Below, one piece after another: positions 1-64,000 of a DNA stretch of 64,000 nt. The stretch comes from Polytrichum commune. Its lineage: Eukaryota > Streptophyta > Polytrichopsida > Polytrichales > Polytrichaceae. Numbering within the stretch: position 1 is the first letter of the stretch; each line of letters starts with the position of its first letter. Made by a program: the position numbers and the translations under genes. Location: assembly GCA_950295325.1 (NCBI GenBank), contig OX485803.1:74477554-74541553 (forward strand). Direction: 5' to 3'. Under the pieces are notes generated by a model. The model had not been told where the DNA came from, searched no databases, and saw nothing but the letters and a program-made list of their open reading frames with translations.

Positions 1-2083
1 ATTGATGCTCTCATCCAATAGATTCAATGTTGAATCTCACTTATGTAGCTAGGGCAAAGATGATATTGGCTTTAGCACCTTATACCCATCCACCTACTAG
101 CCCTATTGCCCAACATTGATCATGGAAGTGTGGTCCCACCTATGTGTGGAAAGAGAATATAACTAAGGAGTTGCCTAAGTGTTGTGGGAGTGTATTTTAC
201 TAAGTAGAGGCTTTTCATCTATGATGGATAAGTTTATAAAGCCCAAGGCAATAGGAGATGCACTTAAAAGTCCTATTAATGTGGGTGGAATATTGGTGTG
301 GAAATAATTCATTTGGACCACTCTAATTGTCTAGTGGGTGGAAATATCGTGGGTCCAAAACCCCACGTCTTCCCCTCAGTCTTCCTTCCAACAGCTTACA
401 TAGAATAAATTTATTTACCCACATTAATTTCCTAGAATAAACACTCAATGCAATGGCCCATACTAACTTTAAAGTACATACCCGGCATGGGTTGAAATTT
501 GATTAGAGCTCCACAAAATTATAGTGGTCCACAGTGGTCTATTAAGTGTAACTTTAACCATTTAGCACCAAATACCTTCATCGGGCCTCTAGACTACATC
601 CCTGCTACATAGTTTGTAGAGTGTCCAAGCCCACAACTATCTTGACAGGAATCGTTCAGTTTGACCCTTAATATCCTTAGGGCTTTATGTATTTTCAAGA
701 TCATATATAACGTGAGATATGCAAGGTTGCTTTATGAAACATACATGAAGCAAAATTGTTGACACAAGATTGAAAACACATCCATAAGGTTGGACCTTCT
801 ATTTAAGGTCATGAGCTTCATGTAACCATTTTGAAGGCAAAAACTTCAATTTTTTTCATAAAATGAAGCTAACATTAGTTTGCATGAATATTTTTGTAGA
901 TATGTTCATCTTATGAAGACCTATGACTCTTTTTTTAAATGCATAAAAGAATATGATCCTATATGTAGAGTGTCAACAAAATTTGTTGATGAAATTGAAA
1001 ACTTGTCATTTAGTTCATCAAAGTGGATGTCTTTTCCTTCCTTCTCTCTTTTTTATCTTAGATACTTAATCATCTTGGTGATAAACATACCAAATTTGAA
1101 ACAAAACTAATCCAATTAGCATTTCTTGTGTCTTATTGAAGTTTAAATCTTTGAAAATTGATTACTAGAAAACTTGACTTTTTATTGTATTTTGTTTTAT
1201 TGCATGAATAGAGAAAAAGATCCCCAACAACTCTTTGTTTGGAGATAAACACCATTCAAGGATTGAAAGTCAATGGTTTTCATGAATATAGCGATTCTAT
1301 TGGGAAAACCCTTCACCAGTTGGAAGGTTGGCCCTAAGCTTAATGGAAAACCATAAATAGTATGGGAAATCCGAAGCCACTTTTTATAACAACCCTATGA
1401 ATTAAAACTTGCACACTCTCCCATTAAACTTTTCTCTTCTCAAAAGGACCTCCAATCCGTGCTGAGGGGGTACTACCTTCAACTACAAGACCACAATATG
1501 GTCTTGAAATAATAAAACCATTACCCCACCCACAAACAAATGCCTTAAAATCTTGCATTTTGTTTTGAATAGTGACCTCTTGAAACAAACAATCTACCTT
1601 GAACACCAAACTTATATTCCTTCTTCATTGTATATTCATCCTGTGCACAGTATACTACTGAAGAATTGCAAGATCGGATGCACTTCTTGACTCATATTTG
1701 TAGGATTATTGTCTGGACATGGAGAAATGCCAAGGATTCCTCATTATCTGGTTTAGTCTCCAAAAGACCAACATGTTTGTTTCAAAACTTCCAACATTCA
1801 GATGCACACAACACCTTCAACAAAGAACTCCATGGGCAAGGTTCAGTTTTCACTCATACAAGGCATCAATGAACGTCTGTGTGACATATACGTTGGAGCT
1901 CAGAAGTGCTTTGTCAAAGAGCCTACATCGATTCTGCAAATTTTCCACCTAGAAATTCTCTGCAGATGTAATTCATAAGTACATCTCTTGTTGAATGATT
2001 CCATATAAAAATAAACATTTGTGAGTGTACCTGGATGGGGAAAATGCATCATGAGTTTTGTAATTATAGATTAAACTTTCGGC
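1..2083. other. No gene recognised
   Basis: AT-rich sequence with only short open frames (under 80 codons) that resemble no family I know and have no splice-site context. It probably contains old, decayed transposon sequence. Positions 2084-2314 are most likely the 3' untranslated region of the leftward gene that ends at 2315. Confidence 0.5.
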
Positions 2084-2314
2084 TTACCAAGCGGTCACCA
2101 GACTTCCTGATCCAATTGCAGGAGTGAAGGTGACAGAGATTGCTGAACACATCACTACAAATGACATACAATCGCAAACAGAATCTGCTTGACAATTGAT
2201 GTCCTTTGTATATCTGTCACTTTGGCCCATGTCGCCTTGAATTTCAATATTTACAAATACAGAAGATATAGACCGCGACTGGATTGGGAAAATTGGACTT
2301 AACAATCTACCTTC

Positions 2315-3623
2315 TCAAAGGGAATCATCTGCTTTATTCAGATCTTCCAATACACGATTCCTAATATCTTCAGGCAAGGCCGCGCGAGGCCCCTTCGAAG
2401 TATAGAATTGACCTAGAACTCTAAAGGCCCGCTCCAGAGCTAAATATGAATCCTGCACAAACCAATCTTGTTGATCACAAACCATTTCACAGCCCACTAA
2501 TACAACTTGTTCTTTTTAAGTGTGAGAACAACCGGCTAAAATACAGCAAGTCAAGCAACATCTGCAAATGAAAGTGTCGTCCATATATGGACTGTAAAAA
2601 TATTTCTTCATCAAGAACAAATCCTTTCCATTTCTTCCACAACTTCCCAGAATGACATGTTAAATCAACTTCAGCACACTTGTTCAAGAACAACCTAGTA
2701 AACGGCCTCAGCTTCATAAGCAGAATGATCTTATACTAGTTTCTTCCAATTTAACTCATTTAACAAACTCATTTGTAATAAATAAGAGTGATTACAAGAC
2801 TCATACAAGTAGCACTGATAACCAATGTGCTTAGAAACAAACCTGGTCACCATTCATTAACTGGTTTTCTAGCCTTAGAACGAAGGTAAACTCAAAACAA
2901 GATCACTGAGCCGGATACATATGCCAAGAACATGAATGGAGCAATTCATGAATAAACAGCGACGGGAGGGAGAAGCAAACTACAAACCTCGGTGGAAACG
3001 ATTTTGGAACCCCTCCAATCCTGCAGATACTCACGAATCGCCTCCTTGGCCGAGTCTGCATTTCTTCTAAATTTTGCATCGTTCGCAGTGTCCTCCTGAA
3101 ATGACTCCCGCAAGCTCTTGACAACCTCTCTAACACTCTTTACATATTTCTTAGGCAACTTCTTCCCTGACTTTGTCATCTGATCAGGATCAAGCAGTGA
3201 CAACACTCCATCTACAAATGTACCCCCTTCCTCCGCAACCTGCTTCACATCTCCCTCCTCGGCCATGGCAGGGCAGAGAGAACCTTGAAGTTGTCCAAGC
3301 AGAATGGAGGTGGCACACATTAGTGCAGGAGACAAACATTGACGACGACCAAATTTCATCTCAATATTGTCTTCTGCAGTACAAGAAAACGTTATAGGTT
3401 GTGTATTCAATGCACTTGTTCTACTACTTTCTCTTCTTCCTCCCCACAGCTTGGAGGCATGATCAAGAACCTCAAAATCAAAGGACCTCGTCGAGACTCT
3501 CCTGGAAGTACCCAATTGCTCGAACTGATGTAGATGGCAAACGGTACAGCTTGAGGAGGGTGTAGTAGAATTTCTTGAACACCACCAAGCTGATGAGGCC
3601 AACGGTGCCGAGCAATGCGCCAT
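2315..3623 (-). CDS. Psb27-like photosystem II assembly protein, chloroplast lumen (PSB27-H2/LPA19 type)
   Basis: Two coding exons, 3623-2988 and 2452-2315, joined in phase 0 across a 535-bp GT-AG intron (GAG|GTTTGT, TTGTGCAG|GA), give 257 aa. The first ~115 residues look like a bipartite plastid signal: a Ser/Thr/Arg-rich transit part, then a twin-arginine motif (GRRQCLS), a hydrophobic stretch and an AMA cleavage site before EEGDVKQ. The mature part has Psb27 features: KSVREVVKSLRES, AKEAIREYLQDWR, and after the intron YLALERAFRVLGQFY and a C-terminal PEDIRNRVLEDLNKA helix. Psb27 proteins bind CP43 on the lumenal side during PSII assembly and repair; the plant H2 paralogue is linked to processing of the D1 C-terminus. 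The fit to H2 rather than H1 is by memory of the family and is less certain than the Psb27 call. An AG at 3646-3645 suggests an intron in the 5' leader. Confidence 0.78.
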
Positions 3624-3766
3624 GAAAGCAGAATTTTTTTATACCTGTCACAAAATGAACAAACTTTTTCAGAAGTGTTGTGGATACACAAACAGGAGAA
3701 CCAAATACATGGACACCTCTTGACAAGGCGAAGGACTGAGACATGTACACAGGATTGAACCTCTTA

Positions 3767-3776
3767 AAACCCTAAA
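3767..3776 (-). promoter_or_regulatory. Telo-box-like motif upstream of the Psb27-like gene
   Basis: AAACCCTAAA occurs about 145 bp upstream of the start codon. Such telo-boxes are common in the 5' regions of plant housekeeping genes. A second ACCCTAA lies near 3860. The regulatory role is inferred from the motif only. Confidence 0.35.
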
Positions 3777-4479
3777 TTCTACTGACTCCCAAATCACAAC
3801 ACAGATATCCTTTTACTCCAAGAAGAACAATGTACACCTTTTCAAAACCTTGGAATCTGAACCCTAATGGACATTCTTCTGCTGCCAAAAGGAGGTGCAC
3901 ATACTACAGACCCCAAGCAGCTCAAACAAATCTACCCAGGGTATGGACAGGATATCCAATATAAGGGCACAACAATTAAAGCAACACCAATATATAGCAA
4001 AACCCGTTTCTCCTTTGTATAAGTCACATTATTTGACCACAATTATTCTTTACTTGTTTATTTTCGCGACCGTTGTTGCTGCAGCTGATGGATATACAGG
4101 ATCAACCCTAATATTACAAGTGAGCAGGGAAATCCACTTGTAAAATATAGAGTTCATGGGCTTCTTTCAGATATACAAAGACACTAAATTCCAGACTGCA
4201 TATCGTCAAACCTCTTGATAAGATCTGTTAAACCCCCAAGCACCACGCAAGGCCTTAAAACCCTTCGATACCCACCATTCTCTCATGTATAGCTCTCTCC
4301 CAAATATCCCAATATAAACCCTGCCTTAATTCAAAATTGCAATGCACCCTACGAAAGAGATTCAACCATCACATAGCCGACTCATACCACGACACCCACA
4401 TAAAAGATTCCATACACCATGCCACATGTCACAATGTACCAAGTCTTACCAATCCCTACTCAGACTCTCCAGGTACAAC

Positions 4480-5000
4480 CATGGGCAAGAGATTTCCAAT
4501 TCTTCACCTATCAACTTTTATCATCGAGAAGACTTCACCCTACACAGAAGAAATCGTAAGACGCACTTGCCACAAGCACCAATTTCATCCAATTTGCACA
4601 AGAAGTCAGAAATCTGTGTGCATTGTAAGATTTTTGTGGTTTGATAGAACAACACTAAGAGATGACGATGATGATGATGATGTTAAACTTACAAATAATT
4701 TTTCCCAATTTCACCTCAGAGACTCTGCATCCCTTCCAAGGAAAAACATAAGGTAGATGATGCCACTCCATCTATCAAGAGGCATCATAGAAGGAATTTC
4801 ACCACAAACAGAAGCAATCACAAGGTGCACTGACTTAAGTTTGCATAGAAATTGCACAGAAATTCAGAAATTTGGGTCTTCTGTGGCAATTTTTCGAATT
4901 CTTTAATACAATTAGGAGACGATGATGATGATGATGATGAAGTTAGACTTACAAGTCACATGAAATCCGGCGTGTGAGCTCGACTGGGCCCAAGAGTGTG
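4480..5000. repeat. Two diverged tandem copies of ~255 bp, each with a (GAT)n run
   Basis: The segment 4480-4740 and the segment 4745-5000 share order and many words (an AGAAG/ATC start, AATTGCAC/TTTGCACA..GAAG..CAGAAAT, then a GAT microsatellite at about 4660 and 4920, followed by AAACTTACAA or AGACTTACAA). The microsatellite gives a spurious Asp run in one frame. It is an old local duplication, not a gene. Confidence 0.5.
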
Positions 5001-5139
5001 GTGGCTTAGAGAGAATGAAGAGTTGAGAGCAGCGAGTGAACGAGTCGATGGACGAACGAAAAGTGTTATCCATCCAAAAGGGAACGAAAATTAGATGTCG
5101 TTCGTTCGACAAGCGTAGGCGTTCCCACGTAAGCTACAT

Positions 5140-5470
5140 AGGCGTGTGTTATTCGGATACTGTTCTCTCTGCGCCCACTTCTCATAACATATGAAACATA
5201 AAATTGGTGCGAGATGATTAGCAAGTCCAATTTGTGTCTAGTCATTTGCCTCATATATTTTGAAGCTCATATAAATTTCTTGTACATTTATGAAAGTGAT
5301 TCTCCTACTCATTAAGTGGTCACAAAGGTCCCCCCATCATGTTGACTGTTGAATTTAGAATGGTGAGCATATTTTGAGTATGTAGTTAATCTCCTTTAGG
5401 CATGTCCTTTGTACATGTATTTCGTGTGTCCATTTTTAGATCCACATCTAACCACATACCACCCAATTTT
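5140..5470 (+). repeat. Dispersed repeat family R1, copy 1
   Basis: Shares a string of landmarks with 39285-39580 and 43190-43500: CCCACTTCTC, GATGATTAGCAA or a variant, TTTTGGAGCTCATATGA-like words, a GTGGTCATTAA-like stretch, then CACATGT and ACCACATACCACCCAA. A reversed fragment lies at 60360-60430. It is probably a non-coding transposon remnant. Confidence 0.5.
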
Positions 5471-7696
5471 AGGACATACTTAAATTATTGTTATGTTGGA
5501 TTAACACACATCCACCTTTTGTAAATTCATGTAATGTGGTTGAAGGGGCTACTTATACCCATATTAGATAATTTGTAGTTCATGATCGTTTGTTAAAGAA
5601 CCTTCCACTCAACTTCTCTTTGGTTCAATTTAGTGTAACTTGGTTCAATCTTATTCATTACCCATGTCATCTTTCTCATAAATTTATACCTAGCCATACA
5701 AAGTCTCTACAATGCTTCCATCCCCAAACTCCCTTGTAGGGTTAAGAACCACGTGAGACAAAGGGTATTTTCAAGTGGGAGCTATGAAGCAATGCACATA
5801 TTCATGTAGTATTATGCATATTTGTTGAATATTCTTGAGATACTTTACTATATTTTTTAACTATATTTTGACAAACCTATATTTTTTCTAAAGCTTTTGT
5901 AAGTTTTAGCTTGAAACATTAAATAGGACTATGTCTTTTGTCACACCACATTCTCTAATGGAAAGCCAATTACCCCCTTAGTGATAGAAATTAGAAGATA
6001 TCCCATCCCAACTTGAAGTCCACATATACATGGATCTAAGTTTTGATGCCTTGATTTTGAGGAGAGTGAGCCTTGTCATCGACCTCTAGGGAACTAATTA
6101 GAAATAATAGGTTCCCAGGGTTCCCAAAGCTCCCAATGTTACAATGAAGTAACGAGTGAGGATCATGTCAAGATAAGGTGGACTTTGCATACCTTACCAA
6201 TTAAAGGGAATCAAGATATGTCATGGGGGATGAACTCTTCATTGGAGACCTAAATGACATGCGTGAGTGAGTATGAAAAAAAACCACCTATATACAAGAA
6301 ATATATAGAGAAAAACATATGTATATTATGTACTATTAGTACGCTATAAAATGGACTCATGTATTTATACTAAGCTTTTCAATTTGATGTGATGAATGAC
6401 TCCACTACATACACAAAATGTAAATCATGAAAGAGCTTTATTATACATATAATCCAATTTCACTTTCCCATGAGAAAGTCATTGAACATTTTTCCATCCA
6501 AAAGATATAAATCATAATAATATGAACCTAAACAACATGTCGTTTGGATGAAATGAGGTAAATTTGATGAAACTAGCACATCCATTGTAAATTTTTCTCC
6601 CTAAACCTTAGGGCCCCCTTTTGTACATCTACCTTTACTTCAAACTTCTTAATAACTTTTTATAATGTACACACCAAAGAAAGCCAATACCTCTCCCTTG
6701 TGTATACATGTACACGAATGCCGCAAGTAATACCCCTTTCTATACTCACAATAGTATGTACATGGTATGAAGAGCCCACCCCCATGGCTATATATAAGTG
6801 CTTCTAGATTCCCCTCATGGATAACAAACAAATCATGGGAGATGTAACTTGTAGCTTTGATAAGAACACAACAAGCTATCTCATTATGCCAAGGTGCACA
6901 AAGAACACGATGCACATGTTTCAAGGGGCAAAGATCATGGTGGGTTCTAGGCCCTAGCAACAAGTCTTTAATGTGTTTGGGGTGTTTGTTTCAACCTTCA
7001 AAGCACTTTGATTGGTGGGGGGGGGGGGGGGGTATTTGGAGCCACTATTAGAGTATAATTACCTCAACACCATAATGAGTATGTATGGATAAGTTAAAGG
7101 TGGAGTATCACATAGTTATAATAGAGACCAATGGACAAGCATCAACTTTATGAATGGGAGTAATTATAATCTAGCATGACGTCCCACTAGGTCTACCATA
7201 CACACTACATTGATTATCCCAATTAGTGCATGTTATTATTCAGAGTTACACAATGCTATAACTAATTATTAAGAATGTTATATTTTACCAATCAAAGTCA
7301 TTCCTGTTCAATATAGTTCTATTTATTCACTTTCAAACATCCCCACTTATCCAAAGCTATGTTTATGATTATATTGTTGTCCCACATTCATTCTGAGATG
7401 TTGGATGATGTTGACCTTGAAATATTATATATTTATATATTTATATATTTATAGTATTTATAGCATAACCTTGCAATATATTCTTCCTCTATAAACCTCC
7501 TCAACTTCACAAGAAGCCTTACGTTGATACCTATTCCTCCTACTGCAATGGTAACCAAAGCCTCCATGTACTTACGACACACACAAGTTCACACTTGTTC
7601 TTGAGAGCCATGAAAGAAAAACTAGTAACAACAGATTGAAGACACAGGAGCAGGGGCATGTCTGTGTTAGAAAAACCTCACACCGCAAAGCCGGAA
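5471..7696. other. No gene; repeat-derived sequence with a G homopolymer
   Basis: No convincing coding region. A run of about 15-17 G lies at 7016-7032, a likely site of assembly or polymerase error. From 7205 to about 7320 there is the 5' part of a MITE whose complete copies lie at 39759 and 40477 (it begins CTACATTGATTATCCCAATT). Confidence 0.5.
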
Positions 7697-8205
7697 TCAG
7701 GGCCACTTCACAAATGAGACTGAGAGCCCGTGACCATTACACTTCAAGCACTCTCATTGGTGGAAAAGGCGGAGTTGGTCCAAGTTCGCTACTTCACACT
7801 ATGCTTGAGGGACCAATGGAGTACGTGAATGCAAGATAGATGTAAAGTCTACATGGATTCCTACATGGCATCATATGGGTCATGTTTCATGGTCACTTGG
7901 ACTATTTTCAAAAACCACTTCTTGGAGGTAGGCCTAACACAAAATCCGGGAGACCATGGCACTCCGAATGCTCACGACTATTGATTTATTGTATTTTATC
8001 ATGTGTGAGGACCCGCGTGAATAAAAATTCATTGAAATAGCATTTGGTTGAGGGCCCGGTCACATATGACTTCACACTACACTTGAGGATTCGTGACCAC
8101 ACCAGATGATTTTGGAGGTGTGGTGGGACAACCTTTGGACACTTTCTTTTGGGCTCTCACAATTTTCATGGTCACGGCTCTTGGCTCGTGTGTGAAGTGC
8201 CCCCA
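7697..8205. repeat. Inverted-repeat element (MITE-like family F2), copy 1
   Basis: The left end, GGGCCACTTCACAAATGAG followed by GAGCCCGTGACCAT, matches the reverse complement of the right end, near 8168-8205 (ATGGTCACGGCTC followed by GTGTGTGAAGTGCCCC). A second copy with the same terminal words lies at 57445-57783 inside the Josephin-like gene's intron. No transposase is present, so it is non-autonomous. Confidence 0.55.
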
Positions 8206-11039
8206 TAAATGAGAGCCTAGTAAAAACTTGACCTCCATAAATTTGTGGTTGATTTATCTCAAGTGGGTCCTACTGGACCACTGTTCATGGTATTTAATGT
8301 CACGTGGGTAATGGTGTCACTTACCCTATTTTGAAACGTATGCTAGATTACCTTTATGGGTTGATATCCATGTTAACTTGATGTTCATAGTTATTTGATT
8401 GCGGATGAATGACTTAGGTGGGGTTAATATAGAGAAAAAATTGTCCATCAACCATCAATTGGTTGCTTGGGAAGTTAGGAGTTAAGTCAGTCTAAATCAA
8501 GTCGCTTGAGATGAAACGGCCACAAACCTATAGCGTAAGAGGTCAAGTTTTACATGTTAGCTAGATGAGAGATTCTATGCTTGTATGCAATAATTCCCTC
8601 TCTCTCCCTCTCCCTCTCTCTATTTTACACGTTACGTACTTATTACCTCATAGATAAACAATGGTAGGTAATTCTAGCAAGTGTGGCCACTGTGGCTTGT
8701 AAGGCTCACCCTTCTGTAGCCTTATCTCTCACGCCTTGTGCATCCATTGATGGTAATTTTTATGTCCTCCACCTTTGTTTTGGCCATGTACACTTGTAGT
8801 TGGTTCCACCCCTTGTACTTAGAAACCATCATCTCCAGACGGGCTGGCAACTCTCCATTTTTGTTCTTCGTACATAGCAATGGTTATGTATGTTGTCAAC
8901 ATCTCAACAAACCACATTGCATTTTACTCTATCCATCAACAAATTGAATTGGACTCAACTTGAAAGCATCATGTCAACATGTGGCACCCAAGTAAGGAAT
9001 CCACCCATCTCGCAAATTTTGGCTCAAAAATTTGGTGATGGTCCCTTTTTCTCCTAGTAGGCAACCATACTTGTGCAACATTCCACTCTTGTTCCATTGC
9101 GACATAACCATTTTGCCCCTTTTGGACGTCCTCCTCAACTCAAAATCTTGCAACCCTTCTCCTAGAATTCACTAGCTACTTTCCAAACACCCCATATAGC
9201 ATCTTTGTGTTCTTAACGTGAATTTTGATGACATTGCGAGTCACGTTTCTTCTCCGCTTTAAGTTCTTGGCAACTACCTGCATTAGATTTTCGGGTGCTC
9301 AAAACCCTGGAACCTCCATTCTAATGTCTCAAATCGATTCCCATTTGAGCATGAAGTCATGCTCTCCCTAGTCTACATGCCGCAACGGAACACTCTACTT
9401 GATAAGTCAAATGCCCTTTTCTTTAAAGCTTCCCAAAAGGCTCCTACCGGGTCTCCCAATGCATCTATCTTTACTAAACATTACACTCCTTCCTGCATTA
9501 AATTCAAAAATTACTTATTTAAATTCAATGATGTAGTTTTATATATTTATATATTTAAATTATTTCTTTTATTTCTTTACTTTGAATGTTTCCCCTATCC
9601 TTCAATCTTTTTCTTTTCTTACCAAGAAGTACATGTCGACACTTATTTGTTCAAATACACCTTTGAATTTCATAAAGTCACTCATATAGAATCCTCATAC
9701 ATTCCTACTGTCACTCCTTCATTCACATTTACCCCTTTTAGTTGTGAACTACCTTGAATTCATCATTTTCTTCATCAATAACATCATGACAAGTTGCATT
9801 TCTACTTTTAAAAGGTTGCATATGCAGTTTTTGCTATAGACAAACAATATGCCTAGGGGAAGGAAATGTGCATATGACCCCGTAAATTATGATTCAAGAA
9901 CCAACCCAACTTGGTCCCGGTTAACACCAACCATCTGAGGCAACCCAAACCATACAATATTGTGGTTCCCTTGATCGTGGTGAGGCTAGCACATCAACTC
10001 AACCAAGCTCGTCTACGTTGAATTTGATGAGTTCTTTTGATGCACGATTCGAGTGTCTATGTCCTTCTTGGTTTTGCAAATTGGTCAACCTGTGTGAAGA
10101 TGCCTCAATATTGTTGCCAAATACGTTTGTGCAAATGATGTAACGCAACAAGTCAAGGCGTGATTTTCTTTTCACATCCAATAGAACATTCTTAAATTAA
10201 TTGGTGCATTCATCTTCTTCACGTTTTGGTTATAGGATGTGGATATGTTTCGATTCACAAGTTTCTATATAAGGATGTATAATTGGATAATCTTTTTTTG
10301 GTGACAATACTATATGATATAAATAAGGCTATATCCTAAATACATCAAAAGTACTAGTTATGCTAAGCTCTATGTTTCTACCTCAAAGTTGGTACAACAC
10401 CTCCAACCATGAGTACGTGGGCATCCCGTCACGTACAAACATGAATCGTGTATACACATGTCTAAATCACAATGAATGATTATTATAACAAGAACTCCAT
10501 ATAAACATCAAGCCATTATGTTAAGTAAGTGTTCATGTTGTACAAATCGCCCATCCATGTACCTCGGATTCTTCCTTGACGCCAATATGGATATCATTAT
10601 TTCCACATGTACCTTGAATCATCAAAGTGGGCTAAATCTCCATGATCCATGTATATGGACATTGAGAAGTTGCATAGTGAGAAGTTTTATCCCAAACTTT
10701 TTACCATTTGGTATGAAAATCTTGTGCCCTTATAAACCTCATGTGTAATGTGAAGTTGATGTTGCCCCTATAGCCGATGTAACACTACAAGAGAAACAAG
10801 GGTTTTTAGTACAATGTTTTAGCATGCATGTGCTAATTGGACCAACACTTCATGAAAAAAAAAATCGACATGTTTCTAGTATAAGTGTTGGAAAATAATC
10901 ATTGTTGACACATTGACGCCCCGATATTGTTTATAGGACGACTCACATCGTCTTATAAACAATCAGACAATTTGCCCAATAGATTGTGTGAATTATGGTC
11001 AGTAATTTTTAAGGCGTATGTGGAAAATCATGTACACAG
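8206..11039. other. No gene recognised
   Basis: A CT-rich microsatellite lies near 8590-8620. An open frame of 132 codons at 9359-9757 (+) has a Phe/Tyr-rich second half typical of AT-rich noncoding DNA and no family resemblance; I do not call it a gene. Confidence 0.5.
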
Positions 11040-11400
11040 TAAATAGTAGACAATGTCCAGTATATAATAAATAAAATCCGTTAATAGTAAAATAATATAC
11101 TATAAATAGTAAATAATAATATCACACCATTAATAGAAATAATAGAAAAATATAACAAAATAATAAATATCAGACCATAAATAGTAAATAATATACTATA
11201 TACAATAGATAAGAATAATATACTAAAAATAATAAATAATAAACTATATAAAATAGATAATAATAAAAATACTATAAATAATAAACAAAAGACCATTAAT
11301 AGTACTAATATACTATGAATATTGAAAATTAAATATCAGACTATAAATAATAAACAATATACTATATACAGTAGATAATAATAACATACTGAAAATAATA
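11040..11400. repeat. AT-rich degenerate tandem repeats
   Basis: About 360 bp built from variants of ATACTATAAATAGTAAATAATA, almost free of G and C on one strand. Units of roughly 20-40 bp recur irregularly. The region reads as an open frame of Ile/Leu/Phe/Tyr only because of its composition. Confidence 0.7.
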
Positions 11401-12859
11401 AAGAAGCACGGGTTATCCAACTATGCATTTATTTAGGCTCCTATTGGATGTTTACACTTTGAATTACCAATATACCTTCATAGTGTATTTTTCATTTGAC
11501 AAAGCTGGGATTCACAATTTCCGTTTACTAATTATGGGTTTCCTTACATGAAATGGAAGTTTCATTTTCTTATTTAAGTTGACTATGGTGTTCCAATCAT
11601 TCTAATCTAGGGTGTTGCAAATGTATGTCTGTCTCATATGTACATGCTCGACTCCAAGCCCAATCAAAAAATGTAGTAGTAACTTTGGCCTTTAACCTCT
11701 AATGTTTTATACCACCATAATCTAGTCGTGAATAATTTGCTTTGACCCCTTCGACACTCATTCGAATGAATTTTGGATTGTTTCAACTATTCCTCTTGTT
11801 CATGTTCAGGTTTGCTATGTCATGCCAGGTGGATAATTTTGATTCAACAAAGTTAGTTTATTTCAGATTAATTCAAATATGATAGTGTGCTCTCAAGTGG
11901 TTTATAGTGGAACTGGTCCATAAATGCTTGCTTGACATTTGTCACCTCCACAGTTTATGGGCAACATATCCTAAACATGTTTTTTGTTGATCCCTATGTG
12001 CAAATGATTCCCACTTGATCTAAAATTTTGCATGACACTCAAAAGCAACATATCCTAAACATCTACCACTAGAACTTTTAGTTGGCCATGTGTTGGTGGG
12101 TGTAAATCTATGTGGAAGGTGTGCAATTGTGCTACCACTGCCTCAAATTGCAAAGCTTCCCAAAAAATCACAAAATAATGGTTTCAAGTTTTGTGAGCTG
12201 ATTTGAGTAGGTATATTGCCCCTCTTTTGAACAAGGGTAACATTTTTTCATTTGGAGTTGACTTGAGTGCAGGTTCGATAAAAAAACCAACCCTAATTTC
12301 ATTTCTAAATTATTGCCCCTCAAGACCATTATTGACATTCCTATTATAATCTCCTACATAACTCAATTTCAACATTCAAAATTTGGACTGTGAGTGCACC
12401 GTCAGGCCAGTGTGCTGACGTGACTTGCCGTATATTATTACGCAGAAAATGCCTTGTGAGTACTTACTTGCCTCCATCAATCTTAATGCAGTGTGTTAGT
12501 ACCTGCCATTGCCTTCGCTGTCCATTTCTGAAGGTAGACCGATCATTAGCAGACGACCCTAACCCTCACACTTACGTAGGAGTTATCTTACGCTCATTGC
12601 ATGTACTCTAACTCCCTTTCAAGGTCTGTCCCTTACCTTGATCATGGTTGACACAGGGATTAGAGTATTAAGCTCAGTTCTGTCAGAAAATCCCTCTCTC
12701 TCTCTCTCTCTCTCTGTGCTCACTCACCAAGCTATGCGGTTTGGCTCACATATCAGTAAAGTATTCATGTTGGCATCTTTGCGTCGTGTCTAGACACTTT
12801 CAACACTGCTGTGTTTTGGAAGACGCAGGACTCAGGACAGAGTATCTCCTCATAGCTTG
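11401..12859. other. Intergenic region upstream of the IRG-type gene; (CT)n microsatellite
   Basis: No coding region recognised. A CT microsatellite of about 22 bp lies at 12694-12715, some 310 bp upstream of the IRG start codon. Pyrimidine repeats are common in plant leaders and core promoters, so this may be close to the transcription start; that is inference. Confidence 0.4.
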
Positions 12860-12980
12860 GTGAGTCATACATGGTGGACATTTTCCTGGTGAGATTTGTG
12901 CACATCAATGCAATGAGTGGTTGATGCTGAAGTCAATAGCTTCCATGCTTAACATTCATAAGTTCATTGGCTGCTTGCAG
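12860..12980 (+). other. Probable 5' leader intron of the IRG-type gene
   Basis: A good donor (CATAGCTTG|GTGAGTC) and a good acceptor (GCTGCTTGCAG|GG) flank 121 bp just upstream of the start codon at 13023. The coding region itself is unbroken, so the only intron I see lies in the leader. Confidence 0.5.
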
Positions 12981-13022
12981 GGCGCCATTCACTTGCCCTA
13001 GTTTCGATTTGCTATTGGAAAA

Positions 13023-14132
13023 ATGGGGCAATCGGAGTCGAAGGCCATGGCAGACATGCTGACCCCCTTAATGGAAGGCATCAAAAGCTTGATTGGAATG
13101 TTCCAAAATCAACCGAATGCACTGAACGATACCCTGCAGGAGATCATGAAGGCGAATGAGGCTCAGAAAAAAGAATTGGCGGCTGCCAGAGAGAGTGTAC
13201 TAGCCGCCGTCCATACCGTCACCGAGGTACGCAACCAAGAGGCTGCAGCAAAGAGCCGCGCAGATGCTGCTTTGGAGGAAGCGCAGAAAGCGAACAGTAA
13301 TCTCCGCCAAGGCATCCGGCCCGTTGTAATGCCCACCGAAGAGCAATACCAGACAGCCCTGAAGAAGATCGCATACAGCGCGGAGAAGTTCCACTTCGCC
13401 ATCTGCGGCACCTCCGGCAGCGGCAAATCCTCACTCATCAACGCCTTCCGCGGTGTGGAGAATGGGAAGAAAAAAGCAGCAGCTATCGGCGTCACGGAGA
13501 CAACCTCCAAAATCACGCGCTACCCCGACGCCCGCAGCGAGCTGCCCTACTCGCGGTTCGTCTGGTACGACATCCCCGGCGCGGGGACGACGGCCGTGTC
13601 GGATTGGCAGTACTTCAACGACCAAGGGCTGTTCGCGTTCGACTTCATCGTCCTGGTGTATGACGTGCGCTTCACCAAGATCGACGTGAGCATCATCGAG
13701 AATTGCTACCGCTTCAACATCCCGGTGTTCATTGTGCGTAGCAAGGCCAACCAGCACATCCACAACATGATGACAGAGCTGGAGCTCGACTCCCCACCTA
13801 GTAGCGAGGAGTCTAAAAAGAATTACGAGGATATCAGGGCCCGTTATATCCATGACACAAGATCTGATTTCGACAAGCACATCAACACCATGGCAGAAAA
13901 CCCGGAGTGGGGTGCACGGGATCGGCAAATGCTTCTCGGCCAGCGCGTTTACATCGTGTCTGCTATCAATCTCCGGTCTCTGGTGCTCAAGGCGTATAGT
14001 GTGGACGGAATAAGAGGCCTCATCGATGAGGCTATTCTGGTCGAGGACTTGCTCCGCACAGCCACGAGAAGGCGTTACTCGGAGAAAGAGTTTCCTAGAG
14101 ATGGAGATTTCCGGGATCATCATCTGGCGTAA
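13023..14132 (+). CDS. IRG-type (interferon-inducible-GTPase-like) P-loop GTPase with N-myristoylation signal
   Basis: One uninterrupted 369-aa frame. The N-terminus MGQSES fits a myristoylation site (Gly2, Ser6), so membrane attachment is likely. Residues about 35-95 are Ala/Glu/Lys-rich and look like a coiled coil. The GTPase part shows G1 GTSGSGKSS (129-137), a switch-I Thr in GVTETTSKI, G3 DIPGAGT (183-189) and a G4-like VRSKANQ (238-244). The spacing, the DIPGAGT form and the helical C-terminus fit the IRG/immunity-related family. Animal members remodel vesicles and vacuoles in defence; the role of plant members is not established. G4 reads SKAN where an Asp is expected (NKxD/SKAD), which could alter nucleotide preference. 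The CDS is clearly more GC-rich than its surroundings. The ATG at 13023 is chosen because it follows a leader-intron acceptor and gives the myristoylation signal. Confidence 0.85.
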   Translation: MGQSESKAMADMLTPLMEGIKSLIGMFQNQPNALNDTLQEIMKANEAQKKELAAARESVLAAVHTVTEVRNQEAAAKSRADAALEEAQKANSNLRQGIRPVVMPTEEQYQTALKKIAYSAEKFHFAICGTSGSGKSSLINAFRGVENGKKKAAAIGVTETTSKITRYPDARSELPYSRFVWYDIPGAGTTAVSDWQYFNDQGLFAFDFIVLVYDVRFTKIDVSIIENCYRFNIPVFIVRSKANQHIHNMMTELELDSPPSSEESKKNYEDIRARYIHDTRSDFDKHINTMAENPEWGARDRQMLLGQRVYIVSAINLRSLVLKAYSVDGIRGLIDEAILVEDLLRTATRRRYSEKEFPRDGDFRDHHLA

Positions 14133-14703
14133 CTGCAGATAATTCCGGTTCCTCCACACCGGAGTCTTACACATGCGTGTGGGATTTGGACTCCATCATA
14201 AGCGGGTGAGAGGAAACAAGTGGATGACAAGCTGCGATCATTATAGCTACAATTTTGATCGGTTTATGTATGGTAGAATACGGTGTATATATTTTGTTCT
14301 ATATTGTTTAGCAAGCACCGTGGCCGGCAGCAGTGCCAGAATTACAATCTGCATACGCTACCTGCAAAAGATTTTATGTATGCAGTTCCACGTATACAGA
14401 CATTAATCTTGCCTCTGGCCAGCCTCTTGTAAGCAGGTTGCAGAAGTGTGTAGTTGAGCAGCGCCCGATTGCACTCTCTTGCATATATGGCGAAATTTAA
14501 TTGATAAAGCCCTATTTGAATTCTTGGCGCGTGAAGCTCTTAATTTTCTGCGTGCCCGTGTGATAGGTCCCGCATTTGTTAGTATGGTTTGGATAATTAT
14601 GCGAATTTTTGGTCTTGGGGGTGTTGGTAGAACTTGTGCTGTGTAGCGGTGGACGTCCCTTGCAAGAGTGACTCAAGAACCACTAGTATGGGTTGAAGTG
14701 CAC

Positions 14704-14848
14704 TGTGTTGGATCCTCGCCCTTGCACTTCCGCTTGAACCTCTTTGGTTCTTGTGCGTAGAGGTCTCTAAGGTTGAAGGCAGCTGGTTCCTCTACGCACA
14801 ACAACGAAAGAGGTTCAAGAGGAAGTGCAGGGGCGAGAATCCAACACA
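14704..14848 (+). other. Near-perfect hairpin, 59-bp arms and 25-nt loop (MIRNA-like or small foldback)
   Basis: The left arm (14705-14763) and right arm (14789-14847) are the same length and pair along 59 positions without bulges; by eye there are four mismatches and one G-U pair. Arm landmarks are TTGCACTTCCGCTTGAACC on the left and GGTTCAAGAGGAAGTGCAG on the right. Transcribed from either strand it would fold into a stable stem. It may be a young MIRNA, a hairpin-siRNA locus or a tiny foldback transposon. No target-site duplication is evident. Confidence 0.7.
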
Positions 14849-16437
14849 CACTAATAGAGAAACCAGAACTTTTAAGTGAGACTTTTGAACAATTTCGCCG
14901 AAACAGCTTATAAATCCATTGAAACTGCTCAATGACTATCAGGCGCAGGGCACATGATAGGGATTCCACTGATTCGCATTTGTATGTGACTGATCCCTCA
15001 TATTTCTGTCTGCATTGAATTGAATGGCTGTCCGGTATGAACATGTCCATTTTGATTTTTAGACGCATTGATACACCCCCTTCCGTGTGGTCCATTATCC
15101 TCCAAAGTTGGGTCGCAGGTGGGCTCCGCAACAATGTTCCAGTCCCCCTCTACGCCATCTTCAACATAATTCGCCCTCGTCCTAATTGGTTTTAGACAAC
15201 TGCTGTCACTTATGGCATTAAAACTGCTCATCAACGAAGCTTCTGTGGGCCCTGCTCATTGCCAAGTGAGGAGTAGATGTCACCGAAGCCCCACACTGGG
15301 GCAACCTTTCCTCTATGCTGGTGTTTCAACTCTTGAGCAAAGGGAGGTGTGCTCATTTCCCGAAGATTATGAACCCGAAGCAGAGTCTTGTCTCCGAACC
15401 GACTTGGGAAGTGGAATTCTGTGTTTTCTTCTCAGATTTTGCCGGATGGTGATACTTCATGAAGTGGAAGCAGCGAAGTGGATGGGATTCTCTCCCGGAA
15501 GCTTTCCTTCAATTTCCTCAGTAGATGACTTTGATGCTCTGCTTCTCCTTCCAAACCCCTTCCTCTCTTCCTCAGGGGTTTTTCTGCTCACTTCTTTGCC
15601 CTGCGGGTCTTCTTCAAGGTAAAAACAAAACAAAACAAAATTAAGGTAAAGTGGGCATTTCGTTCAATGACAGGTTATTGCTGCACAGGCAAAGCCTTCT
15701 CCTAGTTGGGGAGAACTTAGGTGCGACAGCCTCATCTTCTCTTTTGGTGACAAATGAGATCCTGAATCTTGTAGTTTCAAGCGCCGAGGCTGGCAATAGG
15801 AGCATCGGTAGTAGGGTTCCACGACTGTTTGGGTGCTTTCTTCCGATTTCAACTGGCTCCCCACCTGCTCACACTTTCAAACTGTCTTCCTCCTTGTTCT
15901 GAGGAATATGCACCGAAATTAAGAATGGGTGAACATACCATGATGTGGAAGGCAAATATTGCATGCATGACTGTAGCAACCTTGAGGATAATGGACTCAC
16001 CTCTTTCAAGATTGTTGCCAAAAATGTTGTTGCCAGAATTGTTGAATTCAAAATGAAGCTCCCACAAATTCCGAATTTGCGAAGCCCTCGGCAGCTTCGA
16101 ATGTCAATGTCCTTGCCAAGCACGCTCATACGTCAATCATCTGTGCTTGTTTGTGGCCTGCCAGGCACAATCAAATGCAACAATTCATCACAGTTTGGCG
16201 ACACATAGGAGACTCAAAGTGCAGAGTTCCTTCAATCTACCAAAGTAGGATTAGAACAAACCCCAACAGGCTTCACACTTGCAACGATTGCGAGGCAAGT
16301 CAGTCCATATTGCATTCGCAGTGGTGGACATTGGCCTCTGCCACCATCATTGCGATCACGAAACACTACCTGCACAGTCATTGCATCAACCTCCAGGAAC
16401 GCAATAGGAAAACACAAAGTGTAAGGGTTAGCCATCA
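14849..16437. other. No gene confirmed; several 70-136-codon open frames
   Basis: Open frames occur on both strands (for example 15212-15622 + and 15849-16129 -). None shows a recognisable domain or a consistent exon chain. The lower AT content compared with neighbouring DNA suggests a decayed gene or retroelement. I cannot name it. Confidence 0.3.
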
Positions 16438-17255
16438 TGGCACTACACTAAATATGGTATTTAGTGTCACTATGGTAACTTTTCGTATGATGTATCGCAT
16501 GACTAAGTTGACAAATACTGTCATGGATGATGGATGAGTTCATTCATTGGCCAAAACCCTACCTCCACTTGTCAGCTACTTGTGATGAGATGTTGTCATG
16601 GATGTTTGAAATTTGGATGAAAATTAACTGGGTAAGTGACAGTAATTGCAACACTGTAAATCTATAATCTTACAAGGAATGACAAATAATGTTGGGTTAG
16701 TTTAGGGCAGGGGCTGTGGGCGTGGCAGGAGACCATGTCCCATGGCCCACGGATGAAGGGGGCGGGAGACGGCCAACCTTGGCATGGGGCTTGAAGGAGG
16801 GCAAACACTTACTACACTAAATATGATATTTAGTGTCACCAATTCCAATTGTCTTGCTCAATACTAATTGTAAACCCCGGTATAGTGTCACCAACACTAA
16901 ATGTTAACCCAACATCATTTGTCATTCCTTGTAAATGTAAGTTTTGTGGGGGATTATAGATTTACACTGTTGCATTTACTATCACTTACCAAGTGAGTTT
17001 TCATCCAATTCAATCATCCATGACAATATTTTGTTGCATAAATGTTGGGGTGTACAATATAGGAAGTCTCGTTTAAGGAAGAAGATAGAAGTGAAGAAAT
17101 TGATCTGCAAGGAGGGTTTTGGGCAATGGATGAAGTTAAAGCTATCATCCATCATCCATGACAATACTTGTACACTTATTCATAAGAACTGTCACTAGAA
17201 AAGTTACCATAGTGACATAAAATGCCATATGAAACTAAATATCACGTGTAGTGTA
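16438..17255. repeat. Foldback element of ~0.8 kb with long imperfect arms
   Basis: The left arm contains, in order, ACTAAATATGGTATTTAGTG, ACTATGGTAACTTTTC, TCATGGATGATGGATGA and ACAAGGAATGACAAATAATG. The right arm contains their reverse complements in reverse order (near 16900, 17025, 17150 and 17195), ending with ACTAAATATCACG. A short nested palindrome, ACTAAATATGATATTTAGTG, sits near 16815. No coding capacity. Related TATTTAGTGTCAC ends recur at 25408, 25690, 35627, 43926 and 44349. Confidence 0.7.
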
Positions 17256-17453
17256 CATAGCTCAAGTTGTTCTCATGTAGAAGGGAAGGAGTTGAAGCGG
17301 TAAGTTCCCATGTTAAGGTAGATGTGTCTTGATAATTTGAGCAGCCCTGGATGGCTGACATGTATGGCCTTTATTGCATAGGATTTGGCTGCGCACACCT
17401 CCACCTCAACAGCTAGGTGACCTCCAAATCCATCGTCTTCCACATGCTCTGCT

Positions 17454-18020
17454 TTGGCCTTTGGCGGATCACACCAAACACATATCGATATAACTGCATT
17501 GTCACCAACACCAATGTCAACATCTGATTGCCTTGACAAAGGGAATCAATGCATGCGTACCTTTAGTCAACAATATTGTGGACCAAGTAGCCATGTTAGC
17601 AAAATTGCTTCAAGAACAAAAGATTCATACATGGATGCACATGATGCCAATAATTCTATTGTTGTTGACAACGTTAGGAATGCCTCCTCACTCAACATGA
17701 ACTCCAACCACCAGTGCCAAAGCAAGAGTGGCAACTCAATTTACAACATGAGGTCCACACAATGGCAACTGCATGAGAGGAACAACTCGGTGATTGGTGC
17801 GTTGTGGAAGCCACAAGAGGAATCAGGAATCGTGAGATGTGTGGGGGAGCTAAGGAGGAGCAAGGAGCTTGCAAAGAGGAGCTACCGAGAAGCCAAAGGT
17901 GAGAGACGTAGTTCCCAACACCCGGGGAACGCTATGAGAGCCTCGGGAACGAGGAAACACCCAAGGAACATGCATAAGAGCTGTAGGAACAAAGACTACC
18001 GGGAACGGAACAAAGGATAA
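17454..18020 (+). CDS. Open frame of 188 codons, unknown
   Basis: The longest frame in this intergenic stretch. The product would be hydrophilic and rich in Ser, Asn, Arg and Lys, with no domain I recognise, no membrane segment and no signal peptide. Composition is close to random for local DNA and no splice context supports it. It may be chance or part of a decayed element; I list it only because of its length. Confidence 0.12.
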   Translation: MAFGGSHQTHIDITALSPTPMSTSDCLDKGNQCMRTFSQQYCGPSSHVSKIASRTKDSYMDAHDANNSIVVDNVRNASSLNMNSNHQCQSKSGNSIYNMRSTQWQLHERNNSVIGALWKPQEESGIVRCVGELRRSKELAKRSYREAKGERRSSQHPGNAMRASGTRKHPRNMHKSCRNKDYRERNKG

Positions 18021-18479
18021 ATAAGTATGGATGGCCAAGAGACCTTTATATGAGTTTGTATGATGAAATCATGGATGAATGTGTCATAGGACCATAACGG
18101 ATGAAAGGCATTAGAACTCCTTACGACAATGGAATACATGAATGTCCAACAACCAACGGGAAAGTGATATTTAGTTTTGTGGTATATTTAGGTTTCATGG
18201 ATATCTAAATATAGATACATGAATGTATATTATTAACATAGATGCAGTGTTAATTTTATCTAAATTTAACATTTTGGAAAATCTCAAAACACCTAGATAT
18301 TAAAGACTATTTAAAGGGGGCACATAGGGCAACCAAAGCACCTCATTAGACATTGAACATCTCACGTGAACGTCGCAAAGACTTATTAGGAACTTATTCT
18401 TTTGAAGAGTTTCAAATTGGAGGCCTTTCGAAGACCCCCAGAGAACCTACCTAGGATTGACCCTCTAGATTTAGAAAAC

Positions 18480-18900
18480 AATCCTTCGAAGATGGAAACA
18501 TCAAAACACTTGGACTCCAAAAGTAGAAGCTAAGGAAACTTAAAAGGTTACTTGACTTCAAAAGATACTTGAAAGAAATTTCAAAAGGAGAAGTTAGGGA
18601 AACTTGAAAGGTTACTTGACTTTATAAGATACTTGAGAATTTAGAACTTAGGGAAAATTGAAAGGTACTTGACTTCGAAAGATACTTGATAAGTAGAAGC
18701 TACAAAATCTTAAAAAGGTTACTCGAATTCCAAAAGGAGAAGTTAGGGAAACTTGAAATGTTACTTGGCTTCAAAAGATACTTGAAAATATAGAAGTTAG
18801 GGAAACTAAGAAGGTTACTTGACTTCAAAAAGATACTTGGAAAACTAGAAGTTAGGGAAACTTCAAAAGAAGGCTTGAACTCAAAAAATCACTTGAATTT
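18480..18900. repeat. 54-bp tandem minisatellite, degenerate
   Basis: GAAGTTAGGGAAACTTGAAA, GGTTACTTGACTTCAAAAGA and TACTTGAAAA recur in this order. The GTTAGGGAAA word appears at about 18593, 18742, 18796 and 18850, and as a variant near 18647, so spacing is mostly 54 bp. Noncoding. Confidence 0.65.
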
Positions 18901-19294
18901 AGAAGATAAGAAAATAAACTTCTAAACTCTAGGGATTTAGACAAAATTACTTATAGGTCTTGAAGAAATTAAGAGTTAGGAGCAACCACATATGATTTCA
19001 AAGATGAGAAGGCTTACCAAAATTAGATTAAACTCAAGAACTAGAATCTAACACTATATTCGTTAATCGGAGACTTTCGAAAGTCTCAAAATAAAATATG
19101 CCCATAGTTTGGGATGCCAATATTGTGGGCATACGGAATATTGGGAACATCAAGAACATGACGATTTAAAAATTTGCACGTAAAGAATATTCTCATTACT
19201 AAAAATAGAGAGTGTCACTTAAAATGAAAACGTGAGCTCCATGTGGAAAATAACAATCGACTTTAAAAAAACAAATGGTTTATGTCATTATAGA

Positions 19295-19353
19295 GTTTGG
19301 GGTGTGCATCCCATAAGTAAGGCTCTTATGAATTTGGATGGCACATCCCAAAC
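19295..19353. repeat. Short hairpin
   Basis: GTTTGGGGTGTGCATCC and GGATGGCACATCCCAAAC pair almost perfectly around a loop of about 25 nt. It lies about 100 bp beyond the 3' end of the leftward transposon-type pseudogene, where it could act in transcript ending or be a small MITE. Confidence 0.4.
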
Positions 19354-19452
19354 GTATATCACAATGGAGTGTGACAAGTCCATTAAGTCTATTAAAAACC
19401 AAGTCTACTAAGCGCCCATGTTTTTCGCCATGAACTCCCACCTATGTTATGT

Positions 19453-22400
19453 TTACACATCTCCGTCTTCCGCTTCATATCCATTCTCGACGTTATTTTC
19501 CGCAGCTGCAATACGTGCCAAGTTGTCTTTGGCAAAATCTATATGTTTTTGGGGGATGCTCATTGTTTCTGTTTTGGAACCTTTGCACGGCTTCCAAGCA
19601 CAAAGTATAGTATCCGTGTTTATCCAAACCGGTGTGTACGCTGAGTCCACTGTCCACTTAAAATTCTTTTTGGTGTCCCAACCTAAATAAGTGCGTAGCA
19701 CGTTCTGGTCTTTAGTACTTGGACGACAATATTCCACCTCAATCTGACGAAAGTTGGGGCTAGTTCGAACAAAATTGGGTGAAGACAATGCTTTCACCAA
19801 CCAAATTGGCTTGGGATGTTCCTCATCCCCTGCTCGTACAAGGACCAAATAACCTTCATGGCAATCAACACCTACACGAAACGACGGTGTCGGTCGATTG
19901 CGGGCAGGGCCAACGTAATGCTCGTCCATTGCGAACTCTTCACGAACGTCTCCATTGCTAAAAACCATGGTGTCGGACTCGACAACCGTCAAACGACTTT
20001 GTGGCCAAAATCCTTGTGTTAAAGTTGTACGGGTGTCACCACCAAGTGTCATTAGGGCCAAGCGAATGCGATCCCAATACGCAATCAAAGGTTCATGAGT
20101 ATCTCTAACACGTCTAGTGATGTCCTCCTCACACAACTCTTTCCAATATTCAATGAAACCGGATATGCCTTTGATGATTTCCGGCCCATTCCTCATGGGG
20201 TCGGGTTTGCAAGGCTTTGGATCTCCATCCGGGAGCAAACATTTCCCATCATTGTCTTGACGCCATACAAGTATACCATCATCCGGGCCCCAATTAGGAG
20301 ATGTGTAAAAAAACTTGAATTGCATGGCTGGGAGATCATCATCCCTTATATAGAATCGGAATTGTTGTACTTTGGTATGCCCCACCAAACGGTCCCCTCC
20401 CTTCAACATGTATGACTTGGTGAAGGCCTTGAAATCTGGTACTTCTTCAATCATGTGCGGAATTACTGGCATATGGTCCAAATCCATATACGATTTCATA
20501 AGAGGTATGGTTGGAAAATCTTCTTCATGCAACTTCATGCTCCACCGTCCGAATGATGCATCAATGTCGTCATGTGTATGTCCCACCATAAAAAACGACA
20601 CAAACACCTCCTTGAAGATTCATTTCGCCACGAGCAATGACCAAAAACAAAATACGTATCGACATTTGTTGTCTTTCGTGCAATTATCAAGTTGAACGTG
20701 AAGAGTTGGAGTCAATGGTTTTGCACAAATAGGTTCTCCCAGTGGTTCTAGCAATGACGACATACAAACCTCCTTCCCCGCAAGCACTGCTTCGTAAAGG
20801 GATGTCGTTCCACAACCATCAAAAAGTGCACGTGATGAATGTAACGGTGGCTTCTCCAGATCGCGCAAGAGTTTTGCAAATGAACCCACTGTGTGGTTAG
20901 CATCACCAGGGTAAAAATCCAACCCATAATGGACATATTTTACGTCTCCATGGTCGTGGGCAATCATCCCTGCGAACAAAAACAAACTATGCTTGAACAA
21001 CAACAATAACAACGACAACTCCAAACGGAGGTATGAAATTGGACATTTGGCAAACACACCCAGTAAAATTTGAGAGAATTTGAATACATATTTGTGATTC
21101 AATACAAACCTGTGACAGATGCGGGCAACTTGAAGAGACCATCCGTGGCCTTTATTTTGCGTGCATAACAAGGGCATGCGGTCTTGGCGTGGTCCATTTT
21201 ATCATGGATGATTGTTAGAACCTCTGTAGGCCTCATTATGGATAAAGCACGGTTCTTGTAGTAATCTTGACGGTGAGCCTCTTGGTTGTTGACATGTTCA
21301 ATATATTTTGTTTGGTGTCTAGTGTGGGATTCGGTGCCTATGGGGTGGACGTCTCGAAGACCTTTGTATTTTTCACACGTCGTACACCTAGCGAATTTGT
21401 CCCCAGGTCTCTTCAAAATGTATTCGGCAAACTGTTGGTTTTTAATCACACTCAACTTGGACAAAGAAATGGGCCCACATCCCGCTATGCGACCCACTTC
21501 GTTGATGTCCGTTAATATGTTCTTCCATTTTGTACCCGTGGGCAACACCATTTGTACAACTTTCTCCCCTGACGACAATGTCCTCGTCTTGTGGGGCATT
21601 GCATCGGCTAATGGGACTATGATGGTGGAGAGTGTCGCGGAGGCTTGGAGTGTAGCCTCCCTAGGTTTCTTTGTGCCCGAATTGCCATGAAATCGAGAGC
21701 GGCGACCCAACAATGAATATTTTTGAAGCCTATAAAAGTCAGACTTTGACACGGCGTGGATGGTATACCACGCAGTACAACACACTTCCACATTCTTAAG
21801 TGTGACCACCTTATGCCCATGGGTGTCAATGTGGACATTTCTGTGGACCTTGAGTTTCTTTGCCGATCTCATACGGAAATCCGCAAGCCACATCTCTTGA
21901 CGTAGGGACTAATTTTCTCCCGCGGGAAAAATTGGCAACATTTCCTCTCGCAACAGTCCTTGGCGGACGCAAGATGGATAGATTCGTCTCCCAATATGCG
22001 ATCCCGTCGACGTTCCTTATCTCCACGAGGCACACGGTTAGAATCATATCTGTATAGGCCTTTGCGAGGACGTATTTTGGCCAACAAAGCTAATTGCGTT
22101 TGCTTATGGCGGCGCTCATGGTCCAACAAGCTTACTCTGTCATGGAGAACCCGACAAAGAGGCCATCGACACAAGGAAAATCTCCATGTCACCGGGACGT
22201 CAAGCGGAAGCAAAGAATTCAAGATGCACACACCCACATCATCGGGACCAAGGGGGTTGGCATCCACACAATCACGGGGATCGGAGTTTCTACATATGCC
22301 ATCTGCCACCGGGACACCAATATCGTTGAAAAGAACAACATCAAGGCCCACCCATTGCTCCATACCAAAACCGGCACATAACGGAATGTCATCATTGTTA

Positions 22401-22492
22401 TCATTGTCATCCCCGGAACGTATAGATTGTTCGTGCGCTTCAAATGATTCGTAGTAGGATGCATCCACAAACCCACCCATGGCATTTGCCAT
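19453..22492 (-). pseudogene. Broken transposon-type gene (DUF7869-like, RNase-H-fold transposase candidate)
   Basis: Three pieces read leftwards. Piece 1 (from an ATG at 22492 to about 21900) ends in a Cys cluster, CCERKCCQFFPREKIS. Piece 2 continues as SLRQEMWLADFRMR in another frame (21909-21106). After a GT-AG intron of 136 bp (21105-20970), piece 3 (20969-19453) has a LDNCTKDNKCRYVF block and then VGHTHDDIDASFGRW. A Cys-rich front, an LDNC..NK block and an HTHEDID-type block are hallmarks I associate with DUF7869 proteins of plant and animal transposon-like families. Two lesions are visible: a one-base frame change at about 21890-21910, and an in-frame TGA at 20622-20620 between LLVAK and IFKEVFVSFF. 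Reading frame and composition are otherwise preserved, so inactivation looks recent. The palindrome cluster at 23057-23868 lies just upstream. The family assignment is from memory. Confidence 0.6.
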
Positions 22493-23056
22493 GACTACCC
22501 GCCGATGGCGAAGATAGTTCACAGTCACCATCGGAATAGGAAGTTTTTGTGGACAACTCCAATGAACTATATCCAACGTGCATCGCCATCCAACCTAAAC
22601 AAACCACCAATAAATGACCAACACAACAACCACCGCAATGCATACAAAAGCGGATATAAGATATGCCTACATATATAGCTAAAAAATCACAACCAACTCT
22701 TGCCACACCGTTGCGGGACCTCACATATGAAGACGAACGTGCGTTCGACAACAGTCCCATGACATGCAAATCGTACACGGGACTCAGACGTCCCTGCACA
22801 ACGGAACCCCATTCCGATATATATTATCCGTGAAGGGCTTTGGGTCGAGTCGCTAATAAAACATCGGAAGGGTTGTCCACCACCAAAGGACAACATAAGC
22901 ACATATATTCACAAACGCGCGGACGAAAACATCAACCCAATATACAATAAAATCTAAATATGACATATTATAAGAGCATCTAAAATATATTTGCCACATT
23001 ATCCACATACAGTAAGCATCATATTTGAGGGGCGTGTATTTGATGGGCGAGTGTTT

Positions 23057-23868
23057 ACGAACGATCGTTCGTTAGCTACAGCCGAAATTGAGGGCTTATG
23101 TACACGAACGATCGTTCGTAAGTTCTAGCCGAAACTTAGGGGCGGATGCATACGACTGATCATATGTATGTTACAGCCGTGACATTGTTTGGCAAAAATG
23201 ATTGGACACGTCCGAATAGAGATATCTATAGCCACGTTACAGGGATACATGAAATCCAATATCCAGTGGAAAATGACAATCGACATCTATCACTAAAATA
23301 ATGATTGCATAGATACGAACGAGCGTTCGTATCTATCCTAAACATGGTGTAGTCCTCTACACATGCTTGCGTCAATAGGTCTGTTGGTGGATGCGTGGAC
23401 GGTGGACCGGTGGTATTTACGAACGTGCGTTCGTAAAATTGGAAAACCTAATTCTCAGTGGACACAAATGGTAGTGCGAAATACGAACGCCCGTTCGTAT
23501 TTAACTTTCATATTGTTAACGTGGCCAATGCAAGGAAGTGTATAAATTAAGGGATGTTTATGGATTCTTGAAAAATAATCCCAGTTGATATTTACGAACG
23601 TACGTTCATAAATATCCCATCATCAGATGTTCCGTTGGAGAAAACGGTTACACGGGAACTTATGCGCGTCTGGGTCTTGAAGGCAGATATACGAATGTAC
23701 GTTTGTATATCATCGACACAATTTTCGTGCCTAGTTCTGTCTATAAGTAACTCAATGTCGAGTACGGTTGTGATCAACTTACGAACCCACGTTCGTAAAC
23801 AACTCACATCACATGTATGTACCTCTTGTACATGTGCTACCAACTCACGTTTACGAACGTGCGTTCGT
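23057..23868. repeat. Palindrome cluster 1: ACGAACGNNCGTTCGT, about nine copies
   Basis: Perfect 16-mers start at 23057, 23104, 23315, 23419, 23483 and 23853. One- to three-mismatch copies start at 23594, 23691 and 23781, and a more decayed trace lies near 23149. Spacing is irregular (47 to about 210 bp). Many copies are extended by T/A to TTTACGAACG..CGTTCGTAAA. The sequence between copies is not repeated. The cluster covers the region upstream of the leftward DUF7869-like pseudogene. Confidence 0.85.
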
Positions 23869-25404
23869 AAACGTCTGGTATTTGCGGCGGTATATACGGG
23901 TATGTGCAGTCTGTAGTGGACCTGGGAGGTGTAAGGTTGGCGCACAAGAAAATGGTTTGAGCGCGTTCCAGTCAGGTCTGTGGAGCGCACACTTGGATGT
24001 GCCGCAGAAAAGAGCTCTTCTGTGGGGGGAAGAGCTTTAAATACCTTCCCCCCAATGGTTCAAAATCCCTTGGATGCTATTTAAAAAGCGGATTCTTGCC
24101 GCCTACTTTGACCTAACAATATGCCATTCCATCCATACGTAATATATAAATAGCATTATGTATGGAACATGTCTTGTGTGCACGCAACATATTGTAAATC
24201 TGTAAATCCGTCGCACACCTTAGTTGTTACCAAGGTCGCACGAAAATATGTCTATATGTCTATATGTCTATATTTATATGTGTATATATATATAATTTAT
24301 ATTATACTATTATATTGTTTTATATATGGGTTATTATATTATATATATATGGGTTGATGGGTTAACATTGAGTATTAAATTATTTGCGACTAAGGTGTGA
24401 AGTCCAAGTGAATTGATGAAGGTCTAAGTGATATATATATTTATACACACAATGAGGTAAGAGTGGCTAAGAACATATTGTGGAATCCCCTAAAATTGTA
24501 GGTATCATATGATTTACAAAAAAAAAATGCTTGTAATATGGTCACCAAGTGCATGAATACCAATAAAAAGTCGCTTAATCCATAATGGTTTGTGCTAGGT
24601 AGATTGAGGACATTTGGAACTTGAGGCTCACCAAACATTGGCCCATATTAATATGAATCATTGTTGCAATTTATCATTGGTGAAAATTAAAGTTTAATGC
24701 ACTAGTATTCGATCGTTAGTTCAAGTTGACACCTAATTAAATGACTTGACGTCCAATTGGAAATTCACTTTAGATCCACCATGGTGTGGAAATGGATAAC
24801 TAATTTGGAATGGTGCATACAATAGTATGCACTTACAATTATATATTTGTATTATTTGCAATAAGAAGTATGTGCATGACCATAGCTTAAACTGTTGATT
24901 TAAGTTGAAGTCTTAAACCATTCATGTTATAATAAGACTAAGTATGTATTGTGTGATCAAATTGCACTCAAAACTATTAAGGTGAAAGGGCTAGCATTTC
25001 AAAATTCATTCTTCACCCCCTAAACCAATGTTTTATATCAAAATGACAATTATTGGCATGAGTCTAGATTATTATAGTTGCTATGACCCAAATAAAGCAA
25101 TTTCCAATCGATCCAATATTGGTAGACCATTTTGACATGATGCGCATAGACCACAACATGGCCATATATAAGAAAGATTGGTAAGATAAAAAGATGTAGG
25201 ATTTAGGGTTTGGGGTTAGGGTATAGAGTTTGTGAAAGTTGTCTATGTGGTTTCCGGGCTTAGGGTTTAGATCGTTACTTCAATGCATTATATACACAAA
25301 CAATATCGACTCCTAAATAATCCATATCGCACTAACTTAATTTATGGGAAGCTCATACTATCAATTGATACTACTAGCAAAACATGCGACCACATGGCTA
25401 AAAT
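23869..25404. other. Spacer without genes; TATATGTC/TA microsatellite
   Basis: No palindrome copies and no coding region. A microsatellite of TATATGTC and TA units lies at about 24247-24350. A degenerate telomere-like stretch (TTTAGGGTTTGGGGTTAGGG) lies near 25200. Confidence 0.5.
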
Positions 25405-25740
25405 ACACTACACTAAATATGATATTTAGTGTTTGATTGTATAATATAGTGTTGTTACACTATCATGGTCAACACTAAATTTCAATTCTTTGATAATTAG
25501 TGTTGGACATATTAAATGGGCCATCACATTTCCTACTACCATGTCCTTTATGCTTTTATGATTGTTAATTGTTTTTTTCATATTAATTTCCTTACACAAA
25601 ATTTGTGCATGCGACATCCACATATTACCATTATAGTTGAAATTAAGTGTTTGAGTTCGCAATGAATAGTAGTTACTTTCATAGGGTTAGTGATATTTAG
25701 TGTACTATGCGTTTGTATTTAGAATATCTAACACTAAATA
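25405..25740. repeat. MITE-like element, TATTTAGTGT end family
   Basis: The left end, CACTACACTAAATATGATAT followed by TTAGTGT, and the right end, AACACTAAATATCATATTA, are inverted copies. Internal words (TAGTGTT, AACACTAAAT) repeat in both orientations. No coding capacity. Confidence 0.45.
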
Positions 25741-26089
25741 TCATATTAAGGGTGGTTCAAGCTAACACCTCATTAAATTAATAACATCGTATTGAAAATT
25801 GAATTTTCATCCACCTCTTGTGGAGATTCAGATAGCCCCTCTCCACAATTCAAATTGAGTCATTTATATATGTAATATTTATTTGAGGAACCATTGAACA
25901 ACTTTAAAGATGTCTCGTTCATGAAAACGACATTTGCATCTTGGGGATGGAATCTTCATCAAAAACCTACTAAATGACATGAATTGTTAAATACAAATTC
26001 TCTGAACATACTTTTCTAAAATATGTTTACAAGGAATCCTCCCATTTCCTATTTCATTTTTCTTGAACCCTCATCCCTCCATGTCCCCA

Positions 26090-26280
26090 TGCTATCCTGT
26101 CATCCCCATCCCCTCCCCTCCCCATCCCATCCCATCCTCATCCCCTCCCCATCCCATCCCATCCTCATCCCCTCCCCCTCCCCATTCCCTCCCCATTCCC
26201 CCCATCCCCATCCCCCTCCCCCTCCCCATTCCCTCCCCATTCCCCCCATCCCCATCCCCATCCCCCATCCCAGCCCTCGC
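26090..26280. repeat. C-rich tract of CCCCATCC units
   Basis: About 190 bp of CCCATCCC and CCTCCCCATT variants on the + strand, almost without G. It gives long Pro/Ser/His frames that are not genes. It lies about 1.6 kb before the start of the DGQHS gene and could be part of its promoter or a purely simple repeat. Confidence 0.75.
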
Positions 26281-26445
26281 CAGTGGCCGCCGCTTGGAAA
26301 CCCTAGCGGCGCCGGCTACCTCCCCGCGCCCATCTCTCTCCTCCTCATTTGTCATTTGGAGCAGAGGAGGAGAGGAGCTCTTAGGTGCGGCGAAGCCCTT
26401 GCCAATTTTAGAGCCTCATTGTGAATGTTGTTTTGTTGTGTTGTC

Positions 26446-26708
26446 AGAACCTTGAGAGTAGGAAAGCTTGAGAGGTTGAAAGTTATAGAAAGCTTGAGAG
26501 GTTTAGAGTTTTAGAAAGATTGAGAGGTTGAGAGTTTTAGAAAGGTTGAGAGCTTGAGAGTTTCTGAAAGGTTGAGAGCTTGAGAGTTTCTGAAAGGTTG
26601 AGAGCTTGAGAGTTTCTGAAAGGTTGAGAGCTTGAGAGTTTTGGAAAGCTTGAGAGCTTGAGAGTAGGAAAGCTTGAGAGCTTGAGAGTTTCAGAAAGCT
26701 TGAGTTTT
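26446..26708 (+). repeat. 26-bp tandem repeat (GAGAGCTTGAGAGTTTCTGA core)
   Basis: A TTTCTGAAAGGTTGAGAGCT unit repeats every 26 bp at 26561, 26587 and 26613, with degenerate copies on both sides. The purine-rich strand is +. It directly precedes a stretch (26700-26926) that may be the leader of the downstream gene. Confidence 0.75.
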
Positions 26709-26927
26709 CTGAAGCTTGTGAGTTGTGTACATCAGGGTTTGTGTAGGATTTGCATATAAGTTGTGAAGGCTTGAGAGTGTGAGAAAGGAGTGAGGGTAGA
26801 AGAAATTGCAATTGAATTTGCAATTGAAAGCGAATTCAGCGCTTTTGAAAGACAATTTGGTGTGCATTTGTGAGGATTTCTGGATTTCTCAGTAGGAGGC
26901 AGGAGGTTTTGTGTGCAACAATTCAAT
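26709..26927 (+). other. Possible 5' leader exon of the palindrome-associated gene
   Basis: A purine-rich, CT-poor stretch ending in CAACAATTCAAT|GTGAGTAC, a good donor. The next good acceptor in front of a coding start is CTCTGCAG|ATG at 27867. If joined, a ~940-bp leader intron would hold all eight copies of palindrome cluster 2. Only splice signals support this. Confidence 0.35.
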
Positions 26928-27177
26928 GTGAGTACATGTTTCCTTTACAAATCACTCCTTCACAATCTGAAATTGTTGTTTGATGAATTCATTGTGATTT
27001 GTTTTATGCATTATGAGGTATGGCATGTTTTGTATGAAATAACACTTTCCTCTTCATTCTGAATTATCAATCACTGACTCGCAATTTTGTTCTGATTCCA
27101 TTTTTCACTTGTGTTTCATCATTCTGATCACGAGTTGCAGGATCATGAACAATGCAAGATCGCAACATTCATACCAA

Positions 27178-27240
27178 CATATATATGTATATGTACATAT
27201 ACATATACATATATGTACGGATACATGTATATAAATAAAT
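27178..27240. repeat. TA/CATA microsatellite
   Basis: ATATGTACATATACATATAC variants over about 60 bp, itself partly palindromic. Noncoding. Confidence 0.6.
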
Positions 27241-27272
27241 ATACCATTTTCTAATCCCAGATGACCACATTT

Positions 27273-27834
27273 ACGAACGTTCGTTCGTAAATGTGGCGTG
27301 AATACACCCCTTACCCCACAAACATATACGAACGTGCATTTGTAAATACGCACCTCACCCTCCATTTTTACGAACGCACGTTCGTATATTCGTCTATACC
27401 CTGTACATCAGGCAAATCCTCAAATCAAATTACACATACAAAAATACGAACGAACGTTCGTAATCACAAACTATAACAATATACCAAACCCTTCATGGTA
27501 ATTGTCTGCATTCCCTAGTAGCATAATTTACGAACGCACGTTCGTAAATAAGAACTAAAGTATTAATTCACCTATTTAGAAGATACTCATGGAAATTATA
27601 ACAATCCTCGTGGAAATTAGATAACCCTGGACAACTCGTAGACTTGTTTAGAAACAATACGAACGCACGTTCGTAAATTTGTGCCAAATATACCTTAGCA
27701 ACCACATTCTTTACGAACGATCGTTCGTAAATGAAATCAGCGAAGACATCATTAAAACTCCTCACGGGAATCCATAGCCAGCGTTCATTGATTAGTATAT
27801 ACGATTTGCTTGTCAATTACGAACGCTCGTTCGT
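27273..27834. repeat. Palindrome cluster 2: eight copies just upstream of a coding start
   Basis: Perfect 16-mers start at 27273, 27370, 27446, 27530, 27659, 27713 and 27819, and an imperfect copy at 27328. The centres are TT, CA, AA, CA, CA, AT and CT for the perfect ones, so the arms are fixed and the centre is free. Spacing is 42-129 bp. The last copy ends 33 bp before the ATG at 27868. Confidence 0.9.
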
Positions 27835-29172
27835 AAACACAATACTAAATGTTTATGTGCTCTGCAGATGGCTAGACCGAGCAGGAGCGCCATTGAGATG
27901 TTCGCAGTGCAGATAGATCAGCTACCAGAATCAGTGTCCGACCCCAACGGAAACAATAATTATGTCCCCAAGGAGGACTTCATTGGGGAATGGACGGCAC
28001 TGCCAGAGAAGACATCAGACGGTCTTTTCTGTCTTCGCTTTACCTACGAGTTGGAAACGACGCCGGACCAACCAGAGCAATGGGTGCAGATGAAGACTTG
28101 GGAAGTAGAATCAATTGAGGCACAAGGAGATTATGTGATTTTAGACATGAAAAACAAGAAGGATCACATTAACCTCTTGTTAGAGTACAGGAGACATAGT
28201 TTCTCCTACACATACGCAGAAAATAACGTAGTGGTTGATGCCAAACACTTCCTCAAGGACCTCTTCACGAAGTACGCCCTGAGCTCGTACTGGACAGCAA
28301 GGAAGTTGTCCGCGCTCTCATTGAATATCTCCAAGTACAATAGCGCGGTCGCCGAAGCCAACAAGAAGAAGAAAAGCCCACAAAAACCATCCACATCTGG
28401 GGCAGGAGGATCGAGAAGTGCACCCAGGCCGGTGCCTTCCGCGAGCAGGGTGACGGGGGGTCCCAGCCGACATTCCACGCCATCGAAGAGGTCCCGGGAC
28501 GAAATGGAGAGGTCTGGGGTAACAGAGGGCGCTGAGGTGAGCTCTCCTCCCGTGATGCCAACCCCTTTAAAGAAGGGTGAGAATCCAGATGCAGTAAAGG
28601 CAACGAAGATCCTACGAGACTTCAAGAATTACTCGAAGGATTGCTGGCCCATGGGGCGCCACTTCACGTTCAACGTGGACTGCTTCAAGTGCGAAAAGTC
28701 CCCCAACAAGTGGGTGGTAAGGTCTCGCGAGAGCGGTGGGGTGAAGTGGCAGATCAACAACCTCATGAATAACGTCAAGTGGGATAGGTAGACCGTCTGC
28801 GTCATGCCCAAAGGGCTGACATCCTGACCGACAGAGATGGATTGGCCGCGAATCCATAATAGAAAATTCTGGATTATAGATGGTCAGCACAGCTTGGAGG
28901 CATCGCAACAGATCCTCAAGGATGACAACTTCCAGCACGAGCTGAAGGCTGACCTGCGGTACTGGAAGGCGTTCTTGGTCTGGTCGGACGATTGGGACAA
29001 GCTGCGCAAGATTTCAACCTTCCTGAACTCCGGGAACAAAATCAAGGCGTTCGAGGCTTCGTGGGCGGCTAACATAGTGGCTGCGAGAGACATCTGGGTG
29101 GCACATGGATGCCCACCAAAGGAGAGGGAGAATGCCAAGAACCAGTCTCCCCAATGGAAGGTGAGTTTATAA

Positions 29173-29242
29173 ATGAACGTTCGTAAAGTATTGGATTCAC
29201 GAAAACATCAATTACAGACTTAATTTACGAACGTGCGTTCGT
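29173..29242. repeat. Palindrome copies inside intron 29161-29276
   Basis: A perfect copy starts at 29227 (centre TG); a shortened one, ATGAACGTTCGT, lies near 29173. They fill most of a 116-bp intron flanked by AAG|GTGAGT and TTGTGTAG|GC. Confidence 0.8.
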
Positions 29243-30624
29243 ATTATGTGCAACACTGACATCTTGTTTTGTGTAGGCATTTTGCGATGCTATGGTAGAC
29301 AAGTTTTCTTCCATTGATATGAAGTCCACCACCACCAAATCTGTGCTTGAGCATGAAGGGTGAGCTCAGACTGATCTGCTACAACAGGGACACATGGGAC
29401 TTGTGGACCCAGTTTTTTGATGCACACAGCTCGGGCGATTTGGTCAATCCCGACACGAAGGAGAAGTACAACATGGAAAAAACCGGTGAAGGGCCCCCAC
29501 TACTGAGGGAGTTCTTTAGACACCTCCAGGGATTGACGGAGTCAGAGCTGAAGAGGTGTGCGATTCATGTTCTTGGGAACACCGTGGGAAGAAACCTTCC
29601 CTATCCCAAGATCTTTTTGAAGAGGCCAAAGCACAAGCCCGGCACGTACTCTATCAAGGAGTGGTGTGACCACCGGAAGCTGAAGACTGCTGCCATGAGA
29701 GAATTGAGCGTACTCGTACCAGAGTACAAAATCTTTGAAGTCGACGGCGACATCAACTGGCCGCAATGGCAATTGTTAAAGGTTGACTGCAACATCAACG
29801 GAGCCTCCATGTGCAGTCTGGTCAAGGAGCACGCCTCGGTTTTGAAGTTGAAGGGGAATAAAATGACTAAGAAAACCAACACGGATCCCCATGAGGTAAT
29901 GTTGCACATAAAATTTTTGGAGAGGAAGAGGAACGCCACATTCGAAGGAGTGGCAAGGTTTTGCGTGATGACCTCCGGCGTGGAGAGGGTCACATTTTCC
30001 AAGTGGGACGGCACCATCAGCAGGGCCGAGGTGAGGGAGGATCGACGGGGTTGCCCATTTGCCCTGATCGATTTCAGGGGGATCCCGGGTGCGTCAAGGC
30101 AGGGGGGAAGGACATTCCCTTCTACAACCCCTTCATGGCCAAGTTTATGGAGTTCAAATCGCCGGCCATGAGGGAGCCACACGTTTGGCTGTGGATAGTC
30201 GAACAGGAGAAGTTGTCGGTCGTCACAGAGTTGTACGAGCAGAAGATCAAATTCGAGTACAGCATCTTCCACAGCACGTACGTGCCAGCGAAGACGGAGG
30301 GGATCGTGGCCATCAACGAGGCCAGGGGCAACAAGCAGGTGGGAGCGGTCAGCCTGATTTTCTTGACGTACAATGAGCTTAGGGATGGGCGACCGCCTAT
30401 CAAGGCTAACAACACGTTCAAGAAAATCTACAGCATCCCGCATCCCCCTCCCAAGGATCTGCTGCAAGAGACCCTCTACACCGTCTTCCCCGCCCTGGAA
30501 CTCAGGATGGAGTTCTACGTCTCTGTATTGCAAAGTCTGGTTATAAGTGGAGAGACGGTGTACAACGTATGCGGAGGCTCCAAATTCATGTATGCGGCCA
30601 TGGTAAGTTGTCCAGGCTCCATTT

Positions 30625-30795
30625 ACGAACGCTCGTTCGTAAAGTTAACCAACTTCTCAATGTATTGTTTCACAGTCGTTGCACGTGACGCATTCATGTT
30701 TACAAACACTCGTTCGTAAACATAGCCCCCTTCGTAATGTCATGCTTGACAACTCATTGCACGCCACGCTTTGATGTTTACAAACGTGCGTTCGT
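30625..30795. repeat. Three palindrome copies inside intron 30603-30826
   Basis: A perfect copy starts at 30625 (centre CT). Two copies with ACAAACR in the left arm start at 30702 and 30780. The intron (ATG|GTAAGT to TTATCACAG|ATG) is 224 bp and phase 0. Confidence 0.8.
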
Positions 30796-32188
30796 ATTTT
30801 CTGACATTGTTGCTCTCTTATCACAGATGATGGGTCTCGTAGTCAACACATTCGTTGACGTTGTTGACAAAGAAGACTTCAAGATCCACCGTGCGAAGGC
30901 GTCGACGATGGACCTCAAAGACATCTCTATCCCCAGGATGGACTTCAGTATGCCCGCCGACGAGGGCATACCAGCCCACGATTCAAAGGACGACGAGCCC
31001 GCCCCCTCCGCCAACGTGGACGCCATTCTGCAATCCTTCGACATACCCCCGCTTCGGATCTTGCCGCCAACGACAGATCTTCCCGACCCTCAAGGGACGC
31101 CGGGTGGTTATACCGGGTCGTCCGCCGGGACAACCCTGGACATCCTCCCCGCGAGAACGTCTCTTGCGGAGCCTTTCGGAACGCCAGGCGGATGCTCGAC
31201 GTCACAGTCTCCAAGGCCCGCCGTGGTTCCGAAGATGGAAACTCTGGACATCCTCGACCAACGCTCGTATCCATCTTTGGACCTCTTCCGCAACACGAGG
31301 AGGAGGATGAAGAAGACTCCATACGTGGAGTTGCCGCCGGGAGCAATCATCGAGGTCTCGGACGAGGACGAGGGGGACATGGACATCATGGCCGAGCTTG
31401 GGGTGGACTACGACAAGAACAAGCAGGTGAAGGAGGAGGCGCTCACCGTCGTTGAGCTCAACGCCAAGCTTGAGGCGAAGATGAAGGAGGAGATGGTTGC
31501 AGCCCAGGAGGAGAGCGCCAAGCATCTGGCCAGGCTGCAAGAGCAGCTGAGGGATTCAGCGGCCAAAACCGACGCCATCTTCAAGATGCTCAGAAACATG
31601 CAGAGCTTCTATGCGCCGGTCCAGCAACTCTACCCCTTCCCCCCTGAAGGATACCCCTCACAGCCCCCACCTCCAGTCATGTACCAAGGAGGGCCTTCCC
31701 ACCAAACAGCGCCACACCCAACGCCGGCGGGAAGTCCATTGCCCCCGGAGGTGACGGCAACCACCTCAACCTCCCACGATGCAATCACGGCGGTGCTAAG
31801 GGAGGACGAAGATTTACGAACGCGCATTCGTGAATCTTCAGGTCCGGCAGTCCTCACCCCTCCCCCTTCAAGGGTAGGACTGCCCACAGACACTGACGTC
31901 GTCCCAAGGGTTGTAGATAGGCGGGGCGATGACATTGCGCAACACACTGACATGGTCATTGTGGAGGAAACGCAGGGGAGCCCCAATGACGCGGCAGGTC
32001 CACGTGGGATGGACGTGGAGAGCCCTGGCCAGGGACGACATCCATCCCCGCGCATGGAGGATGTCCCCATGGAGAGACTCGACCTTGGCGGGGACGACGA
32101 CGTGGAGCTCATCCAACAAACCCAGTCGTCTCAGGAGGAGCGTCCAACGGATGTCATGGAAGCAGAGGCTACTGCCCCAATGGATATT

Positions 32189-32320
32189 ACGAACGCGCGT
32201 TCGTTAATCAAAGAGGTAACTCATTTCTGAGAATGCCACATGTTTTACAAACGCGCGTTCGTTAATCAAAGAGGTAACTCATTTCTGAGAATGCCACATG
32301 TTTTACAAACGCGCGTTCGT
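32189..32320 (+). repeat. 58-bp tandem repeat, 2.3 copies, each starting with the palindrome
   Basis: Palindromes start at 32189, 32247 and 32305, exactly 58 bp apart. Between them TTAATCAAAGAGGTAACTCA, then TTTCTGAGAATGCCACATG, is repeated almost without change. The first unit contains the end of an open exon (ATCAAAGAG|GTAACT), so the duplication also copied a potential splice donor. Copies 2 and 3 have ACAAACG in the left arm. The duplication is young. Confidence 0.85.
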
Positions 32321-32612
32321 AACATCACTAACCCCGTGTTGTTTTCTTGGCGCTTCAACTCCATCGACATCACGTTGCCTGCGCGAGCCTTTTTCTACGT
32401 GATCCCTTAGGCCGATCAATTTTGTAGGACACTGTATTTTTTCCTTAGGAAACTGTGATAGATTATCACGCGAGACAATCGTACACATTCACCGAATTAA
32501 TATATGAGCAGACGATCTCTGCTCGCATCCCCTCAACTTATTGCATATTCTCGCATCTTGTGTTGTCTATGTTCTTCCGCGTCTTTGCATTCTTTGCTGA
32601 CTCACCTGTCTC

Positions 32613-32761
32613 ACGAACGCTCGTTCGTAAAAATGTGTGACCCCGTCTCGACCTCCTTCGCGAACGAGCGTTCGTATATGTATGTGCATCCGCGCTCACG
32701 AACGAGCGTTCGTAAATGATGCGCACTGCCCTGCAGCCTTCATTCACGAACGGTCGTTCGC
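32613..32761. repeat. Palindrome cluster 3: four copies before the HAD-type exon
   Basis: Perfect copies start at 32613 (centre CT) and 32698 (AG). One-mismatch copies start at 32660 (G for the first A) and 32746 (last base C). They lie within the presumed intron 32216-32897 or in the upstream region of the next gene. Confidence 0.8.
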
Positions 32762-32897
32762 AAGTTTGCCCTTGTGCACATTTGCCTTGCACCCTCCTTA
32801 CTTCCTCCTCTTTTCCCATAATGCATCGTCTTTATTTTCAACGCACAAATTTCATTATTGGATCATAGAATTAAACTAGTCGCGTTGTTCATCACAG

Positions 32898-33665
32898 GAC
32901 CCCCCGGAGATAGGTCGCAACCCCTCGACCAGTGGACCTCGAACCCGGAACAAACCTTTCCTCGTTTTTTACCTCAACGGGGTGTTGTGTCACACCCAAC
33001 ACATCCCCAGGGTTCCCACGCGTCCCTTCCGTCACCCCGACGAAAGGGACTATGACGGCGAGCTCGACACCCTCATAAACCGCAAGGCTGTCCGCGCCCG
33101 TCCTGGCCTGCGGGACTTCCTTCGCGAGGTGGTCGAGTTCGCCCACGTCGTTGTGTGGAGCTCCATGGTCATGGAGAACACGGAGCCCATCGTCGACTTC
33201 TTGTTCCGTGATCTCCCGAGCCCTTGCCTCGTCCTCGGCCAAGAGGAATGCGACGAGCTGTTCGACGAGAAGGGTCAACCGGTGCCCAAGTTTGGCGGTC
33301 GAGGCGGAGGACAACAATTCGTCAAGGTCCTCCGTTCAAGACTCTGGCAAGGCGTCCCCCGTCTGCAGGGGACGCCCCACGGGTGGTGGCCGACTCCTGA
33401 GAACACCGTACTCATCGACGACAGCCCCACCAAGAGCGTCTTGAACCCCCCGGGCAACGTCATCTTCCCGGACACTTGGACCGGCGATAGGCAAGACACA
33501 TTTTTGGTCGATAGGCTAGCCCCCTACCTTAGAAGGCTCGTGCTCCACGCCGGTAGCATCCCATTTTTTGTTAGGTCCAACCCCTTCGGCAATGCGGCGC
33601 TAAGCCCCTGCGATAATGTATATAAGAGCATCATGAGGCTCGCCAAACTCAATAAATTGATTTGA
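32898..33665 (+). CDS. FCP1/NIF-like HAD phosphatase domain, first catalytic Asp replaced
   Basis: After an acceptor (TTCATCACAG|GACC) a 255-codon frame runs to TGA. It has NKPFLVFYLNGVLCHT where FCP1-like proteins have a DxDG or, in a plant subgroup, DLNGVLC motif; here the first Asp is Tyr. Further on come RPGLRDFLREVVEFAHVVVW, the second HAD motif region with WSS, and NTVLIDDSPTKSVLNPPGN, which fits the conserved DDSP motif of NLI-interacting-factor/FCP1 phosphatases. With phase 0 at its start it could be the last exon of the gene beginning at 27868 (joined from 32215), or a separate gene with the four palindromes upstream. Loss of the nucleophile predicts no phosphatase activity. The frame itself is intact, so an inactive domain kept by selection is possible, as is recent decay. 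Confidence 0.6.
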   Translation, partial: DPPEIGRNPSTSGPRTRNKPFLVFYLNGVLCHTQHIPRVPTRPFRHPDERDYDGELDTLINRKAVRARPGLRDFLREVVEFAHVVVWSSMVMENTEPIVDFLFRDLPSPCLVLGQEECDELFDEKGQPVPKFGGRGGGQQFVKVLRSRLWQGVPRLQGTPHGWWPTPENTVLIDDSPTKSVLNPPGNVIFPDTWTGDRQDTFLVDRLAPYLRRLVLHAGSIPFFVRSNPFGNAALSPCDNVYKSIMRLAKLNKLI

Positions 33666-33776
33666 AATTCCTCCATGTCTTTGCTTGTTATCATGTGGTT
33701 CACATATCTAATGCTTGCTCCGTTTTTGGATGTCTTTTGTTGTTGTGATTGTTGTTGTTCTTGTTCTTGCCCATAG

Positions 33777-34747
33777 TTTGCCCCCATATGCGACGCCCCT
33801 GTAGTCGACGGCCCTTCCCGTCCCCTCTCGCCCCCTGCCTCCCCTTCCCAGGACGTCACGGACTTCCAAATGCCATCCCTCTACCAGTTCTCGGCGGTGG
33901 ACACGGCCTCGGCCGTGGATTACTCCCACGACGTCGGCGTCGTCAATAGCCCGCCCCCAGCACTTGTCCCCCGCGCGTACGCCCCGTCGCCCTCCCCCCT
34001 CTCCAAGGAGAAACGGACGCTCGTTCGTTTGGGACAGCTCTCGCCCTCGAGGGACGATGCCGTCGCTCGTCGTGGGCCCAGCCGGCGTCTCCGCATGGAA
34101 GGCCCCTGTTGCCACACCTCCCCCGCCGACTCCGTTCCTCCCCCCGCAACGTCCTCCGCGATCGTGGGCCCTGCCTTGACTCCCCCCCGCCATTCACCAA
34201 TGCAATAGTTCCATCGGCTCCGGATGCTCCCATCGACGCCCCCCTCGTGCCCGCCATCCCCGGCATGGACTTCCCCAAAGCCAAGGTGCCCTCCTCAACC
34301 CTAAACCCCTTTCCCGCTTTTTGCTTCCCTTGTCTTCCGTGTGTGTGCCGTTCTCTTTACGAGCGCCCATCCCAAACCGCCCTCATTATTTTCCACACTC
34401 CATTCTTATTCTTATCTTCCTATGACGTTGTTCCGCAGGTGGCTACCCGCTCTCTCGGTGCCCGGCCCTCCTTCACGTCTTCCTTGGATAGGCATGCCCT
34501 CAAGGCCGCATCATCCAAGTCCGATCGTTGTTTGGCCCTCCGCCGTAGCGCAAGACATTCCCTCTCGCAAACGCACTCGTATTCCACTCACAATACCACT
34601 CCGTACAATTCGGGAGCGCGTCCGGAAGTTTGGAATAACGACACGTATTCCGGGTCCGTCAACAAAAACGGTTATAGCCGCGGGCCTGAGATTTTCAAAG
34701 CCGTGGAGGCTGCCAAAAACAAAGCCAAGGCCGCGAAAAAAAATTAG
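33777..34747 (+). pseudogene. Pro/Ser-rich coding remnant downstream of the HAD domain
   Basis: A good acceptor (CTTGCCCATAG|TTT) opens a frame of FAPICDAPVVDG and MPSLYQFSAVDTASAVDY type that stops at 34206. In another frame PSAPDAPIDAPLVPAIPGMD leads to a donor (GCCAAG|GTGCCC at 34286), a 153-bp intron and a last exon 34439-34747 ending VEAAKNKAKAAKKN. The change of frame between the two halves means a missed intron or a frameshift. The high GC content resembles the HAD exon. An imperfect palindrome (ACGGACGCTCGTTCGT) lies at 34013 inside the open frame. Product unknown; it may be the tail of the same gene family. Confidence 0.35.
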
Positions 34748-35227
34748 TAGGACGGACTAGTGGGAATAGAAGCATACGAGTGGGACGGACTCCCTAAATG
34801 CGCTTAGGGGTAGAACATTTTAGTGGTGACTTTCTATTCTATTTCAAGTTACTCAAGACATTGATGGTATTTCCATTATAATTGTATTTCACTCCCATTG
34901 AATTCATTCAACTTCCAATCATTCTCCGCATCCTCCCTTCCATTCATAACGATCTCTCATTTCATACGCTACTATTTTCATGTATGCCTCACATTTTTGT
35001 TGACTTTGATTCCTTCATGTCTAATAATAGTATTCAAAATTATACATATGGGATTTTAGGTTGTCATTACTAGTCCAATTTTGAAGAGTGCATCCTTCAA
35101 TAGTCTCATAATCAACAAAAAGTCTCCAATTACCGAATATAATGTTATCTAACTGACCATCACAAAAAGAAATGAATGAAAACTTTGAGAGAGAATTGTT
35201 GAACTTATATGGAATGTTCTCAAAGAC

Positions 35228-36170
35228 TAATAGGCCGCCCACACCTACTATGGTGGGCATTAGTGAACAGGCGAACTCCGTTCACTGCCACCAGTAAGTG
35301 TGGGCGAGAACCAAGGAGAACCGGCGGTTACTTCCACAAGTTCCACATGAATTAATTGATTTGGAGAAATAACCCGGTCGAAGTTCAAGACTTCACGATA
35401 ATTTGGTACCTAAAGTTACAAAGATGAACCGGTGAGTTTGAGAAATAACCTGGTTGAACAAGACCTCACAAAATTAAACTTATCAAGCGTTCTAGAGGAA
35501 TATAGAGAATATACCTCAAATCAATAAAAGAAAAACCAAAAGTTCACGCACATGTAACGAATTGGACTTGGAAAGAATAGAACTTTAACCGATCATGCGA
35601 AAAAAATCTCCATGGGCAATTAGTCAAATATGATATTTAGTGTGACTTACTATTTGGATTTATACGGTGCTATATCCCTCTATTGATAAAATAATTTTTT
35701 TTAAAGTAAAGTTGTCAAAGTTTTATAATGTCCAAACTATCAATTTAACATTTGTTGGTAAAATCTGAGATGTACAGTAAATAGATATAGCATTGCGTAA
35801 TTCCACATAGTAAGGTTTGCCTAAATATCATATTCAATGTAGTTATAGAGAGATATGAATTCGTGGCCTCTATGTAGACTCACTCATTGCGAAGGTGAAA
35901 ATGTAGTGATTTATCTCGCTTGAAATTATCCAGAAGTGAGAAATTATCTCGCTTGATATTATGTAGTAGTGCGAAATTATCTCGCTCGAAATTTTCTAAT
36001 AGGTAGAAATCATAAAGGTGTGTGAAATTACCGATTGCAGCAGTGAACAAGCGAGTGGCAGGACTGATGTGACCACTGGTTGCCACTGCTATAAAGCTCT
36101 TTAAAAGTGCAACCCTGCTGGTGGGAGTCGCCGACTGGCCTCACCACCAACAGGTGTGGGGAGGCTATAA
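35228..36170. repeat. Repeat element with inverted ends, nested MITE inside
   Basis: Near the left end CGCCCACACCTACTATGGTG and near the right end CACCACCAACAGGTGTGGGG are inverted and similar. Inside, at 35625-35843, a second element starts AAATATGATATTTAGTGTGA and ends CTAAATATCATATTCAATGT, with GTAATTCCACATAGTAAGG inverted to ACTATTTGGATTTATAC. Both are noncoding. Confidence 0.4.
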
Positions 36171-38451
36171 GCACAATACCAAGAATCTCCAACCACTTGA
36201 ATTATTTTAGAGTGATAGAGCTAGGTTTTGGATTTAGTTGCCAAAGTTGCCTCTCAACTAATATTGGATTGTGGCCTTGAGGCATATTCGACACGTGGTA
36301 TCTAATCAAACGTCAATTGCGTCAATTTTATTGATTTCACTCTTAGATATCCAAAAGACAATAGATAGGTTGTAGCTTTTGACTTTCACACTTCATGTGT
36401 GATGTTTTCTTTGCTTATGGCCCTTATTAGGCTTTTTTATTAATACGAGGATTATATACTCTTATTTTATTATTATGGTTCAACACAAAGTTCAAATGAG
36501 TATTTTCATTTTTGACAATTGTTTCCTCATTTGGCAATTTTATATACTACAAGATTCACATCATGGGTTTGCAGACGATCGTGTTAATTAATTCAATTCT
36601 TATTAATTCCGTTTCATCAAAGCATTTACCAATATCACACTTCCTCTTGCTAACAACAAATGGTCACACACAACCATGACATGGAAACCTATTTAATCAT
36701 TGTCAGGGCTTCACACTCTAGACAATAAATTTCTCACTTCGATCATAACACAAAGTTTCACACCCTAGCTCTTCTTTTAATCAAATTACTGAGGAGGAGG
36801 CTTATAGCCTCTTCCCGAAATGCCGCCCTCTCAGGCGGCCACGTCACCAATTTGTTTTAGGGTTAGGGTTAGGTTCGTTGCTTCCCATAATTTAGTTCTA
36901 TGATGATCATTCACTCTTCACATGAGAATATTCTCATGACCATGCGCCCTAAACAAATTATAATTTAAAGATGATGTCTCCAACAACACACATGCTTCTC
37001 ACCCCGATTAATTCATTTATAGACTATGGTTTCAATAATTTATGAAATTTTCAACGTTTCTCACCTTGTAGACTTAATTCATGCTATAATATAAATAATA
37101 ATTCCGATACAAAACATTTATTTTCTTGAGGATATGGTCACTCAAATTAGATGAAATACCTCATCGAGCTTAACATAATAGATAGTAGATAAATGACCAT
37201 ACACAATTTCCACTTAAAATTGATCTTATTGATTCCAAGGTTTCATACCCTAATCACTTGATCACAACCTATGAGAATAACATGAGTTAGACTATCCATT
37301 TGCACCTCACGGGTCAAATAAGCATTCACTATTATTTTTCAACCCGACCATAATCTAAGAGACTATGACTCCTCAACCACGGGTTTCACACCCTGGACTG
37401 CACTAGAAAACGGTGTTTATCAAACCTTCAACTCAATTATATATTTTCTTCTCTAGAATCGACATCTTTATCATTCATATACAACAATTTGTCACATTCA
37501 AAAGGAGATATTGGCCAACAACAAGGCTTCACACCTTGGTACTCCCACAAATTGTGGTAATCACATTCTCCATTTAATTCATATGCTCTCTTCCTGAAAG
37601 TCAAGACAATGGTTCAAACAAATACATTGGGCAAACTACTATAACCAAATTATATTGCTAAAAAATGAACTTACAAAAGCAAGAGCTTCACATTGTATTG
37701 ATTCAATTTGACTATGGTACATTGCATAATTGAACATCAAAATCAAGTCCTCTCTCTTCATGAGATGGATCTCTAGTTTATATACTCTCTCTTGGGTCTC
37801 TTTTGAATATCTCCTTCCATGGGCTATGGGTATATATGGGGAGGAAGAGGAAATAAACTTTCACCTCAAAAGGCACGTCTGCCCATAGCCAAATCCAAAA
37901 GTTTCTCCTAAGTTTCTGCATGTCTATTGTAGCCTCACTAAGACTCCTCTTAACCCTTGCCAATGGCCGATATGTTTAACTTAGTAACTACTAACCCTCT
38001 TTTGATTTACTAATGACCAATTTCAAGACTTCTTGACTAAATTAGCATTCATATAGAAGATTTTAGCTTACAAATCAACCAAATTCAAAAATTAGCTATT
38101 TTGGGCCAAATTTTAGATGACATAAACTTTTATGAAAGAAGTCAAACAAGTCATGTATTAGTACACAAAAAATTGTTGCAACTTTTTTCCCATTTACCTA
38201 AGAAATCTTATTTGACATTTGAATAAGTTTTTAGGGGTTAGATTTTTTCCAAAGACAAAATATACAACCGTTTTTTATTTATGATAATAGCTTGCATTTG
38301 GTACATAAATCAACTGCATAAATAATTAAAAATATTAAAAATGTAATATTAGATATTGAGGTATGTACACATCTTTCATTGAATTTTTTGAGGATGGTAT
38401 ACAAAATTGACACCTCAAAACTCAAGACTTGCACTAGCGTGCCAAACTAGT
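36171..38451. other. No gene recognised; recurring TTCACACCCTNG motif
   Basis: AT-rich sequence. Variants of TTTCACACCCTAG recur near 36704, 36765, 37242, 37383, 37527 and 37688 without regular spacing. A short GTTTTAGGGTTAGGGTTAGG stretch lies near 36855. No coding region supported. Confidence 0.45.
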
Positions 38452-41400
38452 TCACCCTACCAATGCAACTTTGTCAAGGCGCTTAGCCGGCTCACCAGCC
38501 TTCAAGTTAGGAGCTATGAAGCTCCTATACTCCGCCCAAGTGAACGGCCTATACTTTGCAGGGTGGGATGCATCTATCAATTCTGGAAGTGGTGCTATGA
38601 GGATGTTGTCAAGTGGATTAAGAAAGTAGACTTGAGAAATTCTTGCCGAAGTCGGGTTTAGAGCAACTCTATGTTGCACACTTTGATACTTTCCATTGCT
38701 CCATGCCTGATATGTATCCAAATTACATTTAGTACATGCTCATTAGTATGATGGGTCAATTAATGGGGCATCAATTGTTGTTGCAAATACGGATAAATCT
38801 ATTTTAAACAATTTGATATGCTTTGAGATGAATGACACTTGTGAAACAATTTCTAGACTAAAGGGTGAACCACTTATTCATGAGCTATTGAAGACATTGA
38901 ACCACATCCCAACATCAAGAAGGTAAAGACAATATTTGCCTTTGCTCCTTGTCTTTCCTCTTCTTCGCGTCTTGTTTTAAGAGTGAGAATGAACTAAGTT
39001 CCACTTAGCTAGACTATTAATTAACAGTAGCAGGAACTCTTACATATTTTTTTAGTAATTTAACATTAACCTGCAAACTTTACACAATAGAATGAGATTC
39101 TTTTTGGAAGTTTTGGTTTTTGAGTTCTATCTGGATAATTATGTTTTAATAACTACAAGCACAATAATTATGGTATCTAGTGTGGGCCACATTTATTTTG
39201 ATGCATTACTCAATATGGGACCTTTGTAGCTACCCAACTATACATAAGGTAGATGGGTCTGAAATGGATTTTTTTTTGTGACTAGTCCACTTCTCTTAGG
39301 ATATGAAACATGTGACTAGTGCAAGATGGTTAGCAAATTCAAATCGAGATTGTAGCTACTTTTCTCATAATTTTTGGAGCTCATATGAATATCTTATTCG
39401 TTATCAAAATGAAAATTCTTGTGGTCATTAAATGATCATATAAGTCTCCCCCAATAATGTCGACTATTGAGCTTAGGATGATTATCCTAGTTTGAGCACA
39501 AAGACCAATCTTTTTAGAACACATGTCGTTTGGTATCCATCACTAAATCCAAACCTAACTACATACCACTCAAATATAGGTGTCCAATGAAAGAAAGTAA
39601 TTGAATAAGGGATGTCTACCTTCGCCAAACAAACATTCCCATGGGTCATTGATATAAACATATATATCGTTAATATACTTGCATGATTAATATGTCCTGT
39701 TTTTTTACATTGGACTTGAGCAAGGCTCAAATCACCAATATGGTAATATTCAGGCGGACTACATTGATTATCCCAATCAATGCTTGTTGCTATTTGGAGT
39801 TACGCAATGCTATTAACTTTCTAACGAGAGTGTGTAACTTTACCAAGCAAAGTGATTTATGTTCTAAAATGTCCGAACAACCTATGAAACTTTTGTTGGT
39901 AAAACTTGAACTCCCAAGTGAGACGATACTGCACTGTGTAAATCTGAATAGTAACACACACTAATTGGGATAATCGGTGTAGTATTTTATTAACCTACGC
40001 TATACTACTATTAAAAAACATTTTGAGTTTTTAATCGTACGAGATAATACCTGCAATATGTCGCCAATGTTGACGATCAATGACCCGGGTTCCGGTCGGA
40101 TGCTAAGCCACTCACCATCTTTGAGAACTTGGAGACCGCCCACCTCTTGGTGCAAGATGGCCATCGTTGAAGCATCGGTGTGTGGAGGGAAACCTTGCGC
40201 TAGATCCGGTCTTTGACAAACCGGATAATGGTTGAACTTCAACATAGAAGGGTTCTCTTGACGATTATAATGCCGGCTAATGCTTTTTGGTTGCAACCCC
40301 AAGCCTTCCTCTAGAAGCTCAAGTAGGTGCATTGACAACGCTTCCATGTACTCCGAGTGTTCCATTATGTCACGCCTATAGGGAAGCATACCATACATGA
40401 TCTTAGCTTTCTAGACACTTCACAATTTCTAGATACTTCACTTAGACCATGGCTAAGAAGGAGGTGCACTTATCTAGTACATTGGTTATCCCAATTAGTG
40501 TGTGGTACTATTTGGAGTTACGCAGTGCTATACCTATTTAATGAGAATGTAATATTTTCCATCAAGCAAAATCATTTATGTTCTATAATGTCCAAACAAC
40601 TTATCGAACTTTCGTTAGTAAAAATTGAACTCTTGAGTAAGACGTTATTGCACTGCATAACTCCGAATAGTAACACGCACTAATTGGGATATGTGTAGTT
40701 TAATTTATTTCTCTTGGAAAAAATCCTCATGATAGATTTGATTCAATGAGTTTTCCTTCAAGCTCAATTCAAAATGACTTTCACATTGACTCTAATGATA
40801 GCAAGCTTGACTCTCATGTTCCTTGACTTTTGGGTTTACAATTTAATGTGTGTTCATGTAGTTTTAATTTGACATTATGATCAAGACCTTTACATATGCT
40901 GAAATGCTAAAAGTGCCCATATATAATAGGTGCACCCACCTTAATGTAGGAGAATCGTGTGAAACTCAGGGGTTCAACAATAGATTTGTCCTTTGATTCA
41001 ACATGACTTTTGGCTGGGAGTTGGTTGTTTTGCATATAACACCTTCCATGTTTGTTAAGTTTTTTGGTGCATGCATGGAGGTAGTGTGCAAGATTGAACA
41101 AAGAACATTCTATGTCCAACTCATTTTGGCATTCCCAAAGGTGCTAAAACAAATTTGGCCCTCAATGAACCAAAATAGGTTGTTTTTCATTCACATTCAA
41201 ACACTACCTCCAAGCCAAGCCTTGCCCACAAGTGGAAAGAAATTAATGATATTGTATGCAAAACAACCAACATGAAATCATAGGGGACCAACTCCCAATA
41301 AGAAGTCCCATTGAACTAAAGGATATCTCTAGCACATGGTTGCAAGACTGATTGTAAGTTCAATACCTTTAAAGGTAGAGAGCACCAAAATCAATACCCT

Positions 41401-42832
41401 AAAATCTTGCACAATAAGCACATATCTATCTCAATAATGTCCACCACCCCAACCACGAATGTGCAAATGGACATGACACTCATTGACATGGTATTTTTTT
41501 ACTACAACAAATTTTTGGAGGAAAAAAAAACACTACCTTTTTTTTTTATCAACTTCTCTAGTCAACTATTACTAGCAATCGGCTTCTAATTTGTTTAAAT
41601 AAAATAATAAACCATTACATATTGTTAGATGCAAGATCTATTTGTCCAATTTTTTTTTGAATTGTTTATTTTTTGTTTTTCCTAGAAGTCGATTGCTACT
41701 AGCAGTCAATTGCTCTTGGGTGACTACAACATTCGATTTTGAGCTGTCAACTAGTTTGTCAATTGCTAAACTCTATTTATTTTAAATAAAAAAGAATATC
41801 CAAGAAGTTTTTTGGACCATTTAGATCTTGTAGTTAACAAGAACTAACGGCTCATAATGTTATGGAATTTTGGATTTTTTTTCTTTTACAATCAACTGCA
41901 AAATGATAATCGACCAGACCGTTGACCAAGAGTTGACTGCACTAACTTACCCCTGAACAAACTACCAGATGTTAACCCAACATGACGTTTTCTGGTCCGG
42001 CATCACGTCACCATCGTAGAACATACTGTGATGTGATGTAACGGATGTGGACGTGGAATCCCTGACCCCAACATGAAGCCTCTATGTTGGTTTTGGGTGA
42101 TCTCCCCCATACAACTTTGAACCTTGACAACTTTGTCATACGGAATTCAATCAAGACATGGTTTGGTGCGTTGGAATCCGCTTTCCACTTGTAAAAGATA
42201 AGAAAATAAGTTAACTTAGTAAGCTATGCCCCTTACCTGAGCTCCTCCGCCCGGAGAGGATCACCGGGCCACACGTGCCGCACCATTTCCCGCAACAACT
42301 CGGGGCTCCGGGGAAACCCCACGTTCTCATGCCACGACGAGTGCGCCCCCAAGCTCGTGCCTTCGTGGTACCCTAGATACGTCCCCACCTGACCCGGGAT
42401 CCCACGCTTCTCCCTGACCTCCTTGCCGAAGATGCTCCTGGCGTTTGCTTGGTTCTTCTCAAAGAATTCGGGCGGCACCCCGTGGTTGATCACCTTGAAG
42501 AAACCCCAGGTCGCCGCAGCACGGGCCAACTGGCTGGAAGTGCTGATTCGATCTCCGTGCGTTGCCGCGAAATTCCGCTGCAGATCGATCACCGGGAAGC
42601 TGCCACAATCCTCGTCCACGAACTCATCATACGGGGTGTGGAATCTGAGCTCCCTCGGCAGCACAAAATCCTTCAGCGTGAGATCTGTCCCCGCCACAAA
42701 CGGCTGCGAGGTTGCAGCGAGCTCTGCTGGCTCAATGTTGATCAGGAGCTTCTCGTCAGATTTCTTATCGGATGGGCCCAGAGTTTCAGTGACGAGATCG
42801 CTGCGGTGCGCAGACATGGTCGTGAGTTTCAT
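38452..42832 (-). CDS. 2-oxoglutarate/Fe(II)-dependent dioxygenase, gibberellin-oxidase-like (DOXC class)
   Basis: Three exons, 42832-42237, 40375-40051 and 38706-38452, join in frame (phase 2, then phase 0) to give 391 aa. Borders: CTCAG|GTAAGG and TATAG|GCGTGAC; TTGCAG|GTATTA and ATATCAG|GCATGG. The N-terminal DIOX_N part has GSFPVIDL and ATWGFFKVINHGV. The core has the Fe(II) ligands His264-x-Asp266 in PPHTDAST and His319 in VQHRVALN, the 2-oxoglutarate Arg329-x-Ser331 (RIS), and NHYPVCQRP, close to the NYYPxCxxP block of gibberellin 20-oxidases. The family hydroxylates or oxidises small molecules such as gibberellins in the cytosol. I do not see the typical LPWKE motif of GA20ox, so substrate is open. 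All catalytic residues are present and exon phases agree, so it is probably functional. Both introns hold a MITE of the same family. Confidence 0.85.
39285..39580 (+). repeat. Dispersed repeat family R1, copy 2
   Basis: Shares landmarks with 5140-5470 and 43190-43500, in the same order: CCACTTCTC, GCAAGATGGTTAGCAAATTC, TTTTTGGAGCTCATATGA, GTGGTCATTAAATGATCAT, AACACATGTC and CTACATACCACTCAAAT. It lies in the second intron of the dioxygenase gene. Confidence 0.55.
39759..39983. repeat. MITE family F1, complete copy 1 (~225 bp)
   Basis: The left end, CTACATTGATTATCCCAATC, and the right end, CTAATTGGGATAATCGGTGT, are inverted. Internal TGGAGTTACGCAATGCTAT and CTGTGTAAATCTGAATAGTA continue the inversion. 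It lies in the second intron of the dioxygenase gene. Confidence 0.65.
40477..40699. repeat. MITE family F1, complete copy 2 (~223 bp)
   Basis: Same ends (AGTACATTGGTTATCCCAAT and CTAATTGGGATATGTGTAGT) and the same internal order as the copy at 39759, about 80 per cent alike by eye. It lies in the first intron of the dioxygenase gene. A broken third copy starts at 7205. Confidence 0.65.
41557..41716. repeat. Small inverted repeat in dioxygenase intron 1
   Basis: CTATTACTAGCAATCGGCTT and the reverse complement of AAGTCGATTGCTACTAGCAG pair; the arms are about 35 bp apart from an A/T-rich loop of about 90 bp. Probably a small foldback. Confidence 0.4.
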
Positions 42833-43189
42833 CGATGAAACCTTGATAGACTTCCTGTGAAATCTGCGCTGAGGGTAGTCACGTATAGAATTCTACTCTG
42901 GCTAAGATGGAGATGACTTGCTCCTTGTCAAAGATACAAAGAAAGTACATATTTGGTCATAAAGTGGGAGGCGTGGACAAATATCTTTCGGATCTCGTGC
43001 TTTGGTAGAATTGGTAGAGAGAGCATCGAGTGGTGGACCTCCTAGACGGTGTGAAGGACTAATGACGATGTCTGTCTGCATCAAGAACTACACCATTTTC
43101 CAAGGTAATTGCCGAGTGTGGATTAGCATTCAGAATTTGAAGGGTGCTGTAGTTCGTAATGTAAGCAGCTGTTAAATGGTCACTTTAAC
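42833..43189 (-). promoter_or_regulatory. Upstream region of the dioxygenase gene
   Basis: Contains the presumed leader and promoter. I see no unmistakable element. It is followed upstream by a dispersed repeat from 43190, so the natural promoter may be short. Confidence 0.25.
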
Positions 43190-43500
43190 CTCTCCACTGC
43201 ACCCACTTCTCCTAGTTGTACAAACACATAATTAGTGTGGGATGATTGCCAATTCCAAATCGTGTATGTGGCTATTTTCCTTGTAAATTTTGGAGCACAT
43301 ATGATTATCCTATCCATTGTCAAAGTCAAGATTCTCGTGGACATTCAACGGTCATATAGGACAAATCCCTCCCCTCCCCCCTTCCCATTTATGTTAATTA
43401 TTGAGTCTATATATTATGGTTGAATTTCATATTTTGAGCATGTCGTTCAAACTCTTTTCAACACATGTCTTTTTGGTGTTTGTTCTTATATCCACCCAAT
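43190..43500 (+). repeat. Dispersed repeat family R1, copy 3
   Basis: CACTGCACCCACTTCTCCTA, GTGGGATGATTGCCAATTCC, AATTTTGGAGCACATATGAT, TCAACGGTCATATAGGACAA and CAACACATGTCTTTTTGGTG occur in the same order as in the copies at 5140 and 39285. Confidence 0.55.
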
Positions 43501-43756
43501 TTACCACAAACTTGGCATATCAGCAGATTTTCTTCTTCTTAGATATATATATATATATTGATTGGTGGGGGTGGGTGGGTGGGCCACGGTCCATGTTTGT
43601 TCAACTTACACACACTACTAGGAAATATGGACTTAGAACAAATGTCCCATTTTACTCAAGTTGTCATTAAGACATGACCCCATTTACAAGTGTTGAGTCC
43701 TATCTATGACAATCTATGAGAAGTGTGTTCTAGACCCACATTTTTTTGGTACATTT

Positions 43757-44075
43757 TTAATGGTATGTAGTGTCACATGCATAATAGTGTCACCCACCTT
43801 ATTTTGAGGCATATGTTAAGTTACACCAATGATTAACAACTTCACCATAAGTGTCACCTCATGACACTTGGTATCTAAGTGTGCTTATTAATATGTTGGC
43901 ATGAGTATGTTCAATACATCATTTATGGTATTTAGTGTCACTTACCCTATTTTGAGGCTTATCCTAGGTTTCATTGATGATGATTAACAACTTCACCATA
44001 AGTGTCAACTCATGACACTTGGTGTTCAAGTGCGCTTACTAATATCTTGGCGTGAATATGTTCAATAGTCTTATG
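43757..44075. repeat. Tandem duplication, ~155-165 bp unit
   Basis: TGGTATGTAGTGTCAC, then GATTAACAACTTCACCATAA, then CTCATGACACTTGGTRTYYAAGTG, then GCATGAGTATGTTCAATA occur twice in order (43761 and 43926; 43831 and 43982). A degenerate relative lies near 8290-8350. Noncoding. Confidence 0.6.
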
Positions 44076-45877
44076 TGGTGCATGCCTATGTTATGCAATG
44101 GTCTACAAGTTGACTAAAGTGTAGACAAATGACACTTGTTATTAGTATGCTCAAGGATATCTTCCTCTTGCATACTAAAACGCAAGACTATCATCTAACG
44201 TATCTCAATGTGCTACTCTAAATGTTATAATGTAGATATTCTTTCACTTAAAGAAGTTACTTATGTTGACGAATGGAATTGTATCAACAATTAGCGCACT
44301 AAACATCTCTAGGCATCTTGTTTAGGCCTACGCATACAGTGGTACATGACACTAAATATCATAATCAGTGGAGTGACATCAACTTGTGTAAAATTATTGA
44401 CTGCACAAGTCCAAAAACATTGGATCGGATTACAATCCCAAAAATGGCAGAGTTCATTCCCAGCAGCATGACATCAAATACGGCATTTCAGGCTCCCGGG
44501 ACTCATCTATACTTACATGTTCCTTCTTGTCATCCTACTTGGCTCATGAGATGTCAAGGATTTGGTAAATAAAAGAGGGGCCTTGTACACATGTCCTGCA
44601 GTCCAACCTTTCACACCCAGTTCCTTTTTGAGTATGGCTTCTTATCTGGGGCTTAGAATCAGCACCCTAAGGGAACACTTTAATATGAAGCCAATTCACA
44701 CGAAATATTAACTCAGGCCAAGCAAGGGCTCTGACACAAGAAGCAAATTAGCTTTGCATTTTGGTCTGACCCAATTCTCTTCTCTCCGGCCGTGTCAAAT
44801 TTTGTCTCTAATGCTCTAGAATAGAGTTTCACCTCGGTAAAGATATGAATTTGAGAAATGGCCTTGACTCCATGTATCCATCACATCCTATCACTAACGG
44901 ATACCTCAAAACATTATTTGATAAACTTATTCCTACGTGATTCCTTTGCTGTGTTTCTCGCAATAAGTAATCATTGCCCTAGCTTCCACATTCGACCACT
45001 TCCATTTTACCGTTATGCATACCTCGATGATTAAGCCATATGGCAAACTCATCGGGCTCAAATGAAACCAAGCGAATGGTCCACGCTGGGAGTGTTTTGT
45101 GAAGGACTTGTAGTAACCGTCAAGTTCCATCTAGCCAGTTGACTCTCAGTTCATTCTCAATTTTCCAATAATTATTAATGTTGCACAATGAGCAAACGAG
45201 TCTGTCCATGCACAAATTCTCAAGGGCTTTCCAGCCAGATTCTAAAAGATGCTCATATAAATATTTGATTGGAAATGCTGGTTCACTATGAACTACAGTG
45301 TCAGTCACATTTGTGAAATTTCTTATTAAATTGTCCTCTGAACACCTACTAGTCATAGAATGTCACTTGAAGTAAGGACAGAAAAATATCAGAAGAAATA
45401 AATAATAAATACAGAATCCACACATAAATGTTTACAAAGAGCACAGTAATTTAAATTCTGCAAAAGTTCTGCAGAGGAAAAAGGAAACAGTAATTTAATT
45501 CTGCAGAGTTCTAGATATGTTCAATGTTCATACTCTACAAAAAAGAACTCCAGCAACTACTCTATCACTAAACTCTATTTCACTACAAAACAAAGGGCAA
45601 GCTCCACCTTCAAGTTTGAAGGAGTAAATCCAAAAAAGTCCACCTGACCTTGTCAATAGCAACCCTGAAATCAGTAGTTTCAGTTCCTGTAAGATTGTGC
45701 CAGGGGCTCCAAGACATGCCCCTGACCAACCAAGACCTGAATCCAGATTGATTGCCCTGTGAACAAAGCAACACACATTAGACAACCTGAAGGCACCCTG
45801 AGAAGCTTCACTGCACCCACTGAGATTCAATCAAGGCCAGTGCTTTCGATCAATGTGGTCACACACTCACCAGATTT
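44076..45877. other. No gene confirmed; 3' flank of the SR45a-like gene
   Basis: Open frames of 65-100 codons occur on the minus strand (44933-45130, 45120-45356, 45528-45830) but none fits a family. Part of 45120-45877 may be the 3' untranslated region or alternative last exons of the SR45a-like transcript. Confidence 0.4.
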
Positions 45878-48800
45878 TCACCGGCGATAGGATGCATATT
45901 GAGGGGAGTGTGAGCGATCTCGAGGATGACCACGGTATGGGGAATATCGAGGAGATCTCCCTCTGTCTCTGTCACGGCCACCTCCCTGATAAGGTGCATA
46001 CTCTGGTGAATGTCGCATGTTCCTCCCATCTCGGGAGTAGCTTCCACCTCCTCTGCCTCCACCACCTCCTCGTCGATTTGCTTGCATTGCTGCAATAACA
46101 AGGTAAGGGTTTCAGAACTTACAGCTTAGAAGTGGCTCAGATGCCACAAAGAAGTGGAGACACCCATGAACAAGCAGAAAAAACAGGGGTAGATATTAAT
46201 GTTCATGATGACAGCAGGGTCAAGTATGAACAGAGAAATCGACATACCTCTTACACCAAGGTATTCTCCAGGAGTAGGCGTCCTTGCTCGCTTGCGCTTT
46301 GCCTGCACATCCATCTCAATGTTTGCAATTAGAATCACACTCCACATGTAGGTTGAAACAATTAAAACACAGTTGGAGACCTTTCTGTAAGAAAACCAAT
46401 TACCATACACCAGGATATGTTATATGACATCACCGATGTAAGAAAGGTTTCAAGAACCACATATGTGTAAATCTAGTCAGAACCATACACAAGTGGCAAC
46501 CATGCTCTAGCAGAGGGTCAAACATGCGACTTACAGCCAATTCGAAAGTACCAAAGAAAACATTGGAAAAACAAGTAGCCCGGATGCAGCTAGTATCCAA
46601 AGAGCAATCGATGAGAACCAATAGGCGGCTCTGCCAAGCTGAACTTTTGCTCCCAAACTCAATACATGTCGAAGAATTAGGGTGGCGCTGGTCACAATTG
46701 GAATTTATCCTTGCACAAGACTGTGGAGAAGCCGAGCTAGGTTGACAGAAATAAATGTTATGGCCGTAGGAACATGGTTGCTCGAACACTCCAATCTCGT
46801 CAGACTACTCGAATTTGATTAGCGCCACATGCCTCTTGACAGTCGACTTGGGAGTTAGATCTCTACTTGGAAGGCAGAGGTCGAAGTCTCCATTGATTTG
46901 ATTTAGACTAGACTTTTGATTAGAGCCAATCTCTTCGTCGTGCCATCTCTGCCATTGATTTGGATTAGACTACTGACATTTGATTATTGCCAGTCGAGTC
47001 GTGCCAGCTGGTTAGGCAATTATGTGTTGGTCTCTAGTTCAGCTTCAAAGGCAGCTGAAGAAGAGAAGACGATACTCTAGGCCCTCACAAGTGGCAAGAC
47101 CTGCAGTAACTGAGATTCCGGTCTCCTGGAAAGAGCCAAGTGGTCGACTGGACCCAACGGAAGGCAGATACTTGCTATACTCGCCGTAGAAGAGACTAAA
47201 TGGGAAGGGAATTGTGGTAGCAGAATGAGGCCGTGATTCTGGATGACCAAGTGGTCAGAAGAGATACCATTAGCAAAGCCTGGGAGATCAAAAACTGCAC
47301 CAACAACATCCAAACCAATGAGAGTGGTTAACAAAACAGAACCCAAAAACACTGATTGACCACAAGCTTACTTTCTCGACAGTGATCATTCGCCCCTCAA
47401 GAGTTGAGCGGTTGAGGTACTTGATGCATCTCTCAGCATCATCCAGATGCTCCATTGTGACAAACCCAAAACCTCGAGACTCCCGTGTGCGAGGATCTAG
47501 CACTAGACGGCATTCCAGAACCTGTCACCAAACAAAAGCTCAACATTAACTCATTATTGTAGCAATACTTCCTTACTATCTTCATTCTACTTAATATTTG
47601 AATAGAAGTATAGAAGACTAGAAAAAATACTTAGTCCACACTCACTCAAACCTCCAAAAAAGGAGGTGACATACCTTTCCCTCTCTTGAAAAATGTTCCT
47701 GAAGATCTTTTTCATTAACTCGTGTAGACAAGCCGGTAACATAGAGATTGTTCCCTGGATTCAAGGCATCAGGTCCAAATCTCCCACCACCTCCTCCTCC
47801 ACTGGCAAAGGTAGCATACACAGAACCAATTCTATTAGCAACCACACTAGAAATCCTTCATTTGCTGAGACCATCGGGAAAAAAGAAAGGTCACACAGTT
47901 CTCAATCGGCAAAAAGATTAATTGCATGACCCAGAACAATTCTACTGAATGACTGACATAGGATCCAACAAAAAATATATACACAGGATATATTGGGAAA
48001 AGTAAGATAAAACTCTTGCTAAAAGTTGGAATTCTTTTCTATGATGACAAACTCAGAAAAAAAGTACACATACATAAAAATAAAAAAAGTGACCCTGATT
48101 AAGACCAACCCTGAAAGTAAGACCCCAGCAATCATGTGGACTAAAGTATGCAAACAAAACATACTTCAACAAAATTCAATTTCAAAGAGCCAAATGAGGA
48201 TCTTACCGACGAGGAGGAGTGCGAGATCTTGAGCGGTCAAGGCCATCAGTGAGTGGACCAGACTTTCCACTGTTGACATCAATACAAAAATTAGGGATGA
48301 ACCATATCAAGAGTACAATGCAATTATACAGACATGGACAGGTGGATCATAGTTGCAACAATTTGCAGACAAAAAACACACTTAGACACATATAGGAATG
48401 AAATAGACACTAAAGTCACTTACCGACGAGGAGGAGTCCTGGAGCGTGATCGATCGGGACCATCTAAAGGAGGACCAGCCTTGCCACTGAAATATCAACA
48501 GCAGTTTTCAAAAATTAGAATAAACCTATTAAACGCAAATACATGTTGAAGGCCATGACACCATTCCAATTAAGCACAACAAAGACTGTATTTGGCAACA
48601 GAAGAAAATGAGGGAAAACATACCGCCTAGGAGGACTCCGTGACCTTGAGCGCTCTGGCCTCTCCCTTTCTCTTGGAGAAGGTGAGCTGGAATATCTGGA
48701 ACAGATAAACAGATAGGTTAATAATCATCCACAACCAACAATCCAAGCAGTTGGCAACAGGAATAAGACACTCCGATTCTCAGGAGGGGTGAAACTAATG

Positions 48801-49485
48801 CCAATCGGGCCACACAATTTGTCAAGAGTATAGTAATGTTCAACTACAAAAGGATGCCCAAGACACACAGGTTGCGGTTAACAGATAGACAAGGCACTAT
48901 AGGAAAGTACATGGGTAAATATTGACCAATTGGAAGTTGTTGTGTAAAATATTTTTCGGGTAAAACACATAGCACCATTATTTTTTAAACGGTGACATCC
49001 AGAATTGCACAAAACCTCACCTGTCTCTATGGCGCGGAGGAGGAGTGTCACCCTGCAGAAGTACAAACATTAAAATCGCTGAGTTAGTTGAGAACCAAAT
49101 AAAGGAAACAAAAAGCTTGAGTTACCTGTAGAAAGGCCCGACTATTGTCTTCATTAAAAATTATACCTACTGCAAAGGTCAAGCAAGCCAAAAGACGTAC
49201 ATTGCAACAGACGAAGAGACACGAAATTATTGTACATGAAAACATAACAGTAGGAAACTCTACACGAAACCCTAGGACTCCACAAAAAGTCTAGGCGGAC
49301 CACAAATACGAACAAACTTGCCACTACCTCTATGCTCGTAAGAAACAACAAAAAGGAAACCTAATACCCGCAGCACATAATACACTGTGAGAAAGAAAGA
49401 AAAAACGGCCGTTCCTGCTTACAAATACGCCCTATCAACAACAGGAAGAACAACAATAAAGAGGAAACACAAGCACACATACCAT
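45878..49485 (-). CDS. SR45a/transformer-2-like splicing factor (RS-RRM-RS/RGG)
   Basis: Nine coding exons give 258 aa with perfect phase agreement: 49485-49483 (ATG only), 49052-49021, 48695-48624, 48486-48424, 48269-48207, 47801-47675, 47521-47372, 46302-46248 and 46089-45878. Residues 2-78 are an Arg/Ser/Pro arm (SPREREPERSRSRSPPRR type). The single RRM has RNP2 LYVTGL (97-102) and RNP1 RGFGFVTM (136-143). A linker, AKRKRARTPTPGEYLGV, is typical of Tra2-type proteins, and the tail is Gly-rich and then Arg/Asp/Ser/Tyr-rich. Such proteins bind GAA-rich exon enhancers and recruit the spliceosome in the nucleus; the plant genes are themselves alternatively spliced and stress-responsive. Two neighbouring exons are 63-bp duplicates. 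The start is the ATG that ends the first exon, ACCATG|GTATGT. Confidence 0.9.
48207..48486 (-). repeat. Tandemly duplicated 63-bp coding exon pair in the SR45a-like gene
   Basis: Exons 48486-48424 and 48269-48207 have identical length and identical phase (2-2) and encode GKAGPPLDGPDRSRSRTPPR and GKSGPLTDGLDRSRSRTPPR. Either can be skipped without changing the frame. Confidence 0.85.
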
Positions 49486-49834
49486 GGTGAATGTCCTTTT
49501 GTTGCAAAGAGTTGTTGTCGGTACACGAAGCGCTCTCTGGACAGAGAACAACGGCAGCAGGAAGGTTTCCGCCGCCTTTGGCTTCACGAGAGTTAAAAAG
49601 GCACGAAAGCTCGTGCTGTGCAGACCGATCTCCACGTAAAGGATTTGGAAGCACTCGTCACGGAAGCGCTGCAAAGATGTCTGGAGGGATGCGGTGTGAA
49701 GACGACGAAAGAAGCGGCAAAAACGAGCCTCAAAGTCGGACGAGGAAGACAAAGATGGGGGGAGATAGAGAAGAGAGAGCAGGTAAGACGCAGAGAGGGG
49801 TCAAGGGTTAGGGCAGAACAGGGGGAGCGGAGTG

Positions 49835-49860
49835 GGGCCGGGCCGGGCCGGGCCGGGTGT
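49835..49860. promoter_or_regulatory. GGGCC tandem repeat upstream of the SR45a-like gene
   Basis: Five GGGCC-type units in a row, then GGGTGTCTCGGGATGGGACC. GGGCC words resemble TCP/site-II promoter elements of plant housekeeping genes. The purine-rich stretch 49740-49810 would be the pyrimidine-rich leader of the leftward transcript. Its role is inferred. Confidence 0.35.
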
Positions 49861-49976
49861 CTCGGGATGGGACCCGGTCCATATTTTACGTGGTGGTCAA
49901 GTTTGCACCAATTCAACTTTCATGGTGGTCAAATCTTAGGTATTCAAGTTGACACAACAATGCCACGATGGGAATG

Positions 49977-52900
49977 AAAGATCTACTTTGTGTGCAACTT
50001 CATTGCACGTCGATGACTTTGGGGAATTTCCATCATGGAATGGGTGTTGTTTATCAAGGTCATTGTTGAACTTGATGTATTTGGGGATGAACATGCGACC
50101 AATCGCTTTGAATGTACCATACCCTATTGCTAAGGTCCATGTCCACTTGACCTTAAGTCTGATGTTTTTAGGGTCAAGTTCATTTTTACTGAAGGTGCGT
50201 TCACACCCACGTCCTTGTTTGGTGTCAAACCTGCGCGGTAGTCGAGGTGATAGGCTTTAAAATGAAAAGATACATGTATGTATTGTCGGTGATGTATGGA
50301 CTTTTGGGAAAGGTGTCAGCTTCTATCCCATACCCTATTTGGCAAATCCCCCACCCAGCTCTGTCCGTCATCAAGTTGGCTCCACTTTTAGCTATGGTTG
50401 CCTTGGAGCTTTCATTACGTGAAAACATGCCTCCTCCTCTTGGATACACTGGAGACATCATGATTATTCAAACTAAAAGCATGTGAGATGTTCAATTCAT
50501 TTTAGGATGTCAATAATTGAAGTCATGTTAGTATGCATGTTCAAGGCGATTCGAACAATTGCAAAGCTAGCTTTGTAATATGGGGGCATTTCTACCAAAA
50601 ATGAAGATGACACCTATTCATTAAGTTTAATGAACTACATGCATTATAACGATTCTTAGTTCTCTTTATTTATGATGCCAACACGTGCTTCTTTGATAAC
50701 AATTACCTACTATGCAAATGATTGTAAAAGCTTCCCTATTCCATCATAAGCTCATTGAGGTCTTTTTTTCTTTCCTTTTTATCGCGCTAAGTTACCTAGT
50801 TCCTTTGCATGTCAATGATATATGGAATCTAAATATTGGGTTATGTATTCATATATGGACAAAATGGAGATGGGTCTAACATCAAGAAAACATGGTAAAA
50901 GTGCGGGAAGAAGGAGACAATATCGAAAGAGGAAATAAAGAGACATGAATTGATTGTTGTAAGGTAATCAAAACATGGGGGAACAAGTTTGGTTGTGTAG
51001 CTCAAATTTTTGGTGGTGGTATATTTCAGGCCTCACAATTGTAGTTAAATTTATATTACTTCATTCATGAGTTATGCTCGTACCTAGTCAAATACTTGGT
51101 ACCACTTTGCCACGATTTTTCAATGGAAACAATAATTATCTATATCAATATTAGTATTTGTTGCATAATGACTTTGCCATAATAAAACACTTGTGAGAAA
51201 TCACAGTCCTTGTGATGGATTATGGCAAGTAAATATTAAATTCACCTTACATGTGGACATGATTTGAGCATCAACAATCGTTCCAGTGATGAATCTCATT
51301 AGGAATTAATCATTGGTAATGCGCATCATAGCAAATGCCTAGTTGATGTGTGATTAAACAAAAAGGCTTGACCATTGAGCCCAAAACGACTATCAATCTT
51401 TGAGCATGATTTCCTCAATTATCGTGTTTTTTTGTGATCATTTTAAAAAGTACACATAAAATTAGAGGATTTTAGGCAATCTTGATCTTATTTGTACGAT
51501 TTTATGTCTCATTGAAATTGAAGGGGAAAGGGGCCAAGTCACACATGCCAGTATATGAGGTCATTGCCATATGAATCCTTAAAGTCAAATTATACTTATA
51601 AATTGGATTTGTGAAACTCAAGCATATTACGGTACATTATAATTGCACGATGTGGTTTTAAAAAGAATCTTTTAGTGACATTATATTCTTGTAAAGGTCA
51701 TGTTTTTAGTGAATTTTCTTAAATGCTCACCGAATAAATTTAGCAAGTTCTTATTGAGTTGCCAAGAATTCATTTTAGACCACGATTGTACTATCATAGT
51801 GTTCAAATATCTTCACAAGAGTTATTAATCAAAATTATAAGCAAATTTTGACTTCAAGAATTCATTAGGTGATGATATAATATATGCATGGTGGTTGTTG
51901 ACTCTCCTCTCCCTTCACTTTAAATGGGTTAAAAAATCATACAAGTAAGTTCAAAAGTTCCAAAGGAATCTATTTGATCAATTTTGTGTCCATCTAAAAA
52001 CAATCACAAGAGAGACATTTTGAGGAGATTTATACTCAAAATATGGCATCTGTATTAGACTAATTGATCAAGTATTTTTGTTGGTGTTATAAGCTAATTA
52101 AAAAAGACTTCATGGTCTCAAAATGCTTTTCACATGTATTAAATTTGTGAAGATTAATTCTATGCCATGTTGTGCAAATTTATTGTCGCGCACCTCTCCA
52201 TGAGGAGTGCCTATAACACCATGGGCACAAGGGGGACCCCAGAGTGACACCCGGGACTTGTGACGCCATAGGTGAGAGTGCCCAAGTGATCATAGTGTGC
52301 GTGAGCGCCCTAGGCATTGAGAATGCCTCCCACCCATGGAGACTAGGAGTCACGAGGGTAAGGCCATGAGCATCGAGTAGCTTATGGCGTCTGGATTCTA
52401 GAATGCTCAAGAACTCCCCAATCGGAGGTGTGAGCTAGGAGATATGGGAATTTGAATTGGGCGCTGCCTAGGGACATCGCCCTGGGACAGCAATGACCTG
52501 GGAGTGGTGCCCGAGACTGCCTAGGTTAGAACAGCCATAACTTCCTCAATACTTGCTTGAATGGGGCAAGTGAGGAGTCTATTGGCATTTACACAAAGAG
52601 TAGATGTAGATGGAGTGGCCCCTGAAATAGGGACCGGAGTTTCTATCTATCTATCTAGATGGAGTGGTTGTTTGATAGAAGCAGAGATCACACAACAAAG
52701 TTATGGAGGTCTGAAGCTGTTGGGGGCTTCCAACCCCATCGGCTAAAGGAAAATATCTACTTGGCCCCAACTCTTAGGAGAGAGACAAAAGGTTTCTTGA
52801 CGGTGGGGTAGGGGCCTTCCCCAAAGTCCTAGAGGCTTATATGGGTGAGGCGGCATTGCCGACTGACCCCACCCGAAGCATACTTGGCAACTATGCTTCG

Positions 52901-53360
52901 GGTTGTTGTAGTGTTGCTACGGCAACGCAATGATCATCTCAAGAGTGGACTTTCATGCATGGAGGTCCACATATAGCCATTGGCTACCTATTAAGGGGAG
53001 AATCCCGAAGGCATGTGTAGGACTGTTTGGTGACCAAGCCATGAGCTTGAAGGACCGCGGTATGGGGAGCTAACCATGCCTGTGTGTGGGATGTGCATGT
53101 AAGCGCCCACGACACTTGCTAGAGTTGGTAATCGGTCAAGATAAGTTAAGGGGCATTAGCAAGGGTTGCGATATTTATTGTTCACTAATCCTTTATAAAT
53201 TGAACTTTCTAAAATATAAAAAAAAACAACCTCAATGACTCATTTTAAATAATGGATAGTATGTTGTGTATATTTGCATGAGATAATTGTACTTCATACA
53301 TGCATATAAGGCAACATACGTTTCCTTGCTCAGGTGTAAAATTGGCTACAAATCGCCTAA
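49977..53360. other. No gene recognised
   Basis: Mostly AT-rich sequence with short frames. A less AT-rich stretch, 52180-53160, with GTGAGGCGGCATTGCCGACT and a CCCGAAGCATA..TATGCTTCGGG inverted word near 52870-52910, looks like a decayed element related to the repeat at 35228-36170. Confidence 0.45.
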
Positions 53361-54300
53361 ATATGGAAGTGAACAAACAAGTGTATGTCTCTAGAGTATC
53401 AATAAGTTTTCATAATCATATTCCTATGGATTAATCGTAGTACCTTTACAAATTTGGCTATTTACAATTGAACAAGTGTTATACAATTTTAAGATTCAAC
53501 AATCCCATATTTAAAGGAAAACTCATATTTTCCATATTAATTTTTGAGATTTAAAAAACACAAATTCCAAATGTTTGGTTTTTCTAATAGTTTAAATAGT
53601 TTAAGCAATGCCGAAGTGGTAAAGGTACTACAGTATTGCATGACCGGAAATTCTTGTGGTTTGAAAGAGAGCAATGCAAAGTGCAAACTGCAGAGTGGCG
53701 TATTATGGGAGAGAATCGACCACCAAAGAATGCAAAGTGAACAACACAAGTAGGTATGTTTCCGAAGTATCGATAAGTTTTCCATTTCATGATCACATTG
53801 CTACAAATCATTATCTGAAAGGACACACGCATGATTTGAAGGAGAACAATGCAAATGGGTGAATTACAACGCATAATTGGCTGCAAACATTCAAACGCTG
53901 AAGTCAACCAAAGAAGAATGCAAGTGAACAAACAAGTATGTGTTTCCAAAGTATCCATAAGTTCCCATCATCATTTACCCATGGATCATTACATGACACC
54001 AAATTCTTGTAGTTCAAAAAGAGAGCAATGCAGAGTGCAGAGCGGCGGTTTATGGCAGAGAATCGACCATTGAAGAATGCAAAATGAGAACAACACAAGT
54101 AGGCATGTTCCCAAAGTATCGATAAGTTTTCCATTTCATGATCACATTGCTACAAATTATTATTTGAAAGGACACACACATGATTTGGAAGAGAACAATG
54201 CAAATGGGTGGATTACGACGCATAGTCGGCTGCGAACATGCAACCGCCGAAGAAGAATGCAAGTGAACAAGCAAGTGCGTGTTTCCAAAATATCGATAAG
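53361..54300 (+). repeat. Tandem duplications upstream of the Josephin-like gene (349-bp unit)
   Basis: ACAACACAAGTAGG, AAGTATCGATAAGTTTTCC, ATGATCACATTGCTACAAAT, AGAGAACAATGCAAATGGGT recur at 53741 and 54090, a spacing of 349 bp. Inside each unit a half-copy (GAACAAACAAGTATGTGTTTC, near 53931 and 54260) gives a sub-period of about 170-190 bp. An older copy starts at 53361. Confidence 0.7.
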
Positions 54301-54649
54301 TTTCCATCATGCTACGAATCATTATTATATGCTACGAATAAGAGCGGATTACGTTGCAGAATCGGGTGCGAACATGCAACCGCCGGAGACCGCCGAGGAA
54401 TGCAATTTGGCGAACACACAAGTGTGTCTGTAGAGAGTACAATCATCATCGAAAGGAAGAAAGAGAGGGAACTCTGGTGCTTCGAACTACTTCGGAGAGT
54501 GTGCAACAATAGTAAGTCTGTGTGCAGACTTGGGAGTACGATGATGATCGACAGGAAGAGAGAGAGGGAACTCTCGTGCCTCGGAAGACTTGGGAGAGTG
54601 TGACGAAACAGAAGAGAAGAAGGAAGGGAAGGCAGTCGGCGAGCATGGC

Positions 54650-57600
54650 ATGGCGCCGCGAGCCGCTCGCCTCCGTCGTACACAGAGCGCAGGCAGCACC
54701 TCCTCGTCCACTGCCACCACCTCCTCCTCCGAGCCCGGCGACCCGCACGACCCTCCGGTGAAGCCTCATCACGGCCATGGCCGAAGCATCCCCGACCAGA
54801 GCTTGATCCACATCATCGTCACGTCCAGAGTGCTCAAGTACGCACTGGCCGCGGGCGGGCTCACAATTCTCCTCCTCATCTTCGCTGCGACGTGGAAGCA
54901 GGAGGCACCGGGCGGGTGTCACATGTGCATGCACGGGGACGGGCTGGTGCACGAGGCCCCGTTGTTTGATGACCCAGAGGATGTGGACGACGAGCTTGAG
55001 GACGGCCACGGAGGTCCCTTGCGGAGCATTCGAACCAATCGCGGGCATCGGCAAGTGTGTCCACGGCTGTACCATGAGCGGCAGCAGTCGCGGCTCGACC
55101 TCCTGCATTCCTTCAATAATCTCTTACAGGTCGGTGTTTCTTTCGTTGTTACTCTCGATCGTTCGCTCTCTTGCTCTGCCTTAACCGCCTCGTCGTTGGC
55201 TAGGATTTGGTCGATAGCGTAGGTTAATTATATTATCTCGGAGAGATTGTGTTCTTGGATTGGGATAGCTTCTGAGGTATTTGTTGTCGTGGAAGCAATG
55301 GACTGAAGTGCATGTTGTACATGAGCTCGTGGCGCTCGAAATTGGCGCTTTGAGAAATTTTTGAATCTGGTCGTCAATAGCAAGTGAGGAACGTCTGAAG
55401 CCAGTAGCACAAAGGCCATGATGCCTTAACCGCCTCGTTGTTGGCTAGGGTTCGATCGATAGCGTCGGGTAATGAACTCGAAGTTGTTGTGTTCTTTGAT
55501 CGGGATAGCTTGTGAGAAGCTTTATTGTCATGGGAAGAATGGACTACCTGGGCTATCTTGATAAACTTACATAAGTCTCATCACTGCGGAATGATCACAT
55601 GTTTTAAGGTTACGTTGCCAATGGGATGATTTACGTGCCCGGCAACATACATACCTTTGAAAAAATTCAATCCGCGAAAATCTGCATACAGACACAGTTT
55701 GAAATACCTGTTGACCTGTTGATGGCATAAGAAACTTTACACTAGTACCCCTCTCCCATACCAGAAATATTTAGCAAAAGGAACAAAAACAATGGATCCA
55801 TGTCATGACAAAAGTGAGGTTTTCCCAGCCAGATGGCTCAAGTGCACATAAAGTGCACAGGAGACGTCCTCTTGAAGAAGGTTACTCTATTAAACGTGCG
55901 CATACAACCGCCTTTCATTCCTCAAGCATCGACTACATGTTGCGGTGACTAACCCACGGTTCAAATTTCACCTGCAAGTGGCGCTTCTTCCCATACTTTA
56001 CATGGTTATACGAAGATTGTAGTTTCGTCGATTGAGACGGTTCTGGAATTTGTTGTCGTGAAAAGAATGGACTGAACTGCACGTTGCACACGCGCTCATG
56101 TACTTCGAATTTGGCGCTTCGAGAATTTCAGCACAAAGGCCACAGTGGTTCTTCAAAACCCTTGCATTGCATGGTTTCTAATATGCTCAGTAACCGGCGA
56201 TGGATGTCGAATTTCTGAACCCTAACTACCTGCGCTATCTTAGTAAAGTTACACAAATTTCATCACTGCCGATGATCACATGTTGTAAGGTTTTATAGCC
56301 AACGGTTTGATTACACACCTGCAACATACACACCCTTGGACTTACCCGATCCTTGAAATTGTGCATACAGGCATAGTTTGGGATTCAAAACTTGCACTAG
56401 TACCCCTCTCCCATGCCAAAAATATTGAGCAATAGGAATCAAAACAAGGGATTCATGTCATGACAAAAGTGAAGTATTCCACGGCCGCATTGCTCAAGTG
56501 CACCCTTGTGATTGCACGAGTGCGGAGGAGGATTCTTATTGAAGAAGGTTGCTCTTCTTTATGTGTGGTGACTGACCTACTTGGCAGCCGCCTTCCATTC
56601 TCAACCACCTTCGTATTGCAGTGACTAACCTACGCTGGAGTTATTTTCGCTGATCTTTACAAGTAACTATGCGCATGTGACAATCCATAGCAGATTATGT
56701 TTTCTCTGCTTTTGCTGGCCCCTATGGCAATATAGTTACTGTCTGGATTACAGAATCTGGATAACTTCTATCACTTGCTATGCTTTTCAAACTGAAAGAT
56801 GATCAACATCTTGTGATCATTTTTAAAGCATAATTGACATGAGAGTTATTCATGCATATAAAATGAGCCGGTCTCGAGGCTATTCTAAGGGGACAGAATG
56901 GTGCTGCAACAGAGATACTGTGACGACATTGTCATCAAGGAAAGTGCAAAAACCTAATTACCATCGCACTTCGGAAATGCAAAAACTCGTCACATTTGCC
57001 CTCATGGTGAATTTCACATTAATGACAGTATGTTTCCATGTTGCGATCCTGGTAGGGGGGTTACTGACCATGGTTTTCAAGGAATTGCCGGTTTGAAGGT
57101 TGACGTCCTAGACCAATGGATAATCCATGAAAGAGGACACCGTCTTTACATAGTGCTGCTTAAATCCATGTCTTGTTATTCATAACTTCCAGATGTCTTA
57201 TATCGATGAGATAATGTTTTTGCATACATTCTGCCACACCCTTAAGTTCGCTTGCACATGTGGGCTCAGAGAGGAGGTGTCACTGAATCGCAAAAGATGA
57301 TATCGACCCAAAGGACCCTGTCAATCGTCTCCACAAAATGCACTTCTATTACATAAAGAAAGGAAAGGACCAGGAAAGGTCACAAAAGTGGCCCCAAACC
57401 AGGCACCATTATCTGGTTGATGAAAGTTCAAGAAACTGAAAGTTTTAGGACCACTTCAAACACAAGCCAAGGTCCGTGACCATGTGATTTCGAGGGTCTG
57501 AAGCAAATTCCAGCATATCATGTTGGAATTAAGGGTCTTAGATAATTAGTGTGCTCTTGGAGGTGGACCTGACGCAAATTCTAGTAGATCATGAAATAAA

Positions 57601-59277
57601 TATCCATATTTTGCCATATAGGAATCCATGTAGATTTTTCATCCAAGATAATTTCTTTGAGCCGTTAGACCTTCACCTTCTAGTGTGAAGTGAACTTGAA
57701 CAGTCTCGGCCTTTCCGATCAATGAGAGTTCTTAGAATGCAATGGCCACATGCCTTCAATCTCGTGTGTGAAGTGGCCCTCAACACTATGAAATAAGTCA
57801 TTCCCAAGATTTGAGATTTGCACATGGGGCTCCACTCCCTTGTGGAGAGAGGAATTATTGCATATGAGTGTATCTCCATCTATCCAACATAAAAGCTTGA
57901 CCCCATGTAGGTTTGTAGGCGATTCATCTTAAATGACTTGGGCTAAAGCAATTCGGGGTCTTTAAAGCTAATCCTAGTGTCAACTAAATTATAAATTGTA
58001 ACCTCTAGACTACATACTATTTCATGGTTTTTGTGATGAATAATGAGGCATGTTCATATGCAATAATTCACTCTCTCCATTTGTAGAGATATGAAGCACC
58101 TAAGATAAAGGGGTATTTTCGAGGGGGACATGAAATAATGCATACACTTATGGGATATTTTGCATGTTTGGTGAATATTTTTGAAATATTCAATAAATTC
58201 TCAAAATGAAAATTCGAAACCCTAATTTTTATTTTTCCCCTAGTTTTTACTTTGTAACATGAAATGGGACCCTATCTTTAGTCACACTGCATTTTTCTGG
58301 TAGAACACATGTGATCTCCCCTTGGATATATAGAATATATTGGCCAAAGGTGGCACAAATTAACCAAATGTTTGTACTGTTTGACATGTAGGAAACCTGG
58401 GAGACAGGCTGATCTGCTTATGTGCTTGGCATGTTTTTCATGATAATCAGAATTATATGGTAGACCATTCAGGAAAGACAGGAGGATTAAATTACACAAT
58501 TGCCATGTTAAGCATTCTCAATTCAGTAAATAGTCTCAATTTTTGACATTTCATTCCAGATCTCAAGTCGAGCACTTTGCACTTAGGCTGTTTTGATCTG
58601 TGTCAAGCAAATCATACATTCAAATTATTCATGACATTACAGGAATGTCTGCCTCAACCGTTAAGTACTTTCAGATGCAATGAATGTGTCAGTCTTTCCA
58701 AACACTCAAACCCCATTGTAAAGATGTAAACATCATTAGGCAGTCACTGTAAATCTGAACATAATTTTACTTGTTACAGGGTGACAATGGGTTCACAAAA
58801 GAGGAGATGGATGCCCTAGCTGATGGGCTGGAGGAGCCAACAAGGGTCATGCCATCTGTCTTTAAGAAGCATTACAACATTTTCACTGGAAATTATGATT
58901 TGCAAGTCCTGATGGCTGCCGCGGCATCACGAGGTAAGGATATTGTGATCAGCACTCGAGAAAATTACATGGACACACTTGACATTGCTCGCTATCGTGA
59001 CCGCATCATCGGCCTGATAGTACATGTGCGAAGGAGGACGTGGGTTGCATTAAAACGTATCGAAGGATTCTGGTACAACTTAGACAGCACAAATGGTACC
59101 CCGTTGCTGTTTTGTGAGGGTGAGAAGGACATGCTAAAGTTTTTAAATTGGATTCTGCACGACGATGGTGAGGTAGTTACCATACTCAACCCAGCTCTTC
59201 CAGAGCCTCCTGTAGTTCTTGCTGAGAAAAGACATTTCACCACTAAACTTCGGGACTGGAGGGACAACTGGTTTTAG
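54650..59277 (+). CDS. Membrane-anchored Josephin-like protein, catalytic Cys and His absent
   Basis: Two exons, 54650-55129 and 58780-59277, join in phase 0 (TTACAG|GTCGGT, TTACAG|GGTGAC) across a 3650-bp intron, giving 325 aa. An in-frame ATG at 54590 would add 20 residues; I prefer 54650. Residues 1-50 are Ser/Thr/Pro-rich, residues about 61-82 form one membrane segment, 104-120 are acidic, and from 140 a Josephin domain follows: YHERQQSRLDLLHSFNNLLQ, then FTKEEMDALA, NIFTGNYDLQVL and TWVALKRIEGFWYNLDS. In active Josephins the first block has Cys before LLH or AQH and a later His-Trp. Here Asp150 and Thr247 replace Cys and His, while the Asn at 260 is kept. Josephins are deubiquitinases (ataxin-3, JOSL); this one is predicted inactive and may bind ubiquitin or a partner at a membrane. 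Both replacements need more than one base change from the Cys codon (GAC versus TGY). Confidence 0.82.
55268..56640 (+). repeat. Large tandem duplication in the Josephin-like gene's intron
   Basis: TTTGTTGTCGTGGAAGCAATG, CATGTTGTACATGAGCTCGT, then ATGATCACATGTTTTAAGG, then AGTACCCCTCTCCCATACCA occur again in order from about 56048 to 56410 with small changes; the offset falls from about 775 to 650 bp. A shorter repeat, TTAACCGCCTCGTCGTTGGC, occurs at 55180 and 55426. Confidence 0.65.
57445..57783. repeat. Inverted-repeat element family F2, copy 2
   Basis: Left GGACCACTTCAAACACAAGC and right GTGTGTGAAGTGGCCCTCA are inverted and match the ends of the copy at 7697-8205. Lies in the Josephin-like gene's intron. 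Similarity continues beyond the right end (AGCTTGACCCCATGTAGG compared with AACTTGACCTCCATAAAT near 8228). Confidence 0.55.
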
Positions 59278-60461
59278 TAGATGCTCTTCCAGTATGTTGA
59301 TGCCCTTTTGACTGTTTGCAAAGTTTCTTGAACCCCATACAGCAGTGGTGCCTGAGTCATATTTTAAGCACCGTATCCAATGGGAAGCAGTGGTTGAAAG
59401 TTCTTTATATCTTCAATTGCAAATAGAGCCTCCTCCACTGCAAGAATAGTCACCAAAAAAGCAAAGTCAGACTTTAACTGCTTCTTGAATAAAGAGTTGC
59501 ACATCTTGGAAATCCCCATCCCCATCCTCACCCCAAAATGAAGACCAGACAACAATTAATCTTATAACCTTATCCAAACATTTGTCAAGTGTAGGTTGTA
59601 CTCATTCATCACTTCACATAGATTGCTGATATCGCAAGCTCTTGTGCCTGTTATCAGGCATTTATTGTAGTCAGAAGAGTAAGAACTTCAAGCAGATTTT
59701 GGTTTCCATTTGTGTTTAAAAAATGCTACACTTGTTACACCTGAGGTTGGAAATAGATCTCAGTACCTAAATGCTGCAGTTAAATTTTCCAGATTTTCAT
59801 CAACTTGTATGTATTAAATAGGATCCATTCGACTGTGCCCAAACAAAGACTTCACTTTGTCTATGATGTGACCATATTCACAGAAATGAGATTTCACAAT
59901 GGCCCGGCTCTCTTGTGCTTGAAGAGAGAAGACCAAGTTCCCCTTAAAACATGCATGCTCAGATACATGAATCCTCCTTGGACACAAAGTGTTAAGGTCA
60001 AACTCAATTGGAAAATTGATAATGTACCCTTGGTAATCAATGCATAAGTCGACTAGGATTTGTTAATAGACTTCCTTTGATCCCCTAAGAGTTTCTCACC
60101 ATTTGCTCAGATCTTTGATTAAACAAGGTCAGTAGCTCCATGGAAGTAGCATGATTTTCAGAGTCATGTGCACTACTCCCATATAGTGGTCAGGCCAAGA
60201 GATTTTTCTGGCATGTCTATTCCTGATTGGGTACAAGGAGGAACATTGTCACCCATAATTGATGCCCCTGCCATGGCCTGACTGATACGTCTAATAGTGG
60301 ACACGTGTCGCCCCGCCATCTAGTAAGCGTCCAACCTACTGAGCCTATGGGCACAATTTGTGTTTGCTAATCATCTTGCACTAATTGCGTGTTTCATATT
60401 CTTCGAGAAGTGGGTGCAGAGAGAATAGTGTCCACTTAAGGACCATATACCTTATGTGCAC
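59278..60461. other. Intergenic: 3' flanks of two convergent genes
   Basis: Holds the 3' untranslated region of the rightward Josephin-like gene and of the leftward FAD oxidoreductase. A reversed fragment of dispersed repeat R1 lies at 60360-60430 (GTTTGCTAATCATCTTGCAC, GAGAAGTGGGTGCAGAGAGA). No other gene seen. Confidence 0.5.
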
Positions 60462-63400
60462 TCAAACTTGAGGCAAGAGTGAGGTAAAGTGGTTGAGTTC
60501 AGGAGGTATGAGCGCCGGATTCCTGGAAATTGCAGCAGCCGCAACAAGTTCACCCAGCCAACCGTGATATATGAGTCCTCTTGATCCAAGCCCGCCTAAA
60601 AGCCACCACTGCGTTTCAGACCGCAATGGCTGCACAAGCTTGTCAATGCACCCTGCAAAAAGCACACAGCAGGACTCAGAAACAGACGGCAGAAGGGTCA
60701 TTTACACTACCAAGGTAGTCGTTGTTGTGGTTGACCACCAAAATCCACCACAACTACAGTTTTTTCATTCACTTATAGTGTGGAAATCCTTGTGATTGTG
60801 ATTGACAGTGGGGTTGGTCTTCCAAATCGCAATCCATCATTGGTTCAGATCTTGGACTCAAGGACTTAAAGTGAATATTATCCTTGTTGACCTTGGATTG
60901 CAATGTTGGAGTGGAGGGCTGGGGTTATTGGGTAGAGGGTGGTTGTGGTTGAGATTTATTATGCCTTTTCCATGAACTAGGTGGTTACTGGACATTGCCA
61001 TTTGGGTGCCATCTTGAATAAGGCCTTCTGATCATGGACATCTATATAGCATAGAATGAGAGCGGAGGAGGATGAAGATTATGCTCTAGGGAAGTCATCA
61101 TCTTCCCCAATCCTGGGACGCCATCTCAAGCACCAAATGGATATGGAATAGAATCAAAGAACGTAAACCACAACCACAACCACCCTTAGTGTAAACAACT
61201 AGAGATTGGCAAGAAATTTGAGTACGGAATACCCACATCCCCAATAAACTTTGAGACTGCAAAAATGCAGCATACCTGCCAAAGGCAACGCCCCTGCTGC
61301 AGTCCGAGGAGGCATTGCACGCACACCCGCCCGTAAGCTTGTGACATCCCAGTGTTGTATAAGTGGATAGAAGGACTCAGCTCTTGATACAAGCTCATCT
61401 CGCACCAAAGTTTCCTCGAGGACTGACACATCTGCACACTCAGGCCCAGAGCTCCAATCCTTGGTTGCTCCAAGGACCATCCTTCTCGCACCCTGTATGG
61501 CCAACCAAGTATGGGAAAGTAAATTGGGTGCCTGAGAATGGTACTCTTCGTAATTGGATGGCAGCTCTAATTGTGCGACGACTCCGCGACACATAGACAG
61601 CGGAAGCTTTCCTGAAAGCTCAGGAAGCAACAATGCCTTTGAACCTGTGCACACCACCACTGCCTCATATCCTTCTTTTGAGAGCTCTATAAGGGAGCTA
61701 ACTTTTTCTTTTTTGAGTACAGCTTGTGTACCTAGACCAAAGCTCTTGCATGCTAACCATAGCGTGTTGAGATAGTGCTGTGAGTCAAGGTTTAGGCCTT
61801 CTGGCATGTACAGAGCTAACCCACTTTCAGGTAATACAAGGCCTGGTACTATGGCCTGTGCTAATGAGGCCTCTAGGCATTTAATACCTTCCTCAAAGGA
61901 CACACTGTCTCGGAGCTTTCGTGCATGAATTATGTGTTTCTCGGCAACAAGAGGACGTAGGATGCCCCTTCGCCATGCTATGGGTTTCGAGTTTGGGATC
62001 GTTGCGTTCAATTTTTCTGCAACAGCTACCAAGTTCAGAGCTGCTTGCCATCCTTCATTTCCCTTCCACAGAAGCTTTCCTTTGGGTGTAAAAGGGTGTA
62101 ATAGTCCCCCTGAAACACCGGACGCACCTCCACCAATCCCAACCTCGTCAAATAGGTCCACGCAGACCAGCCCTGAGTTGCAGGTGTGCTGAAGATTCAA
62201 ACAAGCGTCACATTTAAGTGTGATGAGAATAACACTCTATTTACTTGTCACTGCAATATGAGCTATGTGACATGTTCATCTTCATTATCTCTATAGAAAA
62301 AAATTCAAACAAGCACAAATGTGATGAGAATAACACTCTATTTACATATCACTGCAATATGAGCTATGTGAAATGTTCATCTTCATTATCCCTTAGAGAA
62401 GATTCAAACAAGCATAAATGTGATGAGAATAACAGCCTATTCAATTATAACTGCAACATGAGCAATGTGAACTGTTCATCTTTTATTATCCCTATAGGAC
62501 TTCTCTGTCCCTCCATCACACATGTCAAGCTGCAAACCAAAAAACAAGCAAACTTACATATGTCCAACTGTTACATCCTAGTGCTTCTATGTAAAATTAA
62601 GACTATCGGTCCTTTTCCCTCTTAGCTACTTCTTGCGGTTTATTTGGATGCCTCCAGCGACTGAAAACGATATGAAATAAGGAAGTCTAGATTATGAGAC
62701 ATAGCGCCCTGGAGTGTGATCCCCTATATATCACCATGCTGCATTGTCAAATTGCAAGTTCTTGAGTGTTTTCTCTATTTACTTATCATTGCAGTATTTG
62801 GCTGTAAGGCCGTATTCAGATTAAATTCTGTATTGCAAGTGGAATTCTAACGAGCACTTCTGGAGTCTGCATCCTAAAATCAGCACACGGATGACAGAAT
62901 TTCAACTCAAACTAACTCATGGTCAAAACTATTCAATGTGACCTAGAACCAAAGAATTAAGGAAAGGATACCTGGAGCAGATGCCATGCCACTGATACCC
63001 CAGCAAATCCAGCTCCCAGCACTGCAAATCTATTGTTCCACAACCACCATTCCTCACGTTTAAGCTCAACTCAACTCCCAGCTCTTAGGTCCCCAACTTC
63101 TTCAAATAACAAATTTCCCATCTATCCAACCATGACATCGGTGAACGACTCCCACAGATGGCAAAACTTTCCACATACCCCTTTCCACTTTGTAATCATT
63201 TTTCAGAAAAACAACCACGTTGCAACATACTTGTGCCATCGCCTGCACGAGACCCAAACCGAAGGACAAGACGCCTGACGAAGTGGGAAACTCAAATATT
63301 CATAAACCCATAACCTCTTCCCCTAGTACAACATTATGGCTGCACCGAGAGCCTCATTGGGTCTCCAACATTGCTACAAGAAGTTCTCAGAGTACAGTGT

Positions 63401-64000
63401 AACCTGGAGCAGAATGTTTTAATAGTACGTAATTTTCATCGGGAAGAGATTATGTCCTCCACCCGAAGTTTCTTAGGGTGAACCACACATCTACCATATG
63501 GTTAAACAGATTGTTTACAAAGTTCATTTGTTTATTGATGTGCATAATCTCGTTCTGATGGAAATTACGTTAGATAATGGCCATTGCCTCAACCCAGCTC
63601 GCTCGGCTGGGTCTACCCAATGACCACTATTCACTTAGGGGGTTCTTCTGTAAGGTGGACATCCAGAGCACAGGTCTGCCTTCATTGGCAAACCACAAAT
63701 GACACAAGAATGTGAACAGGAACAGGAAGAGAGTTAATTCCAGGAGTACACCACAAGCCCCTTTGGGTGACATTTGCATCACTCTCAGTGTGTCAACAGT
63801 AGTTTCTATCTTCGTGTGTCCATGTTGCAATGGAATTGGAGGCAATTTGTGGAGCCCAAATTCTTGAGAAAAGGCGTGGAAAGATTGGAAGAAAAGCACA
63901 GTAAGTACCTGCGTGGAGGGGTGGAAGGGATAGGGACCCCCTGCAGTGGCGATGGAGCGACGCCACTCATCAGGCTTGTCGCCTTGAGAGAAGCCCTTCC
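60462..64000 (-). CDS. FAD-dependent oxidoreductase (DAO/MnmC-C-like), plastid-type N-terminus, 5' cut by the window
   Basis: Four exons read leftwards, 64000-63909 (partial), 63029-62972, 62188-61276 and 60652-60462, with agreeing phases (2, 0, 1) and good GT-AG borders, give at least 417 aa. The first exon is Ser/Pro/Arg-rich and ends in PSTPPR, like a transit peptide; an ATG at 63970 is a possible start but the frame is open to the window edge. Exon 2 carries the dinucleotide-binding motif FAVLGAGFAGVSVAWHLLQ. Exon 3 has GGGASGVSGGLLHPFTPKGK, as in the DAO superfamily and the oxidase part of MnmC, and RAGVRAMPPRTAAGALPLAG. Exon 4 has the closing FAD motif LGGLGSRGLIYHGWLGELVA. The family oxidises amines or amino acids using FAD; the substrate of this plant clade is not known to me. 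All key motifs are present. Confidence 0.82.
62191..62500 (+). repeat. Three ~100-bp tandem repeats in the FAD gene's intron
   Basis: TGTGATGAGAATAACACTCT, CACTGCAATATGAGCTATGT, then TGTTCATCTTCATTATC and GATTCAAACAAGCA recur with starts at 62219, 62320 and 62419 (101 and 99 bp apart). The array begins almost at the acceptor of the coding exon ending at 62188. Confidence 0.8.

Follow-up and report, generated by a model that had tools for sequence, protein, structure and literature searches.

A dyad array inside a two-gene DNA transposon

This locus raises the question why a short dyad recurs 31 times in one part of a Polytrichum commune contig, and what might read it. In the window, i.e. the whole 64,000-nucleotide stretch that was analysed, 31 copies of a 16-bp dyad were counted at no more than two mismatches (18 exact, ten with one change and three with two), in agreement with the 18 perfect and about 13 altered copies of a preliminary description. 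Only 0.05 copies are expected, and none of 100 dinucleotide shuffles of the window, a control proposed in that description, reached 31. The array spans positions 22733–34028; its end was placed correctly at first, whereas its start, a site with one change, lies slightly before the 23057 given then. Just two further matches, both with three mismatches (40604 and 49401), were found outside the array. As had also been noted, both bases of the dyad centre vary freely and the sequences between copies are mostly unrelated: among 465 pairings of window sites, only three have a 20-bp flank in common (≥75%).

All 31 dyads fall within one DNA transposon, which the preliminary description had not recognised and which was delimited by alignment and by reading of its ends. 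Five stretches of this contig align with all or parts of it (pieces 66–91%).

19046..19049, left target-site duplication ATCT, matching the right copy
19050..35146, DNA transposon of 16.1 kb with two divergent genes
19050..19077, + strand, left terminal inverted repeat AACACTATATTCGTTAATCGGAGACTTT, read directly
22733..23868, site cluster 1, ten dyads directly 5′ of the transposase-like gene
27273..27834, site cluster 2, eight dyads, the last ending 33 bp ahead of the ATG of the right-hand gene
34013..34028, outlying one-mismatch match in the 3′ part, without TTT/AAA and perhaps no true site
35119..35146, − strand, right terminal inverted repeat, read directly
35147..35150, right target-site duplication ATCT, read directly

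At no more than two mismatches, a 26-bp pattern of the left terminal inverted repeat occurs 1341 + 1355 times genome-wide and 0 times in the control. A 4-bp target duplication outside a 2-bp tip was seen in six of the eight elements with both ends read; those of L025 and L027 were not clean.

Genes of the transposon

The left-hand gene encodes a transposase-like protein.

19456..22594, − strand, transposase-like gene with DUF7869 (PF25273), exon limits approximate

Its window copy is broken by an in-frame stop (20620–20622) and a frame change near 21.9 kb. Pfam matched DUF7869 on two pieces of the window gene (E 4.5e-16 and 3.5e-13) and in the same gene of another copy (E 1.6e-38), with bit scores (59.4, 50 and 132.7) above the curated cut-off of 26. 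It was the sole transposase-type match among the pieces searched with Pfam, which gave neither a MULE nor a CACTA transposase domain.

The right-hand gene has several exons, and dyads lie in each of its introns.

27868..29160, + strand, exon 1, two in-frame stops in the window copy; delimited by codon-position changes and the donor GTGAGT at 29161
29161..29276, + strand, intron 1, one dyad (29227) and a three-mismatch one (29169)
29277..30602, + strand, exon 2, frame change near 30.05 kb in the window copy
30603..30826, + strand, intron 2, three dyads (30625, 30702, 30780)
30827..32170, + strand, exon 3, 3′ limit approximate
32171..32897, + strand, intron 3, seven dyads (32189–32761), 5′ limit approximate
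32898..33665, + strand, exon 4, NLI-interacting-factor-like (FCP1/SCP-type) phosphatase domain (PF03031); acceptor and stop read

Changes between exon 1 and copy B are distributed over the codon positions as 205:46:28 (eight 150-bp bins from 27901), and this exon has a homologue in another family. Exon 4 of the window matched PF03031 with E 2.3e-15, and bit scores of 57.1 and 60 exceed the curated cut-off of 21.8. FCP1-type phosphatases have the catalytic signature DxDx; at its expected place, the predicted phosphatase-like domain reads DLNG in copy E and YLNG in the window. Single-sequence and profile searches with exons 1–2 in Pfam, NCBIfam and PDB sequences returned nothing of note, no family profile matched them, and their best PHROGs match was one family at E 2.8. 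No ParB or regulator profile matched the element proteins searched (Pfam, NCBIfam, PHROGs, PDB sequences). Two motifs were seen by eye, DGQHS in exon 1 (a ParB-like idea, and the sole hint of ParB) and a C-terminal FGGSK in exon 2 (a methyltransferase-like idea); neither is claimed here.

The full site and its conservation

The 16-bp core of the preliminary description stands, but the site extends beyond it to 22 bp, TTTACGAACG-NN-CGTTCGTAAA, with TTT and AAA flanking the dyad. Each of these flanking positions is kept in 84–95% of 140 exact copies at element loci, and the spacer measures 2 bp in all 140 arm pairs of our family. Genome-wide, 5602 exact dyads were counted against 4 in the control. 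A genome scan for clustering had been suggested at the outset; at the 100 places listed, the dyads are clustered and lie within transposon copies.

When copies of the element are compared, identity is 96.7% in the arms, 76.6% in the flanks and 82.8% in the centre (209 comparisons, 80 distinct sites), values in which the dyads would appear too well conserved if the site alignments were anchored by the sites themselves, as they may be. CpG conservation amounts to 93.2% in dyads and 71.0% within 200 bp of them. CpG-driven decay was considered as the source of the altered copies: CpG transitions account for 39 of 74 changes in one- and two-change copies, close to the share to be expected from 8 of 14 positions, so that no strong methylation decay is claimed.

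The dyads occupy the regions 5′ of both genes and the introns of the right-hand gene. Only 3 of 76 exact sites fall in coding sequence, though this makes up 44.6% of the four copies compared; the exon 3 dyad at 31816 carries one mismatch in the window and is exact in the three other copies. The outlying site at 34013 may stand outside the functional set, because it has no TTT/AAA and because mixed-arm sites with a CT centre like its own recur in the genome listing.

Related families with other dyads

Related DUF7869 transposons of the same genome, likewise absent from the preliminary description, carry different dyads, again with a gap of 2 bp. The 20-bp core of a second family, GTTTGGGTCG-NN-CGACCCAAAC, was counted 9731 times and that of a third, CCCACGGGTG-NN-CACCCGTGGG, 819 times, each against 0 in the control. 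The dyad of a sister family, ACGGACG-NN-CGTCCGT (1394 against 1 in the control), has the same change in both arms relative to ours. Both arms evidently change together, since mixed-arm sites total only 274 (145 + 129) compared with 5602 and 1394 symmetric ones. The spacer is 2 bp in 38 of 38 pairs of the second family and in 23 of 23 in L013; the third family has seven pairs at this spacing and one further pairing of 6-bp cores at spacing 0. Longer site clusters of the third family exist as well, one of them at C1:34009133-34018001.

Linkage of the two genes was observed in our family and in the second one, where the right-hand gene was found at the place predicted from our layout; a second prediction, for exon 2 at C1:622970-624420, was confirmed by an exon at C1:623125-624387. 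Twelve sites of the second family, nine of them exact, lie 28–872 bp upstream of the ATG of this gene, with four more exact sites in intron 1 and three in intron 2, so that promoter and intron positions match ours. Between these families the right-hand genes are 31% identical in exon 1 and 36% in exon 2 (53–56% in the final 75 residues of the former), and the transposase pieces, at 49, 70 and 49%, are less diverged.

A further dyad, GAGGCCTCGG-AT-CCGAGGCCTC, is present in 22 copies of its 16-bp core at C1:2246001-2256000, and its 18-bp core in 2217 copies genome-wide against 0 in the control. We do not include it among the proven families, since the 10 kb read there revealed no relative of the proteins of our transposon. 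Contig C1 bears TTTAGGG telomere repeats at both ends, and a Psb27 match was found, both in keeping with a land plant or green alga; reading of parts of seven small contigs for RNA genes yielded nothing.

A putative dimeric reader of the dyads

The most probable explanation, which we hold with good though not full confidence, is that the dyads are operator-like sites for a dimeric DNA-binding protein encoded by the element, probably serving family-specific activation or anti-silencing. Such a protein would read two 10-bp half-sites in inverted orientation and ignore the two bases between them. Selection by a dimeric protein had been suggested from the window alone and gains support from the strict 2-bp spacer, from the conservation of the arms beside divergent flanks and centres, from the avoidance of exons and from the parallel change in both arms of the sister dyad. 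The carriers are DNA transposons with two genes and belong to a large group, in which a DUF7869 transposase-like protein stands opposite a multi-exon gene, whose predicted product combines an N-terminal half devoid of profile matches with a phosphatase-like C-terminal exon. We infer the product of this second gene to be the candidate binder, with its sites kept 5′ of both genes and within its own introns. Against this explanation speak the dyad in exon 3, the searches with exons 1–2, which gave no DNA-binding domain, and one copy of the CCCACGGGTG family that has seven sites but no right-hand gene detected nearby, so that the transposase or some protein encoded at another locus may read the dyads instead. 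By analogy with VANC of the VANDAL transposons, its likely job would be to switch on the genes of its own element, or to keep them from being silenced, sparing relatives. Since the related families of this genome retain the 2-bp gap, and the layout as far as it was read, but spell their half-sites differently, site and reader probably changed together.

A different role, as transposase-binding sites that the element needs in order to be cut and moved, comparable to the TnpA sites of En/Spm in their subterminal position, appears unlikely. It would suit dyads that are family-specific and lie within the transposon, the transposase too differs between families, and one site-bearing copy has no second gene nearby: in a copy of the CCCACGGGTG family, the 6.8 kb preceding the transposase ORF contained seven sites, but no right-hand gene was detected there, although a more diverged one could have been missed. 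However, the window sites lie inside the element, separated from its left end by about 3.7 kb and from its right end by 2.4 kb (1.1 kb counting the outlier), and some are intronic. Moreover, dyads were found neither in four small derivatives whose ends match those of the transposon (L026–L029), three of which have clean target duplications, nor in the 6.8-kb L025; movement therefore seems not to require dyads in cis.

We regard it as slightly less likely still that a host factor binds the sites, either an activator borrowed by the element or a repressor that recognises the transposon. Placement in promoters and introns would fit an enhancer-like element, but with three clearly different spellings and a symmetric one-letter variant, all of them present in hundreds to thousands of copies, a separate host protein would be required for every one, and the target of a host repressor should decay, yet the dyads are conserved. 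RNA or DNA hairpins, acting for example in splicing or as a small-RNA trigger, are very improbable: the dyads are perfect inverted repeats and some are intronic, but many lie 5′ of genes, it is the sequence rather than pairing that is conserved (one compensating pair in 13 unique two-change copies), and the arm sequence is common to thousands of copies and differs between families. Hardly credible is the repeated insertion of tiny palindromic elements, the other reading first proposed, or a satellite-like array. Tandem units do occur (78 bp in L040, 96–404 bp in L013, three window sites at 58-bp spacing at 32189–32305), but few window site pairs share a flank, and in two families whose dyads differ in sequence the sites recur at the same places relative to the genes.

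If the dyads are indeed operators of element-encoded dimeric proteins, at least four mutually distinct pairs of site and reader, perhaps five with GAGGCCTCGG, may have radiated within one superfamily in one genome. We give even chances to this extension, in which a single geometry would have yielded a natural set of orthogonal eukaryotic 22-bp operators by repeated specificity changes of one dimeric fold absent from the libraries searched, independently of VANC.

Comparison with known systems

Sequence-specific anti-silencing by transposons is already known from VANDAL elements of Arabidopsis, in which a protein of the element binds the motif and takes away silencing marks. Their transposase is of the Mutator type (MULE), a feature not found here by Pfam in the pieces searched. 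According to two reports, a short motif is dense in the non-coding parts of VANDAL elements, upstream of genes and in introns, differs between related families and often occurs in tandem copies, and the accessory protein VANC evolves with its targets (PMC5735166, PMC10398659). A family-specific short motif concentrated in non-coding parts is likewise what we observed. The motif reported for VANC21, YAGTATTAY, is 9 bp long and its arrayed copies share one orientation (PMC5735166, PMC10398659), in contrast to the 22-bp two-fold dyad with a putatively unread 2-bp centre described here. Our transposon further differs from VANDAL in its DUF7869 transposase-like domain, its inverted ends with 4-bp target duplications and an accessory gene that ends in a phosphatase-like exon; anti-silencing is proposed here by analogy. 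If correct, this would be a second, independent case with another transposase, another protein and a clean dimeric code, and would suggest that transposons in general can use private regulatory addresses to escape host control while sparing relatives. Several high-copy spellings in one genome make the co-evolution of site and reader directly testable, and the dyad families could supply orthogonal DNA-binding modules.

CACTA (En/Spm) elements have a 3-bp target duplication next to CACTA ends, and their repeated motifs, the TnpA sites, are confined to subterminal regions. The ends of our transposon also contain CACTA and it also has repeated binding-type motifs, but its 4-bp duplication lies outside a 2-bp tip, its sites are internal and intronic, and Pfam gave DUF7869 but no CACTA transposase domain in the pieces searched. 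Inverted half-sites at fixed spacing are typical of bacterial dimeric operators and of ParB/parS, and are found here as well; in contrast to those systems, no regulator or ParB profile matched the proteins searched, and the genome that holds the dyads, by the hundreds to thousands, is that of a plant.

Organisation of the dyad array

The 16-bp palindromic dyad ACGAACGNNCGTTCGT forms a genuine, organised array that is strongly conserved and specific to its family. The preliminary description had counted 18 perfect copies and about 31 in total; the scan revealed 18 exact copies, a further 10 carrying a single change and 3 carrying two changes, and 0/100 dinucleotide shuffles (mean 0.05) reached 31. 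As it had also claimed, the dyad is confined to one part of the window; the scan placed this part at 22733-34028, outside which only two three-mismatch matches were found. Genome-wide (407.8 Mb), 5602 exact dyads were detected versus 4 for the reversed control, and among the 100 places listed they form clusters several kb wide.

Alignment with five dyad-cluster stretches of the same contig, whole or partial and with pieces 66-91% identical, delimited a 16.1-kb transposon at window 19050-35146. It terminates in inverted repeats that start with AACACTATATTCG (right end AACATTATATTCG), and ATCT flanks it on either side. This end pattern occurs 1341+1355 times in the genome at up to two mismatches (control 0). 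Both ends were read by eye in eight elements, and six of them show a clean 4-bp duplication outside the 2-bp tip; it was not seen in L025 and L027.

4-bp duplications flanking copies and derivatives of the transposon, read by eye
Window element: ATCT
Copy A: CATA
Copy F: ATCA
L026: CTTC
L028: AACT
L029: ATGG

L026-L029 are derivatives of about 250 bp with the same ends (C1:35049170, 55075570, 56295310 and 61543670); the dyad is absent from them and from the 6.8-kb L025. A 9.5-kb relative (L009/L010, C1:639072-648558) has lost most coding sequence and kept 33 exact dyads, part of them at 34- and 93-bp spacing. Adjoining copy C, a distant DUF7869-type relative (L014:3871-5504) shows 43-49% identity to the window family. 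Inverted repeats at window 16811-16848 and 25407-25756 have ACTACACTAAATATGATATTTAGTGT in common and may represent a MITE that is nested in the transposon and recurs nearby.

Genes of the element and placement of the sites

The minus-strand gene carries Pfam DUF7869 and probably encodes the transposase. Four exons can be recognised in the plus-strand gene, and a NIF/FCP1-type phosphatase domain lies in the fourth. Between the window and copy B, the plus-strand exons show strong third-position bias (for example, changes by codon position 205:46:28 in eight 150-bp bins from 27901), so this gene has evolved under selection as a protein. The window copy is broken: exon 1 contains stops, exon 2 a frame change and the DUF7869 exon one stop; other copies retain long open exons. 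At least 11 exon-1 matches share an identical score of 607.4 bits and an open frame of 511 residues (129 of 876 candidates scored), suggesting recent spread. The transposase exons (window 19456-22200) differ from copy B mostly by 2-12% and the region 33.6-34.5 kb by 5-8%, and exons 1-2 of the plus-strand gene (27901-30600) by 15-28%, mostly at third positions; this mosaic suggests that the central part of the element was exchanged or replaced. In the phosphatase-like exon (window 32898-33665), YLNG is found here and DLNG in copy E, at the position where FCP1-type enzymes have DxDx; the exon is possibly inactive.

Placement of the 31 dyads (exon 3/intron 3 boundary approximate)
Directly 5' of the transposase-like gene: 10
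Directly 5' of the plus-strand gene: 8
Intron 1 of the plus-strand gene: 1
Intron 2: 3
Intron 3: 7
Exon 3: 1
3' part: 1

The 3.2 kb separating the two 5' clusters contain no dyad. In four copies, coding sequence accounts for 44.6% of the length examined and contains 3 of the 76 exact sites (binomial 1e-15, with related and thus not independent copies). All three are one exon-3 site, present in the window at 31816 with one mismatch.

Conservation of the site

Within the element loci, the arms are spaced by exactly 2 bp in 140/140 pairs (spacings 0-12 searched), and TTT and AAA lengthen them to the full 22-bp site TTTACGAACG-NN-CGTTCGTAAA. Between aligned copies (209 comparisons, 80 distinct sites), identity was 96.7% in the arms, 92.3% in TTT/AAA, 82.8% in the centre and 76.6% in the flanks, with an exact partner site in 158 of 209 comparisons. 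With a non-coding mask built with an out-of-frame exon-3 query, CpG conservation was 93.2% in sites, 71.0% within 200 bp of them and 75.4% elsewhere; the A/T values were 95.0, 82.4 and 87.8%. The sites may themselves anchor the alignment, which would inflate their conservation somewhat. The reading of the dyad as a site for a dimeric DNA-binding protein, one of two offered earlier, is likely.

Related families carry their own dyads

Several groups of equal-score copies emerged when the genome was searched with the DUF7869 profile (150 of 1491 candidates scored), and upstream DNA was read for one copy from each of two groups, picked by open-frame length and copy number. The copy of the 502-residue group (L040) contains 17 copies of TGGGTCGNNCGACCCA, with the 22-bp form GTTTGGGTCG-NN-CGACCCAAAC (spacing 2 in 38/38) and a 20-bp core present 9731 times in the genome (control 0). 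That of the 692-residue group (L039) contains 7 copies of ACGGGTGNNCACCCGT, with the form CCCACGGGTG-NN-CACCCGTGGG (spacing 2 in 7, one 6-bp-core pairing at spacing 0) and a 20-bp core present 819 times (control 0). The exact window-family dyad is absent from both stretches. A third group with window-type ends (L044) shows TTTACGGACG-CG-CGTCCGTAAA once exactly, by eye, together with degenerate relatives; its 16-bp core has 1394 genome copies (control 1), and 36 of 50 listed sites fall in three elements with exact end pairs (by-eye count). Sites mixing one window-type and one L044-type arm number 274 (145+129; control 3+1), and more than half of those listed have a CT centre and look like one recurring site. 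Thus both arms of a site change in concert.

A further 22-bp dyad, GAGGCCTCGG-AT-CCGAGGCCTC, was observed at C1:2252877-2257761 (L013 from 6878). Its 16-bp core occurs 22 times in L013 and its 18-bp core 2217 times genome-wide (control 0); relatives of the window transposon's proteins were not found in the 10 kb read there.

The window layout, applied beforehand, predicted that the 502-residue family would have its plus-strand gene some 2.4 kb past a shared stretch. L042 contains an exon-1 homologue (E 9e-42, 31% identity) with one stop in this copy; 12 sites with no more than two mismatches, 9 of them exact, lie 28-872 bp upstream of its ATG. Exon 2 was found in L043 (36% identity, E 2e-85), where introns 1 and 2 of this family hold 4 and 3 exact sites. 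Intron 1 starts with GTGAGT in both copy E and the 502-residue family, and a dyad starts within its first nine bases. Exon 2 was predicted from the listed sites (C1:616089-626109) at 622970-624420, and the protein search (99 of 1213 candidates scored) placed it at 623125-624387. Among the best 30 of the 99 exon-2 matches, 28 have a divergent DUF7869 match within 16 kb (matched by eye); the 14th and 28th have none among the DUF7869 matches listed.

The putative reader of the sites

Exons 1-2 of the plus-strand gene were not recognised by the Pfam, NCBIfam, PHROGs or PDB sequences searched. Between the window and 502-residue families these exons are 31 and 36% identical, the final 75 exon-1 residues reaching 53-56%, and the transposase pieces 49, 70 and 49%. 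This greater divergence is compatible with a specificity factor and no proof of it. Alternatively, the transposase or a protein supplied in trans might read the sites, because the one 692-family copy read showed no plus-strand gene, and no open frame above 142 residues, in the 6.8 kb upstream of its transposase ORF.

Our best guess by analogy is a role of the sites in anti-silencing or activation. The closest known system is VANDAL/VANC of Arabidopsis, transposons with anti-silencing proteins. Passages of one report describe that VANC21 binds YAGTATTAY, a short motif concentrated in VANDAL21 non-coding regions, that VANC6 targets carry other motifs, and that VANDAL motifs build up in introns and upstream regions through tandem repeat formation (PMC5735166); a later report names VANDAL noncoding regions as RdDM targets (PMC10398659). 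The moss system shares this logic and presumably works likewise, but its transposase, ends, site symmetry and accessory gene are different, and it is not a VANDAL/VANC member. A literature search outside subscription papers and preprints found no paper on DUF7869 and, in titles or abstract openings, no description of such dyads.

Neighbouring genes

Probable host gene pieces in the window
2946-3623: Psb27
42233-42832: dioxygenase N-terminal domain
58771-59277: Josephin
61199-62200: FAD-dependent oxidoreductase

An open frame at window 13023-14132 matches interferon-inducible GTPase (IIGP, PF05049; E 5.5e-24) in this plant-type genome.
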